The translations under genes were made by a program, and so were the position numbers. Positions 1 through 64,000 of a DNA stretch of 64,000 nt are shown here, in pieces (within the stretch, counting starts at the first letter, position 1; the number at the start of each line of letters is the position of its first letter). The stretch lies in the NCBI GenBank assembly GCA_900142905.1, contig FSRV01000002.1:4340001-4404000 (forward strand), given 5' to 3'. The notes below the pieces were generated by a model. The model did no database searches. It had not been told where the DNA came from and saw nothing but the letters and a program-made list of their open reading frames with translations. This DNA comes from Burkholderia sp. GAS332. GTDB lineage: Bacteria > Pseudomonadota > Gammaproteobacteria > Burkholderiales > Burkholderiaceae.

Positions 1-235
1 GAGCAATGCACCCGGGAGACCTGAATGGCACGCAACACCGCCTCTTGATGAGCGTCGCTGATCTGTGCGCGCTGGATAGAAACCGTGCTTCTGCGAGTAG
101 GGCAATGGCACGTGCTCACCAGAATCAGGACATTCTTCGAGAAACATCGGCGCGATGCGTTGACATCGGACCTGCCGGCTGGGCGCACAGGCGGACGCGC
201 CCAGCAGCGACTACTCACGTGAAAGGAGATGCAAG

Positions 236-331
236 ACGGCAAAGACGGCAGTCGAATACATGGTGGGTGCGCTGGCAAAGGAGGACATAAAGCGCATTTT
301 TGGTGTCGTAGGCGACTCGTTAAGCGGCTTG
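236..331 (+). pseudogene. N-terminal fragment of a PoxB/acetolactate-synthase-like ThDP enzyme
   Basis: Reading from 236 gives about 30 residues that match the start of pyruvate oxidase (PoxB) proteins: KTAVEYMVGALAKEDIKRIF followed by GVVGDSLSGL, the conserved first strand and ThDP-side loop. The family has nearly 600 residues, so only about 5% remains. The first codon is ACG where family members have ATG, although a good ribosome binding site (AAAGGAG, 222-228) still stands 7 bases upstream. After the Leu at about 331 the frame enters unrelated sequence and stops. This is a relic, cut at the junction with the PAS fragment on the other strand. Confidence 0.6.
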
Positions 332-340
332 CAACACACG

Positions 341-755
341 CGAACCAGCGCGAACAAACGCGGTCGCGGTCGTTCGCTGGAGTGAGGTCAAGGAATCGCA
401 GCTCGTCAGTCTCCTCCTGGCTCTTGGCGATGAATGCAAGCATCCGGCGGGTCCACCGGTCGATGTCGCCGCGAAGTGTGCCTCTCCAGATCGTGGCGCG
501 CATGGCATCGGCGATCCTGCGCAGTTGCCGTTCGTTCTCGCTCCGTGTTTCCTCGGCGAGTTTGCTTTCGTGAATATCAGTCGAGCGACCGTACCACTTC
601 ACGATTTCGCCGTTTTCGTTCCGCGTGGCGGTGGCCTTGCATTGGAACCAGCGATACGTACCGTCCGTCCCACGGATCCGATGGACCGAATCGTACGCGC
701 CTCCCGTCTTGAGGGATGTCTGCCACGCTTCCATGTCGCCGGCGCGTGCTTCCAG
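341..755 (-). pseudogene. PAS-domain sensor protein fragment
   Basis: The minus frame entering at 755 reads GDMEAWQTSLKTGGAYDSVH, then RIRGTDGTYRWFQCKATATR and NENGEIVKWYGRSTDIHESK. This is the second half of a PAS/PAC domain of the kind found in sensor kinases and LuxR-type regulators of Burkholderiales. A second, weaker PAS-like start follows (ENERQLRRIADAMRATIWRG). There is a frameshift and stop just upstream, near 757-767, and no start codon, and the homology ends at the junction with the PoxB fragment. The frame stays open to the left window edge, but that stretch is not recognisable. No kinase or output domain is visible. Confidence 0.6.
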
Positions 756-1068
756 CGGTACACCTCATCGTGCTGCAGCATTCTTGCGACGATATTGACC
801 GGTTTGCGCGCCGCTAGACTTCTTGCTCCGGTTCTTCTTTCAAGTTAGCCGTGAGGCGGACTGTCCCGGGCGGCGAGAAAGGCATTCAACGCAAGTCCCA
901 GCGGCGGCGATGCCGACGGCAGCACGAGTGATCGACTTGGACGCAGGCCGTCCCAGTAACCCCGAGTATGCCGGCCTCGACTTTCCTCGGGCGGGGGCTT
1001 TCTATTGCCTGTCGCCACGGCGTAGTAAGTGAAAACACCTACCGTCCGAATCCAAATAACGCTTTAAC
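756..1068. other. Gap with no recognisable gene
   Basis: This is GC-rich sequence between the PAS fragment and the DeoR gene. Short open frames occur but none has a family signature or a convincing ribosome binding site. Upstream codons in the DeoR frame (from 968) are open but do not look like protein of that family. Confidence 0.5.
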
Positions 1069-1120
1069 TTCTTTCGATTCGAAACTAGAATCTTTCGAAA
1101 CAAAAGCGTTTTCTTTCGAG
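1069..1120. promoter_or_regulatory. Cluster of TTTCGAAA-like operator half-sites before the DeoR gene
   Basis: Three motifs of the form CTTTCG lie within 50 bases: CTTTCGATTCGAAAC (1071-1083 and flank), TCTTTCGAAAC (1091-1101) and TTCTTTCGAG (1111-1120). The first two contain inverted TTTCG/CGAAA pairs. TTTCGAAA-type repeats are typical targets of DeoR/GlpR-family repressors. They sit just before the regulator's start codon, so autoregulation and control of the downstream operon are likely. The assignment is inferred from position and family. Confidence 0.5.
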
Positions 1121-1129
1121 ATCGGAGAC

Positions 1130-1945
1130 ATGCTGTCAAACAAGAGTTCCCTGAGGAGGCGGCTGCAAATCGTCGAAATGGTCCGCAAGCGCGGAGAGGT
1201 TTCTGTCGAGGAGCTCAGCCAGGCGTTCGACGTGTCGAGCGTGACCATACGCACGGACCTGACTTATCTCGAGCAGCAGCGTTATCTTGTCCGGTCGTTC
1301 GGGAAGGCCCGCTATCTCGCGCAGAAGCTTGGGGACAATGTCCTGGTACCTGAGGCGGATGGAGCAGCGCGCAAGGCGTCTGAAACCACGATCGCCCGTT
1401 TTGCCGCCGAGGCCGTTGACGATCACGAGTCGCTAATGATAGGCGCCGGCGAGATTGTTCACAAAATCCTGCCGTTCCTGTCTGATCGGTCAAATCTTGC
1501 CTTACTCATGCAGGACATTGGGATGGCGCAAACGGCGCAGCGCTTTTTGCATTGCGAGCTACTGCTGACGGGTGGCCAACTCGAAGAGAACGCCACGGTC
1601 ATGACAGGCCCTGACGCAGAAGCCTCGGTGACACGACGGTCAATTGACCTGTGTTTCCTGGAGGCGTCGGGACTCGACCGCGACGGCAACCTGCTTTGCG
1701 CAGACCCTGCAGTGGCTCGCGTGCTTGAGGCAGCGCGGCGAGTGGCTGCCAGAACGATCGTCGTTGCGTACCAGCCGCAGCTAAATGAGCGCGAGGGTGA
1801 AGTTTTCGCGAACGTTGCTGACGTGGACGCGCTGCTTATTGATGACGGAATCGATCCACCGACAATGGAACTGATGCCTCGTAAAGGGCTTCAGCTGCAC
1901 AGAAGGGAAAGCGGAATCCTTGAGTTCCGTAAATCCACCACTTAG
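1130..1945 (+). CDS. DeoR/GlpR-family transcriptional regulator
   Basis: This 271-residue protein has a DeoR winged helix at about residues 1-57 (RRRLQIVEMVRKRGEVSVEE, then SSVTIRTDLTYLEQQRYLVR). A DeoRC sugar-phosphate sensor domain fills the rest (GAGEIVHKILPFL, MTGPDAEASV). DeoR proteins usually repress sugar catabolic operons and are released by a phosphorylated pathway intermediate. The start at 1130 is preferred over the upstream in-frame start at 968: it begins exactly at the family N-terminus and follows GGAG-like sequence at 1124-1127. The ABC importer operon begins 21 bases after its stop, so the regulator is probably the first gene of the transcript and controls it. Confidence 0.9.
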   Translation: MLSNKSSLRRRLQIVEMVRKRGEVSVEELSQAFDVSSVTIRTDLTYLEQQRYLVRSFGKARYLAQKLGDNVLVPEADGAARKASETTIARFAAEAVDDHESLMIGAGEIVHKILPFLSDRSNLALLMQDIGMAQTAQRFLHCELLLTGGQLEENATVMTGPDAEASVTRRSIDLCFLEASGLDRDGNLLCADPAVARVLEAARRVAARTIVVAYQPQLNEREGEVFANVADVDALLIDDGIDPPTMELMPRKGLQLHRRESGILEFRKSTT

Positions 1946-1966
1946 TCCTATCAGAGGAAGAGACAA

Positions 1967-2869
1967 ATGAAGTTGATGCCCCAAACCCTTGCAGTCGCCC
2001 TGGCAGCCGCCACGACCCTCGCCGCCGCGCCGTTCGCGCACGCCGATCAGATCACAATTGGCGCCTCCCTGCTGACGCAACAGCACCCGTTCTACGTTGC
2101 ACTGGCAGACGCGATGAAACAGGAAGCACAGAAGGATAACGCCAAGCTCGACATTTCGATCGCCAATCAGGATCTGAGCAAACAAATCGCTGACGTTCAG
2201 GACTTCGTGACACGTAAGGTGAATGTCATCGTGATGTCGCCGGTGGATTCGAAGGGCGTCAAGGCGGCCGTAATGACCGCGGAGAGGGCCGGCATTCCCG
2301 TAGTTACCGTGGACATTGGCGCGCAAGGGGTCGAGGTTGCCTCCCATATCGCGACCGATAACTATGCCGGCGGCCAGATGGCAGGCCAGCTCATGTGCAA
2401 GGTGCTGGGCGGAAAGGGCAAAGTGGGTGTGATCGATTATCCGACGGTCCAGTCAGTGATAGACCGGGTTACGGGTTTCAAGAAGGCCCTAGCCGCTTGC
2501 CCAGGCGTACAGATTGTCGCCGTCCAGCCGGGTGTCACGCGAGCCGAAGCATTGACGACAGCGCAGAACATGCTCCAGTCCCACCCGGACCTTGACGGCA
2601 TCTTCGGGTTCGGAGACGACGCCGCGATGGCGGCCGCAGTCGCCGGCAAATCTGCGGGCAACCACGTCAAGGTCATCGGCTTTGACGGCATGCCGGAAGC
2701 GCGCGCGGCCGTCGACAAGAATCCCAATTTCGTTGGCGTCATCCGTCAGTACCCCGAAAAAATGGGTGCTATTGCGGTCGACACGGCCGTTAAGGTGGCC
2801 GAGAAGCAACAGGTTGCGAAACTGATCCCCGTGACGCCTGGGGTCTATCTACACGAAGCCACAAAATGA
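1967..2869 (+). CDS. Ribose-type sugar ABC transporter, periplasmic binding protein
   Basis: This 300-residue protein has a clear Sec signal peptide (MKLMPQTLAVALAAATTLAA, cut after AHA at about 26). A type I periplasmic binding fold of the RbsB/peripla_BP_4 family follows: SLLTQQHPFYVALADAMKQE, VIVMSPVDSKGVKAAV, DNYAGGQMAGQL, GFGDDAAMAAAVA, KVIGFDGMPEA. It captures a sugar or polyol and delivers it to the permease. AGGAAGAGA precedes the ATG. Its stop overlaps the next start by 4 bases, a sign of translational coupling. With the kinase and GatZ downstream, the ligand is plausibly galactitol, altritol or tagatose, but the binding-site residues cannot prove it. Confidence 0.9.
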   Translation: MKLMPQTLAVALAAATTLAAAPFAHADQITIGASLLTQQHPFYVALADAMKQEAQKDNAKLDISIANQDLSKQIADVQDFVTRKVNVIVMSPVDSKGVKAAVMTAERAGIPVVTVDIGAQGVEVASHIATDNYAGGQMAGQLMCKVLGGKGKVGVIDYPTVQSVIDRVTGFKKALAACPGVQIVAVQPGVTRAEALTTAQNMLQSHPDLDGIFGFGDDAAMAAAVAGKSAGNHVKVIGFDGMPEARAAVDKNPNFVGVIRQYPEKMGAIAVDTAVKVAEKQQVAKLIPVTPGVYLHEATK

Positions 2870-4428
2870 ACGCGAGCCCGAATAGCCTGAGCGCCCAGGC
2901 ATCGGGCGCGCGCTTCGCCGATCACGCCGGCTCCCCGTTCATAGAGTTGCGGTCGATCGCCAAATCGTTTGGCCCTGTCGAAGCGATCAGGAATGTTTCG
3001 CTGACGTTGCGAAGTGGCCGAGTCCACACGATTCTGGGCGAAAACGGTGCCGGGAAGTCGACCCTGATGAAGATCCTCGCGGGTGTGCATGAACCGACCA
3101 GGGGTGAACTGCTGCTGCGCGGACAGCGCGTCGCGTTCGCCAACCCGTCCGAATCTCAGGCGGCCGGCATTTCGATCATCTATCAGGAACTCAGTCTCGC
3201 GACCAACCTGAGTGTGGCTGAGAACATCTTCGCGGGCCACGAGCCGCGGCGGTTCGGGATCGTGGACTTCAAATCTCTATTCCGGCAGGCGCAGGATCTG
3301 CTTGACGATCTCGGGATCGCTATCGATGCACGTGTGCACGTCGCCCGCCTGTCGATGGCGCAGCGGCAACTTGTCGAAATCGCGAAAGGACTGAGCCGCA
3401 ATGCCGAACTCGTCATCATGGACGAACCCACGTCGTCGTTGAGCGACCGGGAAGCCGAAGTGCTGTTCAACATCGTGACGAAACTCAAGATGAGGGGCAC
3501 GGCCGTCGTCTATATCTCCCATCGGATGGAGGAGATCATGAGGATCTCGGATGACATCTCGGTGATGCGCGACGGACAGTACATCTGCACGCACAACAAG
3601 AACGAGACGACGATCGGTGAACTGATTAATCTGATGGTCGGACGTGAAATGAGCGATGTCTATCCGCCGCGTACCACGCCTCTGGATACCACTCGTGCGC
3701 CGTTGCTTGAGGTCAGGAACCTGACGATTGATGGCAAGTTTCACGACATCTGTTTCAGTGTCAGACCAGGTGAGATCTTCGGATTCTTTGGCCTCATCGG
3801 AGCGGGGCGTTCCGATGTGATGAATGCGTTGTTCGGCATCGGGCGTCCTACGGGACAGATCGTGATAAGTGGCACGGCGTTGCGTCTGCGTTCCCCCGAA
3901 AATGCGATCTCAGTCGGTATTGCGTTCGTCACGGAGGACCGAAAGCACGAAGGCCTCGTGCTATTGCATTCGATTGCACGGAACGTCACGATGGTGAGCT
4001 TCGAGAGGAAGGGTTCGCGATTCGGCATTCTCAGCAGCAGGTTCGAGCAAAACGAGACGCGGGACGCCATCGCCCGCATGAAGATCAGGACAGCAGGACC
4101 GCATCAGGCAGTTGGTGATCTGAGTGGTGGAAACCAGCAGAAAGTTGTCTTTTCGAAATGGCTTTCGCTGAAACCCAAGGTGCTGATCCTTGATGAACCG
4201 ACACGTGGCGTTGATGTAGGTGCGAAATTCGAGATCTACCGCGTAATGAGGGAGCTCGCTGATGCGGGTACCGCGATCATTCTGGTCTCTTCGGAACTGC
4301 CAGAGGCCCTGGCCATGAGCGACCGTCTCGTGGTGATGCGGGAGAAGCGCCTTGTCAAGGAGTTCGAGACGGCTGGACTGACTCAGGAGACCGTCATGTC
4401 GTATGCAACAGGAGCAGCACAAGCATGA
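2866..4428 (+). CDS. Ribose-type sugar ABC transporter, ATP-binding protein (two ABC domains)
   Basis: This 520-residue tandem ATPase has the RbsA/MglA layout. The N-terminal domain has Walker A GENGAGKST at about residues 60-68, signature RLSMAQRQ and Walker B ELVIMDEPTSSL. The C-terminal domain has the degenerate Walker A usual in this family (GLIGAGRSD), signature LSGGNQQK and Walker B VLILDEPTRGVD. The length matches the family. It powers import through the permease encoded next. It overlaps the binding-protein stop by 4 bases and the permease start by 4 bases, so the importer is made as one unit. Confidence 0.95.
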   Translation: MNASPNSLSAQASGARFADHAGSPFIELRSIAKSFGPVEAIRNVSLTLRSGRVHTILGENGAGKSTLMKILAGVHEPTRGELLLRGQRVAFANPSESQAAGISIIYQELSLATNLSVAENIFAGHEPRRFGIVDFKSLFRQAQDLLDDLGIAIDARVHVARLSMAQRQLVEIAKGLSRNAELVIMDEPTSSLSDREAEVLFNIVTKLKMRGTAVVYISHRMEEIMRISDDISVMRDGQYICTHNKNETTIGELINLMVGREMSDVYPPRTTPLDTTRAPLLEVRNLTIDGKFHDICFSVRPGEIFGFFGLIGAGRSDVMNALFGIGRPTGQIVISGTALRLRSPENAISVGIAFVTEDRKHEGLVLLHSIARNVTMVSFERKGSRFGILSSRFEQNETRDAIARMKIRTAGPHQAVGDLSGGNQQKVVFSKWLSLKPKVLILDEPTRGVDVGAKFEIYRVMRELADAGTAIILVSSELPEALAMSDRLVVMREKRLVKEFETAGLTQETVMSYATGAAQA

Positions 4429-5429
4429 AACCATCTGATCTCACCACAAGTGCCAGTCGGGACGAACCGGTCGAGCGCATGAGCAACGTGACCGCACTAT
4501 CCAAATGGATTCGTCATTACGGCGGAATCGTGTGCGGGCTCGTTCTGCTGTGTGTTTTGTTCGCAGTCCTGTCGTCAAATTTCCTGACGCTCGGCAACCT
4601 GCTGAACATCGTGATGCAGGTGTCGATTATAGCGATCCTCGGTTTCGGAATGACGTATGTCCTGCTGCTGGGTGACATCGACCTCTCGGTTGGTGCCGTT
4701 ATGGCGCTCGTCGGGACGATCGCGGCTTTCGCGATGCTGCACGGACTGCATCCGGCACTGGCCGTCATCGTTGCGATGGCTGCGGGACTGGTTCTCGGGC
4801 TGGTCAACGGCATGCTGACTTCGATGCTAACCATCCCATCGTTCATTGTCACGGTTGCGACGATGGGGGTTTTCCGGGGACTGGCCTACATCACGTCGGC
4901 TGGCGTGCCGATCTCGATCGACGATGATCGTTTCGCTGCGCTCGGCAATGCCAGTTTTCTCGGCATCGCCATACCTATCTGGATTCTGGGCATTCTGCTG
5001 GCGGTCAATCATTTTGTTTTGTCGAAGACCGTGTTTGGCCGCAAGGCTTATCTCGCTGGCGGGAATCGCGAAGCGGCGCTGTATTCGGGCATCAATGTAA
5101 AGCGGTTGCGGATTGTCATTTTCATGATTTCGGGGCTGATGGCGAGCATCGGGGGCGTGCTGATGACATCGCGTCTGTATTCGGCCCAACCCAATGCTGG
5201 TCTCGGTTATGAACTGGACGCGATTGCTGCGGCCGTACTTGGTGGTACGAGTCTTAGCGGTGGTTACGGCACGATCGCTGGCACGTTGATCGGCGCGCTC
5301 ATCATTGGCGTCATCAACAACGGTATGAATCTGCTGAGCGTTCCCTACTTTTATCAACTGATCGTAAAGGGCGTCGTTATTCTCGTCGCCGTCTGCATCG
5401 ATGTTCAAACGAAGAAGCGCCATGGCTAA
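4425..5429 (+). CDS. Ribose-type sugar ABC transporter, permease
   Basis: This 334-residue inner-membrane protein of the RbsC/BPD_transp_2 family has around eight to ten hydrophobic segments, beginning with IVCGLVLLCVLFAVLSSNFL after a roughly 30-residue cytoplasmic tail. Family motifs are visible: GDIDLSVGAVMAL, NGMLTSMLTIPSFIVT, VFGRKAYLAGGNREAALYSG and LGGTSLSGGYGTIAGTLIGA. It overlaps the start of the kinase gene by 8 bases. It forms the channel of the importer encoded by the two preceding genes. Confidence 0.93.
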   Translation: MKPSDLTTSASRDEPVERMSNVTALSKWIRHYGGIVCGLVLLCVLFAVLSSNFLTLGNLLNIVMQVSIIAILGFGMTYVLLLGDIDLSVGAVMALVGTIAAFAMLHGLHPALAVIVAMAAGLVLGLVNGMLTSMLTIPSFIVTVATMGVFRGLAYITSAGVPISIDDDRFAALGNASFLGIAIPIWILGILLAVNHFVLSKTVFGRKAYLAGGNREAALYSGINVKRLRIVIFMISGLMASIGGVLMTSRLYSAQPNAGLGYELDAIAAAVLGGTSLSGGYGTIAGTLIGALIIGVINNGMNLLSVPYFYQLIVKGVVILVAVCIDVQTKKRHG

Positions 5430-6411
5430 TACTGAACTGCATAAGGCCGGCAAAGCTGGCTACATCCTGACGATGGGCGAGATCCTCGTCGAAATCATGG
5501 CTACCGAGCGTGGACAGTCATTCCGCAAGCCTGGCACGCTAATCGGTCCGTACGCGAGCGGTGCGCCCGCCATCTTCATTGACCAGGTCGCGAAAGCAGG
5601 TAGCCGCTGCGCCATGATTGGTTGTATCGGTGATGACGACTTCGGTGCACTAAATGTCGAACGCCTCCGAGCTGACGGCGTTGATGTTTCGGGGATCTCA
5701 GTCATCAAGACTGCGACAACGGGCAGTGCATTTGTCACCTACCGTGAGGACGGTGATCGGGACTTTATCTACAACATCTCGAACAGCGCGTCCGGACACC
5801 TTTCCGTCGGCAATATCCGGGACGACCTGCTCAAGGAATGCCGTCACTTTCACGTGATGGGTTCGTCGCTGTTTTCTTTCCGCATCATCGAAGCAATGAA
5901 GAAGGTCATAGAATCCGTTAAGGGACATGGTGGCACGGTGAGCTTTGACCCGAACATCCGGAAGGAAATGCTCCGCATCCCCGAGATGCGCGAAGCGCTC
6001 GACTTCATTCTGGACTACACCGATGTCTTCCTGCCAAGCGGCCACGAGGTGATGCTGCTCGCTAGTGCAAGCAGCGAGGAGGGCGCCATCGAAGAGCTTT
6101 TGAAGCGTGGCGTGCGTGAAGTCGTGGTTAAGCGTGGAAAAGACGGATGCAGTTACTACGACGGGACGACGACCGGGCTGAACCTCCCCGCGTTGCCTGT
6201 CCAGGAGGTCGACCCCACGGGTGCCGGCGACTGCTTCGGTGGAACGTACATTGCCTGTCGCGCTCAGGGCTTCGGGATCGAGAAAGCGTTGACCTACGCA
6301 TGCGCTGCCGGCGCACGAGCTGTGACATTCCGCGGCCCGATGGAGGGCACAGCGACGCTGGTTCAACTCGACGAGTTCATCGCGAAAACTTCGGAGCAAG
6401 ATCATGGTTAA
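5422..6411 (+). CDS. PfkB-family sugar kinase, probable D-tagatose kinase
   Basis: This 329-residue protein is a ribokinase-like (PfkB) kinase that phosphorylates a free sugar with ATP. The N-terminal region has GEILVEIMA, and ASGAPAIFIDQVAKAGSRCA carries the substrate and Gly-rich loop. DDDFG follows. Near the C-terminus, DPTGAGDCFGGTYIA is the PfkB signature with the catalytic Asp and anion hole. The start at 5422 is chosen because it overlaps the permease end and leaves a normal N-terminus. Its neighbour is a GatZ/KbaZ protein, and that pairing is known from tagatose kinase pathways in Agrobacterium-type bacteria. Specificity for tagatose is therefore inferred from context; 2-keto-3-deoxygluconate or fructose kinase activity remains possible. 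Confidence 0.85.
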   Translation: MANTELHKAGKAGYILTMGEILVEIMATERGQSFRKPGTLIGPYASGAPAIFIDQVAKAGSRCAMIGCIGDDDFGALNVERLRADGVDVSGISVIKTATTGSAFVTYREDGDRDFIYNISNSASGHLSVGNIRDDLLKECRHFHVMGSSLFSFRIIEAMKKVIESVKGHGGTVSFDPNIRKEMLRIPEMREALDFILDYTDVFLPSGHEVMLLASASSEEGAIEELLKRGVREVVVKRGKDGCSYYDGTTTGLNLPALPVQEVDPTGAGDCFGGTYIACRAQGFGIEKALTYACAAGARAVTFRGPMEGTATLVQLDEFIAKTSEQDHG

Positions 6412-7687
6412 TGTTGTATCGCGCCTGTCGGGAGACGAGCGGGCAGCGCAGAAGCTCAGAGGTATCTATTCGATCTGCTCGGCGCATCCATGGGTGCTAG
6501 GCGCTGCAATGAAACAGGCGCTGGACGACGATTCGCCCCTGCTGGTCGAATCGACCTCAAACCAGGTCGATCAGTTTGGTGGTTACACGGGCATGAAGCC
6601 GGCGGATTTTGTGCGCTTTGTCCATCTTATTGCCGATCGCGTTGGGTTGCCTCGCGAGAGGTTGATCCTCGGAGGCGATCATCTTGGACCCAATGCATGG
6701 CGCAGCCTGCCTGCGGAGGAAGCCATGCAACGCGCGGAGGCTCTCATCGATGCCTACGTGACGGCGGGGTTCACGAAGATTCACTTGGACACCAGTATGA
6801 GTTGCGCTGGCGATCCGGAGCGTCTCAATGACGACATTGTTGCGGAGAGAGCCTCCCGCCTGTGTGCAATCGCCGAAGCAGCTACCGGGCGCGAAGGCAA
6901 AAGCGAAAAGCCGGTGTATATCATCGGTACGGAGGTTCCGGTCCCGGGTGGCGCCGCCGAAGAACTGGATAACGTTGAAGTGACCAATCCGGACGCCGCA
7001 CTGGATACTATCGCGGTTCACCGCAACGCTTGGCGCGATCGAGGTCTTGACGCTGCGTGGGAACGTGTGATCGCCCTCGTCGTTCAACCGGGCGTCGAGT
7101 TCGATCATATGAAGGTAATAGATTACAAATCTGAGCTTGCCACGAAGCTTTCCAATGTTCTAGAACAGTTACCCGGCATCGTCTTCGAAGCTCACTCCAC
7201 TGACTATCAGAAGCCAGAGTCCCTCGCCGCGCTGGTGAGGGATGGCTTTGCAATTCTGAAAGTGGGCCCCGGAGTCACGTTTGCCCTGCGCGAAGCGCTC
7301 TATGCACTTTCCGACATCGAGGCCGAACTCGTTGCCCCAGGAGCAAGGTCGAACCTACGCGAAATAGTCGAGAAGGTCATGCTTTCTAAACCCGGTAACT
7401 GGGAGAAGTATTACCACGGCGACGAGCAGCAAAGGCGGCTGCTGAGGACCTACAGCTATAGCGACCGCGTCAGATATTACTGGGCGGACCCGGAAGTCGA
7501 CGCAGCGGCGCAGAAGCTGGTCAGCAATCTGGCCGGTGTCACCATCTCGGAGAACCTACTCAGCCGCTACCTGCCTGAACAATATTGGCAATTCAGGCGA
7601 GGGCTCATTGATGCGTCTCCGATGAGCCTCATCCAGAGCAAGATTCGCGAAGTCATTGGTGTCTACGCCGCTGCGTGCGCAGCATGA
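6404..7687 (+). CDS. gatZ: GatZ/KbaZ-family protein, likely D-tagatose-6-phosphate 4-epimerase
   Basis: This 427-residue protein has the D-tagatose-bisphosphate aldolase class II non-catalytic subunit fold: IYSICSAHPWVLGAAMKQAL, LLVESTSNQVDQFGGYTGMK, RLILGGDHLGPN, HLDTSMSCAGDP and FEAHSTDYQ. The length is typical. In enteric bacteria GatZ supports the aldolase GatY, but no GatY/KbaY gene is present here. GatZ homologues encoded beside tagatose kinases have been described as D-tagatose-6-phosphate 4-epimerases forming fructose 6-phosphate, which fits the kinase it overlaps by 8 bases. The HLDTS and GGDHLGP motifs carry candidate metal and catalytic residues. Function is inferred from context. 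Confidence 0.85.
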   Translation: MVNVVSRLSGDERAAQKLRGIYSICSAHPWVLGAAMKQALDDDSPLLVESTSNQVDQFGGYTGMKPADFVRFVHLIADRVGLPRERLILGGDHLGPNAWRSLPAEEAMQRAEALIDAYVTAGFTKIHLDTSMSCAGDPERLNDDIVAERASRLCAIAEAATGREGKSEKPVYIIGTEVPVPGGAAEELDNVEVTNPDAALDTIAVHRNAWRDRGLDAAWERVIALVVQPGVEFDHMKVIDYKSELATKLSNVLEQLPGIVFEAHSTDYQKPESLAALVRDGFAILKVGPGVTFALREALYALSDIEAELVAPGARSNLREIVEKVMLSKPGNWEKYYHGDEQQRRLLRTYSYSDRVRYYWADPEVDAAAQKLVSNLAGVTISENLLSRYLPEQYWQFRRGLIDASPMSLIQSKIREVIGVYAAACAA

Positions 7688-7721
7688 CACGCACCTCGCT
7701 CAGATCAGAGTGAAATTCGCA

Positions 7722-8005
7722 ATGAAACCTGAATCCTTTTACTCAGTCGTGGTCGGCGCAACTGGGGATCTCGTCAAGCGGAAGAGCCTGCCCGCTCTCT
7801 TTCTCGACGTGATCCATGGTCAGTTGTCGCTTTTCGTGCGACGAGATGAGCCGGGAACGGCATGGAGGTAGGTTGCCCCACTCCTGAATGCCTGGCTCGT
7901 AGCGGAGGAATTCCGAAGCCCTACGCGGCGTGAACCTTGGGGCCTGCTTCGGAGAGTGCCTTGTTGGCGCAACACGGTACCTGCTCGATAGAGGAGGAGA
8001 ACTAG
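7722..8005 (+). pseudogene. zwf: Glucose-6-phosphate dehydrogenase (zwf) pseudogene with large internal deletion
   Basis: From 7722 the frame reads a normal G6PD start (MKPESFYSVVVGATGDLVKR, then KSLPALFL), the Rossmann dinucleotide motif. It then passes directly into the enzyme's C-terminus (DVIHGQLSLFVRRDEPGTAW, then in shifted frames VAPLLNAWLVAEEF, PKPYAA and LGPASESALLAQHG). About 400 residues of the middle are missing. A TAG follows AWR and two frameshifts or stops break the tail. The first 28 and last roughly 60 residues of a normal 480-490-residue enzyme are thus fused and no active protein is possible. It lies 34 bases after gatZ, so it was probably the last gene of that operon. Confidence 0.75.
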
Positions 8006-8114
8006 TAACGGCTCGGGAAACGATGCGATTTCATCCATTCAATCTAAGTAGTATTCCTGATCGGATGGCCAAATGAGCATCGAGAGGGACGTTTTCCATT
8101 TGAGGAGGTTCAGG

Positions 8115-8891
8115 ATGCAGCTGAAAGACAAGATCGCCATCGTGACAGGTGGAGCAACGGGCATCGGCGAGTCGGTTGTTCGCCGATATCTGAATGAGGG
8201 AGCGAAGGTCGTTGTCGTTGATGTCAAGCCGAAATCGGAACTGGAAGCGACCTACGCGCATGCTCAGAAAAGCCATCTGCTGCTGCTCCAGGCGGATGTA
8301 ACAGGGCGCGACGGCATTGAGGGCATTGTACGGTCTACGCTCGACCAGTTCGGGCGCGTCGACATTCTTTTCAATAACGCGGCGGTATTCGATATGCGTC
8401 CGTTGCTGGACGAGTCATGGGAAATCTTCGACCGGATTTTCGCGGTGAACGTTAAAGGGATGTTCTTCCTGATGCAGCGGGTCGCCCAGCAGATGGTGGA
8501 ACAGGGCGGCGGTGGCAAAATCATCAACATGGCGTCTCAGGCGGGACGCCGGGGCGAAGCGCTGGTGTCGCACTATTGCGCGAGCAAGGCCGCCGTCATC
8601 AGCTACACACAGTCGGCTGCGCTCGCCCTTGCGCCGCATCGTATCAATGTCAATGGCATCGCGCCGGGTGTCATCGACACGCCAATGTGGAAAGACGTTG
8701 ATGCTCTCTTTGCGCGTTACGAGAGCCGCCCGATCGGCGAGAAGAAGCGTCTGGTAGGCGAGTCAGTCCCGCTAGGTCGCATGGGCCGACCGGACGAGCT
8801 GACCGGCGCGGCGGTCTTTCTCGCTTCCGCAGACGCTGATTACATCACCGCTCAGACGCTCAACGTCGATGGGGGGAACTGGATGAGTTAG
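8115..8891 (+). CDS. SmoS-like polyol (sorbitol/galactitol) dehydrogenase, SDR family
   Basis: This 258-residue classical short-chain dehydrogenase oxidises a polyol to a ketose with NAD. The cofactor motif TGGATGIG is at residues 11-18, NNAA at 87-90, the catalytic Ser at 141 (NMASQAGRRGEAL), and Tyr154/Lys158 in YCASK. The C-terminus DYITAQTLNVDGGNWMS and the stretch NMASQAGRRGEALVSHYCAS closely match L-iditol/sorbitol dehydrogenase SmoS of Rhodobacter. The start at 8115 is used, with AGGAGG at 8102-8107, rather than 8073. It probably feeds the tagatose/fructose route encoded upstream and serves the polyol importer downstream. Confidence 0.9.
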   Translation: MQLKDKIAIVTGGATGIGESVVRRYLNEGAKVVVVDVKPKSELEATYAHAQKSHLLLLQADVTGRDGIEGIVRSTLDQFGRVDILFNNAAVFDMRPLLDESWEIFDRIFAVNVKGMFFLMQRVAQQMVEQGGGGKIINMASQAGRRGEALVSHYCASKAAVISYTQSAALALAPHRINVNGIAPGVIDTPMWKDVDALFARYESRPIGEKKRLVGESVPLGRMGRPDELTGAAVFLASADADYITAQTLNVDGGNWMS

Positions 8892-8968
8892 AGGCAAGGC
8901 GCGCCGGGACGACGCAGCTCGATTCTACTTATCTAGCCATTTCTTCACCAAAGGCCCAGGAGAATGCT

Positions 8969-9727
8969 GTGACTACTAGTTCGAACACGGCTTACCGTTT
9001 CGCTGATACCGTCGTCGCCATTACGGGCGCGGCGGCCGGCATCGGTCGAACGACGGCGGAACTATTTGCGCAAGCTGGTGCTTCCGTGGCACTAATGGAT
9101 ATCTCTCCGGCCGTCTTCGAGGTCGCATCGGCGCTGGGGCCGACGCATCAGGGCTGGACCGTCGACGTAAGCGCTGCCGATTCGGTCGCGCAGGTAGCGA
9201 AGGAAGTTATCGCACGATTCGGCCGGGTGGACGTGCTGGTCAACAACGCAGGTATTGGTCCGCTGGCGTCCGCCGAAGACTTTCCGCTAGCGACCTGGGA
9301 CAAGACGATTGCCGTTAACCTCACCGGGACATTTCTGGTGGCCCGCGCGTTCGCACCGGGGATGCTTGCGGGTAGGCACGGAAGGATCATCAATCTGGCG
9401 TCGCAGGCTGCCGTGATTGGCATCGACGGGCATCTTGCCTATTGCGCAAGCAAGGCCGGAGTGATCGGGCTGACAAATTGCATGGCTCTCGAATGGGCGC
9501 CGAAAGGTGTCACGGTCAACGCGATTTCACCGACGGTGGTTGAAACGGAACTCGGGTTGACCGGGTGGGCGGGGGAAACGGGTGATCGTGCACGTGCGAT
9601 GATCCCGACCCGCCGGTTTGCTAAGCCAAGTGAAATCGCTTCCGCCATTCTGTATCTGGCGAGCGACGAGGCGGCAATGATCAATGGTGCGAATCTCCTT
9701 ATTGATGGTGGATACACCATTACGTGA
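8969..9727 (+). CDS. SDR-family polyol dehydrogenase, threitol-dehydrogenase-like
   Basis: This 252-residue classical short-chain dehydrogenase starts at GTG 8969, with AGGAG 6 bases upstream. Visible features are the cofactor motif TGAAAGIG at residues 19-26, NNAG at 92-95, the catalytic Ser145 (NLASQAA) and Tyr158/Lys162 in YCASK. The tail NGANLLIDGGYTIT is typical. The overall pattern resembles D-threitol and other sugar-alcohol dehydrogenases. It follows the SmoS-like gene by 77 bases on the same strand, before the polyol importer, suggesting a second polyol or a second oxidation step. Exact substrate unknown. Confidence 0.87.
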   Translation: MTTSSNTAYRFADTVVAITGAAAGIGRTTAELFAQAGASVALMDISPAVFEVASALGPTHQGWTVDVSAADSVAQVAKEVIARFGRVDVLVNNAGIGPLASAEDFPLATWDKTIAVNLTGTFLVARAFAPGMLAGRHGRIINLASQAAVIGIDGHLAYCASKAGVIGLTNCMALEWAPKGVTVNAISPTVVETELGLTGWAGETGDRARAMIPTRRFAKPSEIASAILYLASDEAAMINGANLLIDGGYTIT

Positions 9728-9988
9728 GTTGTGGGAAGCGGTGCGTGGCGGACCGGACAGTGGTCTCGTATGGCGCTCGAATCAGGTATCGCAAAGCGCC
9801 GTATCGTGGAAGACGTAGGGTAATAAGCTGCTAGTGCGAAGGGAGTTGTGAAGGGAAAATCCTGATGGAATGGGGAAGTGTTTGCATACGGCTTCTGTTC
9901 CATAGGTATTGTGGTCCTGCAGCCGGTTCTCCGTTCAATGGAAGTCCCGGTACGAAGTCCATGCTTGATGGAAACTGAGGAGACGAAA

Positions 9989-11341
9989 ATGAATGCGAAA
10001 TCATACATCAATCGCCGTGTTCTGCCTGCGTTCTGCAAACGATTGGCCATAGTAGCGGCCGTCTGCAGCATGCTGGGCGTGAACGGAGCGAATGCAACAA
10101 CGCTGACGATTGGGGTCCCCAACAATAACGACCAGATCGAGCTGAAGAAGCTTTCGGCAGCGTTCGAGAAGGCGAACCCGGATATCAAGCTTAACTGGCT
10201 GATTCTCGAGGAGAACGTACTGCGTCAGAGATTGACGACGGACATTACGACTAACAGCGGCCAGTTCGATGTGCTCATGATTGGTTTGTATGAAGCGCCG
10301 CTTTGGGCGAAGCGCGGCTGGCTCGTTCCGCTGAACAATTTGCCAGCGGATTACGATGTCAATGACCTGTTCAAGACTGTCCGCGATGGTTTGTCTTATA
10401 ACGGGACGCTGTATGCGGTGCCATTCAACGCAGAGAGTTCAATGACGTTTTACCGCAAGGACCTGTTCGCGGCGAAAGGCCTGACGATGCCGGCCCAGCC
10501 TACCTACGAGCAGATTTCGCAGTTAGCCGACAAGCTCACCGACAAGGCCAACGGTGTCTATGGCATCTGCCTGCGTGGCAAGGCGGGATGGGGCGAGAAC
10601 ATGGCCTATGTCGGCACGCTCGTCAACACATACGGCGGCCGCTGGTTCGACGAAAAATGGCAACCGCAAATCACGTCGCCGGAGTGGAAGAATGCGATTA
10701 CGTTTTATGTGAACCTGCTGAAACGTGACGGTGCCCCCGGAGCTAGTTCGAACGGGTTTAACGAGAATCTTTCGCTGATGACGAGCGGAAAGTGCGCGAT
10801 GTGGGTGGATGCTACCACTGCAGCAGGCATTCTCTACAATCCCAAGGAATCGTCTGTGTCCGATAAGGTGGGTTTTGCGCCGGCGCCTGTGCAGGCGACA
10901 CCCAACGGATCGCATTGGCTTTGGTCATGGGCGTTCGCGGTTCCCAAGACATCGCGTTCGCAGGACGCGGCGAAGAAGTTCGTGGAATGGGCGACTTCGA
11001 AGGAATATATCAAGTTGGTTGGATCGGATCTCGGTTGGGCTTCGTTGCCCCCTGGTACTCGGGTTTCGACGTATCAGATATCCGAGTACACGAAAGCTGC
11101 GCCGTTCGCTGAATTCGTGCGCAAGGCGATCGAAACTGCCGATCCCACCCATCCGACCGCAAAGCCCGTTCCCTACACGGGCGTCCAGTTCGTCGCGATA
11201 CCTGAGTTCCAGTCGTTCGGCACAATTGTCGGGCAGAACATCGCGGGCGCACTGGCCGGACAGTTGTCCGTGGATCAGGCACTACAGGCTGGTCAAGCAG
11301 CCACCGAGCGCGCAGTACGCCAGGCTGGATATCTGAAGTAA
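9989..11341 (+). CDS. Polyol ABC transporter, periplasmic binding protein (SmoE/MtlE-like)
   Basis: This 450-residue type II binding protein of the SBP_bac_1 family has a Sec signal peptide (basic N-terminus, hydrophobic AIVAAVCSMLGV, cut after ANA). The mature start TTLTIGVPNNNDQIELKKLS, plus QFDVLMIGLYEAPLWAKRGW and PFNAESSMTFYRKDLFAAKG, are typical of the sorbitol/mannitol SmoE group. The ATG at 9989 follows GAGGAG; in-frame codons upstream to 9878 lack a signal sequence. It delivers a hexitol to the two permeases that follow. Confidence 0.9.
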   Translation: MNAKSYINRRVLPAFCKRLAIVAAVCSMLGVNGANATTLTIGVPNNNDQIELKKLSAAFEKANPDIKLNWLILEENVLRQRLTTDITTNSGQFDVLMIGLYEAPLWAKRGWLVPLNNLPADYDVNDLFKTVRDGLSYNGTLYAVPFNAESSMTFYRKDLFAAKGLTMPAQPTYEQISQLADKLTDKANGVYGICLRGKAGWGENMAYVGTLVNTYGGRWFDEKWQPQITSPEWKNAITFYVNLLKRDGAPGASSNGFNENLSLMTSGKCAMWVDATTAAGILYNPKESSVSDKVGFAPAPVQATPNGSHWLWSWAFAVPKTSRSQDAAKKFVEWATSKEYIKLVGSDLGWASLPPGTRVSTYQISEYTKAAPFAEFVRKAIETADPTHPTAKPVPYTGVQFVAIPEFQSFGTIVGQNIAGALAGQLSVDQALQAGQAATERAVRQAGYLK

Positions 11342-11413
11342 ATCCGCCTACTTATGAAGTTGGGGGGCGCTGGCACGGCCAGCGCCGCTGCGAACCCTGA
11401 AAGTGAGACGATC

Positions 11414-12346
11414 ATGCTGCAAGCTGCTTCTTCTGCACAACCGCCAGTGGCGGCCGCCGGTGGGTTTGACCAGAAAGGCGCGTCGTCCGCACGTTGGCTG
11501 GTAACACCGTCCACCGGCGTACTGGTGTTATGGATGGCGATCCCTCTGGCGATGACGATCTGGTTTTCGTTCACGCATTACAACCTGCTCAACCCAGACG
11601 AGAAGGGGTTTGCGGGGATCGACAACTACAAGTATCTCGCCACCGATCCGTCGTTCGGACCGTCTATCGGCCATACGCTCGAGCTGATTATCGCCACGCT
11701 GGTGATTACGGTGGTGGGTGGCATCTTGATGTCGGTGCTATTCGACCGCAAGTTCTACGGCCAGGGCGTGGCGCGGCTGCTGGCGATCGCGCCGTTCTTT
11801 GTGATGCCGACCGTCAGTGCCCTGATCTGGAAGAACATGATCCTGCACCCGGTGTACGGTCTCATTGCGCAAGGGATGCGCGCGATCGGCATGCAGCCGA
11901 TCGACTGGTTCGCCGACTATCCGCTCACTGCGGTCATCATGATCGTCTCCTGGCAGTGGCTGCCGTTCGCCTTCCTGATCCTGTTCACCGCAATCCAGTC
12001 GCTAGATCAGGAACAGAAGGAAGCGGCGAAGATCGACGGCGCAGGCGCCTTCTCGATGTTCTTCTACATCACCTTGCCCCACTTGAGACGGGCGATTGCG
12101 GTGGTGGTGATGATGGAAACGATTTTCCTGTTGTCGATCTTCGCAGAAATCTACACAACCACAGGCGGCGGCCCCGGCACGGCGACCACCACATTGTCTT
12201 ACCTGATCTACGCACTCGGCTTGCAACAGTTCGACGTGGGGTTGGCCTCGGCTGGCGGGATTCTCGCCGTGGTGCTGGCGAATATTGTGTCGTTCTTCCT
12301 TGTCCGCATGCTCGCGAAGAACCTGAAAGGGGAGTACGAAAAATGA
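11414..12346 (+). CDS. Polyol ABC transporter, permease 1 (SmoF/MtlF-like)
   Basis: This 310-residue MalF-type inner-membrane permease has six main hydrophobic segments (first VLVLWMAIPLAMTIWFSFTH). The EAA loop EAAKIDGAGAFSMFFYITLP contacts the ATPase. The ATG at 11414 gives the usual short Ala-rich tail; an in-frame ATG at 11354 is possible but is very close to the previous stop and has a weak site. The stop overlaps the next start (ATGA). It pairs with the second permease to form the channel. Confidence 0.9.
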   Translation: MLQAASSAQPPVAAAGGFDQKGASSARWLVTPSTGVLVLWMAIPLAMTIWFSFTHYNLLNPDEKGFAGIDNYKYLATDPSFGPSIGHTLELIIATLVITVVGGILMSVLFDRKFYGQGVARLLAIAPFFVMPTVSALIWKNMILHPVYGLIAQGMRAIGMQPIDWFADYPLTAVIMIVSWQWLPFAFLILFTAIQSLDQEQKEAAKIDGAGAFSMFFYITLPHLRRAIAVVVMMETIFLLSIFAEIYTTTGGGPGTATTTLSYLIYALGLQQFDVGLASAGGILAVVLANIVSFFLVRMLAKNLKGEYEK

Positions 12347-13212
12347 GCCATGTTGCCGCTTCTCCAGTCGCATCGTCGAGTGTCTCGTCGAAGAACGCGC
12401 CGTGGGCCGTCTTCAAGCGCGCAATTCCCGGTGTGCTCGCGTGGTTGATCGCACTGCTTCTGTTTTTTCCGATCTTCTGGATGACGATTACCGCATTCAA
12501 GACCGAGCAGCAGGCTTATGCGTCGTCGCTGTTCTTCATTCCGACGCTTGACAGTTTTCGCGAGGTGTTCGCCCGCAGCAACTATTTCTCGTTCGCGTGG
12601 AATTCGGTACTGATCTCCGCGGGTGTTACGGTGGTGTGTCTGCTGCTCGCCGTGCCGTGCGCTTACGCGATGGCATTCTTTCCGACTCGCCGTACCCAGA
12701 GTTTGCTGCTGTGGATGCTGTCGACCAAGATGATGCCGTCGGTTGGCGTGCTGGTGCCGATCTATCTGTTGTGGAAAAGCAGCGGGCTGCTCGATTCCGT
12801 GTCGGGATTGATCATCATCTACACGCTGATTAACTTGCCAATTGCGGTGTGGATGACCTTCACGTACTTCGCCGAAATTCCGCGCGACATTCTGGAAGCG
12901 GGGCGCATCGACGGCGCCGCGACCTGGCAGGAAATCATCTATCTGCTAATGCCGATGTCCTTGCCTGGTTTGGCGTCCACTGCACTGCTGCTGGTGATCC
13001 TGTCGTGGAATGAAGCGTTCTGGAGCATCAACCTGTCCAGTTCGAACGCGGCGCCGCTGACGGTGTTCATCGCATCGTATTCAAGTCCGGAAGGCTTGTT
13101 CTGGGCCAAGCTTTCTGCCGCTTCGCTGCTGGCGGTGGCGCCGATCCTGATCGTCGGCTGGCTGTCGCAGAAGCAACTGGTGCGTGGCCTTACGTTCGGG
13201 GCAGTTAAGTGA
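12343..13212 (+). CDS. Polyol ABC transporter, permease 2 (SmoG/MtlG-like)
   Basis: This 289-residue MalG-type permease starts at 12343, overlapping the previous gene's stop, preceded by AAGGGGAG. It has six hydrophobic segments (first LIALLLFFPIFWMTITAF), the EAA loop EAGRIDGAATWQEIIYLLMP and the typical end SQKQLVRGLTFGAVK. A much longer open frame begins at 11494 but only overlaps permease 1 in another frame. The broken HAD gene starts 4 bases before its end. Confidence 0.92.
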   Translation: MSHVAASPVASSSVSSKNAPWAVFKRAIPGVLAWLIALLLFFPIFWMTITAFKTEQQAYASSLFFIPTLDSFREVFARSNYFSFAWNSVLISAGVTVVCLLLAVPCAYAMAFFPTRRTQSLLLWMLSTKMMPSVGVLVPIYLLWKSSGLLDSVSGLIIIYTLINLPIAVWMTFTYFAEIPRDILEAGRIDGAATWQEIIYLLMPMSLPGLASTALLLVILSWNEAFWSINLSSSNAAPLTVFIASYSSPEGLFWAKLSAASLLAVAPILIVGWLSQKQLVRGLTFGAVK

Positions 13213-13898
13213 GCGATCCGGTGAGCAGCGCTGTAAGCGGGCCTGCCAACGCGGTCACCGTCACGTTCGTGCTGATCTGCGATTGCGGCGGTGTGCTGAT
13301 GGACAGCGAAGCGCATGCTGGTGCACAAACTGGAAGCGCGCTGGCCCGATAGGAGTCGAGCTTGTGGTGCCGCCGGTGCTTGGGCTGCGCATCGAAAAGG
13401 TGCTCGAAGGCGCGGCGGCGAAACTGGGCCGAAGCCTCGCCGCGGAGGACGTCGACGCGGTGCGCCGCGCCGTCGAAGCCGCAGCGATGCAGGTGCCCCC
13501 AGTGGCCGGCATTGGCGAGGCGCTTACACAGGTTCCACTCGCCAAGGGGTGTGCGAGCAATAGTTTCAGGCCCTACGTGCAAACGGTGATGGCGCATACC
13601 GGGTTCGACGGATATTTCGGCGACCGCTTGTACCGCGCGGACATGGTGCCAGATCCGCCGCCGCGCGCCTCGCGGCGGCGCGCGGTTTTGGGGTCGAAAG
13701 CACGGCGTGCCTCGTGGTCGAGCAGAGCGTGGCTGGCGTGACAGCTGCTACGGCGGCCAAGATGCCGGTGCTGGGCATTATCGGCGGTGGCCATGCGAGC
13801 GACGCGCAGATCGGCGGTGGGCGGCCGACGCCAGGCACGTCTTTGACGATATGACGCAGCCACCTGCGTTGGGAGCGCAGTGGACCCCGCGCGTAAGC
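13209..13898 (+). pseudogene. HAD-superfamily phosphatase pseudogene in the polyol operon
   Basis: A GTG at 13209 overlaps the permease stop and leads to VLICDCGGVLMDSEA, the HAD motif I. Frame breaks follow. KLEARWP continues in another frame, VVPPVLGLRIEKVLEGAAAK and VPLAKGCASNSFRPYV (motif II) in a third, then STACLVVEQSVAGVTAAT and MPVLGIIGGGHASDAQ (motif III), and ARHVFDDM after another shift. The order and content match the beta-phosphoglucomutase-type phosphatase that sits at this place in intact Burkholderia polyol operons. Motif I should be DxD, but the second Asp is Gly here. No functional product is expected. Confidence 0.75.
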
Positions 13899-14042
13899 GT
13901 GGAGTCACATTAAAGACACCATCGAGACTGCATTGAGACGACCTACCTGGACAGCGCGAACGAGAGACGGTGAAATCAGACACTCCCGGCAGACACTTTC
14001 AAACTGGACTAACTTAGTACGAGCAATACACGGAGACACATC

Positions 14043-15152
14043 ATGGCAAGCTTGACTCTGCGCGGTATCAGAAAGGCCTACGACGATAACGAAGTGATGC
14101 GGGACATCAATCTCGACATCGCGGACGGCGAGTTCGTCGTGTTCGTCGGTCCGAGCGGTTGCGGGAAGTCGACGCTGATGCGCATGATCGCCGGCCTCGA
14201 AGACATCACGAGCGGCGACCTGAACATCGACGGTACGCGCGTGAACGACATTCCTTCGGCCAAGCGTGGCATCGCGATGGTGTTCCAGTCGTACGCGCTC
14301 TACCCGCACATGACGCTGTACGACAACATGGCCTTCGGGCTGAAGCTCGCCGGCACCAAGAAGCCAGAGATTGACGCGGCGGTGCGCAACGCAGCGAAAA
14401 TTCTGCACATTGACCATCTGCTGGATCGCAAGCCGAAACAGCTGTCGGGCGGTCAGCGGCAACGGGTGGCGATTGGTCGCGCTATCACGCGCAAGCCGAA
14501 AGTGTTCCTGTTTGACGAACCGCTGTCGAATCTGGATGCCGCATTGCGTGTGAAGATGCGCCTCGAGTTCGCGCGCCTGCACGACGAGCTGAAAACCACC
14601 ATGATCTACGTGACACACGATCAGGTCGAGGCCATGACGCTGGCCGACAAGATCGTGGTGCTGTCGGCGGGGAACATCGAACAGGTCGGCAGTCCGACTA
14701 TGCTGTATCACGCGCCAGTCAACCGTTTTGTGGCGGGTTTTATCGGCTCGCCGAAGATGAACTTCATGGAAGGTGTTGTGCAGTCGGTTACGCACGACGG
14801 CGTCACGGTGCGCTATGAAACCGGTGAGACGCAGCGCGTGTCGGTCGAACCGGGAGCGGCGAAGCAGGGCGACAAGGTGACGGTAGGGATTCGCCCCGAG
14901 CATTTGCATGTGGGCATGACCGAGGACGGTATTTCGGCGAGCACCATGGCGATCGAGTCTCTTGGCGATGCGGCGTATCTCTATGCGGAGTCGAGTGTCT
15001 CGCCGGAAGGGCTGATTGCACGCATTCCGCCGCTCGAACGTCATAGCAAGGGTGAGACGCAGAAGCTTGGTGCCACACCGGATCACTGTCATCTATTCAA
15101 CGGCGAAGGCAACGCGTTCCAGCGCAAAATCGTCGAGGTGCTGGCGGCTTGA
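14043..15152 (+). CDS. Polyol ABC transporter, ATP-binding protein (SmoK/MalK-like)
   Basis: This 369-residue ATPase has Walker A GPSGCGKST at about residues 36-44, the Q-loop VFQSYALYPHM, signature LSGGQRQR, Walker B VFLFDEPLSNLD and switch His in YVTHDQVEAMT. The C-terminal roughly 130 residues form the TOBE/regulatory domain (VTVGIRPEHLHVGM). It energises the importer encoded by the genes at 9989-13212. The decayed HAD gene separates it from the permeases by 830 bases, yet the ATPase keeps its own site (GGAGACAC before ATG), so expression probably survives the pseudogene. Confidence 0.95.
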   Translation: MASLTLRGIRKAYDDNEVMRDINLDIADGEFVVFVGPSGCGKSTLMRMIAGLEDITSGDLNIDGTRVNDIPSAKRGIAMVFQSYALYPHMTLYDNMAFGLKLAGTKKPEIDAAVRNAAKILHIDHLLDRKPKQLSGGQRQRVAIGRAITRKPKVFLFDEPLSNLDAALRVKMRLEFARLHDELKTTMIYVTHDQVEAMTLADKIVVLSAGNIEQVGSPTMLYHAPVNRFVAGFIGSPKMNFMEGVVQSVTHDGVTVRYETGETQRVSVEPGAAKQGDKVTVGIRPEHLHVGMTEDGISASTMAIESLGDAAYLYAESSVSPEGLIARIPPLERHSKGETQKLGATPDHCHLFNGEGNAFQRKIVEVLAA

Positions 15153-15430
15153 TGAGAGTGTGGACATTGGCTCGCGTCCTCCTTCTCGCATTACGCCGCT
15201 CGCGCCCGGCCCTCCGCCGAATCTAGGTCAAAAAACCGTAGATCGTTGAACCGCGGCATCTCCGCATCGTGTTTTCGCGCGCCACCCGCGAAGCTACTCG
15301 CCGACATTGTCTCAACAGCAGAAGCTCGGCCGCGCGGGTTGCTGCGCTGCTGCCCACGCCATATCCGCGCGAGATTCGCGGCCGCTACGGCGGGGTCGTG
15401 GCTAGCAGATAGACGACGCTCGCCGTTTTG
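15153..15430. other. Gap, no recognisable gene
   Basis: Short open frames occur here but none has a family signature. The stretch leads directly into recognisable debris of polyol genes and is probably more of the same, decayed beyond recognition by eye. Confidence 0.4.
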
Positions 15431-15431
15431 G

Positions 15432-15675
15432 CCGTGATGTCGAGTTCTGGCATGAAGTGCCGCGAGGCCAGAGCGGACATCGTGATGCTGACGCGGTTCA
15501 AGTTAGTGGGAGCGGCTGTGCCGTTGGTCGGATCGATTTGCGCTCGGATCTGACCGGCGCAGCGGTCTTCCTCGCTTCCGCACGGATTACATCGCAGCCG
15601 AGATACACTCTGCTGAACTCCGGCCTCAAGGGATTCGCTGGCATCGACAACTATCGCCTTCTCGCGACTGACGCT
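15432..15675 (+). pseudogene. Debris of a second polyol operon: SmoS-like end fused to a MalF-like segment
   Basis: In three shifted frames this stretch reads DVEFWHEVPRGQ, KLVGAAVPLVG and LTGAAVFLASA followed by DYIAA. These follow in order the last 90 residues of SmoS-type dehydrogenases; compare KKRLVGESVPLGRMG and LTGAAVFLASADADYI in the intact gene at 8115. From about 15605 it changes abruptly to TLLNSGLKGFAGIDNYRLLA, which matches LLNPDEKGFAGIDNYKYLAT in the MalF-like permease at 11414. Two separate genes are thus joined by a deletion. It seems to be the relic of a second, related polyol operon. Confidence 0.55.
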
Positions 15676-16019
15676 GAGATGTTCGAGACCGCCTAACGGG
15701 CCGAAGGTGTACTAGCGGGATGGTCGCTTTATTGAAGCCCGTACCTCTTTCGACGCAGTAGGTACCATTCCTGCAAAGCAGCAGAATTCATCGTTCGACA
15801 ATTTGAGGGTGTAGTCGTAATCTTCAGCTAGATAGCGCATGACCTGCGGCCGGGTTCGCGAGCCGTGCCACAAGTGAAGTTCTCCAGATCTGCGGCTCGA
15901 CCGCTAGACAGAATCTCTGGCAGTTGCTTGCTAGCAATCCGGTTCGCATGTGGAACGCTGGCTAGCCGGACAGCCTCCAGACAACTCAATTGGTTGAAAC
16001 TTTTCCCCTTGGCCTGTTT
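15676..16019. other. Gap before the flavin-binding protein gene
   Basis: No supported gene. A minus-strand frame near 15730-15840 (QVMRYLAEDYDYTLKLSNDE) has protein-like composition but no start, no end and no family I recognise. It may be a further gene fragment. Confidence 0.35.
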
Positions 16020-16598
16020 ATGACTGACATTGTTGAGCGCGTGTGGTCATTGCTGAATGCAGGAGCGAATGCTGGCGCCATGCGTTCGCCCTTTACCATG
16101 TTGCAAGCGGCTACGCTGGGCCTAGACGGCGCTCCGAAGGTCCGTACGATCGTACTTCGCCATGTAAGCACGGAGCGAAGCACCCTGGATTTCCACACGG
16201 ACGCGCGATCCGAAAAGGTTGCCCAACTGATTGTTGACAGCCGTATTTCTTTGGTTGGGTGCGATTTGGACAGCGGCATACAGATTCGAGTCGAAGGTAA
16301 TGCCAGGTTGTCGGACGATGTCGAAGAGAAAATGGCAGTGTGGAACGGTAGCAGACCTCGTTCGCTGATTGTTTATCGAGCGCCGCTTGTCCCGGGTACG
16401 GCCGTTGAGTCTCCGAAGGCCGCGTACGCTTTGCCCTCGGAGGCACAAGGCTCAATGGCGGGATTTGAAAACTTTTGTCTTGTCACAGTCGACGTCCGGA
16501 AAATCGACTATCTTGACTTGTCGTCACCAAATGGCCATGAGCGTGCGACATTTTTCAGAGAAGGTGAGGAATGGCATGGAGGGTGGGTAGCGCCGTGA
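16020..16598 (+). CDS. Pyridoxamine-phosphate-oxidase-like FMN-binding protein
   Basis: This 192-residue protein has the split-barrel PNPOx-like fold. MLQAATLGLDGAPKVRTIVL is the first barrel strand pair, followed by LDFHTDARSEKV (the phosphate-of-FMN region) and QIRVEGNARL; the C-terminal HGGWVAP replaces the usual substrate motif. PdxH itself ends RLSP, so this is probably not PdxH but an FMN- or haem-binding relative. The ATG at 16020 is preferred to a TTG at 15990, although neither has a strong ribosome binding site. It stands alone between gaps, so its partner pathway is unknown. Confidence 0.75.
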   Translation: MTDIVERVWSLLNAGANAGAMRSPFTMLQAATLGLDGAPKVRTIVLRHVSTERSTLDFHTDARSEKVAQLIVDSRISLVGCDLDSGIQIRVEGNARLSDDVEEKMAVWNGSRPRSLIVYRAPLVPGTAVESPKAAYALPSEAQGSMAGFENFCLVTVDVRKIDYLDLSSPNGHERATFFREGEEWHGGWVAP

Positions 16599-17303
16599 TT
16601 TCGCCTATTTCTGAATAGCTAGAAGTGGCAGCCGTCCGTTGTTCGTTTCACGACATTCTGCAATATCGCCGCTTGTCAGACGTCTGGAGAATTTCTGACC
16701 GTCGATTTCGGCCCCAGCAACCGAGCACGACCAGCCGTTTCCGCATGCGCCCCGGTGTTGCAACGCTTCCTTCTTCAATCGCCGACGATCACGCACCAGA
16801 TGCCGCGATGCCTTATCCTGCAACGAGGGCACACGGATCGCTCGCACGGGGTCGCGTCGTACGCGCAGTCACGTGCGCAGGTTGATGACTGGCCTGATTA
16901 CAACCAGCCGATCCGTCTTGGCCGGCGTTGTTGGCCGGCGTTGTAGCTGACGACGACCCGTACGCCGGCGGGCAACGCCCATTTCTGCCCGCGCTGACCG
17001 ATCAGGGAGAGCACGGCCTGCAGACGGGATGCGGCCTGTTGCTGCGTGACCGTATGCATGGCTGGCTGATCGCGGTGGCCATCATGCGGCGCGGCTTTCC
17101 ACTTCGCCTTTGCCCGCTTGAGCGACACCGCCATGGCCAGGTCATGGCGGTGTCGCAGGGGGGCCTGTTGTGTACGCATGATGGTCTACTTCGAGGCTCT
17201 TCGGATTGCTGATTGGGCTATCTGACCTTAATGTCCTGAAACGCTTCATGTGAAGCGGCCGGCTAGCTCTGCGTTATCACGGCGCTGAGATACCTCCAAC
17301 TGT
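16599..17303. other. 700-base gap; one 13-bp tandem repeat
   Basis: No gene is supported. A tandem direct repeat TTGGCCGGCGTTG x2 occupies 16918-16943. Minus-strand frames near 16650-16880 show a CxxC-like pattern (CERSVCPRC) but are broken by stops. A minus frame at 16898-17179 (93 codons) has no recognisable family. Confidence 0.4.
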
Positions 17304-18332
17304 TCATTCGACACAAAGCCGATGAAGCTCCGAATAAACTTTGCTACTTATCGTGATACCTTGGGCGATCGATTTCGCACGCGCTGTTTGTCGGCGATCG
17401 CCAGGCATTCGCTCTTGTCCGGCTGAGCGAAGTACCTCCGTTAGCAACTCAACGCGGGACGCAAAATTACGAAGGCCGGATGCTCCCGTCGATGGGTCAA
17501 TGACAATAACTGTTTGACCTGTCCGCGGTGTCTGAGCTCCTGGATAGGCAGACCAATCAACCTCGAAGGAAAAGTCGCCTCCAACGAGCGCGGCGCACAG
17601 TATTTCAACCATCATGGCTAGGGCCGAACCCTTGTGACCACCGAAAGGCATAAGTGCGCCCCCGTCGAGGACGGCGTTCGGATCGATTGTAGGCTGACCG
17701 TGTTTATCAATGCCCGCGCCCACAGGTAGCAAGTGGCCATCTCTCGCCGCTATCCGAACATCCCCCTTTGCCAGAAACGACGTCGCCATGTCGAACACAA
17801 TCGGCGCACCGCCCGCTCGCGGCGCAGCAAATGCGATTGGGTTCGTTCCGAATACTGGGGTTTTCGCTCCATGTGGTACAACGGTAGTCAGAGAATTGAG
17901 GACGGAGAGTGCAATCAATCCGTCTTCCGCGAACGGCTCAACGTCGAACGACAGCGCTGCGAAATGATGTGAGTTCCGAATAGCGAGTAATGCGACACCA
18001 TTCGTCTTCGCCTTGGAGATCAATTCTTTGCGCGCGATCGCGAGCGCGGGTTGCGCGAAGCCGTTCCTGGCATCAACGCGGATCAGGCTAGGGGCAACAT
18101 CCTCTAACGCAGGGATCGCATGGCCGTCGACCCATCCGCTTTTCAGCGTCTGAACATAGCCGGGAACTCGCATCAGCCCATGGCTGAGTGCGCCGTCTCT
18201 TTCTGCAGACGTACAATTCTCCGCGAGAACAGATGCAACTTGCTCAGAACATCCATTTCTTTCGAAGACCAAACGTAACAGTTCCGAAAGATCTTTCACA
18301 CTCAGCGTGGTAGTAATTTCGGATTCGCTCAT
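17304..18332 (-). CDS. Ldh-family NAD(P)H-dependent oxidoreductase (imine/keto-acid reductase type)
   Basis: This 342-residue protein belongs to the malate/L-lactate dehydrogenase type 2 family, which includes delta1-pyrroline-2-carboxylate/piperideine-2-carboxylate reductase (DpkA, LhpD) and ureidoglycolate dehydrogenase. Visible are ERDGALSHGLMRVPGYVQTL (the SHG His is the catalytic acid), IRNSHHFAALSFDVEPFAED, GTNPIAFAAPR and MPFGGHKGSALAMMVEILCA. The length is usual. Its ATG follows CGGAGTG. It lies 46 bases downstream of a DadA-like gene on the same strand. The pair could form and reduce a cyclic imino acid; reductase substrate is inferred from that neighbour. Confidence 0.85.
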   Translation of the reverse strand: MSESEITTTLSVKDLSELLRLVFERNGCSEQVASVLAENCTSAERDGALSHGLMRVPGYVQTLKSGWVDGHAIPALEDVAPSLIRVDARNGFAQPALAIARKELISKAKTNGVALLAIRNSHHFAALSFDVEPFAEDGLIALSVLNSLTTVVPHGAKTPVFGTNPIAFAAPRAGGAPIVFDMATSFLAKGDVRIAARDGHLLPVGAGIDKHGQPTIDPNAVLDGGALMPFGGHKGSALAMMVEILCAALVGGDFSFEVDWSAYPGAQTPRTGQTVIVIDPSTGASGLRNFASRVELLTEVLRSAGQERMPGDRRQTARAKSIAQGITISSKVYSELHRLCVE

Positions 18333-18378
18333 AGATCACTCCGGTATCGAAAAAAAGTAGCGAGCCCATATAGGACCC

Positions 18379-19635
18379 TTAAGTAAAGAAACGTGAGGTC
18401 CGGAAAGGCGACAGGTCAAGCGACGGAGGCACCTCGGTTATCAGTTCGGAGATAAGTCGAGCTGTGGTGCCGGCCCATGAAAGGCCCATGTGATTGTGCC
18501 CGAAGGCGTAGTAGGTATTGCCAAAGGAACGTGCTCGATCAATTATCGGCAATGAGTCAGGTAACGTTGGTCTATGCCCCAACCACAAAGGCAGTGCGTT
18601 TTTTCGATAGCCCGCAAGCTCGGGAAGCACGCCGGCCGCGGCGTCCAGAAGCCGATTCGCCTGACGTGGGTCGGGCGGCGCATCGAGACCAGCAAACTCA
18701 ACACTGCCCGTAATCCTAAGTCCTTCATCCATAGGTACGATCGCAATGCCCTTCGAAGCATCGATCGCGATTCCTCTTAGAAGCGTTTCCGCTCCGGGTA
18801 CCATGATGTGGTAGCCGCGCTCGGTTTCTAGAGGCACTCTATCCCCTAGCATCTTGGTCAACCGGTGTGACCAAGCGCCAGCAGCTATCACGACTTTCTC
18901 TGTAGGCAGGAGCTTGCCGGTGGACAACCTGAGTCCTCGCACTTGACTCGGGCCCAGATCAAAACCTGTCACAGATGCGCGGACAATTTCAGCGCCGTTC
19001 CGAACCAGTTGGTTAAGGAAACGATCCATCAGCTGACCGGGGTTGCGAACGAATCTTCTGCTCGGAGAGCATATGGCGAACTTATATCGTTCGGATACTC
19101 CAGGATCTAGAGCCGCAATATCGACTCGTCCAAGCTCGCGGAAAGTCAGCCCATGCTGCCGACGGAGCGACCACTCAACGCTATCCTTATCCCACTTGTC
19201 TTGAGACTCATAGAGACGGAGATGATGCGTTTCAGACACTAAGTCGGATGCTGAAGCAATATCTAACAATGGTTTGTAATCTGCCTCCATTGCCACACAT
19301 AACTCACTCCGAGCTTGAGTGATACATAGAACATTTTCCAGCCTGCTCGCGCTCAGTAACCGTAGAAGCCAAGGCAAAGCAATCGGCAAATACGAAGGTC
19401 TAAGCGTCAGCGGACCTTGTGGATTAAGCATCCATCCTGGCAGCTTGTACAAAATATCAGGAACCGCGAGCGGTACTATTTCGCTTGAGGCAAACTGACC
19501 CGCATTTCCAAACGACGCTGCGCGTTTTTTGTCGCCCGGGTCGACAACGGTAACATCAAAGCCCAGATTTTGTAGATACAGGGCAGTGCAAAGACCAACG
19601 AGTCCTGCACCGATTACAGTAACCGATTGTTTCAT
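18379..19635 (-). CDS. dadA: DadA-like FAD-dependent D-amino-acid dehydrogenase
   Basis: This 418-residue protein of the DAO family has an FAD Rossmann motif at residues 6-17 (VIGAGLVGLCTAL), the ASFGNAGQ loop found in DadA, and near the C-terminus LWLGHRPTLPDSLPIIDRAR followed by AFGHNHMGLSWAGTTARLI. DadA oxidises D-amino acids to 2-keto acids through an imine and passes electrons to the membrane quinone pool. It is followed by the Ldh-family gene and preceded, 80 bases away, by the IclR gene on the same strand. It could equally act on N-methyl or cyclic amino acids, such as D-hydroxyproline. Confidence 0.85.
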   Translation of the reverse strand: MKQSVTVIGAGLVGLCTALYLQNLGFDVTVVDPGDKKRAASFGNAGQFASSEIVPLAVPDILYKLPGWMLNPQGPLTLRPSYLPIALPWLLRLLSASRLENVLCITQARSELCVAMEADYKPLLDIASASDLVSETHHLRLYESQDKWDKDSVEWSLRRQHGLTFRELGRVDIAALDPGVSERYKFAICSPSRRFVRNPGQLMDRFLNQLVRNGAEIVRASVTGFDLGPSQVRGLRLSTGKLLPTEKVVIAAGAWSHRLTKMLGDRVPLETERGYHIMVPGAETLLRGIAIDASKGIAIVPMDEGLRITGSVEFAGLDAPPDPRQANRLLDAAAGVLPELAGYRKNALPLWLGHRPTLPDSLPIIDRARSFGNTYYAFGHNHMGLSWAGTTARLISELITEVPPSLDLSPFRTSRFFT

Positions 19636-19715
19636 ATCCTTGTCTCTGCCTGGTTTGTTCAGAGGCGATGGAAGAATCTTTCATCTGAATATCCGTCATC
19701 CCTAGTTCGGGGAAC

Positions 19716-20489
19716 CTATGTCTCTCCCGATGAGCGACTTATGCGATATCCCAGTGTTTCGGAAATACGTGCTGCGGTAGCGACTGCGTCAGACGCGAGA
19801 GAAGTCAGCCTCTCCGAAGGCAGTCTCTCGTTCGATCCATTAATTACCACCGAGGCGATCGGTTTGCTGTCGCCGTTCCAGACTGGCGCGGCCAGACTGT
19901 TGGTCCCAGTGCGGAACTCGCCGAAAGACGCTGCATATCCGTCAACGCGGATTTGCATTAGCTTTTCCTGCATTTCAATGGCCGCATCGTCGTCCATTAA
20001 CATCGGATCTACTCGACGAAGTTCGCCGATTGCGTGTTCGATGACAGCTTCGTCCTGAAAGGCTGAAATCGCGCGTCCGGCAGCCGTGCTAAGCGCGGGG
20101 AGTCGCATTCCGATGGTGCAGAAGACACGATTCGGATCCGTGCCTTCCATCTTGTCCACGTAAACGATATCCAGCCCATCGCCCATGCAGAGGAACACCG
20201 TTTCATTGCATAGATCGCACAGCCGCCGCAACTGCGAAGCCGCAGCGAGGCGCACGCGATCCCGGGACAACGTCTTGTAGCCGAATTCCCACATCCGCAA
20301 TGTCGCCTTGTAACGCCCGGAGACAGTGTCTTTCTGGGCATAGCCGAGCTCGACGAGCGTGCTCAGCACACGCTGCACATTGCTCTTGGTCAGATTCATT
20401 TGCTGGCTCAACTCGGTGACGCCGCGAGGCTGATCGCTTTCAGCAAGCCTCTCGAGCACTGCGAGTCCCTTAAAAATGGTGGTATCCAT
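19716..20489 (-). CDS. IclR-family transcriptional regulator, copy 1
   Basis: This 257-residue protein has a winged helix at about residues 1-60 (RGVTELSQQMNLTKSNVQRV) and an IclR effector domain (IVYVDKMEGTDPNRVF, MRLPALSTAAGRAISAFQ, SLAAPVWNGDSKPIASVVI). The start at MDTTIFKG (20489) is chosen because copy 2 begins at the same place; an upstream in-frame ATG at 20516 adds nine poorly conserved residues. By eye it differs from copy 2 (25692-26447) at about 30 of 251 aligned residues, and its C-terminus is six residues longer. It lies upstream of dadA on the same strand and probably responds to an organic acid made in this pathway. Confidence 0.92.
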   Translation of the reverse strand: MDTTIFKGLAVLERLAESDQPRGVTELSQQMNLTKSNVQRVLSTLVELGYAQKDTVSGRYKATLRMWEFGYKTLSRDRVRLAAASQLRRLCDLCNETVFLCMGDGLDIVYVDKMEGTDPNRVFCTIGMRLPALSTAAGRAISAFQDEAVIEHAIGELRRVDPMLMDDDAAIEMQEKLMQIRVDGYAASFGEFRTGTNSLAAPVWNGDSKPIASVVINGSNERLPSERLTSLASDAVATAARISETLGYRISRSSGET

Positions 20490-20931
20490 AAGTCTGAAAC
20501 GGTCCGCGTATAGCAACGCTGATTTTCTCCAATGACCCGATGTCCGACAGGATCACCCCCTCTGGCGTCTTTATCACTCGCCTTTATTAGCACTGCCAGG
20601 GCCATTTTCGCGGCCGAATCTCCGTCAATGACGACGATGCCTGGAGGCCAATGATATCGCAGTGAGGCTCGCGAACATGAGCGTCGTGTCTTCAGTCTGA
20701 GTGAGCGCAGGTAGTACACGAGCTCTCGGTTGCGTGCCGGGACTGCCACTCCATAGAACGTTGCTCCGTAGCGTTTTCATACTTCACCTCGAGCAACGCC
20801 GGCACCACTGACCGGACACCGGAGAACAGGTACGGATTACTGAGCTGCAGTCCGGGCCTGTGTCATGGCTCAGCGTCCGCCCGATGAACATCAACTGGAT
20901 TGCCTGAGCGTCGGCCTGGCTGGCGAAAAGC
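20490..20931. other. 440-base gap, no supported gene
   Basis: Several short minus frames occur (for instance ASQADAQAIQLMFIGRTL at about 20870-20930) but they are broken and unassigned. The stretch should contain the promoter of IclR copy 1; no clear -35/-10 pair could be chosen by eye. Confidence 0.4.
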
Positions 20932-21702
20932 TCACGCTGCCGCTGGAACATCGCAGGTGTAGTTCAGCGCGAGACGGCCACCTTCAACGTAGATCACCTG
21001 GCCGGTTATATATGAGGCGTCCTCGCTGGCAAGGAATGCAGCCACCGATGCAATCTCGGACGTCTCGCCAGGACGGCCCAGCGGTGTGCGCGACAGGATC
21101 CGCCGCCGCGATTCTTCCGTGGCCCATACGCGAGCCTTTGCCATGTCAGTCAGGATCGTGCCAGGTCCAATCGCATTGGCGCGAATATTGTATTGGGCAA
21201 GCGAGATCGCCATGACTTTGGTGAGCTGGTTCAGGCCACCTTTGGATGTCACGTAGGCGGTCTGATTGGGCAGCGCGACCTCACCATTGATCGATGACAT
21301 ATTGACGATGGCGCCTGGCGCCTTACGCGCGACCAATTCGCGTGCGAAGCGTTGCGAGGCCGAAAACGCGGACGTCAGATTGATGCGCAGAACTCGTTCG
21401 AAGTCTTCCAGCTTGTAGTCAAGAAAGTCTGCAGGACTCGTCACAGCCGCATTGTTGACCAGCACGTCCAGCTTGCCGGTCTTTTCCAGCGCGGTGTCAA
21501 AAAGGCGCTTGATGTCATCCTGTACCGACATGTCGGCCGTGATGCCGATGCCGCCGATGGCTTTCATCTCCTCGATCACTGCATCCTGAAGGTCCGCGCC
21601 GATCACCAGTGCGCCTTCCTGTGCCAATCGTTGTGCGCATGCAAGACCAATCCCTTGAGCCGCACCCGTGACTAACGCGACCTTGTCCTTGAATCGTTCC
21701 AT
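20932..21702 (-). CDS. SDR-family oxidoreductase
   Basis: This 256-residue classical short-chain dehydrogenase has TGAAQGIG at residues 12-19, NNAA at 83-86, catalytic Ser136/137 (NMSSING), and Tyr150/Lys154 in YVTSK. ITGQVIYVEGGRLALNYTCD is near the end. The start at 21702 has AGGGA upstream; an in-frame ATG at 21759 would add 19 residues without family support. It diverges from the amino-acid importer at 22145, with an operator-like repeat between them. It probably oxidises or reduces a hydroxy/keto group in the pathway; the substrate cannot be read. Confidence 0.87.
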   Translation of the reverse strand: MERFKDKVALVTGAAQGIGLACAQRLAQEGALVIGADLQDAVIEEMKAIGGIGITADMSVQDDIKRLFDTALEKTGKLDVLVNNAAVTSPADFLDYKLEDFERVLRINLTSAFSASQRFARELVARKAPGAIVNMSSINGEVALPNQTAYVTSKGGLNQLTKVMAISLAQYNIRANAIGPGTILTDMAKARVWATEESRRRILSRTPLGRPGETSEIASVAAFLASEDASYITGQVIYVEGGRLALNYTCDVPAAA

Positions 21703-21769
21703 TGATGGATCCCTAGTAAGTGTTGCCGGCTCAACGCTCCGGATAGTCCCATTATACAAAGTTATGGTC

Positions 21770-21842
21770 CGAATATCAGGACAATGAGTCGGTATTTACC
21801 CCTAATAGGATATTTTCCTTGATTGTCCTATTATTCGATCCA
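21770..21842. promoter_or_regulatory. Operator-like repeat, copy 1 (probable IclR site)
   Basis: The block GGTATTTACCCCTAATAGGA (21791-21810) and the following GATTGTCCTATTATTCGATC recur almost base for base at 26887-26938 before the hydantoinase operon. Inside it AATAGGA (21804-21810) and TCCTATT (21826-21832) form an inverted repeat with 15 bases between. It lies in the divergent region between the SDR gene and the importer. IclR proteins bind such spaced palindromes, and two near-identical IclR genes are close by. Binding is inferred. Confidence 0.6.
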
Positions 21843-22144
21843 GTTGGATAGATAGTGAAACGCGGTTGTGCGGCGACAGGGCGCCTCGTCGTGAGCCGGG
21901 TCGGACCGAAGAGCGAGCTGCGAATCGACTTTGCTTGTCAGGTTGTTAAATACAGCTTGAGGGTTCGCGCCACGCCATTCCACGAGCGGCCATTTCAGTG
22001 TGGTTCACGCGGTTTGTTGTTTCGACAATCATTCCTCTTAGCCACACGATGGCAACGGGAGATACTTCAACAGTCTGCAAGTCAGCGCTCTAGGGCAAGT
22101 TCAGCCGTCAAGAACGCCATCGACAATCTATGGAGAAAACTACT

Positions 22145-23002
22145 GTGCGTATCCGAATAATCGTTCTAATGTTCTTAACATACTGTTGTGTGACATTTGC
22201 TCCCGCGGCGTTCTCGCAGACACAGACCACGTGGGATCAGATCATGACAAAGAAGACGCTTCGGGTTGGATGTGCCATTTCAGAGCCATGGTGCTTCAAA
22301 GATCTTACAAATAGCAATGCACCGGGTGCCGTTCAGTCAGATGGAGCGGTGTGGCGAGGGGTCGCGGTGGTGTTGGCCAAGAGAATCGCTGACGCGATGG
22401 GTGTAAAACTCGAAGTGGTTGAAACCAGTTGGGGAAATGCCGTCGCCGGTCTCCAGGCAAATCAGTACGATGTCATGTTCATGCTGGACTCCACTCCGGA
22501 GCGGGCTGCGGCAATCGATTTTGTTGGGCCGGTGCTGTGGTATCCGGTGGCGATCCTGGTGAACAAAGATTTCCAGCCTAAGACCTGGAACGAGCTTAAC
22601 GATCCCAACTACTCGTTTGGCATGCCTACTGGCTCGAACTTCGTTGGCGTCATACAGAAAAATGCACCCAAAGCCAAGTTGGTGACACTGCAGCAGTCGT
22701 CGGATGTGATCGCAGCATTCCAGTCTGGGCGCATCTCAGGTGCCGTGGGTACGGCTCCCAATATGGAAATTGCACGGGCAAGGTTGAATAGCGGGAAAAC
22801 ATTGGTACCGACCCCGGTAGTGGGTTTGTCTACTGATGCAGGAGTGCGCAAGGAGGCCGATGCCCGCTGGCGTAACTATTTGCAGACAGCCGTGGCCAAC
22901 TATTACCGGACAGGAGTGACGCAACAGGCGTATCGTGATTACCTGACCTATCGAGGAATCAATCCGGACACGGTATCTTCTACGCGCCGCGAGGACTGGT
23001 GA
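22145..23002 (+). CDS. Polar amino-acid ABC transporter, periplasmic binding protein
   Basis: This 285-residue SBP_bac_3 protein begins with a signal peptide (IRIIVLMFLTYCCVTFAPAA, cut after FSQ). LRVGCAISEPWCFKDL, WRGVAVVLAKRIADAMGVKL and YDVMFMLDSTPERAAAIDFV are the conserved ligand-binding regions of the GlnH/HisJ family. I prefer the GTG at 22145 because GGAG (22132-22135) stands 9 bases before it and the n-region is then basic; ATG 22130 has no such site. It delivers an amino-acid-like ligand to the two permeases at 24218 and 24890. Confidence 0.88.
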   Translation: MRIRIIVLMFLTYCCVTFAPAAFSQTQTTWDQIMTKKTLRVGCAISEPWCFKDLTNSNAPGAVQSDGAVWRGVAVVLAKRIADAMGVKLEVVETSWGNAVAGLQANQYDVMFMLDSTPERAAAIDFVGPVLWYPVAILVNKDFQPKTWNELNDPNYSFGMPTGSNFVGVIQKNAPKAKLVTLQQSSDVIAAFQSGRISGAVGTAPNMEIARARLNSGKTLVPTPVVGLSTDAGVRKEADARWRNYLQTAVANYYRTGVTQQAYRDYLTYRGINPDTVSSTRREDW

Positions 23003-23317
23003 TCCTGCGTCTGAAAGGGCCTGCTGATGAAACAGTTCGACAGGCTGCCTGCCCGCTTTCTTCGGATCGCTTCAATCGTGGAAAGCGGCCTCGATTGCTT
23101 TAGTTGGACAATTCCGCAGCTTTGGCTCGTTGTGAGTCAGGCAAGCTTGACTGGAATGTGGTCGAACATCATGGCAATAACGTCAACGCGATACGCAGAT
23201 GCCCCCGCAGGCTGATGATCTAAGACGCACAACTGGATATATTTGCGCGGTTGTGCGAAATCTTTTGACAAGTACTTCTGTTGATCTCAATGTACTGTCA
23301 ACGAAAAAGGAGGGGCA
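23003..23317. other. 315-base gap within the importer operon
   Basis: A 62-codon frame (23027-23215) starts with ATG but resembles no family and lacks an upstream site. The gap is unusual because such importers are normally tightly packed. AAAAAGGAGGGG at 23305-23315 is the strong ribosome binding site of the ATPase gene. Confidence 0.4.
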
Positions 23318-24148
23318 ATGGAAGTCCTGAAAATCGAAGGATTACACAAGAGTTTTGGGTCGTTCGAGGTTCTGAAGGGAATTGACTTGACCGTAAAGAA
23401 GAGCGACACCATCGTACTTCTGGGTTCTTCGGGATCGGGAAAGTCGACTCTTCTGCGGTGTCTGAATTTCCTGGAGATTCCAAACGCTGGTGTAATTACT
23501 CACAATGGGAAACCGATCGGGAGGCCGTCATCGAAGGGAAGGCAATATAGTGCGAAGGAGTTGCGCGAAGTGCGATCCCAGGTCGGGATGGTTTTCCAGC
23601 AGTTCAATCTTTTCCCGCATTTGACTGTCGAAAACAACGTTGCTCTCGGTCTGATCCGCGTGCGGAAAATGTCTCCGGCCGCAGCGCGCAAGCGCGCATT
23701 AGAGAGCCTGGATCGAGTCGGCCTTGCAAGTAAAGCGAATATGTTTCCGGGTTCACTTTCGGGTGGACAACAGCAGCGCGTTGCCATTGCACGCGCCATT
23801 GCAATGCAACCATCGGTAGTTCTCTTCGACGAACCCACATCGGCGCTCGATCCTGAGCTTGTCGGAGAAGTTCTTAATTCGATGAAGCAACTTGCGGAAG
23901 ATGGCACCACAATGATCGTCGTGACGCATGAGCTTGGATTCGCGTATAACGTTGCCAATTGCGTGGTATTTTTGCACGAAGGGCAAGTACATGAAATGGG
24001 ACCGCCGCAGGAAGTTCTGGTGAGGCCAAAGACTCCGCGTATGCGTGAGTTTCTCACGAGCCACACTTTATTCCGAATACCCGAGCCGGCCGACCCAGCC
24101 GGGTGCATGGAATCAGTTGCCGTGCCTTCATTTATCAATCGGACTTGA
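23318..24148 (+). CDS. Polar amino-acid ABC transporter, ATP-binding protein
   Basis: This 276-residue GlnQ/HisP-type ATPase has Walker A GSSGSGKST at about residues 35-43, the Q-loop MVFQQFNLFPHLTV, signature LSGGQQQR, Walker B VVLFDEPTSALDPEL and switch His VVTHELGFAYNVA. The C-terminus runs about 25 residues past the usual end (PEPADPAGCMESVAVPSFIN). It powers import through the two permeases that follow. Confidence 0.94.
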   Translation: MEVLKIEGLHKSFGSFEVLKGIDLTVKKSDTIVLLGSSGSGKSTLLRCLNFLEIPNAGVITHNGKPIGRPSSKGRQYSAKELREVRSQVGMVFQQFNLFPHLTVENNVALGLIRVRKMSPAAARKRALESLDRVGLASKANMFPGSLSGGQQQRVAIARAIAMQPSVVLFDEPTSALDPELVGEVLNSMKQLAEDGTTMIVVTHELGFAYNVANCVVFLHEGQVHEMGPPQEVLVRPKTPRMREFLTSHTLFRIPEPADPAGCMESVAVPSFINRT

Positions 24149-24217
24149 GAAAGAACCGAGCAAAGTGCGTGCAACCCTAGTGTTTGCAATCTAACTCATC
24201 CGTTTTGCAGGTTGAAG

Positions 24218-24883
24218 ATGAACTATACCTGGGACTTTAATGCAGTCTGGCGCAGCGGCGATTTGCTGCTAGGAGGGTTCGTAAACACAGCCCTTCTTAC
24301 CGGTACCTGCCTCGTGGTTGCTCTTCCTCTTGGACTGGTGCTTGCCCTCATGCGTCTATCCAGAGCGTCAATTCTCCGGTATATCAGTGGTGCCTACATC
24401 AATATTTTTCGGGCAGCTCCGTCACTGGTCCTTATCATGTGGTTTTATTTCGCATTGCCAGTGCTTATCAAGGTCGAACTTAATTCATATGGAGCTGCTG
24501 TTCTGGCAATCGGTCTTCAGTCTGCTGCATACATGGCGGAAGTCTTCCGTGGAGGTATGCAGGCGATTCATCGCGGGCAATGGGAGGCGGCCGACAGCAT
24601 AGGCCTGAGCCGCGGTGTTGCATTACGGCTGATTATCCTTCCTCAGGCTGTGAAACTGATGATTCCAGTATTCCTGATCCGCTTCGCGGAACTGGTCAAA
24701 GCAACGACACTGGCCAGTGTGATTACCTACGGAGAGATCGTATATAGGGCCAACGAGGTCTCGAGTTCGACGTACCGGCCACTGGAAACTTTCACGACGA
24801 TCGCACTATTGTTCTTCGTCCTGATTTTTTCTATCACCAGCTTCTCAAAACTGATCGAGAAGCGTCTCGTCGCTGGAAGGTGA
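24218..24883 (+). CDS. Amino-acid ABC transporter permease 1 (HisM/GlnP type)
   Basis: This 221-residue permease has five to six hydrophobic segments. The EAA loop QWEAADSIGLSRGVALRLII is typical of the His/Glu/Gln/Arg/opine subfamily, and INIFRAAPSLVLIMWFYFAL is the first conserved stretch. ATG 24218 is used; a TTG two codons earlier is in frame. It pairs with the next permease, 6 bases downstream, as a heterodimer. Confidence 0.92.
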   Translation: MNYTWDFNAVWRSGDLLLGGFVNTALLTGTCLVVALPLGLVLALMRLSRASILRYISGAYINIFRAAPSLVLIMWFYFALPVLIKVELNSYGAAVLAIGLQSAAYMAEVFRGGMQAIHRGQWEAADSIGLSRGVALRLIILPQAVKLMIPVFLIRFAELVKATTLASVITYGEIVYRANEVSSSTYRPLETFTTIALLFFVLIFSITSFSKLIEKRLVAGR

Positions 24884-24889
24884 TTCGTC

Positions 24890-25573
24890 ATGAACTATAC
24901 GTGGAATTTCTCTTCAATTATCCACTACCGTGATGTGCTTTATCACGGTTTTGTGAACACAGTTTTGCTGGCGCTTGTATCGATCTTCAGCGCGCTTGTA
25001 GTCGGCGTATTTCTAGCTCTGTTAAGGACCGGGAGGATATCTCTCTTGCGAGTGCCGGCAGCTATCTACGTCAATTTCTTCCGCAATATTCCATTCATAG
25101 TCCAGCTGTTCTGGTTTTTTTATGCCATTCCAGTCATGACAAGCTTTCAGGCAAGCCCCTTCTTTGCTGCGTATTTTGCCTTGACGCTGTACGGCGGTGC
25201 TTACTTTGCAGAAATCTTAAGGGCAGGGCTCGAAGGAATCGCTTATGGACAGTGGGAGGCTGCGAAAGCAATAGGCCTTGGTTACCGTCGTACCATGACG
25301 GATGTTATCCTTCCACAAGCCATACGTCGTATTATTCCTCCTCTTACTACGGAGGTGATCGAGATGGTTAAGCTTACTACGATAGCTTCATCCATCGCGT
25401 TCGGAGAGTTGTTGTATGCAGGCAAGCTGGTTGCAGATCAGGACTTTAGACCACTTGAGGCTTATACCGCCGTTGCAGTCGTTCTTATTGTTCTACTCTG
25501 CTTTTTATCTGGTATTGGTTCATGGGTTGAAAGACGTCTTGCGATCGGCGTGCGTCCTGTAAAAAGCCGCTAA
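24890..25573 (+). CDS. Amino-acid ABC transporter permease 2 (HisQ/GlnP type)
   Basis: This 227-residue permease is of the same family as its neighbour, sharing even the N-terminal MNYTW. It has YVNFFRNIPFIVQLFWFFYA and the EAA loop QWEAAKAIGLGYRRTMTDVI. The two probably arose by duplication and form a heterodimeric channel. IclR copy 2 follows, convergent, 118 bases downstream. Confidence 0.92.
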   Translation: MNYTWNFSSIIHYRDVLYHGFVNTVLLALVSIFSALVVGVFLALLRTGRISLLRVPAAIYVNFFRNIPFIVQLFWFFYAIPVMTSFQASPFFAAYFALTLYGGAYFAEILRAGLEGIAYGQWEAAKAIGLGYRRTMTDVILPQAIRRIIPPLTTEVIEMVKLTTIASSIAFGELLYAGKLVADQDFRPLEAYTAVAVVLIVLLCFLSGIGSWVERRLAIGVRPVKSR

Positions 25574-25691
25574 CGACATTTACCGAGGCAAGACGAGGCG
25601 AGAAGACTCGTAACCAGAGAATGTGGGTGGCGGGTCCCCGCCTATCCAGAAAATCCGGCTTCTGCGGGAACCTCCATGAGCGACTTACTCG

Positions 25692-26447
25692 TTAACTTAC
25701 GCGATAGCCCAGCGTTTCGGAAATACGCGCTGCGGTACCCACAACATCGGCTGCGAGCGAAGTCAGGCGCTCGGCGGGAAGTCTGTCGCTTGAGCCGTTA
25801 ATAACGACTGAGGCAATCGGTTTGCTGTCGCCATTCCAGACTGGCGCGGCCAGGCTGTTGGTCCCAGTGCGGAACTCTCCGAAAGACGTTGCATATCCGT
25901 CAACGCGGATTTGTGCCAGTCTATCTGTCATCTTGAGGGCCGCATTGTCGTCCATCGACTTCGGATCTACTCGACGAAGCTCGCCGATTGCCTGTTCAAT
26001 GACGTCCTGATCCTGAAAGGCAAAAATCGCCCGCCCCGCGGCAGTGCTAAGCGCGGGGAGTCGCATTCCGATGGTGCAGAAGACGCGATTTGGGTCCGTG
26101 CCTTCCATCTTGTCCACGTAAATGATATCCAGCCCATCGCCCATGCAGAGGAATACCGTCTCATTGCATAGATCGCACAGCCGCCGCAACTGCGAAGCCG
26201 CAGCTAGGCGTACGCGATCCCGCGACAACGTCTTGTAGCCGAATTCCCACATCCGGAGAGTCGCTCCGTAACGCCCGGAGACGGGGTCTTTCTGGGCATA
26301 GCCAAGCTCAACGAGCGTGCTCAGCACGCGCTGCACATTGCTCTTGGTCAGATTCATTTGACGGCTCAACTCGGTGACGCCGCGAAACTGCTCGCTTTCA
26401 GCAAGCCGCTCGAGCACTGCGAGTCCTTTGAGAATGGTGGTATCCAT
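25692..26447 (-). CDS. IclR-family transcriptional regulator, copy 2
   Basis: This 251-residue protein is nearly identical to copy 1 (19716-20489), with the same winged helix and effector domain. Changes cluster in the effector domain (about residues 145-180) and at the C-terminus, where copy 2 ends earlier at GYRVS. The wing helix differs at one notable place (SRQMNLTKSN versus SQQMNLTKSN). DNA similarity extends through the whole gene. It faces away from the hydantoinase operon at 27018, whose upstream region carries the second operator-like repeat. The copies may compete for one operator or sense different ligands. Confidence 0.92.
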   Translation of the reverse strand: MDTTILKGLAVLERLAESEQFRGVTELSRQMNLTKSNVQRVLSTLVELGYAQKDPVSGRYGATLRMWEFGYKTLSRDRVRLAAASQLRRLCDLCNETVFLCMGDGLDIIYVDKMEGTDPNRVFCTIGMRLPALSTAAGRAIFAFQDQDVIEQAIGELRRVDPKSMDDNAALKMTDRLAQIRVDGYATSFGEFRTGTNSLAAPVWNGDSKPIASVVINGSSDRLPAERLTSLAADVVGTAARISETLGYRVS

Positions 26448-26865
26448 AAATTCAAAACAGTTTTCCTGCTGTCAGCATGACGATGATGTTCGCGTTATGT
26501 CCGACCGTATACGAGTCGATCGAAGACAACTGCTGACAGATTACCAGTCTATAGAGTAATCCCTTTCGCTGACGCTGAGGGGCCTAACTAAACGTACACG
26601 AAAAAGCAGCCCGTTTTACGACGACGACGTTTTCAAGCCCGGGGACGACCTGCAGGAGATTCAGTCTCGCAGATTACGAGCGTGCGCGTCACCATAGTTA
26701 CGGACTTGCTCACTAACTAACAAACGCGGTAGGTCCTTCAGTCGGGCTGTCCAATTCATCCGCCGACATCCGGTCTCAATATCGCGCGTTCCGGTCTTGC
26801 GGCCAACAGCGGGTCGGGACTGCGACCGCGTCGGACGATCTCTGTTCGTCATATAAGCCTCGTTC
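26448..26865. other. Gap between IclR copy 2 and the second operator repeat
   Basis: No supported gene. A 63-codon minus frame at 26661-26852 has no recognisable family. Promoters for IclR copy 2 and for the hydantoinase operon must lie in or next to this stretch. Confidence 0.4.
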
Positions 26866-26939
26866 CGAATAGTAGCACAATGGATCGGTATTTACCCCTA
26901 ATAGGATAATTTCTCCGATTGTCCTATTATTCGATCCAT
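26866..26939. promoter_or_regulatory. Operator-like repeat, copy 2 (probable IclR site)
   Basis: This is the second copy of the repeat seen at 21770-21842: GGTATTTACCCCTAATAGGA (26887-26906), then GATTGTCCTATTATTCGATC (26918-26937). AATAGGA (26900-26906) and TCCTATT (26922-26928) are inverted, with 15 bases between, the same spacing as copy 1. Bases between the arms differ in a few places while the arms are unchanged. It lies 80-130 bases before the start of the hydantoinase A gene. Confidence 0.6.
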
Positions 26940-27017
26940 GCGATTGAATATCGAAACATTTCCGCAGAACAGCATGGCATGACGTCGTGCGGCTGCTCCC
27001 GACCGAAGGAGAGAGTT

Positions 27018-29084
27018 GTGATCCGACTGGCAGTAGACATAGGCGGTACGTTTACCGACGTGGTACTGGACGTGTCCGGCACGCGTCATACGGCGAAAGT
27101 GCTTACTACCCCAAGTGACCCGGAGCTTGGTTTTCTCGAAGGCGCGCAGGCTGCGCTCGCGAAGGCAGGCATCGCCGCCACCGACGTTAATGCGATCGTG
27201 CACGGTACGACGCTCGCAACCAACGCAATTATCGAGCGCAAGGGTGCACGCGTTGGCCTCGTCACCACGGAAGGCTTTCGCGATTCGCTGGAGATCGCTT
27301 ACGAGCATCGTTTCGAGCAGTCGGACCTGTACATGGTCCGGCCCGATCCGCTGGTGCCGCGCGAACATCGCTGGGGCGTAGAGGGACGTCTGGCCGCGGA
27401 CGGCAGCGAACTGGTCCCGCTGGACGTTGCCGCTCTCGAGCGTATCGCGCAGCAGATGAAGGACGCGGGTGTCGACGCCGTCGCGGTGTGTTTCCTGCAC
27501 AGTTACGCGAACGACGCACACGAGCGCCTCGCTGGTGCCGAGCTTGCCCGCCTCCTGCCTGGCGTGCCGGTCTCACTGTCCTGCGAAGTCAGCCCGGAAA
27601 TCCGAGAGTACGACCGCGTGTCGACCACCGTCGCGAATGCGTACGTGCGTCCTCAGATGCAGGGCTATCTGCAGCGACTGGAAAAGGATCTCGCCGAGCG
27701 CGGATTCAACTGCGGTCTGTTGATGATCACGTCGAGTGGCTCGATGACCACGCTGCAAACGGCCTGCGAATTTCCGATCCGACTCGTCGAATCGGGGCCA
27801 GCCGGCGGTGCCGTACTCGCCAGCAATCTCGCTGAAGAGCTTGGTGAACAAAGCGTCGTGTCGTTCGATATGGGTGGTACGACCGCGAAGATCTGCCTGG
27901 TCGACAATTATCGCGCACTCCAGTCGCGCACCTTCGAAGTCGCGCGTGCGTATCGATTTCTCAAAGGCAGTGGCTATCCGCTGCGCATTCCGGTGATCGA
28001 GATGGTCGAGATCGGCGCGGGTGGCGGCTCGCTTGCCGGTATCGATGAACTGCGGCGTATCACGGTCGGTCCCGAAAGCGCATCGTCGGTGCCGGGACCA
28101 GCATGCTATGGCCGCGGAGGCAAGCGGCCGGCGGTCACCGACGCCGATCTGATGCTCGGCCGGCTTGATCCAGAGCGCTTCGCCGGCGGCCAGATTCGCC
28201 TGTCGACCGACGCGGCGGCTAGTGCGCTGCACACGCAAATCGGCGCGCCGCTGGGTATCGACGAGCGCGCGGCCGCTGCCGGCATTAGCGAGATTGTCGA
28301 CGAAAACATGGCAAACGCCGCGCGGGTGCATGCGATCGAGTGGGGTAAGAACCTGCAGGAGCGCACGATGATCGCGTTCGGCGGCGCCGCGCCGCTGCAC
28401 GCTGCGCGCCTCGCGGACAAGTGCGGCATCCGCAAGGTGATCATTCCGACCGGTGCCGGCGTCGGGTCGGCGATCGGATTTCTGCAGGCGCCGATCGGCT
28501 ATCACGTGACGCGTTCACGCTACGTCAATCTCGACGAGTTCGATGCGCAGGCGGTCAACGATCTGTTCGCATCGATGAGCGAAGAGGCCGCAGCGGCGAT
28601 CCGCAAGGCCAGTTCCAAGGGTTCGATCGAAGAGACACGGGTCGCGTACATGCGTTACCGCGGCCAGGGCCACGAGATCGATGTCGCGTTGCCGGCACGA
28701 CCGCTCGTCGCTGACGACAAAGCGTTGATGGAGCGTCTGTTCGCCGAGCGTTACGAGGCTCTCTTCGGCCGTACGATTCCGAACCTCGGCGTCGAGGTCA
28801 TGACGTGGAGCCTCGCCGCGCACATTCCGGTGCCAGCGCCGGCAACGCAGAAGCCAACGGCGCGCGGCGAAAAAGCGCAACCATCGTCACGTCGGGGAAT
28901 CTTCGACCCGGAATTGATGGAGACGCTCGAGCACGGCATCTACGTGCGCCGTGAACTGTCGCCTGGCATGGTCGTCGCGGGGCCCGCGGTGATCGTCGAG
29001 GACGAAACTTCGACACTAGTCGGCCGCAACTTCGATGCGCTGATCCTGCAATCCGGTTACATCCAGCTCGAAAGGAAGCACTAA
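27018..29084 (+). CDS. hyuA: Hydantoinase/oxoprolinase subunit A (HyuA family)
   Basis: This 688-residue protein has Hydant_A_N (RLAVDIGGTFTDVVLDVSGT, the phosphate loop of the actin-like ATPase fold; VHGTTLATNAIIERKGA) and Hydantoinase_A (MGGTTAKICLVDN, GPGPACYGRGG-like VPGPACYGRGG, ARVHAIEWGKNL). It opens a ring amide, such as a hydantoin or 5-oxoproline, or carboxylates a ketone, with ATP and together with subunit B. GTG 27018 is chosen: GGAGAG precedes it and the residues upstream to 26919 are the operator region. Only 1 base separates it from hyuB. The true substrate may be an N-methyl or other cyclic amide. Confidence 0.92.
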   Translation: MIRLAVDIGGTFTDVVLDVSGTRHTAKVLTTPSDPELGFLEGAQAALAKAGIAATDVNAIVHGTTLATNAIIERKGARVGLVTTEGFRDSLEIAYEHRFEQSDLYMVRPDPLVPREHRWGVEGRLAADGSELVPLDVAALERIAQQMKDAGVDAVAVCFLHSYANDAHERLAGAELARLLPGVPVSLSCEVSPEIREYDRVSTTVANAYVRPQMQGYLQRLEKDLAERGFNCGLLMITSSGSMTTLQTACEFPIRLVESGPAGGAVLASNLAEELGEQSVVSFDMGGTTAKICLVDNYRALQSRTFEVARAYRFLKGSGYPLRIPVIEMVEIGAGGGSLAGIDELRRITVGPESASSVPGPACYGRGGKRPAVTDADLMLGRLDPERFAGGQIRLSTDAAASALHTQIGAPLGIDERAAAAGISEIVDENMANAARVHAIEWGKNLQERTMIAFGGAAPLHAARLADKCGIRKVIIPTGAGVGSAIGFLQAPIGYHVTRSRYVNLDEFDAQAVNDLFASMSEEAAAAIRKASSKGSIEETRVAYMRYRGQGHEIDVALPARPLVADDKALMERLFAERYEALFGRTIPNLGVEVMTWSLAAHIPVPAPATQKPTARGEKAQPSSRRGIFDPELMETLEHGIYVRRELSPGMVVAGPAVIVEDETSTLVGRNFDALILQSGYIQLERKH

Positions 29085-29085
29085 T

Positions 29086-30771
29086 ATGAAGTCCGATCTG
29101 ATCCAGCTCCAGGTGATGTGGAGTCGTCTGCTCGCGATCGTCGAGGAACAGGCGCAGACGCTGATCCGCACCGCGTTCAGCGTGTCCACACGCGAAGGCG
29201 GCGACGTCTCGGCAGGTGTGTTCGATGCCGAAGGCCGAATGCTCGCCCAGGCTGTCACCGGCACGCCCGGCCACATCAATTCGATGGCGATGGCTGTGCC
29301 GCACTTCGTCAAGCGCTTCCCGCCATCCGAGATGCGCGAAGGTGATGTGTTCCTGACTAATGACCCGTGGCAGGGAACGGGGCATCTGCACGACTTCACG
29401 TTCGTCACCCCGACGTTTCTGAACGGCAAAGTGGTTGCGTTCTTCGCGTGTACGTCGCACGTGGTCGATATCGGTGGCGTCGGCTTTTCGCCGGAAGGTC
29501 GCACCGTCTATCACGAAGGCCTTCGCGTACCGATCATGCGTTTTGCCGACGAAGGCAAGACCAACGAATGGCTCGTCGAAATCGTGCGCAACAACGTGCG
29601 CGAGGCGACCCAGGTAGTCGGCGACATGTATGCGCTTGCCGCGTGCAACGACAATGCGGTGAAGTCGCTGACCGCACTGATGGGCGAATACGGAATCGAA
29701 TCGCTCGACGCCGTGCGCGATTACATCTTCGAGAACACGCGCCATGCAATGCTCGAAGCATTCGCGACGCTGCCAAAAAAGCAAGCCGCAAACGCGATGC
29801 GTACCGACGGCTTTGACAAGCCGGTCGATCTCGCCTGCACGGTGACGATCGAGGATGAGCGGATCGTCGTCGATTTCGCCGGCAGCTCGCCAGTGTCGGA
29901 CTTCGGTATCAACTGTCCGCTGTGTTACACGGCCGCGTATGCGTCGTTCGCGGTCAAGTGCGTGGTTGCACCGAAAGTGCCGAACAACTCGGCGTCGCTC
30001 GGCATGATCGTCATCACCGCGCCGGAGGATACGATCGTCAACGCTCCCTTCCCCGCGGCAGTTGCGGTGCGTAGCGTGGTCGGACACCTAGTGCCCGACG
30101 TCGTGTTCGGTGCGATGCACGAACTGTTGCCGGGCCGAGCGCCGGCCGAAGGCGCGGGCTCGCTGTGGGGCGTGAAGGCAGGGGCGGGGATGGGCTTGAC
30201 ACCTTCGACAGGCGTTGCGCAGACCAGCTTCATGATGATGAGTCTGCATAGCGGCGGAATGGGCGCGCGTTCGAGCTGCGACGGGCTGTCGGCGACGCCG
30301 TTTCCGAGCGGCGTGAAGAATATCCCCGTCGAAGTGACCGAAGCGATCACGCCGCTCGTCATCTGGAAGAAGGAACTGCGCCAGGATTCCGGTGGCATCG
30401 GCAAGTATCGTGGCGGTCTCGGTCAGACCATGGTGGTGGGCAGCCGTGAAGACGCGCCGTTCGCGATCCTCGCGACTTTCGACCGCATCAATCATGCTCC
30501 GCGCGGACGCGCGGGCGGCGGCGACGGCGCGAACGGCATCCTGCGTCTCGAATCCGGGGAGTTGCTGAAGCCGAAAGGCCGTCAGGTGATTCCGGCGGGC
30601 GCCCGCGTCGTCCTCGATATGCCAGGCGGCGGTGGTTTCGGGAAGCCGGAGGAGCGGCCGCTGGAGTTGATCGAAGCCGACTTGCAGCGCTGTCTGATCA
30701 GTTGGGAAGAGGCGGTGGCCGCATACGGCGTCAGCCGCGATTCGAACGGCAAGCTCGTTCGCGCCGCCTGA
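29086..30771 (+). CDS. hyuB: Hydantoinase/oxoprolinase subunit B (HyuB family)
   Basis: This 561-residue protein spans the Hydantoinase_B domain: LIRTAFSVSTREGGDVSAGV, AVTGTPGHINSMAMAVPHFV, DVFLTNDPWQGTGHLHDFTF and SCTSH-like FACTSHVVDIGG. Near the C-terminus are GGLGQTMVVGS and DMPGGGGFGKPEERP. The length is normal. It forms the complex with subunit A that couples ATP hydrolysis to amide hydrolysis or carboxylation. The next gene follows after 28 bases. Confidence 0.92.
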   Translation: MKSDLIQLQVMWSRLLAIVEEQAQTLIRTAFSVSTREGGDVSAGVFDAEGRMLAQAVTGTPGHINSMAMAVPHFVKRFPPSEMREGDVFLTNDPWQGTGHLHDFTFVTPTFLNGKVVAFFACTSHVVDIGGVGFSPEGRTVYHEGLRVPIMRFADEGKTNEWLVEIVRNNVREATQVVGDMYALAACNDNAVKSLTALMGEYGIESLDAVRDYIFENTRHAMLEAFATLPKKQAANAMRTDGFDKPVDLACTVTIEDERIVVDFAGSSPVSDFGINCPLCYTAAYASFAVKCVVAPKVPNNSASLGMIVITAPEDTIVNAPFPAAVAVRSVVGHLVPDVVFGAMHELLPGRAPAEGAGSLWGVKAGAGMGLTPSTGVAQTSFMMMSLHSGGMGARSSCDGLSATPFPSGVKNIPVEVTEAITPLVIWKKELRQDSGGIGKYRGGLGQTMVVGSREDAPFAILATFDRINHAPRGRAGGGDGANGILRLESGELLKPKGRQVIPAGARVVLDMPGGGGFGKPEERPLELIEADLQRCLISWEEAVAAYGVSRDSNGKLVRAA

Positions 30772-30799
30772 TCACTCACTCAACGGAAATCCGAACGCC

Positions 30800-31738
30800 A
30801 TGCGTCTTTGCCAATTCGATACACCTGAAGTACCGCAGTGCCGCGTCGGCGCGTATTTGCCGAGCGGCCTCGTTATCGACCTTGCGAGGGTGCTCGACCG
30901 TCCGCTCACGTCGATGGTCGAGTTCATCACGCTCGCCGGTCGCGGCGACATCGATCTCGCCGTGCTGGACAAAATGCTCAACGCGCTCGACGAAGCCAAA
31001 GCGCGCCAGCTCGGCGCCCGCCCGCTCGATCAGGTGCACCTGCGCGCGCCGGTTACCGAGCCGCCGAAATTTTTCGCGATCGCGATCAACGGCCGCGCGA
31101 ACTGGGAGCGCTCGATCAAGCCGGACAATCCGCGCCCCCAGTATTTCATCAAGCTGCGCACATGCATCACGGGGCCGTTCGACCCGATTGAGCTTCCGGA
31201 CATCGGTTGTGTGGGACCGGAAGTGGAACTTGCGTTAATCATCGGCAAGGGCGGTCGTCATATTGCCGCAGCCAACGCATACCGCCACATCTTTGGCTAC
31301 ACGGTGCACAACGACCTCACCGCGCACGACCTGCGAGCGAAGTCCGAATGGATCCGGCTGCGTCGCAAAGATGGCAGCGAGGAACAACTGACCTATCCCG
31401 GCCGCTGGAAGAATTTCGACACCTTCTCGCCGATGGGGCCGTTCCTCGTTACGTCGGACGAAGTGCCCGATCCGCATGCACTCAAGCTCGACGCGCATCT
31501 GAACGGCGAACTCGTGCAGGAGGGACATTCATCCGACGTCGTCTACCGGATTCCGGAGCTGATCGAGTACCTGTCAGCTGCGCATACGCTGGAAGCTGGC
31601 GACATCGTGTCGATCGGCACCGTCCCCGCAGTCGAACCGTGGAAGATGGGGACGATCGATCTGCGCAAGTACGGCGGCACGATCAACGTCAGCATCGCTG
31701 GGCTTGGCAGTCTGAGCAACCCGATCCGCGCGGTTTAA
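30800..31738 (+). CDS. Fumarylacetoacetate hydrolase-fold protein
   Basis: This 312-residue protein belongs to the FAH family, which cleaves or decarboxylates or hydrates beta-diketo and 2-oxo acids. Residues 1-95 form a less conserved N-terminal domain. The catalytic domain has PPKFFAIAINGRANW, the metal ligands in VGPEVELALIIGKGGRHI (ExE) and FGYTVHNDLTAHDLR (Asp), and the end GTIDLRKYGGTINVSIAGLG. It would process the open-chain acid formed after ring opening or deamination in this operon. Confidence 0.88.
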   Translation: MRLCQFDTPEVPQCRVGAYLPSGLVIDLARVLDRPLTSMVEFITLAGRGDIDLAVLDKMLNALDEAKARQLGARPLDQVHLRAPVTEPPKFFAIAINGRANWERSIKPDNPRPQYFIKLRTCITGPFDPIELPDIGCVGPEVELALIIGKGGRHIAAANAYRHIFGYTVHNDLTAHDLRAKSEWIRLRRKDGSEEQLTYPGRWKNFDTFSPMGPFLVTSDEVPDPHALKLDAHLNGELVQEGHSSDVVYRIPELIEYLSAAHTLEAGDIVSIGTVPAVEPWKMGTIDLRKYGGTINVSIAGLGSLSNPIRAV

Positions 31739-31756
31739 GAAAAAGGCACGATCACA

Positions 31757-32971
31757 ATGTCCAAACGATTCACACGTTCCACCGCGCTGTCACGCATCAG
31801 TCCCTCGGCGACCATCGCAATCACACAGAAGGCGCGCGATCTTCGCGCGGCGGGACGTAACGACATCCTGTCGCTGAGCATCGGCGAGCCGGACTTCGAT
31901 ACGCCAGAGCACGTGTGTGAGGCAGCGCGCGCGGCGATTGCCGCGGGTAGCACGCGCTATCCGCCGGTGTCGGGTGTGCCCGTGCTGAAAGAAGCGATCG
32001 CCGCAAAGTTTGCACGCGACAACGGGCTGCACTACGCGCTTAACCAGATCATCGTCAGTTCAGGTGCCAAGCAGGTCATCGCGAATGCGATGCTCGCCAC
32101 GCTCAATCCCGGCGACGAAGTCCTGATCCCGGCGCCGTATTGGGTGTCGTATCCGCAGCTCACGCAGTTGTGCGGCGCGACGCCGGTGTTTCTTCCGACG
32201 GACGCGGCCACCGGCTTCCTGCCTCAGCCCGGTGCGGTCGACGCGGCGATCACACCGAAGACGCGCTGGCTGATCCTGAACTCGCCGAGCAATCCGTCGG
32301 GCGCGGTGCTTGACCGCGTATCGCTCGCCGCGCTCGGTGAGGTGCTACGCCGCCATCCGCATGTATGGGTCCTGACCGACGACATTTACGAGCACCTGAT
32401 CTACACCGATGCGCCGTACGCCACCCTTGCTCAGATGTGCCCTGATCTCGCCGACCGTACGCTGACCGTGAACGGCGTGTCGAAAGCGTACGCAATGACC
32501 GGATGGCGGATCGGCTTCGCGGGCGGCCCCGCGGCGCTCATCAAGGCAATGGAGCTGGTGCAGAGCCAACTGACCGGCGGCGCGTGTTCGATTGCGCAGT
32601 GGGCCGCGGCGGCCGCACTTGATGGTCCTCAGGATTTCGTCGCCGAATGCCGCGCGTCGTTCCAGGCTCGCCGAGACCGGCTCGTTGCAGCGCTGCGCGC
32701 GATTCCCGGCATGGACTGCGCGATGCCCGAAGGGGCGTTCTACGCATTCCCCTCGTGCGGCGCATTTCTGGGACTCTCGACCGCAAGCGGTACACCCATT
32801 CATACTGACGAGGACTTCGTCCGCGAGTTGCTCGAGACGACAGGCGTCGCTGCGGTGCATGGCTCCGCGTTCGGTAGCCCGGGGCAATTTCGCGTGTCCT
32901 ATGCGGCCTCGTCCGACGTGCTTGACGAAGCCGGCCGGCGTCTCCATCGCTTTTGCGCCAGCATCCGATGA
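31757..32971 (+). CDS. Class I pyridoxal-phosphate aminotransferase (aspartate-aminotransferase-like)
   Basis: This 404-residue fold-type I aminotransferase has ILSLSIGEPDFDTPEHV, ISSGAKQVI-like IVSSGAKQVIANAML, WLILNSPSNPSGAV, DDIYEHLIY and the PLP lysine in NGVSKAYAMTGWRIGFAGG. It moves an amino group between an amino acid and a 2-keto acid in the cytoplasm. It overlaps the following FAD oxidoreductase start (ATGA). Imine or enamine by-products of such enzymes are what RidA proteins, encoded downstream, remove. Confidence 0.92.
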   Translation: MSKRFTRSTALSRISPSATIAITQKARDLRAAGRNDILSLSIGEPDFDTPEHVCEAARAAIAAGSTRYPPVSGVPVLKEAIAAKFARDNGLHYALNQIIVSSGAKQVIANAMLATLNPGDEVLIPAPYWVSYPQLTQLCGATPVFLPTDAATGFLPQPGAVDAAITPKTRWLILNSPSNPSGAVLDRVSLAALGEVLRRHPHVWVLTDDIYEHLIYTDAPYATLAQMCPDLADRTLTVNGVSKAYAMTGWRIGFAGGPAALIKAMELVQSQLTGGACSIAQWAAAAALDGPQDFVAECRASFQARRDRLVAALRAIPGMDCAMPEGAFYAFPSCGAFLGLSTASGTPIHTDEDFVRELLETTGVAAVHGSAFGSPGQFRVSYAASSDVLDEAGRRLHRFCASIR

Positions 32972-34329
32972 TTTCAAATACCGATCCGATCCACGAAACG
33001 GGCTTCGACACGCATGGTATGTCGGACGACGCCATGCAGATACGTCCATACTGGGCCGACGCACGGCCGCCGGAAATGCCGGCCGAGTTTTCGCGATTGC
33101 CACATAGCTGCGACGTGGTGATTGTCGGTGCGGGGCTGACGGGCGTCGAGGCTGCGCGCGTTCTGGCCGACGCGGGCCGCAATGTGCTCGTGCTCGATGC
33201 GGGCCGGCCGGGCGCCGGCGCGAGCACACGCAATGCGGGCCAGATAGGACGGCATTTCAAGCATGCGTTTGGCCAACTTTGCGACACCCTTGGCGAGGCG
33301 ACGGCGATCCGCTACTTCGGCGAACTGCGCGTCGCGTATGAAGCGGTCGCCGCGCTCGGCGAAGAAACTGGCGCCGAGATCGGCTGGCGAAAGTGTAGCC
33401 GCGTGATCGGTGCGCTCTCCGATGCACATTTCGCTCGTCTTAAGCGCGAGTACGAGCGGCGTGCACGGCTGCTCGGCGAAGAGGTCGATGTGCTCGACCG
33501 TTCGAACATCGCCAATGAACTCAACTCGCCGCTCTATGTCGGCGGCGTGCGCCTGATGGAAACTGGCGCGATACATCCCGGGCTCTACTACGAGTTCATG
33601 CATCGCCGCGCGCTTGACGCGGGCGCGCGCATCGACGGACACACTCCAGTCACGAGCATCGAGCGCGGTCGTGATGGCTTTCACGTGCACACTGCGCGCG
33701 GTGTGATCGTATGCCGCGACGTCCTGATAGCGACCAACGGCTATACCGACAGCGCGCTCGGTTGGTTTCAGTCGCGCCTTGCACCGATCAACTCCTACAT
33801 GATCGCGACCGAGCCACTCGCCGATGCGACCTGGCGCGAAGTCCTGCCACAGCGCCGCACGTACCACGACAACCGCCGCCGCTCGCACTTCATGACGTTC
33901 TCGCCCGACGGCACGCGCCTATTGTTCGGCGGCCGTACCGGCAACGACCCTTCGGTGTTGCGCCGCACGCTCGCAGCGCTCGCCGACGATCTGCGCTTCG
34001 TTTTCCCCAGGCTTGCCGACGTGCGCATCACGCACGGATGGACCGGACGCTGCGCGGCGACACGCGATCTGTTTCCACATGTGGGCGTCAATGCGCAGGG
34101 AATGCACTATGCACTCGGCTATTGCTTCTCTGGAAACGCTATGGGGCCGTATCTCGCGCGCAAGGCGGCGGCGCGTATCCTTGGACGCCACGACGAAGCG
34201 CATACGCTGTTCGACAGCGGCCGTTTCCCGACATTGCCGTTTCCCGCGCGTAGTCGCTGGACCATGCCGATATTAATGAATTACTACGCTTGGGCCGACC
34301 GCCCGAAGGGGCTCGCACGCGCGATCTGA
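32968..34329 (+). CDS. FAD-dependent amine/amino-acid oxidoreductase (DAO family, PuuB-like)
   Basis: This 453-residue protein has an FAD Rossmann motif VVIVGAGLTGVEAARVLADA at about residues 52-72, after a 50-residue N-terminal extension with PYWADARPPEMP, as in gamma-glutamylputrescine oxidases. GAGASTRNAGQIGRHFK follows. The C-terminal FAD region is DVRITHGWTGRCAATRDLFP with HVGVNAQGMHYALGYCFSG. It would oxidise a C-N bond to an imine, giving hydrogen peroxide or passing electrons onward. ATG 32968 overlaps the aminotransferase stop; an in-frame ATG 5 codons earlier is less likely. Confidence 0.87.
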   Translation: MISNTDPIHETGFDTHGMSDDAMQIRPYWADARPPEMPAEFSRLPHSCDVVIVGAGLTGVEAARVLADAGRNVLVLDAGRPGAGASTRNAGQIGRHFKHAFGQLCDTLGEATAIRYFGELRVAYEAVAALGEETGAEIGWRKCSRVIGALSDAHFARLKREYERRARLLGEEVDVLDRSNIANELNSPLYVGGVRLMETGAIHPGLYYEFMHRRALDAGARIDGHTPVTSIERGRDGFHVHTARGVIVCRDVLIATNGYTDSALGWFQSRLAPINSYMIATEPLADATWREVLPQRRTYHDNRRRSHFMTFSPDGTRLLFGGRTGNDPSVLRRTLAALADDLRFVFPRLADVRITHGWTGRCAATRDLFPHVGVNAQGMHYALGYCFSGNAMGPYLARKAAARILGRHDEAHTLFDSGRFPTLPFPARSRWTMPILMNYYAWADRPKGLARAI

Positions 34330-34740
34330 CACCCTCAGATTGAGATAAACGAGCCGCTGCATTCAAGTTTTGCGAGGCGCCATGATGAGCCGCAATACTG
34401 CATATCGACAAAGCCGTGTCGCCCGTTGGACATCGCAGACCGGCGTTTCTGCAGTGCTGCGCGCGGCCGCCGCATGTTCAATGCAGACTGCGCGGCAGCG
34501 TATGCACACACAGGCAGTCGGGCCCGGCTTAGGCGTGTTCGATCGACCGATTCGCCTGCAGCTCGGCTCACTTCGGGACCAGAGCGCCGACGATCCGTAC
34601 TGGTGCACGCTCGCCGTCGCGTGTTCGAGTCTGATCAGCTTCGTATCTTCTCGAATCCGCTTCACGCATGTCACCGGGATGTCCCGGGGAATCTGATGCA
34701 TTAACCATCGTATTTCACTATACCTCCACGGAACAAGATC
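34330..34740. other. 410-base gap in the hydantoinase cluster
   Basis: No supported gene. Overlapping open frames on both strands (for example 34370-34696 plus and 34363-35037 minus) have no family signature, no good ribosome binding site and the compositional look of GC-rich non-coding frames. The RidA genes may start from their own promoter here. Confidence 0.4.
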
Positions 34741-35088
34741 ATGAACGATATCCAACGCTTCGACTTTCGCAAACGTATTCACATGAGCGTAATGCATGGC
34801 GGCACCGTCTATCTGACGGGCCAGGTTGGCACGGCGGGCAAACCTGCGGCCGAGCAGATGACCGAGATCCTGGCAAAAGTCGAGGCGCTCCTTGCTCAAG
34901 CGGGCAGCAATAGGTCTCGCATCCTGAATACGACACTGATCCTCGCTGACGTCGCCGACTACGATGCTGTCAACGAAGTATGGGATGCGTGGGTCGACAA
35001 GGACAACGCGCCTTCGCGCTCCACGCTTCAGGCACAACTTGCATCTAAGGGGCTGCTGGTCGAGTTGATCGTGATTGCCGCCCAGTGA
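34741..35088 (+). CDS. RidA-family (YjgF) enamine/imine deaminase, short form
   Basis: This 115-residue protein has MHGGTVYLTGQVGTAGKPAA and LAQAGSNRSRILNTTLILAD, followed by YDAVNEVWDAWVDKDNAPSR. The conserved Arg that binds the substrate carboxylate (as in RxT/PSR contexts) is in APSRSTLQ. RidA trimers hydrolyse reactive 2-aminoacrylate and other imines to keto acids. This is the Rid-type arrangement often seen beside amino-acid oxidases. It forms a pair with the next gene, 31 bases away. Confidence 0.9.
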   Translation: MNDIQRFDFRKRIHMSVMHGGTVYLTGQVGTAGKPAAEQMTEILAKVEALLAQAGSNRSRILNTTLILADVADYDAVNEVWDAWVDKDNAPSRSTLQAQLASKGLLVELIVIAAQ

Positions 35089-35119
35089 TTGTCAACGCGC
35101 TTTGCAAAGGAGCTTCCCG

Positions 35120-35506
35120 ATGAAAAAGCAGTTCATCGTGCCGTCGGGCACGCACGCGGCGCCGACCTACTCACATGCGGTGAAGGCGGGCAACACGATT
35201 TACCTCGCCGGTCACGTTGGGCGCGACGCTCAGGGCAACGTAGTGGATGGCGGTATCGAGGCGCAGACCGCGCAGGCATTCGAGAATCTAAAGTACACGC
35301 TCGAAGCCGCTGGGGCGACGCTCCCCGACATCGTCAAGCTGACGGTCCATCTGACCGACATCGGCGCAATGGCTACCGTGCGCGACGTCCGTGCGCGCTA
35401 CCTGAAGTCGCCCATGCCGGCGAGCACCGTGGTTGAAGTCGTGCGGCTCGCGCCTGGCGTGCTTATAGAGATCGACGGCATTGCCGTGAAGGATGACGAA
35501 GCGTGA
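35120..35506 (+). CDS. RidA-family (YjgF) enamine/imine deaminase
   Basis: This 128-residue protein has SHAVKAGNTIYLAGHVGRDA, QTAQAFENLKYTLEAAGATL and VRDVRARYLKSPMPASTVVE followed by IEIDGIAV. The ATG at 35120 has AAAGGAG (35106-35112). It is only moderately similar to its neighbour, so the two may act on different imines. The stop overlaps the GTG start of the glutathione transferase gene. Confidence 0.92.
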   Translation: MKKQFIVPSGTHAAPTYSHAVKAGNTIYLAGHVGRDAQGNVVDGGIEAQTAQAFENLKYTLEAAGATLPDIVKLTVHLTDIGAMATVRDVRARYLKSPMPASTVVEVVRLAPGVLIEIDGIAVKDDEA

Positions 35507-36165
35507 TACATGGGTCTCCGCCGATCCCGCGGCTCTACTACTCACCGGAGGCGTGCTCGCTTGCTGTGCATATCGCACTCGAGGAGACTGGCGCGCCGTT
35601 CGTGCCGGTGTGCATTGCGCTGGCCGAAGGCGAGCAGCGTTCAGCCGCGTATCTCGCGATCAATCCGAAGGGCCGCGTTCCAGTGTTGATCGACGACGGC
35701 TTTGTGGTCACGGAATTGCCCGCAGTGCTGCTGTATATCGCCCGGCGCTATCCACACGCCAAGTTGTGGCCAGATGATCCGCGCGGCGAAGCACGCTGCG
35801 CCGAGTGGCTCGCGTGGTGTGCATCCGGTCTGCACGAAGTGTTTGCGCATCTACGTCGGCCCGAGCGGTTTGCCGACAGCGACGCGGCGCGCAGCGAGGT
35901 CGCCAGAAAGGGGCGCACATCGTCGCGCGCGGTGTGGGAAATGGTCGAGAACAAATTAGCTGACTCTCCCGACACATGGGCGTGCGGTTCGCGTTATTCG
36001 GTCGCCGATGCGAGCCTCCTGGTGTTCTGGATCTGGGGTCGATCGAAGACATTGCAATACGACATGCCGCGTGATTTTCCCGAGTGGACCTCGCATGCAA
36101 AGCGCGTCGCCGAGCGCGATGCGGTTAGGCGCACGCTCGCGCGCGAAGGGTTGATGCCGCCCTGA
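35503..36165 (+). CDS. Glutathione S-transferase family protein
   Basis: This 220-residue protein has an N-terminal thioredoxin-fold domain (PRLYYSPEACSLAVHIALEE, NPKGRVPVLIDDGFVVTELP, the VPVL-cisPro and E-x-P glutathione contacts). A C-terminal helical domain begins at about residue 90. SPEACS is typical of beta-class bacterial enzymes, with the Ser/Cys near the thiol. The start is GTG, overlapping the RidA stop. It may detoxify an electrophilic intermediate or isomerise a maleyl-type acid for the FAH-like hydrolase; both are inferred. Confidence 0.88.
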   Translation: MIHGSPPIPRLYYSPEACSLAVHIALEETGAPFVPVCIALAEGEQRSAAYLAINPKGRVPVLIDDGFVVTELPAVLLYIARRYPHAKLWPDDPRGEARCAEWLAWCASGLHEVFAHLRRPERFADSDAARSEVARKGRTSSRAVWEMVENKLADSPDTWACGSRYSVADASLLVFWIWGRSKTLQYDMPRDFPEWTSHAKRVAERDAVRRTLAREGLMPP

Positions 36166-36313
36166 TTGATCACGTCAGGAGGCCAAATCGATTCACTCAC
36201 AAGAATACGTATGCGGATCGCGTTGTCATGATCCGGACAGGTCTTCTTTTGACGTGTGTGGAGACTACGTTCTATGAACGTAATTATTTAATCAAGTTGA
36301 TCTGGAGAACTAA

Positions 36314-37465
36314 ATGAAATCAAAGACGACGAGGCTTTTGGTGGCTGGCTGCATCGCGACGAGTTCTTTCCCTGCCTTCGCGCAGAGTTCTGTGACGCTG
36401 TACGGCGTCATTGATGAAGGTATCGACTACGTCAATAATAGCGGTGGTAGTTCGCTCGTTCGTATGCGCGATGGGACCTACGACGGCGTCTTTGGAAGCC
36501 GGTGGGGATTGCAAGGTAAGGAGGATCTTGGAGGCGGACTTAGCGCGATCTTTAAGCTGGAAAGCGGATTTAGTCTTGAAAATGGCCAGTCGCGACAAGG
36601 GGGGCTTCTGTTTGGCCGGCAGGCATATGTTGGACTTGCTGACGACACGTACGGCAAGCTGACCTTCGGTCGCCAATATGACTCTGTCGTTGACTATCTG
36701 CAACCGGTTAGCGCAGATGGTATTCTTGCTGGCCCAATCTCACACGGAAATGATATTGACAACGAGGGCAATTCGTTCCGCGTCGACAATTCCGTGAAGT
36801 ATGCGAGTCCCAAGATCGGGGGGCTTCAATTCGGCGGTATGTACGCGTTCAGTAACACCAACGCTCCCGGGCGGAGCACCACGGGCATGTGGAGCGCCGG
36901 TGCGACGTATTCCATCGGTAGCCTGACGGTTGCAGGCGCGTATGAGTACGCGAAGGATCCGGCGCTGGTGTTCGCAGATGGCGACTTTCAGGGCAATACG
37001 ACGGGTGCTGCTATCGGTGCCGCTGGACCTTGGAGTTACGTGGGTAACCCCAGCAATGAGCAGATATTCGGCGCCGGAGCTACGTACACAATCGGTTCGG
37101 CACTGTTGGGGTTAAATTACTCAAACGTCAAGTTCGACGACGCGAACGGGACCACGTCTACCGTCAAGTTTCAGAACTACGAAGCGGTTGCCCAGTACTA
37201 CATTACCCCCGCATGGTCGGCAGCCGTTAATTACACCTATACCCATGGCGATATCGGTTATAGCCAAGTCGTTCCAATCTATCACCAGGTTGGCTTGATG
37301 ACGCAGTATTCCTTGTCAAAGCGCACAGCATTTTACGCGTATGGTGTATTTCAGAAAGCGGGGGCCGGCGCCCAGTATGCTGATATCTTTGACGGAGCCG
37401 TGGCCTCTTCGTCGACGAACAATCACCAGTTGATGTTCCGCGTCGGCATGTTTCACAGGTTCTGA
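36314..37465 (+). CDS. Gram-negative trimeric porin (OmpC-like, Burkholderia type)
   Basis: This 383-residue outer-membrane porin starts with a signal peptide (MKSKTTRLLVAGCIATSSFP, cut after FAQ). SSVTLYGVIDEGIDYVNNSG is the first strand, RWGLQGKEDLGGGLSAIFKL and GRQAYVGLADDTYGKLTFGR are family hallmarks, and the C-terminus MFHRF carries the aromatic that the Bam complex recognises. It would let small hydrophilic substrates into the periplasm. It is a separate transcription unit, with 148 bases of upstream sequence and a terminator downstream. Confidence 0.93.
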   Translation: MKSKTTRLLVAGCIATSSFPAFAQSSVTLYGVIDEGIDYVNNSGGSSLVRMRDGTYDGVFGSRWGLQGKEDLGGGLSAIFKLESGFSLENGQSRQGGLLFGRQAYVGLADDTYGKLTFGRQYDSVVDYLQPVSADGILAGPISHGNDIDNEGNSFRVDNSVKYASPKIGGLQFGGMYAFSNTNAPGRSTTGMWSAGATYSIGSLTVAGAYEYAKDPALVFADGDFQGNTTGAAIGAAGPWSYVGNPSNEQIFGAGATYTIGSALLGLNYSNVKFDDANGTTSTVKFQNYEAVAQYYITPAWSAAVNYTYTHGDIGYSQVVPIYHQVGLMTQYSLSKRTAFYAYGVFQKAGAGAQYADIFDGAVASSSTNNHQLMFRVGMFHRF

Positions 37466-37560
37466 TATGGAAGTGCGGCATCGATCGTTCGATGTCGCAC
37501 ATGTGTCGAAGGGGCCAGTCTTACAGCGGAAGTTCGCGCGTATATGTGAAAGGCGAGCGA

Positions 37561-37581
37561 AACCCGATGGCGCGGGTTTTT
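37561..37581 (+). terminator. Probable rho-independent terminator after the porin
   Basis: AACCCG (37561-37566) pairs with CGGGTT (37573-37578) over a 6-base loop, followed by T residues to 37581. It lies 96 bases past the porin stop. A second, longer hairpin without a T-run (TGCGGCATCGA...TCGATGTCGCA, about 37473-37498) lies closer to the gene. Confidence 0.6.
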
Positions 37582-38279
37582 GAAGAGTGGCTCCCCACGA
37601 ATGCCGTTACCAGCGACAGGTTTCTGAAGACCACTACAGCACGGTGAGGTTAGGGTATTCTATTTTACGTGGCCGCGACAACACCCGATGTCGGCTCAAT
37701 CCCTTGCCGTCAACCGGCCGCGGGCCCTCATTAAGGGAGTTCCGTCACAAGGAGAGCGATTGCCCGGCATGTACCAGCGCGACATCGATTGGGCGTGAGA
37801 CTTACCGCGTTGTCTGGTTGAATTCAGCGGCTTTTTGCATCGCAATATCGAGGCTCCCGCCTGCTCCAATAAACGCAGCATGGCTTCGAATCCCGGTAAT
37901 CCTTCAGCCGCGCGCGCTCCAGTTTTCACGATGACCTAAACCAGGACCTCGAGTTGCCCGTCAATTTCGTCTTGTGCTACCTCGAACAAGTGGGCATCCT
38001 CGTGCCGCGTAACCCCGTAAACACTAAGCCGGCGAACTGCTGCGGGTTTGGATGTTGCGCTTCGACCTCTGGGAATTGCAATTCGCGCTAACAACTTAGG
38101 GGTTACTTTGCATCCGAAGAACGGGGCCCATGCTGCGACGTAGCCAAGCACTCGCGAAATGGCCCCCCACGCGATTCGAACGAAATTCCGAGCGCGCTCT
38201 TCGAACGGCAAACTAGTCGATGGCCAAACGACTCCGTCGTCCGATAGCGGGGCCCGAACTTCATCCGTCAACCGCTCTA
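37582..38279. other. Gap with unassigned minus-strand open frame
   Basis: No supported gene. A minus frame at 37936-38271 (111 codons, with RRLSVYGVTRHEDAHLFEVA near its end) lies just downstream of the folD fragment on the same strand. It could be another decayed gene, but I recognise no family in it. Confidence 0.4.
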
Positions 38280-38620
38280 TCAGAATCTGACGTTTTGCGA
38301 GTGATGTTGCAAAGGGCCAAGCGTGACTCGTGCCCCGCGCATGATGTTCTGAAGATTAGCCACTCGAAACCCCGTTTGGTGACGCAGGCGCATGGTCGAT
38401 TGCACGATGCGCTGGTGGATAAGCGCACGTCGATGACTACCGCACCGGGTTTGAGCCGTTTCAGAGTCAACCAGGTTCGGCTTTCCCGCGGCAACCACAA
38501 GGATGTGGCAGCGAGTATGCGACTGCGTAGATCAGCAGCCTTCGCATGACAAACCGTCAACGTCGCTTTTCTTTGTAATGGCACCGGCGCCATTGGGTTG
38601 CCCACGATATTACTGGCATC
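38280..38620 (-). pseudogene. folD: FolD (methylene-THF dehydrogenase/cyclohydrolase) pseudogene fragment
   Basis: Minus frames read, in order, SNIVGNPMAPVPLQRKATLT, VCHAKAADLRSR, (shifted) ILVVAAGKPNLVDSE, (shifted) RLKPGAVVIDV, and at the end VTLGPLQHHSQNVRF. These match the C-terminal NADP domain of FolD: the SxxVGxPMAxLL loop, TVCHSxTxDL, DILVVAAGKPN, IKPGAVVIDVG and GVGPMT...LLxN. At least two frameshifts are needed and the N-terminal catalytic half is missing. FolD oxidises C1 units on tetrahydrofolate, a step often linked to demethylation pathways such as the one encoded to the right. Confidence 0.6.
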
Positions 38621-39128
38621 GACTCATAGCCTGCGTGGTTGATGCCATGCGCAACGCCAATCCTGCTTCCCGGTTCGGCCGGTCACGTTCGTCCGAAATA
38701 CGCGCTGACGGTGCCTTCGATCGTAATCTACGCGCCTATCCACCCGTGGTGCTGCATCTTCGGTTAGCGCGCCAACGCGGTCTCACTGCGGCATCGCCGT
38801 ATTCTTCACTTCGATGCCGCAAGACAAAAATTTCTCGAACTACACCCCTCTTAAATTCATCGGCAATCCCTTGCCGACGCTGATGTTTCGCCATCTCGCG
38901 CGCCGAATCAAAAGGCCTGAGGCTGCTTCGTCGTCATCTATGAAACTCCCTTTCTGCTGCGGGTTAAGGGCGAGCTCAAACACGAGCGTCCATCGATCAT
39001 TTATAAGGTCGGGCGACCTATTTGTATGGAGGATCAGCAATCCGCGATAACGTTGGTATTTCGCAGAATCACGAGAGTGGACGGGGCTATTTGGGTGTTT
39101 TCCCTAGTCCATATCTCTTATTTTTACT
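38621..39128. other. Gap, no recognisable gene
   Basis: Short open frames on both strands (for example 38840-39040 minus and 38814-39050 plus) match no family that I recognise. The stretch becomes AT-rich towards the promoter at 39129. Confidence 0.4.
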
Positions 39129-39158
39129 TTGACATAAGGTCGCGTGACCTTGTACTCT
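39129..39158 (+). promoter_or_regulatory. Promoter with TetR-type palindrome before the APC permease
   Basis: TTGACA (39129-39134) is a perfect -35. TACTCT at 39153-39158 is a possible -10. The near-perfect palindrome AAGGTCGCGTGACCTT (39136-39151) fills the spacer. The same core, AGGTCGCGTGACCT, occupies the spacer of the promoter at 52458 and a variant lies at 48489. Binding by the TetR protein encoded at 51515-52309 would block RNA polymerase. Confidence 0.65.
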
Positions 39159-39474
39159 GGGCGCATAGAGAATGTTGACGGAACCGGCTGCCGCCGCCCG
39201 AGAAGGACTCGTCGCCAGCTGAAAAAAATGACCCCTCTGTAGCTTATTGCGGGCAACTTGGGGGCGAAAACATTGAGTAACGGATAGCTCCGACAGTGGC
39301 GCTTTTTATGTGTCGAACGGATCGGTACTAGGGAAGGTAAGGCTTGACACGCGCGCGAGCGGCTTCTATCGGGTCCATGCCAAACCCGGCTCGAGCCAGA
39401 TCGTCGGAGATAGCCTCCAGGGCGATAAGCCTGCACATAGACGATGATAAACATACGATTTGAAGGTGAGCTTT
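39159..39474. other. Leader of about 310 bases between promoter and permease start
   Basis: No gene is supported between the promoter at 39129 and the permease ATG. A 16-codon ATG frame near 39172 is too short to judge. This may be a long untranslated leader, or a remnant of a lost first gene. Confidence 0.4.
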
Positions 39475-40914
39475 ATGGCCCCCGTTGCAAATAGTGGACC
39501 GAAACTTCGAAAGGAAGCACTCGGACTTTTCTCCATCGTCTCTGCGGTCATTGCGACGAATGGCCCGCTCACAACGCTCGTGGGCGGCGTCCCTATCGCT
39601 TTGGCAATGGGTAACGGCCCTGGCTTGCCGGCGGTTTTCCTAATCGTTGGATGGGCATATATCCTTTTTAGCATCGGCTTCACCGCGATGAGTCGATACA
39701 CGACAAACGCTGGTGCTTTCTATGCATACATTGCTAAAGGGCTTGGGAGACCGTGGGGCGTCGGTGCTGCCTTCGTCGCGATAGTTTCATACAACTCTAT
39801 GCAACTCGCGTGTTACGGGATGCTTGGGTACTTCATGGGGGCAGGCCTGCATGAATGGTTTGGTGTGTCTGTTTCTTGGTGGGTTTGCTGCCTGATAGTA
39901 CTCGGCATTATCTTCGTTGCTAGCATTAGCAACATTCAGATCAGTGGCCGACTTTTACTTTGCCTTCTGGCTTGCGAACTTCTTATCATTGTCGTATTCG
40001 ACGTAGCCGGTTTGTTGCATGGTGGCCCTGACGGGTATACGTTGGCATCGTTCACTCCACATGTGGTATTCACCCCAAGATTTGGAACGTCGGTGCTTTT
40101 CGTCGTCGCTTCTTATATGGGATTCGAAACGACTGCGATTTATGCGGAGGAGGCCAAAGACCCACGCCGCAACGTGCCGCGTGCGACGTTCATTGCGATT
40201 ATCACGATCATGCTTGTCTATACACTTAGCGTGTGGGTACTCGTCGTACTCTGGGGACCCAATAACGTGGCCGCCCAGGCAGGAAACAATCCGATAGTGC
40301 TGTGGTACGGGATGGCTGACCTCGTCGCGGGAAGATTTATCTCGAAGGCAATGTCAGTGCTGATGCTCACCAGCTTATTTGCTGCTCAGTTGAGTTTTCA
40401 TAACACGACTTCCAGATACATATTCGCTCTCGGGCGTGAACATGTCTTGCCGCAAGCGTTGGCGTGGGTGCACCCGACTCAACAGACACCAGTAGCTGCC
40501 TGTACCGTTCAAGCCGCTGCTGTCGCGATCGCGTTAGTTATGTTCGCGAAAGTAGGGGCGGACCCCATGAACGTTGTATTGCCATACACAGCGGCCTTCT
40601 CGACGATTGGCCTCCTAGGTGTTCAATGTCTTACGTCCATAGCAGTTGCAGCGTTCTTTCTGCGCGAAGTGCATAGCGAAAATATATGGGTTCGCGCCGT
40701 TTCCCCAATCCTCAGCTTGGGCGCACTGGGGTGGTTCCTCTCTATGGAGGTAACCCATCTGCCGCTCTTGACGGGTTCGAACTCGAGGTGGATTTTCTGG
40801 TTCCCTTATAGCATTGCCGCGCTTGCACTGTTCGGTGTCTGCTACGCACTGTGGCTTAGGGCGGCTCGACCAGACCGATATAGAGGGTTAGGCCGATTTC
40901 TCTACGAGGCTTAA
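39475..40914 (+). CDS. APC-superfamily amino-acid/amine permease
   Basis: This 479-residue inner-membrane transporter has about 12 hydrophobic segments. The opening LRKEALGLFSIVSAVIATNG and GGVPIALAMGNGPGLPAVFL are typical of APC TM1-TM2 (COG0531). YMGFETTAIYAEEAKDPRRN is the conserved TM6-loop motif. ATG 39475 follows AAGGTGAG; TTG 39460 is also in frame. It would import an amino acid or quaternary amine by ion symport. The TetR-type operator upstream links it to the Rieske and aldehyde-dehydrogenase genes. Confidence 0.9.
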   Translation: MAPVANSGPKLRKEALGLFSIVSAVIATNGPLTTLVGGVPIALAMGNGPGLPAVFLIVGWAYILFSIGFTAMSRYTTNAGAFYAYIAKGLGRPWGVGAAFVAIVSYNSMQLACYGMLGYFMGAGLHEWFGVSVSWWVCCLIVLGIIFVASISNIQISGRLLLCLLACELLIIVVFDVAGLLHGGPDGYTLASFTPHVVFTPRFGTSVLFVVASYMGFETTAIYAEEAKDPRRNVPRATFIAIITIMLVYTLSVWVLVVLWGPNNVAAQAGNNPIVLWYGMADLVAGRFISKAMSVLMLTSLFAAQLSFHNTTSRYIFALGREHVLPQALAWVHPTQQTPVAACTVQAAAVAIALVMFAKVGADPMNVVLPYTAAFSTIGLLGVQCLTSIAVAAFFLREVHSENIWVRAVSPILSLGALGWFLSMEVTHLPLLTGSNSRWIFWFPYSIAALALFGVCYALWLRAARPDRYRGLGRFLYEA

Positions 40915-41307
40915 GCGGGCGCGCGCCTAGGTGAGACGCAGTCTTGCAACGGAATGGCTGCCAATTCGAAAATCAAGAAACGGATATTGGAATAAATGAA
41001 GGCTTGAACGCGGCATGCGAAAGACTACTGGAAAGTGACAAAGTCGGAAAAATGAAGTGATGACGTAAGCTGAATGAGAATGATTGGAGTTTCCATAAAA
41101 ATATGGATGCCTAAATATATTGTTTATAAAAACGGATACATGAGAAATTTTTAATGCAGGAGTTGAAGAGGTGCATCGCGACAGGCATAAGCACGCAAAA
41201 AATCACCCTCGGTGATCCCGATAGATGCCTCTAAGCGAGGCCGAGATCAACAACACCATATCAACATGAAGGTCGCCAAAAGTATCTCTAGGCGATGGAG
41301 GTTTGTC
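40915..41307. other. 390-base gap, AT-rich
   Basis: No gene is seen. The stretch 41095-41155 is strikingly AT-rich for this genome and probably holds the promoter for the DUF1329 operon. No palindrome of the TetR type occurs here. Confidence 0.4.
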
Positions 41308-42669
41308 ATGCACATTTTTTTCAAGACAGGTCTTGCAGTTGCGTGCACGGCAGTGCTTGCAACAGCTTGGGCACAGTCGTCTGGAAATCTCACCATAGCC
41401 GGTGCCGATAAGGCGGCGAGCGCTGATGGGCAGATTCCGGCATATGAAGGTTCTGAGGCTGCTCCGGCCAACTGGTCCCCAGGTAAGGTGAGAGGCGAGT
41501 ACTGGCGCTATAAGTCTGAAAAGCCGCTTTTTTCAATCACTGCGGCGAATGTCGACAAATATGCCGATAAGCTGTCGCCAGGCCAGATCGCGCTATTTAA
41601 GCAGATCAAAAACTATCAAATGGATGTGTATCCGACTCACCGCGATTGCGGTTTTCCTGATTGGGTGCAGGACAACATCAAGAAAAATCAACAGAGCGCG
41701 AAGCTTGACGCAAGCGGGGATCACTTGCAAAGCGCTGTGCTGCCAGGCCTGCCGTTTCCTGGCGCAAAGACCGGTCAGCAGGCGATCTGGAATTACTTAA
41801 CCAGGTATCGCGGTGTGGGCGTCGAGTGGTCGAAACTCAATACGCTGGTATCGCCTCGGCCGGGTAGTTCCGACTGGATCTCGGTGACGAGTCGCCAGAC
41901 CCTGTATTTCCCATGGGGCAAGAAGGGCAGCAACGCGCTGGCATCGGGAGAGGCGCTCCTGTCGGTGTATTTTACCTACAGTTCGCCGGCGGCCTTGGCC
42001 GGACAGGGTCTCGTACAAACGTTTAATTTTGCAAACAACGAAACACCGACGTTTTATTACTTTCCTGGTCAACGACGAGTTCGTCGGATGCCCTCTTATG
42101 ACTATGACGCGCCGCAAATCGGTTTTGAGAACCAGTACACGGTCGACGAACCTTGGCTCTTTAACGGCGACATCGACCGCTTTGACTGGAAGCTCGTTGG
42201 AAAGAAGGAGATGTACGTGCCGTACAACGATTTTGCTATCGGGGATTTCAGAAAGAGCACCGAACAGGTATTCAAGCCCGATCAAGTGGATCCTGCGGCA
42301 CGACGCTACGAACTGCACCGCGTCTACGTCGTTGAGGCGACTCTGAAACCGACTATGCGTCACGTCTCCCAGAAGAAGGTTCTTTACCTGGACGAGGACA
42401 CATATCTCGCATTGGCGGGTGAGGACTATGACGCGCAGGGCAAGTTGTGGAAAGCGAAGGAAGGTTACCCGGTCCCGATTTGGGAGCTGGGTGGAACTTG
42501 CGACGTAGAGCCCTTTGCGCAATACAACCTCGTCGCTGGTCGCTACGTGGCAGACCAAATGGCGATTGGCACCGGGGAGGACGCGCATTATTTCGAATCG
42601 TCGAGTGACCCGAGTTTCTCTTCGGACTATTACACGTCGGAAAACCTGAGATCCATCAGCGAACGCTGA
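41308..42669 (+). CDS. DUF1329 outer-membrane/periplasmic protein
   Basis: This 453-residue protein has a Sec signal peptide (FKTGLAVACTAVLATAWAQ). It spans the DUF1329 domain, a lipoprotein-carrier-like (LolA/LolB-related) fold. TLYFPWGKKGSNALASGEAL and KNQR-like FPGQRRVRRMPSYDYDAPQI are characteristic, as are KEMYVPYNDFAIGD and YELHRVYVVEATLKP. ATG 41308 has GGAGG 7 bases upstream, so the in-frame ATGs at 41212 and 41266 are less likely. DUF1329 genes commonly sit beside DUF1302 and RND genes, as here. Role unknown; transport of a hydrophobic compound across the envelope is a reasonable guess. Confidence 0.88.
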   Translation: MHIFFKTGLAVACTAVLATAWAQSSGNLTIAGADKAASADGQIPAYEGSEAAPANWSPGKVRGEYWRYKSEKPLFSITAANVDKYADKLSPGQIALFKQIKNYQMDVYPTHRDCGFPDWVQDNIKKNQQSAKLDASGDHLQSAVLPGLPFPGAKTGQQAIWNYLTRYRGVGVEWSKLNTLVSPRPGSSDWISVTSRQTLYFPWGKKGSNALASGEALLSVYFTYSSPAALAGQGLVQTFNFANNETPTFYYFPGQRRVRRMPSYDYDAPQIGFENQYTVDEPWLFNGDIDRFDWKLVGKKEMYVPYNDFAIGDFRKSTEQVFKPDQVDPAARRYELHRVYVVEATLKPTMRHVSQKKVLYLDEDTYLALAGEDYDAQGKLWKAKEGYPVPIWELGGTCDVEPFAQYNLVAGRYVADQMAIGTGEDAHYFESSSDPSFSSDYYTSENLRSISER

Positions 42670-42732
42670 AAGACTTACTGGATCAATGCACGCGAAGTAT
42701 GCGGTGACCAATAACGAAGTCGAGGAGAAGAC

Positions 42733-44562
42733 ATGAAAGCTACGGGAGTTGGCGTAACGGTATCCGTTTCGCTGGTGTTGCTAGGCACAATGTCGCTAGA
42801 CGCGAACGGGTACGAATTCTCGACTGGTTTTGGCGATCTGTCCGGTTCGCTGGTTTCGAATTTGACCGCGGGCGCTGGCATTCGCACGAAAGACCCTAGC
42901 TGCTCACTCACGGGCGACCCGAACGCATACGGTTGTGGAGCGGCGGCCAATGTCAACCAGTGGGGTTACGGGGACAACGGCGATCTGAACTACCGCAAAG
43001 GCCAAGCATTCAGCACCTACGTCAGCGCGACAAGTGAACTTTTACTGACAATGCCCAGCGAAGGCTACAAGTTTATGGTTCGCGCGACCGCCATGTACGA
43101 TTTTCTCGCCGGTGATACCGCGCGAACGCCGCTGTCTAGTACGGCGTCGGCACAGGTGGTCTATCCGGTACAGCTGCTCGACCTGTGGGGCGAGAAGGAC
43201 TTCACGCTCGACGGTCAGTCTGCGCACGTACGCCTCGGGAATCAGGTCATCAACTGGGGCGAGAGTTACTTCGCCGCAGGGGGTATCAATGCAACGAACT
43301 CCCTTGATATTCAGAAGATCTTGATCCCAGGGACGCAGCTCAAGCAAGCGTTGCTACCGGCCCCCATGCTGAGTTTTGCGGCCGGGTTGGGTAACGGCTT
43401 CAGCACAGAGGGTTACTATCAGTTTCAATGGAATGGCAACCGTTATCCGCCGGTGGGCACCTTCTGGTCGGTCAGCAACAACTTCGGGCGTGGTGCGCAA
43501 CCGACTACACTAAACTCCGGCAACTACAATGTGGGAGGTGTCGATTCGGGCACAATTGCTGGGCCGAACAGCGGCAATTCCTCCACCATCTCGGCAATCA
43601 ACACCGGCCTCGTGAACGGCCAGTATGCCGGTGCGCCATATAATTCGATCGGCATACCTGTATCCACTCAACTGCCTAGCGAGTACAAACCGCAATTCGG
43701 CCTGAAGTTCAACTACAAGCCGAAGAACGTCGACGCGAACTTCGGCTTCTACTACGAGAACTATACGGACAAGTCACCAGTGCTTTCGACGCTTGCGAAC
43801 GGCACGAGCCAGTGGTCGTATCTCGAGAGTCGTCAACTCTTCGGGGCGAGTGCGAACTTCGCGCTGGGCGATTGGGCAATTGGCACCGAAGTGTCATATC
43901 GTCCACATGACGCGGTCGCGTTGTCAGGCTGTTTCGGTGCGAGTGGGCCGCTTGATTCGAACACCAACGGAGTAAGCGGTATCAATTGTCAGCAATGGGA
44001 AGACAGGAAGAAGATCCAATATGACATCAACGGGCAGCTCAGCCTCACTCAGAGCGAGTACCCGTTCCTGAAGCTCATCCGTGCGGACATGGCCGTCTTG
44101 ACTGCCGAGTTGACTTGGATCTACTACCCCGGTTTGAGTTCGAGCGGCGTGACGCGGACGGTCGACGGCCAGAGTGTCACCCAGGTCCCCGCCGCTGGTT
44201 ATTTCGGATGGCTGAACAATGGATCTAGTCTAGGCTACCCGATTCTTGCGGCGCAAGGTACCGCGAGCTCAGTGGGTGCAACCGTGGACTTCAACTGGAC
44301 GTACGACGGAAGCCTGATCCCCGGCTGGCAGGTGACACCCGGTGTGACTTTCTCTGATGCTTTGTATGGCTACACACCAACGTTCTCGGCGAACTATCTG
44401 CAAGGTGCGAAATCGCTGAATTTCTACGTTCTCTTCAACCAAAATCCTACAGTCTGGCAGGCCGGTATCAATTTTACTGCGTTCTTCGGCGGCCATGACA
44501 CGGTTGGTCAGCCGTATGCCGACCGGAATTTCGTGGGGCTGTTCGCGACGCGCAATTTCTAA
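42733..44562 (+). CDS. DUF1302 outer-membrane protein
   Basis: This 609-residue protein has a short signal region and then an outer-membrane beta-barrel of the DUF1302 family: SGSLVSNLTAGAGIRTKDPS, QVINWGESYFAAGGINATNS and KPQFGLKFNYKPKNVDANFG, with the final RNFVGLFATRNF ending in Phe. The length fits the family, which is distantly related to FadL-like and porin barrels. It follows the DUF1329 gene by 63 bases and precedes the RND gene. Probably a channel for a hydrophobic or aromatic compound; direction not known. Confidence 0.88.
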   Translation: MKATGVGVTVSVSLVLLGTMSLDANGYEFSTGFGDLSGSLVSNLTAGAGIRTKDPSCSLTGDPNAYGCGAAANVNQWGYGDNGDLNYRKGQAFSTYVSATSELLLTMPSEGYKFMVRATAMYDFLAGDTARTPLSSTASAQVVYPVQLLDLWGEKDFTLDGQSAHVRLGNQVINWGESYFAAGGINATNSLDIQKILIPGTQLKQALLPAPMLSFAAGLGNGFSTEGYYQFQWNGNRYPPVGTFWSVSNNFGRGAQPTTLNSGNYNVGGVDSGTIAGPNSGNSSTISAINTGLVNGQYAGAPYNSIGIPVSTQLPSEYKPQFGLKFNYKPKNVDANFGFYYENYTDKSPVLSTLANGTSQWSYLESRQLFGASANFALGDWAIGTEVSYRPHDAVALSGCFGASGPLDSNTNGVSGINCQQWEDRKKIQYDINGQLSLTQSEYPFLKLIRADMAVLTAELTWIYYPGLSSSGVTRTVDGQSVTQVPAAGYFGWLNNGSSLGYPILAAQGTASSVGATVDFNWTYDGSLIPGWQVTPGVTFSDALYGYTPTFSANYLQGAKSLNFYVLFNQNPTVWQAGINFTAFFGGHDTVGQPYADRNFVGLFATRNF

Positions 44563-44627
44563 TTCGCTGAGGGTAGTTTCATGATGCGCGCTTGCGCGCA
44601 TCAAGGACATCATTGAAGGATAGACTC

Positions 44628-46988
44628 GTGTTAAATCGCTTTGTAACTTGTCTCGAGAAACTGTTTTTCGGGCATCGTGCGATCGTGCTGGCGACGATCG
44701 GCATCTTCACCGCGATCATGGCGGTGTTTGCTGTGCAACTGCGCATGGAGGCCGGGTTTGAAAAGCAGATGCCGATTGGCCACGAGTACATCCAGACGTT
44801 CCATAAATATCGCAACGACCTGTTCGGCGCGAACCGTATCACGGTTGTGGTGCGCGCGCGCAATGGGAATATTTGGACCCCTCAGGGGCTGACGCGTCTG
44901 TATAAGGTGACACAGGCGGTGATGTTTCTACCCAACGTCGATCGGCAGGGTGTGCAATCGTTGTGGACGCCAAACGCTTTCGTCAACGAGATTACTGAGG
45001 ACGGCTTTCGCGCCAACCCTGTCATCGATGGGACGATTACACCGGATCAGTTGACACCCAAAATTGTACGGACGGTCCGGCAATCCGCAACGAACGGTGG
45101 CTACATCGGTACGCTCGTATCGCATGGCGAGGACAGCGCGATGATTACTGCAGAGCTGAACGAACGCGATGCAACGGGCAAGGTACTCGACTACGTGACG
45201 TTCAATCATCTGCTGGAAAATCAGATACGCAAGCCGTTCGAAGATGCCGGGTACGAGATCGAGATCATTGGCTTCGCAAAACAAATCGGCGATATTGCGG
45301 ACGGTGCGACGGCTGTACTCGGATTCTGTGGGATTGCGTTATTGCTGACTGCACTTGCTGTGTACTGGTACAGCCATTCGATTCGTTTCACAGTTTTGAC
45401 TCTCGCTTGTTCGCTAACCTCCCTCGTATGGCAATTTGGGACACTAAAGCTGCTCGGTTTCGGCTTAGACCCGCTTGGTGTGCTGGTGCCGTTTCTGGTG
45501 TTTGCAATTGGCGTGTCGCACGGTGTCCAGCAGGTCAATTACATCGTACGTGAACTGTCCCACGGTCATGACTCACTCGAGGCCGCACGTCGCAGTTTCA
45601 GCGGTCTCCTGATACCTGGCGTACTGGCGCTGATCACCGCCTTCGTTTCCTTTATCACGCTGCTGCTGATTCCTATCCCGATGGTTCGAGAACTTGCGAT
45701 CACTGCATCATTAGGCGTCGGATACAAAATCGTAACAAACCTAGTCATGCTACCCGTGGCTGCGTCTTGTTTTAACTTCACAAAAGCTTATGCCGACCGT
45801 GCGCTCGATAAGGGGGAGCGCCGTTCAGCTTGGTTACGCGGGCTCGCACGGGTAGCCGAGCCGCGAAATGCCTATATTGTGGTTGCGGTAACGGCGCTCG
45901 TATTTGTGCTTGCTGCATGGCAAAGCCGCGATCGTGTGATCGGAACGCTTCAGCCAGGCGCCCCGGAACTTAGGGCCGACGCGCGCTTCAACCGCGACGC
46001 GGTGTCTATTTCGACCAATTACGACGTGGGGCTCGACTGGCTAACGATCGTCTTCGAGTCCGCAGGTTCTGCCTGCGACAATCCCGCCGTGGGGCTGTTT
46101 GAAGACGACTTTGCGTCGTCCATGGCGAATGAGCCGGGTGTCGTTTCGGTGCAGTCTTACCCGGCAATGCTGCGGACTTACAACGAAGGCTATAACGAGG
46201 GCAATCCGAAGATGAACGTAGTGCCAATCGACCCTGGCAATTATGGAGGGCTCTCGGCCGAAATCGGCCGCGTTAAAGGGTACATGAATAAGGATTGCAG
46301 TATGACTGCGGTGCATCTGTTCCTTGCTGATCATAAGGCGACGACGCTCAACCGCATCATCGACGATGTCAAACAATATCGTGCATTGCATCGCATCTCT
46401 GGGGTAACCATCCGGCTCGCTGCGGGAAATGCAGGTGTGCTCGCGGCCACCAACGACGAGGTGGCGAAAAGCGAGTTGCCGATGATGATCTACGTCTACG
46501 CAGCAATCCTGATACTCGTGTTCCTCGCGTACCGGGACTTGCGCGCGATGGTGGCGTGCTGCGCGCCGCTGACGGTGGCAACCTTTATCGGCTACTGGTT
46601 CATGAAGGAACTACAGATCGGGTTGACGGTGGCAACACTTCCGGTAATGGTGCTTGCAGTGGGGATCGGCGTTGACTACGCGTTCTACATCTACAATCGT
46701 CTTCAATTGCATATGGCAAACGGCCAACCAATTGTGAAGGCTGTTGAGCACGCGATGCTCGAGGTTGGCGTTGCCACGATTTTCACTGCAATCACACTTT
46801 CGATTGGTGTTGCCACGTGGAGCTTTTCTGCACTGAAGTTCCAGGCCGACATGGGCAAACTTCTCGCATTCATGTTCATCGTCAACCTGGTGATGGCAAT
46901 GACGGCACTCCCGGCGCTCGCTGTTTTGCTAGAGCGCTGGTTTCCGCGCCGCAAACCCGTCCGCGCACCGGGTCTACTCAGCCACTGA
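44628..46988 (+). CDS. RND/MMPL-superfamily transporter
   Basis: This 786-residue inner-membrane protein has the two-half RND layout. TM1 at about residues 13-33 is followed by a periplasmic loop, five TMs (for example FCGIALLLTALAVYWYSHSI), TM7 near 410, a second periplasmic loop and five more TMs, with GIGVDYAFYIYNRLQ as the conserved motif. It resembles the hydrophobe exporters of the MmpL/HAE-3 group. The GTG at 44628 is preferred, with AAGGA 7 bases upstream; the ATG at 44592 lies in the upstream hairpin. It may act with the DUF1302/DUF1329 proteins as an envelope transport machine. Confidence 0.88.
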   Translation: MLNRFVTCLEKLFFGHRAIVLATIGIFTAIMAVFAVQLRMEAGFEKQMPIGHEYIQTFHKYRNDLFGANRITVVVRARNGNIWTPQGLTRLYKVTQAVMFLPNVDRQGVQSLWTPNAFVNEITEDGFRANPVIDGTITPDQLTPKIVRTVRQSATNGGYIGTLVSHGEDSAMITAELNERDATGKVLDYVTFNHLLENQIRKPFEDAGYEIEIIGFAKQIGDIADGATAVLGFCGIALLLTALAVYWYSHSIRFTVLTLACSLTSLVWQFGTLKLLGFGLDPLGVLVPFLVFAIGVSHGVQQVNYIVRELSHGHDSLEAARRSFSGLLIPGVLALITAFVSFITLLLIPIPMVRELAITASLGVGYKIVTNLVMLPVAASCFNFTKAYADRALDKGERRSAWLRGLARVAEPRNAYIVVAVTALVFVLAAWQSRDRVIGTLQPGAPELRADARFNRDAVSISTNYDVGLDWLTIVFESAGSACDNPAVGLFEDDFASSMANEPGVVSVQSYPAMLRTYNEGYNEGNPKMNVVPIDPGNYGGLSAEIGRVKGYMNKDCSMTAVHLFLADHKATTLNRIIDDVKQYRALHRISGVTIRLAAGNAGVLAATNDEVAKSELPMMIYVYAAILILVFLAYRDLRAMVACCAPLTVATFIGYWFMKELQIGLTVATLPVMVLAVGIGVDYAFYIYNRLQLHMANGQPIVKAVEHAMLEVGVATIFTAITLSIGVATWSFSALKFQADMGKLLAFMFIVNLVMAMTALPALAVLLERWFPRRKPVRAPGLLSH

Positions 46989-47017
46989 CGATACGACTTA
47001 ACTGCAAAGGCCTTGCG

Positions 47018-47992
47018 ATGATGAAGAATTTTCTTGTCTGTGCAGCATTGTGCTGCGTGAGCGCCACCGGTCTTGCGCAGTCGGGGGGCGCGGCGACACC
47101 ATTTGCGGTCACATCGGCGCACATCTGGGTTGATCCAACGCACGCCATGTTGCTTGACGCTGCGCATGCCGGTACGCGGATCGTCGCTGTTGGCGAGCAC
47201 GGCATCGTGCTGCTATCCGACGATGACGGTCGCACCTATCGACAGTCGGCGCAAGTTCCGGCGTCCGCGACACTTTCATCGGTATATTTCGCTGATGCGC
47301 AACATGGCTGGGCCGTGGGGCAATGGGGTGTCATCCTTGCCACAACCGACGGTGGCGAGCATTGGACACTTCAACGCTCCGATACATCGATCGATCAGCC
47401 ACTCCTTTCGGTGTATTTCAAGGACCCCAGTCATGGGTGGGCGGTCGGAATCTGGTCTATTCTTCTAGCGACCAATGACGGCGGCCGCAATTGGCATACG
47501 TCCAAGTTGCAGCCGCCGCCCGGCGGGGGTAAGGCTGACCGCAACTTGTACAGAATTTTTGCCGATCACTCAGGCACTCTTTTCATCGCCGCAGAACAGG
47601 GCACTGTACTGCGATCGCGCGACGACGGCGCATCTTGGGAGTATCGTCAAGCCGGCAACAAGGGCAGTCTTTGGACGGGTGCCGTCGCGACAGACGGCTC
47701 GATATTCGTGGGTGGATTGCTCGGTCATCTGTACCGCAGCCGAGACGGAGGCGATACGTGGATGGCCATTGACTCGGGATCAAACGGGTCGATTACGGAT
47801 CTCATTGCGAACGGTGACGAAATCTTTGGCGTGGGGCTAGACGGCTTCGTCATTGATGGCACAACTGAGGCAACGCGCTTCACTTCGAAGCAGCGAAAAG
47901 ACCGCGCGGCATTGACCGCTTTAGTGATGCCGCGTAATGCCGGGCATGTGCCAGTCCTGTTTTCGGTGGACGGCATCCTCAAGGCCGAGTGA
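47018..47992 (+). CDS. YCF48/BNR-repeat periplasmic protein
   Basis: This 324-residue protein has a signal peptide (FLVCAALCCVSATGLAQS). A beta-propeller of repeated units follows: GEHGIVLLSDDDGRTYRQ, QWGVILATTDGGEHWTLQ, IWSILLATNDGGRNWHTS, EQGTVLRSRDDGASWEYR and LLGHLYRSRDGGDTWMAI. Each holds an Asp-box (S/T-x-D-x-G-x-x-W). This resembles YCF48, the photosystem II assembly factor. In heterotrophs YCF48-like genes accompany DUF1302/DUF1329/RND sets, as here. It probably assembles or binds the transport complex. Confidence 0.88.
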   Translation: MMKNFLVCAALCCVSATGLAQSGGAATPFAVTSAHIWVDPTHAMLLDAAHAGTRIVAVGEHGIVLLSDDDGRTYRQSAQVPASATLSSVYFADAQHGWAVGQWGVILATTDGGEHWTLQRSDTSIDQPLLSVYFKDPSHGWAVGIWSILLATNDGGRNWHTSKLQPPPGGGKADRNLYRIFADHSGTLFIAAEQGTVLRSRDDGASWEYRQAGNKGSLWTGAVATDGSIFVGGLLGHLYRSRDGGDTWMAIDSGSNGSITDLIANGDEIFGVGLDGFVIDGTTEATRFTSKQRKDRAALTALVMPRNAGHVPVLFSVDGILKAE

Positions 47993-48149
47993 CTGCGATG
48001 AATCCCGATAAGACCTGCTGGCTTACCGGTCAGTAATGGCCTAACGAATTTGCCTTTTTCAGACTTCATAGAATGACTCGGGGAACTGGGCAAGGATGCA
48101 TGCGTCAATGCCGTCGTCCTCCACCGTGCATCATCGCATGAACGAGATC
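47993..48149. other. Start of a 714-base non-coding stretch before the Rieske operon
   Basis: No gene is seen between the YCF48-like gene and the possible transposase relic. The whole stretch to 48706 holds only that relic and the operator at 48489. Confidence 0.4.
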
Positions 48150-48275
48150 TCATCCCGGTCGGCGATTGATGTGCGTCATTCCGTAGCCCACAGACCGCAA
48201 TACGCGGGCTGAGGGCATTTCAAGGCTGCCCGTCGTCTCCAACACGACGGAAGCGCCCGTATGTTTCGCGCCAGA
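48150..48275 (-). pseudogene. Possible IS110-type transposase remnant
   Basis: The minus frame reads VVLETTGSLEMPSARVLRSV followed by GYGMTHINRRPG and a stop. This recalls the conserved VLEATGGYE...NPRQ stretch of IS110-family DEDD transposases. Only about 40 residues are left and the flanks show no terminal repeats, so the call is tentative. Confidence 0.3.
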
Positions 48276-48470
48276 TGCCCAACCACCTTATCGATGCCCA
48301 TAGCGCCGTTCGGCGGGCTTCGTAGCGACGCATTTGGGTTTTTCGCTATGTTTCGCTTGGTCTTCGACTCGTCAACACGAATCGGACCTTAACGTCGTTC
48401 GACTGGTTGCTGATTTAAACAGCAAGGGTAATCACGAATGTGCCTGCACAACTTAGCGCTTGCTGAGAGA

Positions 48471-48509
48471 TTGAAAGAGTAGAATAATAGGTCACGTGAA
48501 CTAATGTGG
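48471..48509 (+). promoter_or_regulatory. TetR-type operator variant before the Rieske operon
   Basis: AGGTCACGTGAACT (48489-48502) matches the AGGTCGCGTGACCT palindrome found at 39137 and 52466 except for two bases, and keeps one arm intact. TTGAAA (48471-48476) and TAATGT (48502-48507) are possible promoter elements but the spacing is not ideal. It lies about 205 bases before the Rieske start codon. Confidence 0.5.
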
Positions 48510-48706
48510 TCGACTGGACGATCTGGTGCGAGACATACGCCATGATCGGGGAAAAGCTAGCGTCTCATGTTCTGGGCCAAATTTGTCCATACGTAACGGT
48601 GCCGAGCTTAATTCTGAGCGATCGAGTGGCTGTCCTGTTCAGAACCGTTTTCAGGTCAAGTAGCCCATTTTGTGGATGTGACACTAATCGATTTGATAGG
48701 CAAAAA

Positions 48707-49951
48707 ATGGAAGCATATTCGGAAAATGACGCGTTGGAAGATCAACTGATCCGTGGTCGTTCGCTGCCGCAAAGGTTTTATCAGGATGCGGAAATATTCG
48801 AGAAGGACATGCGGTTCATCTCCTCCAGCATGTGGCTCATGGTCGATCACGAAAGTCGTGTAAGGAACGCAGGTGACTTTTTTCTTGTAGAAATCGGCAC
48901 CGAAAGTGTGATTGTTGCTCGTCATGCAAGTGGAAAGATCAATGCGTTCTACAACGTATGCAGACATCGCGGCTCGAGAATCTGTCTGAAAGAGTCGGGA
49001 AATAGTCGTTCACTGGTTTGTCCCTACCATGCATGGACCTACGACCTGGAGGGAACCCTGCGTTCGGCTAAAAGTATGCCGGTCGGGTTCGACCCCGCCA
49101 TGAATTCGCTGATTCCATGTCATGTGCGTGTCGAGGAAGGGCTTATCTTTCTGAACCTTTCGAAAGAAGACGCTCCGGATTTCGATGATTTCTTTTCACG
49201 AGCGCGACCTTACCTTGTCCCTCATGGACTCGGAAAGGCGAAGATTGCTGCCAGTGAGAAGTACCCCACTATGGCCAATTGGAAGTTGCTCGTGGAAAAC
49301 TTCCTTGAGTGCTATCACTGCAAGGCCGCACATCCTACCTATTGCGCCGTTCATGACGCGGAAAAAATCGTCGCTATGGGAGCGGGAGCCGGCTCTGGCG
49401 ACGCAGTGGCAGGTCAGTTTCAGGCAACCTTCGAGAAATGGGAGGATAGCGCTCGGCGGTTGGGACACTTCACAGGCTCTTTCGCGGACGATACTGACTC
49501 CGTGAATTTCCAATCTGGGGCGCGAATCCCGGTAAAGGAAGGCGCGGTTACGGAGTCAATCAGTGGCGCGCAGGTCGGCCCATTGATGGGTGACTTCCAG
49601 CAATTCGACGGTGGGCAGACGGGTTTCGTGTTCAATCCTTTTAGTACCGTACTCGCCTGCAATGATCACGCCGTGATGCTTAGCTTCATCCCGCGCACAG
49701 CTCTCACGGCGGACGTGATAGCAATTTGGTTAGTCCGTGAAGACTCAGTACAGGGCACGGACTATGATCCTGAGGACGTCAAGAAAGTATGGCACGTAAC
49801 GCTGCAAGAAGACAAAACCATCACTGAGAATAATCAGCGGGGCGTTTCCTCGCGCGCTTATTCACCCGGAACGTATTCTCTGCAGGAGCAGCGTATTTCT
49901 GACTTTGTCGAATGGTATAGAGGCAAAGTCTGGGCAAAGAGTAATGCTTAA
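48707..49951 (+). CDS. Rieske non-haem iron oxygenase, alpha subunit (GbcA/CntA/Stc2 class)
   Basis: This 414-residue protein has a Rieske [2Fe-2S] site at Cys85-x-His87 (NVCRHRGS) and Cys105-x2-His108 (VCPYHAW). The catalytic domain has NWKLLVENFLECYHCKAAHP: His204 and His209 bind the mononuclear iron, and Glu201 takes the place of the bridging Asp of classical ring-hydroxylating dioxygenases. A bridging Glu is known from carnitine monooxygenase CntA and related quaternary-amine enzymes. The likely reaction is oxidative N-demethylation or C-N cleavage, releasing an aldehyde. The start at 48707 follows GATAGG; the open frame runs back to 48506 through the promoter. Reductase follows 18 bases downstream. 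Confidence 0.9.
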   Translation: MEAYSENDALEDQLIRGRSLPQRFYQDAEIFEKDMRFISSSMWLMVDHESRVRNAGDFFLVEIGTESVIVARHASGKINAFYNVCRHRGSRICLKESGNSRSLVCPYHAWTYDLEGTLRSAKSMPVGFDPAMNSLIPCHVRVEEGLIFLNLSKEDAPDFDDFFSRARPYLVPHGLGKAKIAASEKYPTMANWKLLVENFLECYHCKAAHPTYCAVHDAEKIVAMGAGAGSGDAVAGQFQATFEKWEDSARRLGHFTGSFADDTDSVNFQSGARIPVKEGAVTESISGAQVGPLMGDFQQFDGGQTGFVFNPFSTVLACNDHAVMLSFIPRTALTADVIAIWLVREDSVQGTDYDPEDVKKVWHVTLQEDKTITENNQRGVSSRAYSPGTYSLQEQRISDFVEWYRGKVWAKSNA

Positions 49952-49969
49952 AGTTCAGATGGGTGAGAG

Positions 49970-50932
49970 ATGAAGGTAATGCAGGTTCAAGTGATTGGCG
50001 TTGAGCGAGAGACGCCGACGGTATTGGCGATCAGGCTCAGGGGGCTGGATGAGCAGCCCTTGCCTCCCTTCGACGCAGGCAGCCATATTGACGTCTATCT
50101 TCCAAATGGGGTAGTTCGCCAATACTCACTTTGTGGCGACCCGACAGATTTGTCCGCATATACCGTCGCAATAAAACGCGAGGAACTGTCGCGAGGCGGC
50201 AGTGAGTTTGTGCACCGGTCGTTACGTGTGGGAGATGTCCTTTCGATTGGATACCCGCGGAACCTTTTCGGACTTGATGCAAATGCGACGAACCACGTAT
50301 TGCTTGCTGGCGGTATCGGCGTCACGCCTTTGATTTGCATGGCGTACACATTGTCGCGAGCTGAAAAGGCATTTTCACTTGCGTATTTCGTCCGCTCGGA
50401 GGAAGAGATCGTGTTTCGCACGCTTTTCGAGAGAGGTTCATTAGGCCAGGGTGTGAACCTTGAAGTTGGTTTGAGTGCGGAAGCAACAGCAGAACGAATC
50501 CGCGCAGTAGTCAGTTCTGCGGCTGCCGACACTCATGTCTACGTTTGCGGGCCGAAGGGCTTCCTCGATACGGCGGTGTCGATCTCCGAGGAATTTTTAC
50601 ATGAGAAACAAATACATTTCGAAGTTTTTGCTCCCCTTGCAACGCCTGATAGGCGGGAGCCCAGCAGGCCATTTGTAGTGCGACTGGGCCGTGATGGTCG
50701 GCAATTCACGGTGCCAGAAAACAAAAGCATCATAGACGTGCTTTCCCATGCTGGAGTGCAGATCGAAGCGGTATGTCGGGAAGGCGTATGCGGTACCTGC
50801 ATTGTAAGGGTCATCGATGGTGTGCCGGATCATCGGGACACGGTGCTAAGTGACGAGGAAAAAGCATCTTGCAAGAGAATGTGTGCCTGCGTGTCGCGAT
50901 CGAAATCCGCGACTATAACGATTGACTTTTAA
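49970..50932 (+). CDS. Rieske oxygenase reductase (FMN + plant-type [2Fe-2S])
   Basis: This 320-residue protein of the phthalate-dioxygenase-reductase type (VanB-like) passes electrons from NAD(P)H to the Rieske oxygenase. An FMN-binding barrel has RQYSL at residues 50-54. The NAD domain has AGGIGVTP at 113-120 and CGPKG at 183-187. The C-terminal ferredoxin domain has Cys269, Cys274, Cys277 and Cys307 (VCREGVCGTC, CACVSR). It lies in the same operon as the oxygenase (18 bases) and the NTF2-like gene (19 bases). Confidence 0.93.
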   Translation: MKVMQVQVIGVERETPTVLAIRLRGLDEQPLPPFDAGSHIDVYLPNGVVRQYSLCGDPTDLSAYTVAIKREELSRGGSEFVHRSLRVGDVLSIGYPRNLFGLDANATNHVLLAGGIGVTPLICMAYTLSRAEKAFSLAYFVRSEEEIVFRTLFERGSLGQGVNLEVGLSAEATAERIRAVVSSAAADTHVYVCGPKGFLDTAVSISEEFLHEKQIHFEVFAPLATPDRREPSRPFVVRLGRDGRQFTVPENKSIIDVLSHAGVQIEAVCREGVCGTCIVRVIDGVPDHRDTVLSDEEKASCKRMCACVSRSKSATITIDF

Positions 50933-50951
50933 CCGACGAGGAGCAACTGTG

Positions 50952-51332
50952 ATGAGTGAAATTGAAAGCACAAAGGCAGAGATTCGCGCTAAGTACGACT
51001 TTTTCGAACAGTGTGTTTCAACCAGGAACGTTTCAAAACTGCTTGAAGAGTTCTACTCGAAAACGGCGGTATTTGCGGGAAACGGAGGCCCTACCGTATC
51101 TGGCCAGGAGGAACTGGGCGGCTTTCTCACCCATGTTTTTTCTGAGGTTTTCGAGTCGATGAAAGTCGAACAGATCGAGACGCGAGTGTACGAAGGTAAT
51201 GTGGCGTTCGATTCGTCACTGGTTAGTGCGAAATACAAAGATGGAGCCGTTGGCACCCTGCGGACTTTCTGCGTGTTTCGAAAAATTGATGGTGAATGGT
51301 TCTGCGATGTGGACATAGCGCTTAATCCTTGA
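50952..51332 (+). CDS. NTF2-like/SnoaL-like small protein
   Basis: This 126-residue protein has the cone-shaped NTF2 fold: KYDFFEQCVSTRNVSKLLEE, FYSKTAVFAGNGGPTVSGQE, FVF-like FRKIDGEWFCDVDIALN. The family includes isomerases, polyketide cyclases and the beta subunits of classical ring-hydroxylating dioxygenases. ATG 50952 follows GAGGAG. It may be a small partner or a downstream isomerase of the Rieske system; the sequence alone does not decide. A terminator follows 26 bases later. Confidence 0.78.
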   Translation: MSEIESTKAEIRAKYDFFEQCVSTRNVSKLLEEFYSKTAVFAGNGGPTVSGQEELGGFLTHVFSEVFESMKVEQIETRVYEGNVAFDSSLVSAKYKDGAVGTLRTFCVFRKIDGEWFCDVDIALNP

Positions 51333-51357
51333 ACGCCGACGTTGTCCTAGAATCTTG

Positions 51358-51382
51358 ACGGAGCGATAAGCTCCGTTTTTTA
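51358..51382 (+). terminator. Rho-independent terminator of the Rieske operon
   Basis: ACGGAGC (51358-51364) pairs perfectly with GCTCCGT (51370-51376) over the loop GATAA, followed by a run of T residues. It ends the Rieske-reductase-NTF2 transcript. Confidence 0.85.
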
Positions 51383-51514
51383 TTGTGCCGTTGAAGCGAG
51401 TGACAGATGTCCTTAACGATCCGCGATCGGGATACGCGAATGTGGCTGCGCGTTCGGAGATATGCTAAATCAGCATACTCACCGGGCCACTTTGCGTGAT
51501 TTTTTGACTTGGAA

Positions 51515-52309
51515 CTATTTCGCTGCAGGGCGTGCTTCAGGCGCGGTCTTTCGGCGGTCGACTTCCTTGTGGGTCGCTGCAAGCGCGAGCGCCTTTACCG
51601 CACGGACGGCCTCATCTTCGATGCCCCGGATATCAGATGGAAACGAGTTGCGCTGGGGTAGGAGCACTAGCAGGCCGTCGAGCTGGCTAGTGATCAATGC
51701 GGCACGGCAGGATAGCTCGGTGGGCGTCAGACCTGGATTGACTGCCGCGATGAGTTCGCGAAAAACCTGACGTTGAAAAAAATACATTTCCTCTACGATG
51801 CGGCGTGCGAATTCATGAGTCTGCGCGAGAGCCCAAATGTTGATGAACAAACTTTGGGTTCGTCGCTGTTTGTCGTCTTCGATCAACAGGCGCGTGATTT
51901 TCTCTAGTCGAACTTCAGGAGACAGGTTTTTGTCGTTCCGTATATGTGCGTACCGCACTGAGTATTGCGCAACGACGTCCTGAATCAATGCCTCGAGCAG
52001 GTCTTCGCGCGTCCGGAAGTAGTGCTGCACGTTGGACAGCGAAAGCCCTACACCTTGAGCCACCTTTCGCATCGTTAGCGCGCCGTAACCTTCACTGATA
52101 AAGAGTTCAGTCGCGACCGCAAGTACCCGCGCGATCGTGGTACGTCCACGGCCTGTCGGTGGTCTTGTGTCAGCTGACCCATCCTCGACTGACGCGCTTT
52201 GAGACTCGCCGGCGATTGAGCGCGTCGATTTTCGTTTTGGCGCAAGAAGATCGTCGGGAGTCGTCTCTGGGTCAGACTTAGCAGTTGGGCGATGGGCCGC
52301 GTTATCCAT
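51515..52309 (-). CDS. TetR/AcrR-family transcriptional regulator
   Basis: This 264-residue protein has a disordered N-terminal tail of about 55 residues, rich in Asp, Pro and Ser. A TetR helix-turn-helix follows: FISEGYGALTMRKVAQGVGL then SLSNVQHYFRTREDLLEALI. Residues about 110-240 form the helical ligand domain. It is convergent with the Rieske operon and divergent from the aldehyde dehydrogenase, whose promoter carries AGGTCGCGTGACCT. TetR proteins usually bind such palindromes next to their own gene, so it probably represses 39475, 48707 and 52626 and is released by a pathway intermediate. Confidence 0.9.
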   Translation of the reverse strand: MDNAAHRPTAKSDPETTPDDLLAPKRKSTRSIAGESQSASVEDGSADTRPPTGRGRTTIARVLAVATELFISEGYGALTMRKVAQGVGLSLSNVQHYFRTREDLLEALIQDVVAQYSVRYAHIRNDKNLSPEVRLEKITRLLIEDDKQRRTQSLFINIWALAQTHEFARRIVEEMYFFQRQVFRELIAAVNPGLTPTELSCRAALITSQLDGLLVLLPQRNSFPSDIRGIEDEAVRAVKALALAATHKEVDRRKTAPEARPAAK

Positions 52310-52457
52310 ACTTTCTTCCGGTTGATTTGTAAACCTTTATTGTCGTCTCAAGTAGTGTGCGAATGCAAGCAGACCGAAGGGTGAAAGGCAATTTCGGGCG
52401 AATGTTGCAAGCGCGCGTACCATCAGTGGCATGGCGTTTCCCCTGGTGTTTGCTCAA

Positions 52458-52486
52458 TTGACAATAGGTCGCGTGACCTGTAACGT
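52458..52486 (+). promoter_or_regulatory. Promoter with TetR-type palindrome before the aldehyde dehydrogenase
   Basis: TTGACA (52458-52463) and TAACGT (52481-52486) are separated by exactly 17 bases. The palindrome AGGTCGCGTGACCT (52466-52479) fills that spacer. The arrangement matches the one at 39129. It lies 140 bases before the aldehyde dehydrogenase start and 150 bases before the divergent TetR start, where it could control both. Confidence 0.7.
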
Positions 52487-52625
52487 GTAAATAATCTGTT
52501 GTCTATATTTTGAATCGCCCGGACGCCAGTCACCTGTTTAGGCCGGCGCCCGTGATGCGTTGGCCTGTCGTCAAGCAACGATCTAGCCGTCGTCGTTGAA
52601 CGGCTTTGAAAGCAATAGAGGGACT

Positions 52626-54104
52626 ATGGACATACAAGAGCTCGTCTGCGGAATGCGGACAAAGATGTTTGTGGATGGCCGTTTCGTGGACAGCGTGTCC
52701 TCCGAAACTTTTCCCGTGTTCAATCCCGGAAACGGAGAGGAAATTGCGCAGATAGTCGATGCGAACGCCGAGGACGTTGACATAGCAGTGCGCAGCGCTG
52801 AAAGAGCATTCAAGAGCGACGAATGGCGCGGACTTCCCCCGGCAGCGAGAGAGCGACTACTGCTCAGGCTGGCAGATCTCGTCGAGCAGCATGGCGATGA
52901 ACTCGCTGCACTTGAGACCTTGAATCAGGGCAAGCTTCTAGGGTTCTCGAAAATGCTCGAAGTCGGAGGAAGTTCGCAGTGGCTCCGTTACATGGCTGGA
53001 TGGGCGACCAAGATTGAAGGTACTACGCTTGATCTTTCCTTGGCGTTTCCTCCGTCGGTTCGGTATCAAGGATCCACCCGAAGGGTTCCGGCAGGGGTTG
53101 TCGCCGCTATCGTACCGTGGAACTTCCCGTTGCTCATGGCAGTATGGAAGATCGCCCCCGCGCTCGCTTGCGGTTGCACGATTGTATTGAAGCCGGCGGA
53201 GGAGACGCCGCTTACCGCGATACGGCTCGCGGAGTTGGCGCACGAAGCGGGTATTCCGGCCGGCGTCTTTAACGTAGTCACCGGTCGCGGGGAAACGGCT
53301 GGCGCGGCACTGGTGCGGCACCCAGCAGTGACCAAGGTGACATTTACCGGTTCCACTGAAGTAGGTCGGATTATCGGCAGACAATGCGCCGACGACCTGA
53401 AACGCTGTTCCCTGGAGTTGGGTGGTAAGAGTCCGGTCATCGTCCTTGAAGACTGTGATAGTCGTAAAGCCATCGAAGGCGCTGCGAGTGCCATCTTCTT
53501 TAATCATGGCCAGGTCTGCACAGCTGGCTCGCGTCTGTATGTAGCACGGTCTAGATATGACGAAGTTGTTGCTGGCATTGCGGCGATTGCCGACGGTATC
53601 AAACTGGGGTCGGGATTTGACGCGAGTGCGCAGATGGGACCGATGGTATCGGCTCGACATCAAGACAAGGTTGTCGGAATGGTCAGGCAGGGTATAGCCG
53701 AGGGTGGTGAGATTCTCGCAGGCGCACAGATGGACGAATCGAGAGGTTTCTTCGTTAAGCCCGCTGTGATCAGCAACTATGAGGGAAAGCCACTTTCATT
53801 GGTACGGGAAGAAGTCTTCGGACCAGTCCTCGTTGCTATGCCCTTTGACGATATCGAAGAAGTGCTCGCCGAAGCGAACGACTCTCAGTACGGGTTGGGC
53901 GCGAGCGTGTGGACGAACCAGCTCGATAAAGCGATGTACTTGGTTGACAGAATTGAGGCAGGTACCGTGTGGGTCAACACTCACAATATGGTGGATCCAG
54001 CGATGCCTTTTGGAGGATTTAAGGCGTCAGGTATTGGGCGAGAACACGGGCGGGCAATCATCGACGCGTACACGGAGTCGAAATCGGTGTGCTTCGCGTA
54101 CTGA
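52626..54104 (+). CDS. NAD(P)-dependent aldehyde dehydrogenase
   Basis: This 492-residue protein of the ALDH superfamily has PWNF at residues 164-167 (with oxyanion Asn), FTGSTEVG in the cofactor loop, the catalytic base Glu264 in LELGGKSP and nucleophile Cys298 in GQVCTAGSR. PFGGFKASGIGREHG is near the end. It resembles betaine-aldehyde and phenylacetaldehyde dehydrogenases. It would oxidise the aldehyde from the Rieske reaction to an acid. ATG 52626 follows AGAGGGA; the ATG at 52596 has a weaker site. Confidence 0.93.
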   Translation: MDIQELVCGMRTKMFVDGRFVDSVSSETFPVFNPGNGEEIAQIVDANAEDVDIAVRSAERAFKSDEWRGLPPAARERLLLRLADLVEQHGDELAALETLNQGKLLGFSKMLEVGGSSQWLRYMAGWATKIEGTTLDLSLAFPPSVRYQGSTRRVPAGVVAAIVPWNFPLLMAVWKIAPALACGCTIVLKPAEETPLTAIRLAELAHEAGIPAGVFNVVTGRGETAGAALVRHPAVTKVTFTGSTEVGRIIGRQCADDLKRCSLELGGKSPVIVLEDCDSRKAIEGAASAIFFNHGQVCTAGSRLYVARSRYDEVVAGIAAIADGIKLGSGFDASAQMGPMVSARHQDKVVGMVRQGIAEGGEILAGAQMDESRGFFVKPAVISNYEGKPLSLVREEVFGPVLVAMPFDDIEEVLAEANDSQYGLGASVWTNQLDKAMYLVDRIEAGTVWVNTHNMVDPAMPFGGFKASGIGREHGRAIIDAYTESKSVCFAY

Positions 54105-54657
54105 TTTAGTTTGATATAACGGGGCAATGTTAAAAGCAGTCACCGATCAATTCGGAATTTAGTTTAGTACTACTTTAGAAGGCGTCGGTTATACGATTAA
54201 CTCAGTTTGGAAAAGGGTGGTTGTGAAGTGGAACCTATGGGTGGATCTCGCAGTGGCCCGTCACGCCGCTTGGTTGCTCAATCAAAGCTTCGTTGAGGTC
54301 TGGCACGAGCAGGTTTTCATTCCGGACCACAAGAAACAATATCGATCCACACTTGGTCCATTTTTTGGGGAGCCGCTGGCGCTGCGCATTTGGCTTTCTG
54401 CCAACTGAACACTTGAGTCTTGAGCGAACTTAGTTATTGTCAGTCAGTGTTGTGAGTCGTAGTGCGAATCAATTGTAGACAAGATCGGAGTATCGGTACG
54501 GCACCCGTTGAGTGCATTTCTGTACCGACCCATTCGAATCGCGCAGGAATTTTGGATGCACCGCGCACGCGCAGCGCTACAACGGTTGGTGGTTTCGACG
54601 CGCCAGCAATCGATAGATGAATCTCTAGTCCAATCCACATCACAATGGAATTTTGAA
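54105..54657. other. 550-base gap before the formaldehyde genes
   Basis: A 63-codon frame at 54217-54408 (KWNLWVDLAVARHAAWLLNQ) has no recognisable family. Codons in the alcohol-dehydrogenase frame are open from 54508 but do not resemble that family. No TetR palindrome is present, so these genes may be controlled separately. Confidence 0.4.
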
Positions 54658-55764
54658 ATGAAGACGAAGGCAGCCATCGCATGGAAAGCCGGCGCACCGT
54701 TGACGATCGAGGAAGTGGATCTCGAAGGGCCGCGCTCCGGTGAGGTTCTGATCGAAGTGAAAGCGACGGGCATCTGCCATACCGATTACTACACGCTGTC
54801 GGGCGCCGATCCGGAAGGCATCTTCCCGGCGATTCTCGGCCACGAAGGCGCGGGCGTGATCGTCGATGTCGGTCCGGGTGTCGGCACGCTGAAGAAGGGC
54901 GACCATGTGATTCCGCTCTACACGCCGGAATGCCGCCAGTGCAAATTCTGTCTGTCGCGCAAGACCAATCTTTGCCAGGCGATCCGTTCGACGCAGGGCA
55001 AAGGGTTGATGCCCGATGCCACATCGCGTTTCTCGCTGGATGGCAAGCCGCTGTTTCACTACATGGGTACGTCGACCTTCTCGAACTACATCGTCGTGCC
55101 GGAAATCGCGGTGGCGAAGGTGCGTGAAGACGCGCCGTTCGACAAGATCTGCTACATCGGCTGCGGCGTGACGACGGGCGTGGGCGCGGTCGTGTATTCG
55201 GCGAAGGTCGAAGCGGGCGCGAACGTGGTGGTGTTCGGTCTCGGCGGCATCGGCCTGAATGTGATCCAGGGCGCGAAGATGGTCGGCGCGGACAGGATCA
55301 TCGGCGTCGACATCAATCCGGGCCGCGTCGAACTGGCAAAGAAGTTCGGCATGACCCACTTCATCAACCCGAACGAAGTGGAGAACGTGGTCGATCACAT
55401 CGTGCAACTCACCGATGGCGGCGCGGACTACTCGTTCGAATGCATCGGCAACACCAAGGTGATGCGGCAAGCGCTGGAGTGCACGCACAAGGGCTGGGGC
55501 CAGTCGTTCATCATCGGCGTGGCGGCGGCGGGCGAAGAGATCAGCACGCGGCCGTTCCAGCTGGTGACGGGCCGTGAGTGGAAGGGCTCGGCATTCGGCG
55601 GTGCACGTGGCCGCACGGACGTGCCGAAGATCGTCGACTGGTACATGGAAGGCAAGATCAATATCGACGACCTGATCACGCACCGTCTGCCGCTCGAGCG
55701 TATCAACGAAGGCTTCGACCTGATGAAGAAGGGCGAGTCGATCCGCTCGGTCGTGCTGTACTAA
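54658..55764 (+). CDS. frmA: S-(hydroxymethyl)glutathione dehydrogenase / class III alcohol dehydrogenase
   Basis: This 368-residue zinc alcohol dehydrogenase oxidises the glutathione adduct of formaldehyde to S-formylglutathione with NAD. Catalytic zinc ligands are in [12 protein letters not shown] and LGHEGAGVI. The structural zinc loop is [18 protein letters not shown] with four Cys, and the NAD Rossmann motif is [15 protein letters not shown] 54658 is the family start; earlier in-frame codons to 54508 are not conserved. S-formylglutathione hydrolase follows, 15 bases downstream, completing formaldehyde oxidation to formate. Confidence 0.95.
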
Positions 55765-55779
55765 AGCGGGAGTTTCGCG

Positions 55780-56643
55780 ATGCTTGAACTATTGTCGTCG
55801 CATGCCTGCCATGGCGGCGAGCAGCGCATCTATCGTCACGACTCGCAGACCGTCGGTCTGCCGATGCGTTTCTCGGTGTATCTGCCACCGCAGGCCTTGC
55901 GGGCCAACGCGAATGTGCCCGCGCTGTTCTATCTCGCGGGTCTGACCTGCACGGAAGAAACCTTTCCGGTCAAGGCGGGCGCGCAGCGCTTCGCGGCGCA
56001 GCACGGCATCGCGCTGATCGCGCCGGACACCAGTCCGCGCGGTGCGGGCGTGCCGGGCGAAAGTGCAGCATGGGATTTCGGCGTGGGCGCGGGCTTTTAC
56101 GTCGACGCGACCCAGCAGCCCTGGGCGAAGCATTATCGGATGTACTCGTACGTGCGCGACGAACTGCGCGAAACGGTGCTCGCGAATCTGCCGGTGGACG
56201 GCGCGCGTCTGGGCATTTTCGGACATTCGATGGGTGGTCATGGCGCGTTGATGCTGGCGCTGCGCAACCCGGAGATCTACCGGTCGGTGTCGGCGTTCGC
56301 GCCGATCGCGGCGCCTTCACAGTGCCCGTGGGGCGTGAAGGCGTTCAGCGGGTATCTGGGTGAAGACCGGGAAGGGTGGCGCAAGTACGACTCGAGCGAA
56401 CTCGTCGCTCAAGCGTCGCGCAAGTTCAAGGAAGGGATTCTGGTCGATCAGGGGCTGGCGGATCAGTTCCTTGCCGAGCAGTTGAATCCGGATGTGTTCG
56501 AAGCGGCCTGCAAGGCCGCGGGGCAGCCGCTGACGCTGCGTCGTCATGCAGGCTACGACCATGGGTATTACTTCATCTCGACATTCATTGTCGATCATTT
56601 GGAGTACCACGCAAATATTCTCTATCGACGAGAGAGAGCGTAA
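55780..56643 (+). CDS. fghA: S-formylglutathione hydrolase
   Basis: This 287-residue alpha/beta-hydrolase of the esterase D family has the nucleophile Ser150 in GHSMGGHGAL, TSPRGAGVPGESAAWDFGVG as the family block around the oxyanion region, and the catalytic His in GYDHGYYFIS near the C-terminus. It releases formate and glutathione. Together with the preceding dehydrogenase it clears formaldehyde, the usual by-product of N-demethylation, in line with the oxygenase and flavoprotein genes on both sides. Confidence 0.95.
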   Translation: MLELLSSHACHGGEQRIYRHDSQTVGLPMRFSVYLPPQALRANANVPALFYLAGLTCTEETFPVKAGAQRFAAQHGIALIAPDTSPRGAGVPGESAAWDFGVGAGFYVDATQQPWAKHYRMYSYVRDELRETVLANLPVDGARLGIFGHSMGGHGALMLALRNPEIYRSVSAFAPIAAPSQCPWGVKAFSGYLGEDREGWRKYDSSELVAQASRKFKEGILVDQGLADQFLAEQLNPDVFEAACKAAGQPLTLRRHAGYDHGYYFISTFIVDHLEYHANILYRRERA

Positions 56644-56707
56644 TCATAGGGTGATAAATTGGCTAACGTTTAAATCCTTCTTTTGATAATTTTTTAAGGA
56701 GCAAATC

Positions 56708-57091
56708 ATGGCAGTTTTTACGCATGTTACGGTCGGCACGAATGACCTTGAAAGAGCGCGTCAATTTTACGACATTGTGCTTGATAATATCGGCCTGAAA
56801 CGGATCGCTGACTTGTCCAATTCGGGATCGATTTGGGGCGATGGCGCTCCGTCTTTCTTCGTCCTAAAGCCCGCCAATGGCCAACCTGCTACTGTGGGCA
56901 ATGGCGTGACCGTATCGTTCGAGGCACCCAATCGCCGTTCAGCTGATGCCTTCTATAAAGAGGCATTGACTGCTGGTGGAAAATGTGAAGGCGCTCCGGG
57001 TCCGCGCGGCTGGGCGCCCAACGCGTATGCCGCCTACGTGCGTGATCTAGACGGTAATAAACTCGCGGTCTATTGTTTTAAACCGGAATAG
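56708..57091 (+). CDS. VOC-superfamily (glyoxalase-like) protein
   Basis: This 127-residue protein has a paired beta-alpha-beta-beta-beta fold: FTHVTVGTNDLERARQFYDI, SFEAPNRRSADAFYKEALTA and YAAYVRDLDGNKLAVYCFKP. The His in THVTVG and the Glu-less end suggest an altered metal site compared with glyoxalase I. AAGGAG stands 6 bases upstream. It follows fghA by 64 bases on the same strand. It may process a thiol adduct or bind a small ligand; this is a guess from its position. Confidence 0.85.
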   Translation: MAVFTHVTVGTNDLERARQFYDIVLDNIGLKRIADLSNSGSIWGDGAPSFFVLKPANGQPATVGNGVTVSFEAPNRRSADAFYKEALTAGGKCEGAPGPRGWAPNAYAAYVRDLDGNKLAVYCFKPE

Positions 57092-58401
57092 GCTGTTGAG
57101 GGTAGAGGGCGCGTTGCCATGCTTCCCAAGTCTCATGTATAGCATGCATTTACGTGATCTTGCCCTGTGGGAAAGGCTAACGCAATCTCGCATATGACAC
57201 CGTGGGTTTCTTTCGTGGCGGCGCCCTGCTGCGGTTGCTTGTAGAATCCAAGTACGCGATTCAACTGGCAAGCTAAGTTCTGATGAGGTCGTCAGTTCGT
57301 TAAGTCCTTGGCTCGATCGGTCTACGGTCAGCGTCTATTCTGCCCCTACACAGAGGAGAACAGCCCGTTGGTTTTACTGGCAACGAGCGGGTCGGATTGT
57401 TCCAGCGAAACCATCCGCCCGTCTCGTAATTGCTTGGGGTCTACGTCATAGATACCCCTCTTTTCGAAAACAGTTGCTTGGTGCGAGCAAAGTTACCTTG
57501 CGCGGCGCTGGATACATGGAGGAGGCGTTTGCCTGCAGCTGCAGCGGCGTGACGCCTCAACGGCCGTCGTAGCCGGTGCGTTGCAGGTGAGGCATGGCAG
57601 GCGCGGCCCAGATAACCCAGAGGATTGTGAGCGGAACGGGAACGGTCCGTTCGCCGTGCCTGCGACCAACTCATTGCGCGGTTCCCGTCCCGCTAATAAT
57701 TCGTTGAACCAAACCGTTCCACACGTGGTGGCCATAGAAATTGAATTGGCATGGCGATGGTTGTGACGATTGGATACCGGAGTCGAGTCTTGGGTCGTTC
57801 GGAGGTGTCCGGGGTGACGCGCCGTGAAGGAGGACGAATACGCATTGGCATCGGCTATCGTGCTGATGCCGCGCAGCCTCGGTTCCTTGACCAGCCGGCC
57901 CTGCGGCGTCGGGTGGGCGCATTCAACGCGCTTCTATCGCCAGTTACGTTGCGCCTCAAGCCAGATGAATTCGCGCGAGATGATCCGCATCGACTCGAGT
58001 TTGGATGGACTCGATACGCGAGCGAGTCGGGTCGAATCATACAATGGATTTTCGAGGCACTATAATGAAAACGCATGCCAAGAACATGTAAAACAGTCTG
58101 AACGTACCGACCCAGGCAAGTACTGTCTCCTCGTCCGCCATATTGACCTATTCCCTTCTTGAGGTTTCATGGAGTCAGGCCAATCACAAGGATCTCTATT
58201 GCCGGGAAATTGTTCGATATCAATGCGCTGTCAAGAACTGTCGTGGTCGGATAATTATGGTACTACCGCCGTTCAGATTTCCTCAACATCTAACTCATGA
58301 GGCATTTTGAACAGAAGACCGGCACGATACGTGTCGCATGAGATGCGGACCTGATATATGTTTCGCTGGCTTTTTGCGAAAGTCCCGCAGAATCAACGGA
58401 T
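57092..58401. other. 1.3-kb gap between convergent operons
   Basis: No gene is supported. Minus frames near 57440-57740 and plus frames at 57751-58162 (KEDEYALASAIVLMPRSLGS) have protein-like stretches but no family match and no proper start. Another decayed-gene graveyard is likely. It should also contain the ends of the VOC and ETF-QO transcripts; I found no clear terminator. Confidence 0.4.
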
Positions 58402-60069
58402 CTACATGCTTGAATAATTCGGACCGCCGCCGCCTTCAGGCGTCACCCAGACGATGTTCTGCGTCGGGTCCTTGATATCGCAGGTCTTGCAATGCACGCA
58501 GTTCTGCGCATTGATCACGAGACGCTCGCTGCCGTCGTCGTTCTTCACGAACTCATACACCGCGGCCGGGCAGTAGCGCGATTCCGGACCGGCATAGGCC
58601 TGCCAGTTCACATTCACCGGCACCGAAGGGTCTTTCAGCGTCAGATGAGCCGGCTGGTTCTCTTCATGATTGGTGTTCGAGATGAACACCGACGAGAGCC
58701 GGTCGAACGTCAGCTTGCCATCCGGCTTCGGATAGACGATCTGCTTGCACTGCGACGCGGGTTTGAGCATCTCGTGATCGGAATGCTGGTGATGCAGCGT
58801 CCACGGCACATTGCCGCCCAGCAGCTTCTGCTCGATGCCGACCATCAACGTACCGAGGTACAGGCCCTTGCTCATCCACTGCTTGAAGTTGCGCGCGCGA
58901 TGCAGTTCCGTGTGCAGCCACGAAGTCTTGAACGACTCCGGATAGGCCGTCAGTTCATCACTGGTGCGGCCAGCCTGCACGGCTTCAAATGCGGCATCGG
59001 CGGCCAGCATGCCGGTCTTGATAGCCGCATGCGAACCCTTGATCCGCGATGCGTTCAGGAAGCCGGCATCGTCACCCACCAGCGCGCCACCCGGGAACAC
59101 CAGCTTCGGTAACGACAACAGACCGCCCGCGGTGATCGCCCGCGCGCCGTACGACACCCGCTTGCCGCCTTCCAGAATCGCGCGGATGGCCGGATGCGTC
59201 TTGTAGCGCTGGAATTCCTCGAACGGCGACAGGTACGGGTTCGTGTAGCCGAGGCCAACCACGAAGCCCACCACCACCTGGTTGTTGTCCATGTGATAGA
59301 GGAACGAGCCGCCGTACGTGTCGTTCTCCAGCGGCCAGCCGGCGGTGTGCATCACCAGGCCGGGCTTGTGCTTGGCCGGATCGATTTCCCACAGTTCCTT
59401 GATGCCGATGCCGTAGACCTGCGGATCGACGCCTTCGCGCAGCTTGAACTTGTCGTTCAACTGGCGGCCCAGGTGCCCACGCGCGCCTTCGCAGAACAGC
59501 GTGTACTTGGCGTGCAACTCCATGCCGAGCTGGAAGTTCTCGGTCGGCTCGCCATCCTTGCCGATGCCCAGATTGCCGGTGGCGACACCTTTGACCGAGC
59601 CGTCGTCGTTATACAGAATCTCGGCGGCCGGAAAGCCCGGGAAAATCTCGACGCCGAGCGCCTCGGCCTGCTGACCCAGCCAGCGCGTGACGTTCGCGAG
59701 GCTGATCACATAGTTGCCGTGGTTCTTGAAGTTGTCCGGCAGTGCCCAGGTCGGCACGCTCTTCGAACCGGTTTCAGTCAGGAACAGGAACTTGTCTTCG
59801 GTCACGTCCACCGTCAGCGGCGCGCCTTTTTCCTTCCAGTCGGGGATCAGTTCGGTGATCGCGCGCGGATCCATGACCGCGCCCGACAGGATATGCGCCC
59901 CGATCTCCGAGCCTTTTTCCAGTACGCACACGCCAATCTCGACGCCTTTCTCAGCCGCCAGCTGCTTCAGGCGGATCGCCGCGGACAGGCCAGCCGGGCC
60001 GCCGCCGACGATCACGACGTCGTATTCCATCGACTCGCGTGGACCGTATTGTTCTTTCAGGTTCTGCAT
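58402..60069 (-). CDS. Electron transfer flavoprotein-ubiquinone oxidoreductase (ETF-QO)
   Basis: This 555-residue protein transfers electrons from reduced ETF to ubiquinone at the inner membrane. FAD motif DVVIVGGGPAGLSAAIRLKQ is at about residues 19-38. A ubiquinone/membrane-surface region follows. The C-terminal [4Fe-4S] ligands are in ESRYCPAAVYEF and NCVHCKTCDIKDP. The final motif GGGGPNYSSM is the family end. The length is normal. It is the last gene of the minus-strand ETF operon and links the flavoprotein at 62481 to respiration. Confidence 0.95.
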   Translation of the reverse strand: MQNLKEQYGPRESMEYDVVIVGGGPAGLSAAIRLKQLAAEKGVEIGVCVLEKGSEIGAHILSGAVMDPRAITELIPDWKEKGAPLTVDVTEDKFLFLTETGSKSVPTWALPDNFKNHGNYVISLANVTRWLGQQAEALGVEIFPGFPAAEILYNDDGSVKGVATGNLGIGKDGEPTENFQLGMELHAKYTLFCEGARGHLGRQLNDKFKLREGVDPQVYGIGIKELWEIDPAKHKPGLVMHTAGWPLENDTYGGSFLYHMDNNQVVVGFVVGLGYTNPYLSPFEEFQRYKTHPAIRAILEGGKRVSYGARAITAGGLLSLPKLVFPGGALVGDDAGFLNASRIKGSHAAIKTGMLAADAAFEAVQAGRTSDELTAYPESFKTSWLHTELHRARNFKQWMSKGLYLGTLMVGIEQKLLGGNVPWTLHHQHSDHEMLKPASQCKQIVYPKPDGKLTFDRLSSVFISNTNHEENQPAHLTLKDPSVPVNVNWQAYAGPESRYCPAAVYEFVKNDDGSERLVINAQNCVHCKTCDIKDPTQNIVWVTPEGGGGPNYSSM

Positions 60070-60080
60070 GCTTGTAATCT

Positions 60081-60755
60081 TTAATGCTCGCTTGCGTCGG
60101 CGATAGGTTCAATTGCGATCGATACCAACTCGGCTCCAGCGCCGACATGATGGAGATCCAGTTCCTCAGTGCGGCTTTCGATCCAAATGCCGTGCATCGG
60201 TGCAAGCGGGACATTCTTAAGCAAGGAGCTTGACACGTTCCACTGACCCGACAGGCTAATCAATATCTGGACGCTCGCCGGCGTGATCCGGAGCGAGTTT
60301 GTCGCGACGCTCACATTCGAGCGGAACGCAGTCCGCCGAGTCATCACGTTCAGCACCCGGACGGGCTTCGCTAGCAGACTGATCCACACATTCAGATCAC
60401 CGCTGAAATTCACGGCCTGCCCCGGACGAGCCAGTATCTGCCCTTCGTGGGAATGCAGATCGACCACGCCGTCATCCACAAGCAGAAGGCTCCGGTCGAA
60501 TTCGGGGAATTGCGAAAACTTCGCGGCACCGTTGAGATCGGCGAGACTAACGCGCCAATCCGCTGAACCTGAACGGTTTTTTCCGCGTGCGAGCGTGCGG
60601 GTGGTGCCGCCACCGTTGATCCATGGCTCCTGTGCATGTGCTGCACAATCGAGGAATCGGACGGACGGCACCGTTTCCGGTGTACGCGGTTTCTTTAAAC
60701 GTAGCGTTCGCGCGCCGTCCGCACCCGATGCGGAATTGAGCGGGTCGTGGTTCAT
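60081..60755 (-). CDS. HutD/Ves-family protein
   Basis: This 224-residue cupin-like protein has the family block EPWINGGGTTRTLARG, FSQFPEFDRSLLLVDDGVVD and PVRVLNVMTRRT. HutD proteins usually accompany histidine-utilisation genes, with an unclear, possibly regulatory, role. Here the gene lies between etfA (1-base overlap) and ETF-QO (11 bases), an unusual position. The N-terminal roughly 30 residues are not conserved, and a later start is possible. Confidence 0.85.
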   Translation of the reverse strand: MNHDPLNSASGADGARTLRLKKPRTPETVPSVRFLDCAAHAQEPWINGGGTTRTLARGKNRSGSADWRVSLADLNGAAKFSQFPEFDRSLLLVDDGVVDLHSHEGQILARPGQAVNFSGDLNVWISLLAKPVRVLNVMTRRTAFRSNVSVATNSLRITPASVQILISLSGQWNVSSSLLKNVPLAPMHGIWIESRTEELDLHHVGAGAELVSIAIEPIADASEH

Positions 60756-61687
60756 TACGCAGCGCGCCTGGCTACGTGGGCCTCAAGCTCGCCCACTACG
60801 TCGAACAGGTCGCCAACGATGCCATAATCGGCAACCGAAAAAATGGGTGCGTCCGGGTCTTTGTTCACCGCGACGATGATTTTCGAGTCCTTCATTCCCG
60901 CCAGATGCTGGATCGCGCCGGAAATGCCGAATGCAAAATACACGTCGGGCGCCACGGTCTTCCCGGTCTGCCCAACTTGTGCCGAATTCGGCGCATAGCC
61001 GGCATCAACGGCGGCGCGCGAGGCGCCCAACGCTGCACCCATGCGTTCGGCGAGTTGGCCGAGCCGATGCATGTTGTCCGGCGATGCAAGTCCGCGGCCG
61101 CCGGATACGACGATTCGAGCGCTGCTTAGATCGCGTCCGGTTTGCTCTGAGGCTTGGCGCTCGAGCAGTTTCGTCTTCGCAAACACGGGTACGGGTTCGA
61201 GAGCGATGACCTCTGCTGTCCCACCGGTTATCTCTGCCGGCGCGAATGACGATGCTCGTATGGTTGCAAAGGTGATCCTCGCGGTGACCTCAACCGTTAC
61301 GATAACGCTACCTGCATACAACCCTCGAACAAACCGGCCTGCACTGTCGATGCCAATCACGTCGGAGAGAAAGGCACCATCGGCTAGCGCCGCGGCGCGC
61401 GGAAGCGCGCTGCGGCCCAGACTTCGATGGCTTGCAATGATCAGCGAGTAACTGGCAGCGAGCGCGTGCAATTGTGCGCTTAGCGTTTCCGCCGCCGGCG
61501 TAGCCGCAACATCGTTATTCACCGAGAGGACCCGGTCTACGCCGGCGATGTTCGCCGCAGCACTTGCACCGGCTTGGCTCACAATGACATCAACCGATTG
61601 ACCGCGCTGGATCGCTGCAGTTACCGCCCGCCGGGTTGACTCCGCGATCACGCCGTTTTCCCATTCCCCCACCACAAGGCTTCTCAT
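60755..61687 (-). CDS. etfA: Electron transfer flavoprotein alpha subunit
   Basis: This 310-residue protein has an N-terminal ETF domain and the C-terminal FAD domain: [57 protein letters not shown] and [20 protein letters not shown]. It binds FAD and accepts electrons from dehydrogenases such as the flavoprotein encoded at 62481. It overlaps etfB by 4 bases. Confidence 0.95.
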
Positions 61688-62463
61688 GCTGTAGCTCCAA
61701 CGTTTTCAAACGGACGATGTGCCGCAATGGCATCCAGCAGCGCGGCAGTATGTGGGACCTTGATGCCGGGCCCGCGCACAGGGGGATCGCTTAGATCAGT
61801 CACAATCACGCGCGGCGTCAGATCAACACCGAGCGAGGTGCCGTCGAGCGTTATTAAAGGTTTCTGCTTGGCTTTGACGATGCTTGGCAATGTCACACGA
61901 CGCGGATCGGCGAGTCGCAGGTCCGCGCTGACAACGCTCGGACCGTCGAGCGCCCACTTCGAAGTCCCGCTGTCGTCGCCGCAGGTCACGTGCCAGCTCA
62001 CGCCGTGATTCACCAATGCGCAGGCATTGAGCGCCTGGGGCCAACCGAGCAGAGCCGCGAGCATGGCTGCGACGCCGCCGACATCGTCATCGATAGCCTG
62101 CTTGCCGCATAGCACAAGACCGAAGTTCGCTGTCGCCATGAAGGCGCTTAGCAAACGAGCGACGGCGAGCGAGTCGAGCGTCGCCGTTAGCGAACCGGTG
62201 TCTATCAGGACAGCGTCGTCGGCGCCCATTGCCAACGCCGTACGCAACACGTCCTGGCTACCAGCGTGTCCGCACGTGATTGCGGTCACGTGCGACGCAA
62301 TGCCCGCCTCCTTCAGTTGCGACGCCTTTTCCACGGCACATTCGTCGAATGGATTCAGCGACATCTTCAGGCCGGCGGTGTCGACTGCGCCGCTCGCGCT
62401 GACCCGTACGCGGACATTGGCGTCGACGACCCGTTTGACGGGAACGAGAATTCGAATGGACAT
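61684..62463 (-). CDS. etfB: Electron transfer flavoprotein beta subunit
   Basis: This 259-residue protein has the ETF beta pattern: IRILVPVKRVVDANVRVRVS, MSLNPFDECAVEKASQLKEA, MGADDAVLIDTG, LVLCGKQAIDDDVGGVAAML (AMP-binding region) and GLK-type C-terminus. ATG at 62463 is chosen as the family start, with AGGAGC before it; the open frame continues to 62730 inside the next gene in another frame. It forms the heterodimer with EtfA. Confidence 0.95.
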   Translation of the reverse strand: MSIRILVPVKRVVDANVRVRVSASGAVDTAGLKMSLNPFDECAVEKASQLKEAGIASHVTAITCGHAGSQDVLRTALAMGADDAVLIDTGSLTATLDSLAVARLLSAFMATANFGLVLCGKQAIDDDVGGVAAMLAALLGWPQALNACALVNHGVSWHVTCGDDSGTSKWALDGPSVVSADLRLADPRRVTLPSIVKAKQKPLITLDGTSLGVDLTPRVIVTDLSDPPVRGPGIKVPHTAALLDAIAAHRPFENVGATA

Positions 62464-62480
62464 GGGGTGAGTGCTCCTGA

Positions 62481-63665
62481 TCAGGACACGGCGCCGGCGC
62501 CGTATTTGCCGACGAGCAGCGCGCCGCTCGCGAACCGACTCAACGCATAAGGATCCAGCGAGACGTCGGTCGGCAACCCTAGCGCATGCTGAGCGAGAAT
62601 CTTTCCGACACCCGGGGACAACTTGAAACCATGGCCAGAGAATCCGAAGCCGACGACCAGGCCTTCGATATCGGCGACCGAACCCAGGACGGGATTCCAG
62701 TCTGGCGTGACGTCGTAGACGCCCGTCCACGATGACGCGAGGCCGGCGGTTTCGTACGGGGGGAAACGTTCGGCGACTTGCGCGCCCACCTCGCCGACGT
62801 AGTCGAGCGAAATATCCCCTTGCTCAGTCTCCGGAGCATTCAGGGTTTCACCAACGACACCCTCGGACACAAGCATCTGGCTTCCGCCGTAGCTACGGTA
62901 ATAAAGCATGCCCGGGGAGCCGAGATCTTTAAAGGCTGGCATTTTGAACGTGTAGGATGCGTCGCACTCCAGCGCGAGCACTGTGTGGCGTTCGGGTTTG
63001 ACCGGCAAATCCACGTTCAACCAGCCTGCGATCTCCGGCGTCCAGATGTTCTGAGTGCTAATCAGGGTGCCACAACTGAACTGACCCGCCGTGGTTTCTA
63101 CGCCAACAACCTTGCGTCCTTCACGTAACACGCCGGTGACCGTCACGCCCTCCATGATCTTGACGCCTTGCCGCCGCGCGGACCGCGCGAAGCTCGTTGC
63201 GACGAGGTAGGCATCCGCGAAACCGGCCTCCGGTTCATAGCCGATCAGGGCGGCATTGTCGAATTGCGCAATAGGAAGACGTTCCCGAGCCTCGACCTGG
63301 TCGAGATGTTGGACTTCAATGCCCATATCCTGCTGAGCGGTCAGCGAAGCGCGCAGCGGATCGATCTTGTCACCTTCAGGCGCGCAGATCATGTAACCGC
63401 ATTTCACGAGGCCGCATGATGCCTCGTCGTCGCCCACATACTCGGCGAAATTGTTGAATGCCCACCACGACGAACGGGCGAGTTCGACGTTCTGCTTCAC
63501 CGAATAATGGGTACGCAGCAGCCCGGACGACTGTGAGGTCGTGCCCGCGCCAATGGTGCTTCGCTCGAGGACGAGCACGCTCTTCGCGCCGAGTGCCGCC
63601 AGATGATGGGCCACCGAGGCTCCGATTACGCCGGCACCGATTACAACAAAATCGTAATGGCTCAT
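62481..63665 (-). CDS. FAD-dependent oxidoreductase, sarcosine-oxidase-beta/dimethylglycine-dehydrogenase type
   Basis: This 394-residue DAO-family flavoprotein has FAD motif FVVIGAGVIGASVAHHLAAL at residues 5-24, LERSTIGAGTTSQSSGLLR, then GVYDVTPDWNPVLGSVADIE and GFGFSGHGFKLSPGVGKILA near the end. It resembles the sarcosine-oxidase beta subunit and related dehydrogenases that use ETF. Being first in the operon with etfBA and ETF-QO, it probably oxidises an N-methyl or secondary amine and passes electrons to ETF; formaldehyde could then be cleared by FrmA/FghA. Substrate inferred. Confidence 0.88.
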   Translation of the reverse strand: MSHYDFVVIGAGVIGASVAHHLAALGAKSVLVLERSTIGAGTTSQSSGLLRTHYSVKQNVELARSSWWAFNNFAEYVGDDEASCGLVKCGYMICAPEGDKIDPLRASLTAQQDMGIEVQHLDQVEARERLPIAQFDNAALIGYEPEAGFADAYLVATSFARSARRQGVKIMEGVTVTGVLREGRKVVGVETTAGQFSCGTLISTQNIWTPEIAGWLNVDLPVKPERHTVLALECDASYTFKMPAFKDLGSPGMLYYRSYGGSQMLVSEGVVGETLNAPETEQGDISLDYVGEVGAQVAERFPPYETAGLASSWTGVYDVTPDWNPVLGSVADIEGLVVGFGFSGHGFKLSPGVGKILAQHALGLPTDVSLDPYALSRFASGALLVGKYGAGAVS

Positions 63666-63731
63666 GTGAACCTCTCCGTTGAATTGATGGCGATTCTAGG
63701 TAGCGAAAACGCCGCAAGACTTTTGTATTAG

Positions 63732-63760
63732 GCAAACTTATGGAACGGCCCATAGTTTGC
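63732..63760. promoter_or_regulatory. Inverted repeat in the divergent LysR/flavoprotein intergenic region
   Basis: GCAAACTTATGG (63732-63743) and CCATAGTTTGC (63750-63760) are inverted, with one extra T in the first arm and AACGGC between. It lies between the divergent start codons at 63665 and 63842. LysR proteins usually bind such dyads next to their own gene, so this is the likely binding site. Confidence 0.55.
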
Positions 63761-63841
63761 TCATGGTCCGTGGCTGCCGAAGGAAAGAAAGCATCATTCA
63801 GGCTCTTCCGTAGGGACAGGGCGACAACTAGCGGAGTTTTC

Positions 63842-64000
63842 ATGCGACGAACCCAACCGCCCATTGATCTGCGCGGGCTGCAGGCCTTTATTGCCGTGTG
63901 CGAAGCGGGCTCCATGACGGGCGCGGCAAAGCAGTTGGGCGTGAGCCAAAGTGCAATCAGCCAGTCCATCGCGGCGTTGGAGCGCGATCAGGGCGTCGAT
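63842..64000 (+). CDS. LysR-family transcriptional regulator (partial, cut by window end)
   Basis: The first 53 residues carry the LysR winged helix-turn-helix: LRGLQAFIAVCEAGSMTGAA, KQLGVSQSAISQSIAALERD. The gene continues beyond the window. It is divergent from the ETF operon, with an inverted repeat between, and so probably regulates it in response to a substrate. Confidence 0.88.
   Translation, partial: MRRTQPPIDLRGLQAFIAVCEAGSMTGAAKQLGVSQSAISQSIAALERDQGVD

Follow-up and report, generated by a model that had tools for sequence, protein, structure and literature searches.

A candidate TetR regulon with an AGGTC-N4-GACCT operator predicted to join permease, exporter, Rieske oxygenase and aldehyde dehydrogenase genes in Burkholderia sp. 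GAS332

Four palindromic sites of the AGGTC-N4-GACCT type, one of them with a mismatch in a half-site, lie close to genes for uptake and oxidation in the 64,000-nucleotide stretch of the Burkholderia sp. GAS332 genome analyzed here (the window). From comparison with related genomes, we consider it quite probable that a local TetR repressor acts on this operator and that an inducer frees expression of a permease and exporter, a Rieske oxygenase and an aldehyde dehydrogenase. The host is a probable soil bacterium, and the genes of the regulon appear to take in, split and oxidize a nitrogen-methylated compound. A preliminary description of this DNA had placed the exact palindrome at 39137 and 52466 and a variant at 48489, and sequence search found all three at these coordinates. 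The exact copies, AGGTCGCGTGACCT, occupy positions 39137–39150, in the −35/−10 spacer of the permease promoter (20.8 bits with a matrix built from relatives), and 52466–52479, between the TetR and aldehyde dehydrogenase genes (20.2 bits with the same matrix); both start 2 bp past a TTGACA hexamer, in agreement with their earlier assignment to promoter spacers. The variant, AGGTCACGTGAACT (48489–48502), is intergenic, has the half-site mismatch and is positioned 204 bp 5' of the Rieske ATG. A fourth site, AGGTCGGGCGACCT (39006–39019; 22.8 bits), which the earlier reading had overlooked, is an upstream copy 5' of the permease gene, 131 bp upstream of the site at 39137.

The exact 14-mer AGGTCGCGTGACCT occurs only twice in the 10,416,547 bases of the whole genome (~10.4 Mb), both times in the window, so the frequent genome-wide occurrence that would have spoken against a regulon was not observed. 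AGGTC-N4-GACCT is found at 6 places genome-wide, 3 of these within 13.5 kb in the window. With a matrix of 29 sites, all from other genomes, the four operators were ranks 1–4 in the window (20.2–24.0 bits, next 11.6), and the maximum over 400 kb of the same genome was 14.8 bits, with none at 15 bits or above. Genome-wide, the same matrix put the four window sites at the top of all 43 one-mismatch places, the next having 13.8 bits; a wider regulon in this genome was rejected, as no further strong place was present among the 43. The training sites had been chosen by likeness to the window consensus, and the matrix scores for the window, the 400 kb and the 43 places are therefore partly circular, while the de novo palindrome test described below is independent of that choice. 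The palindrome is not enriched genome-wide, the reversed-pattern control being commoner both for the pattern itself (9 versus 6 places) and at the one-mismatch level (90 versus 43 places). Within the window only, allowing up to 3 mismatches gave 12 matches, an unimpressive number beside the average of 6.9 in shuffled sequence, as 5 of 100 shuffles also reached 12. The weight of the evidence is carried by the clustering and the cross-genome tests.

The TetR-family regulator (264 aa; 51515–52309, minus strand) has a BetI-type C-terminal domain by Pfam and the recognition helix SLSNVQHYF, and its TetR_N helix-turn-helix scored 41.4 bits with PF00440 against a cut-off of 24. It had been described as the only TetR gene in the window, beside one of the sites, and a Pfam scan of 33 window ORFs found no second TetR. 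The de novo test used 900-bp TetR upstream regions from 10 of the 17 ortholog loci, hand-picked to drop near-copies and with the window left out; AGGTC-N4-GACCT was the top gapped palindrome 5' of 10/10 orthologous TetR genes, tied with the one-base-shifted form TAGGT-N6, and 100 shuffles reached at most 6. A site of at least 15 bits is present at 16 of the 17 TetR-ortholog loci, most of which supplied training sites. Locus L089 has a weak site only (18.2 bits), and no operator site was found at L091, a TetR-positive locus with a partial TetR match. Exact AGGTCRNNYGACCT has 24 places in 18 TetR-positive genomes, 12 of them no more than 14 kb from the TetR gene; in 17 same-genus genomes without the TetR, it occurs at 10 places in total, as scattered single matches. 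Based on the site ranking and the de novo palindrome 5' of the orthologs, the window TetR is very probably the regulator of the AGGTC-N4-GACCT sites, and the compact regulon around promoters proposed earlier is strongly supported by the comparative evidence, with no comparable site found elsewhere in the genome. In the recognition helix, LSN and QHYF are invariant in 18/18 aligned sequences. Of 13 sites that go with the SLSNV helix, 11 are perfect AGGTC/GACCT; the ALSNL helix, present for example in Trinickia and in a same-genus genome, goes with imperfect sites (1 of 28 perfect). These counts, like the promoter count given below, do not represent independent events because the relatives and sites share ancestry. 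The SLSNV type is clustered on the tree (a value as low was reached in 9 of 500 shuffles) and may have a single origin; the match of two helix types with two site types makes this protein-DNA pairing directly testable.

The permease site is flanked by the hexamers TTGACA-N16-TGTACT (39129–39156; −10 mediocre, 4/6; shuffle p 0.013), and the site at 52466 by TTGACA-N17-TAACGT (52458–52486; −10 mediocre, 3/6; shuffle p 0.057); the consensus promoter scan called no promoter around either 39137 or 52466. No clear forward −35/−10 pair, which had not been claimed earlier, was found around 48489, where the best hexamer pair faces away from the Rieske gene. The hexamer pair at 39006 was no better than shuffled flanks (p 0.17), and a search 5' of this site for traces of a vanished divergent gene, limited to protein queries called from the window and the loci of the relatives, returned one folD-like scrap. 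The palindrome at 39006 itself registers as a weak terminator-like hairpin in the scan. Of 37 operator sites, again of shared ancestry, 15 score at least 9/12 as promoter hexamers (shuffled flanks: mean 1.2, maximum 5), in keeping with a location of the operators in promoters. Several relatives have the operator between hexamers directly 5' of their own tetR, for example TTGAGA-N17-TACAAT; in the window, the operator lies 156 bp upstream of tetR and a clear tetR promoter was not seen.

Downstream of the first two sites, an APC-type permease (AA_permease_2; 39460–40914, with an alternative ATG at 39475 possible) is followed by genes for a DUF1329 protein (AmeB-like, 41212–42669), a DUF1302 protein (AmeA-like, 42733–44562), an MMPL/RND transporter (AmeD-like, 44592–46988) and a YCF48-like protein (AmeC-like, 46817–47992, with a start probably near 47017 judging from locus L080), all on the plus strand and assigned by Pfam; we take YCF48 to be equal to COG4447. 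The preliminary description had noted the lack of an operator within the DUF1329 set and had left the set out of the regulon. In the matrix scan, every score inside the DUF1329-DUF1302-MMPL-YCF48 stretch was indeed below 10 bits. The exclusion is not supported by the relatives: among those whose stretch read contains the DUF1329 set together with the TetR, 7/7 have the operator 5' of the set or of permease/LuxR genes leading into it. Nor did a consensus scan find a terminator-like site in the window's permease-DUF1329 gap. Given this operator placement, the DUF1329 set probably belongs to the TetR regulon, and a position outside it was rejected. AmeABCD of Castellaniella defragrans is a tetrapartite RND exporter made up of DUF1302, DUF1329 and COG4447 proteins and an inner-membrane RND transporter, adjoins a catabolic cluster and is tied to monoterpenes (PMC6394551). 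Compared by gene families, the window is similar in having DUF1329, DUF1302, RND/MMPL and YCF48 genes in one run beside catabolic genes, but its set goes with amine-type enzymes and a TetR operator rather than with monoterpenes.

The Rieske oxygenase (48707–49951) precedes a ferredoxin-NAD reductase partner (49970–50932) and a SnoaL-like protein (50922–51332), the latter two assigned by Pfam and all three on the plus strand. Group V motifs are present, comprising CRH...CPYH (C-x-H/C-x2-H) and, close to the iron, the bridging Glu with Cys-X-X-Cys (ENFLECYHCKAAH); the segment ENFLECYHC contains Phe at CntA position 203 along with the bridging Glu and the Cys pair. Phe occupies this position in the window Rieske protein and 4 orthologs, and Asn in the other 15 of the 20 loci read. 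The group Va enzymes CntA, choline monooxygenase and OxyBAC combine the bridging Glu with Cys-X-X-Cys next to the iron, and their residue at CntA 203 is aromatic (PMC7948474, PMC10952381). The window enzyme shares all three features, with Phe as in OxyBAC, and by these signatures is predicted to be a quaternary-ammonium (group Va) oxygenase. Over the whole protein, it resembles CntA less than it does Stc2-type chains (4qup, clade Vb); the top phmmer matches are 3n0q, 3vca and 4qup, and its score with the GbcA equivalog NF058607 was 313, below the cut-off of 670. The aldehyde dehydrogenase (52626–54104, plus strand) lies above the cut-off of the StyD (phenylacetaldehyde dehydrogenase) equivalog NF045735 (902.5 versus 850, for the ORF from 52596). 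In the earlier link between uptake, oxygenation and aldehyde oxidation, "oxygenation" is more aptly taken to mean that an amine, quaternary or N-methylated, is oxidized.

In 4/4 other host genomes, among the 299 genomes covered, the operator of the Rieske operon is TATACCG-N6-CGGTATA and the AGGTC-N4 operator is missing; another TetR lies nearby in 3 of the 4. Neither TATACCG-N6-CGGTATA nor its nearby TetR was found in the window's genome, which suggests operator replacement. Four related genomes have the same AGGTC-type operator 5' of a flavin amine oxidase, whose matching solved chains we take to be NicA2, and a cytochrome c. This NicA2-like oxidase and c-type cytochrome were not found in the window, which has the Rieske system behind the operator in their place. 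We lean, by somewhat better than even chances, toward a history in which the Rieske module lost its own operator and TetR and came under the AGGTC-N4-GACCT regulon that elsewhere serves the non-homologous flavin amine oxidase/cytochrome c, so that regulator, operator, exporter and aldehyde-oxidizing step were kept while the entry enzyme was exchanged. If so, the states before and after a regulatory rewiring would both be readable in living relatives.

Scoring 150 of 320 first-look candidates gave at least 87 TetR_N matches for the genome, of which one lies in the window and another is 34% identical to the window TetR. With so many candidates, the palindrome might belong to another regulator, of this or another family, with the adjacent TetR a bystander. 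This is very unlikely, because the palindrome accompanies the TetR subfamily in all ten dereplicated relatives despite differing neighborhoods, genomes without the TetR hold only scattered single matches, and the operator sits between hexamers just 5' of tetR in several relatives. The TetR could instead act on the permease and aldehyde dehydrogenase/TetR promoters only, with 48489 a chance match and the Rieske genes otherwise controlled, consistent with the half-site mismatch, the lack of a clear forward promoter there and the four other genomes with Rieske orthologs but without the operator. We regard this account as unlikely: with its flanks, the 48489 site scores highest of the four (24.0 bits) against a 400-kb background without any site of 15 bits, it is intergenic, and the module's other operator and nearby TetR were not found in this genome. 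Chance likeness of short palindromes, with no regulon at all, would fit the near-shuffle level of three-mismatch window matches and the greater rarity of the motif than its reversed control, but is contradicted by the matrix ranking in window and genome and by the de novo cross-genome footprint, and is hardly credible.

In the proposed TetR regulon, a dimer of the 51515–52309 protein would bind AGGTC-N4-GACCT and act as a local repressor, filling the gap between −35 and −10 when bound at 39137 and 52466 and sitting near the Rieske transcript start when bound at 48489; the 39006 site may be an auxiliary copy or the leftover of a lost divergent promoter. By family resemblance, the inducer releasing TetR would most likely be an aryl-alkyl amine, either N-methylated or quaternary, or the corresponding aldehyde. 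Release is predicted to switch on the permease and, by read-through, the DUF1329-DUF1302-MMPL-YCF48 exporter, as well as the Rieske oxygenase and reductase and the aldehyde dehydrogenase. The Rieske enzyme, whose substrate is likewise proposed from its family, would cleave a C–N bond (or take off a methyl group) to yield an aldehyde, which the aldehyde dehydrogenase would convert to the acid. Hordenine or candicine as the substrate is an unsupported guess.

Among the matches listed from the open-licence PMC literature, the text available contained no description of this TetR subfamily or of the whole system, and no paper was found there for the palindrome in five spellings. The TetR subfamily gains a defined candidate operator, a target gene set and a testable inducer class, and the DUF1329/DUF1302/MMPL exporter would be tied to amine catabolism. 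With the choline-binding BetI-type repressors, the window TetR shares the TetR_N and TetR_C_6 (BetI-type C-terminal) domains, and its predicted action on neighboring genes for uptake and oxidation is like that of BetI; its score of 50.7 on the BetI equivalog TIGR03384, however, is far below the cut-off of 201.3. Forty-five distinct solved TetR-like sequences match the window TetR, the best at 45.2 bits.

The preliminary description had proposed that three promoters sharing one palindrome form a compact regulon of the only TetR gene in the window (51515–52309, minus strand), whose product carries TetR_N and a BetI-type C-terminus (Pfam). Both exact copies of the palindrome, AGGTCGCGTGACCT, were found, at 39137–39150 before the permease gene (39460–40914) and at 52466–52479 between tetR and the aldehyde dehydrogenase gene (52626–54104), as was the variant AGGTCACGTGAACT at 48489–48502 before the Rieske gene (48707–49951). 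The count of three was short, since a further AGGTC-N4-GACCT site at 39006–39019, before the permease, had been overlooked; all four are intergenic. Only one of the 87 TetR_N matches in the genome lies in the window (150 of 320 candidates scored). The exact 14-mer AGGTCGCGTGACCT occurs at two places in the three-contig 10.4-Mb genome, of which the window covers C2:4340001–4404000, and both lie in the window. AGGTC-N4-GACCT occurs at six places, three of them in the window (39006, 39137 and 52466), and is not over-represented genome-wide (nine places for the reversed pattern), nor is AGGTCRNNYGACCT at one mismatch (43 places versus 90 for the reversed control).

At an E-value of 1e-15, TetR has matches in 56 of the 299 family genomes, a count that includes the window's genome. 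Matches with 52–58% identity in seventeen other genomes were treated as orthologs, among them those of Caballeronia hypogeia, Paraburkholderia guartelaensis and Trinickia dinghuensis; matches of 36% or less were excluded, and up to 20 kb was read around each TetR gene. Gapped palindromes were counted de novo in the 900 bp upstream of ten TetR genes, picked by hand from the 17 loci with near-copies dropped and the window left out. AGGTC-N4 (and the one-base-shifted TAGGT-N6) is found in all ten regions, versus at most six for the best word in 100 shuffles. A 26-bp matrix built from 29 sites of the relatives ranks the four window sites first (24.0 bits at 48489, 22.8 at 39006, 20.8 at 39137 and 20.2 at 52466; next 11.6), although all scores from this matrix are partly circular because the training sites were chosen by consensus similarity; the de novo count is the independent test. 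The background maximum in 20 stretches of 20 kb from the same genome is 14.8 bits, and the best of the 43 one-mismatch AGGTCRNNYGACCT places outside the region reaches 13.8 (41 scored genome-wide, 48489 and 1637 within the window). A site of at least 15 bits is present in 16 of the 17 ortholog loci, the exception (L091) having only a partial TetR match. The 18 TetR-bearing genomes, which span five genera, contain 24 exact copies of AGGTCRNNYGACCT. Twelve lie no further than 14 kb from the TetR gene; the remaining 12 approximate the background of 10 places in 17 same-genus genomes without a TetR match at 1e-15. Ten of the 18 have no exact match, their sites being imperfect. A TetR regulon around these promoters, with predicted binding to the four sites, is thus well supported by comparison.

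The two exact window copies begin 2 bp after TTGACA. An embedded −35/−10 pair with at least 9 of 12 matches is found at 15 of 37 sites, which include several near-copies of one another, versus a mean of 1.2 and a maximum of 5 with shuffled flanks. In several relatives the operator occupies the spacer directly before tetR (TTGAGA-N17-TACAAT), which suggests autorepression; the window tetR has no clear promoter.

The DUF1329 set (DUF1329-DUF1302-MMPL-YCF48, 41212–47992) had been described as lacking a site. This holds for the permease-DUF1329 gap of the window, where neither an operator nor a terminator-like site was found, but not for the relatives: in 7 of 17 loci the set shares the stretch with TetR, and the operator precedes it in all seven, directly in L082, L084, L086, L094 and L095, ahead of a LuxR gene that runs into the set in L080, and ahead of a permease and a LuxR gene in L083. 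The window order is operator, permease, DUF1329, and the simplest reading is that the set would be transcribed by read-through from the permease promoter. The LuxR-type genes lie at L080:11349–12077 and L083:6092–6832, and no trace of one was found in the window gap (40915–41211). L095 (1–16492) contains two nearby DUF1329-DUF1302-MMPL sets, with the operator only at the one beside an amine oxidase; none was found at two sets not adjoining this TetR (L124 and the second set of L095). The window set is similar to AmeABCD of Castellaniella defragrans, a system whose loss by deletion makes the cells less tolerant of monoterpenes (PMC6394551).

The Rieske module appears to be wired differently in its orthologs. 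No AGGTC operator was found within 1 kb before the reductase gene in genomes G290, G122, G043 and G088, where the best matrix score is at most 2.2 bits versus 24.0 before the window Rieske gene; a one-mismatch AGGTC core in G088 (L125:16343) scores −6.6. All four carry instead TATACCG-N6-CGGTATA before the reductase-Rieske operon (L119:15950, L122:10806, L124:2185 and L125:16853), starting 34–36 bp before the called reductase start, and in 60 shuffles no word was ever shared by more than two of the four upstream regions. With one mismatch allowed, this palindrome occurs once in each of the four genomes and is absent from the window's genome, G189, G078 and G292 (reversed control: one in G088, three in G078, zero otherwise); even at three mismatches it was not found in the window. 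A second TetR-family protein, with a TetR_C_28 C-terminal domain, is encoded in G290, G122 and G043 (70–71% identity to the G122 protein), 0.3–1.9 kb away from the Rieske gene, and presumably binds this second operator. At 1e-20 it has no match in the window's genome, G078 or G088, whose contig stops shortly after the Rieske gene. G290 and G122 each carry both TetR genes on one contig, 26–27 kb apart. Because four ortholog genomes have their own operator and three the nearby TetR_C_28 protein, and neither was found in the window's genome, the module seems to have swapped both its operator and its regulator in the lineage of the window, a direction we infer from four genomes against one. The regulator is of an ordinary kind; the apparent state of rewiring is unusual and readable.

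All 18 aligned sequences share LSN and QHYF in the recognition helix, with S or A before LSN and V or L between the two motifs. SLSNVQHYF is found in the window, L068, L069 and L092, and ALSNLQHYF in the other loci read. Perfect AGGTC/GACCT sites make up 11 of 13 with SLSNVQHYF (window, L092, L094, L095/L069) and 1 of 28 with ALSNLQHYF. On a C-terminal-domain tree, the other three SLSNV sequences group together, apart from the window protein (100/100), and two changes are required to explain this helix type, whereas one change suffices in 5% of 200 bootstrap trees. The window protein sits on a long branch with a weakly supported fork, and the type could still have arisen once.

In four relatives (L081, L092, L094 and L095) the operator precedes genes for a flavin amine oxidase and a c-type cytochrome. 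The best solved relatives of the L081 oxidase are named amine oxidases, which we take to be of the NicA2 kind. No such oxidase was found among 33 window ORFs scanned; there the Rieske operon has the operator instead. Its iron-site motif, ENFLECYHC, provides the bridging Glu, a Cys pair and Phe at CntA position 203. According to PMC7948474, clade Va (carnitine, choline, benzalkonium) is marked by an aromatic residue here, which is Phe in OxyBAC, and clade Vb (glycine betaine, stachydrine) by Asn. Among 20 Rieske loci read, Phe is found in five (the window and the four orthologs, at 52–53%) and Asn in 15. These features point to a quaternary or N-methylated amine as substrate and an aldehyde as product, which would fit the aldehyde dehydrogenase, itself above the StyD equivalog cut-off. 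Against this reading, Stc2-type chains are closer to the window Rieske protein over the whole sequence than CntA. In the neighbourhood of the G290 Rieske and DUF1329 genes (L120, 885–12925) are genes for a DAO-GcvT fusion, an OYE-type flavoprotein, GcvT, a formyltransferase-domain protein, an aminotransferase and UPF0261, apparently amounting to a complete N-demethylation pathway; L121, L122 and L124 are similar by eye.

Besides TetR, Pfam confirmed the permease (AA_permease_2), DUF1329, DUF1302, MMPL, YCF48-like, Rieske oxygenase, ferredoxin reductase, SnoaL-like and aldehyde dehydrogenase proteins. The aldehyde dehydrogenase gene is followed at 54508–56643 by glutathione-dependent formaldehyde genes, for S-(hydroxymethyl)glutathione dehydrogenase and S-formylglutathione hydrolase, both over equivalog cut-offs, but these have higher third-position G+C and no operator. 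G+C per kilobase is 50–59% across 36000–55000, versus 61.4% over 400 kb taken from this genome, and the stretch looks like acquired DNA. On the minus strand at 38417–38614, a 66-residue scrap has 35–36% identity to the FolD-type proteins encoded in the G290 and G122 clusters (THF_DHG_CYH by Pfam in G290) and may be what is left of a lost neighbour. Two IclR regulators, two DAO oxidoreductases and a hydantoinase A/B pair are encoded at 17304–34329.
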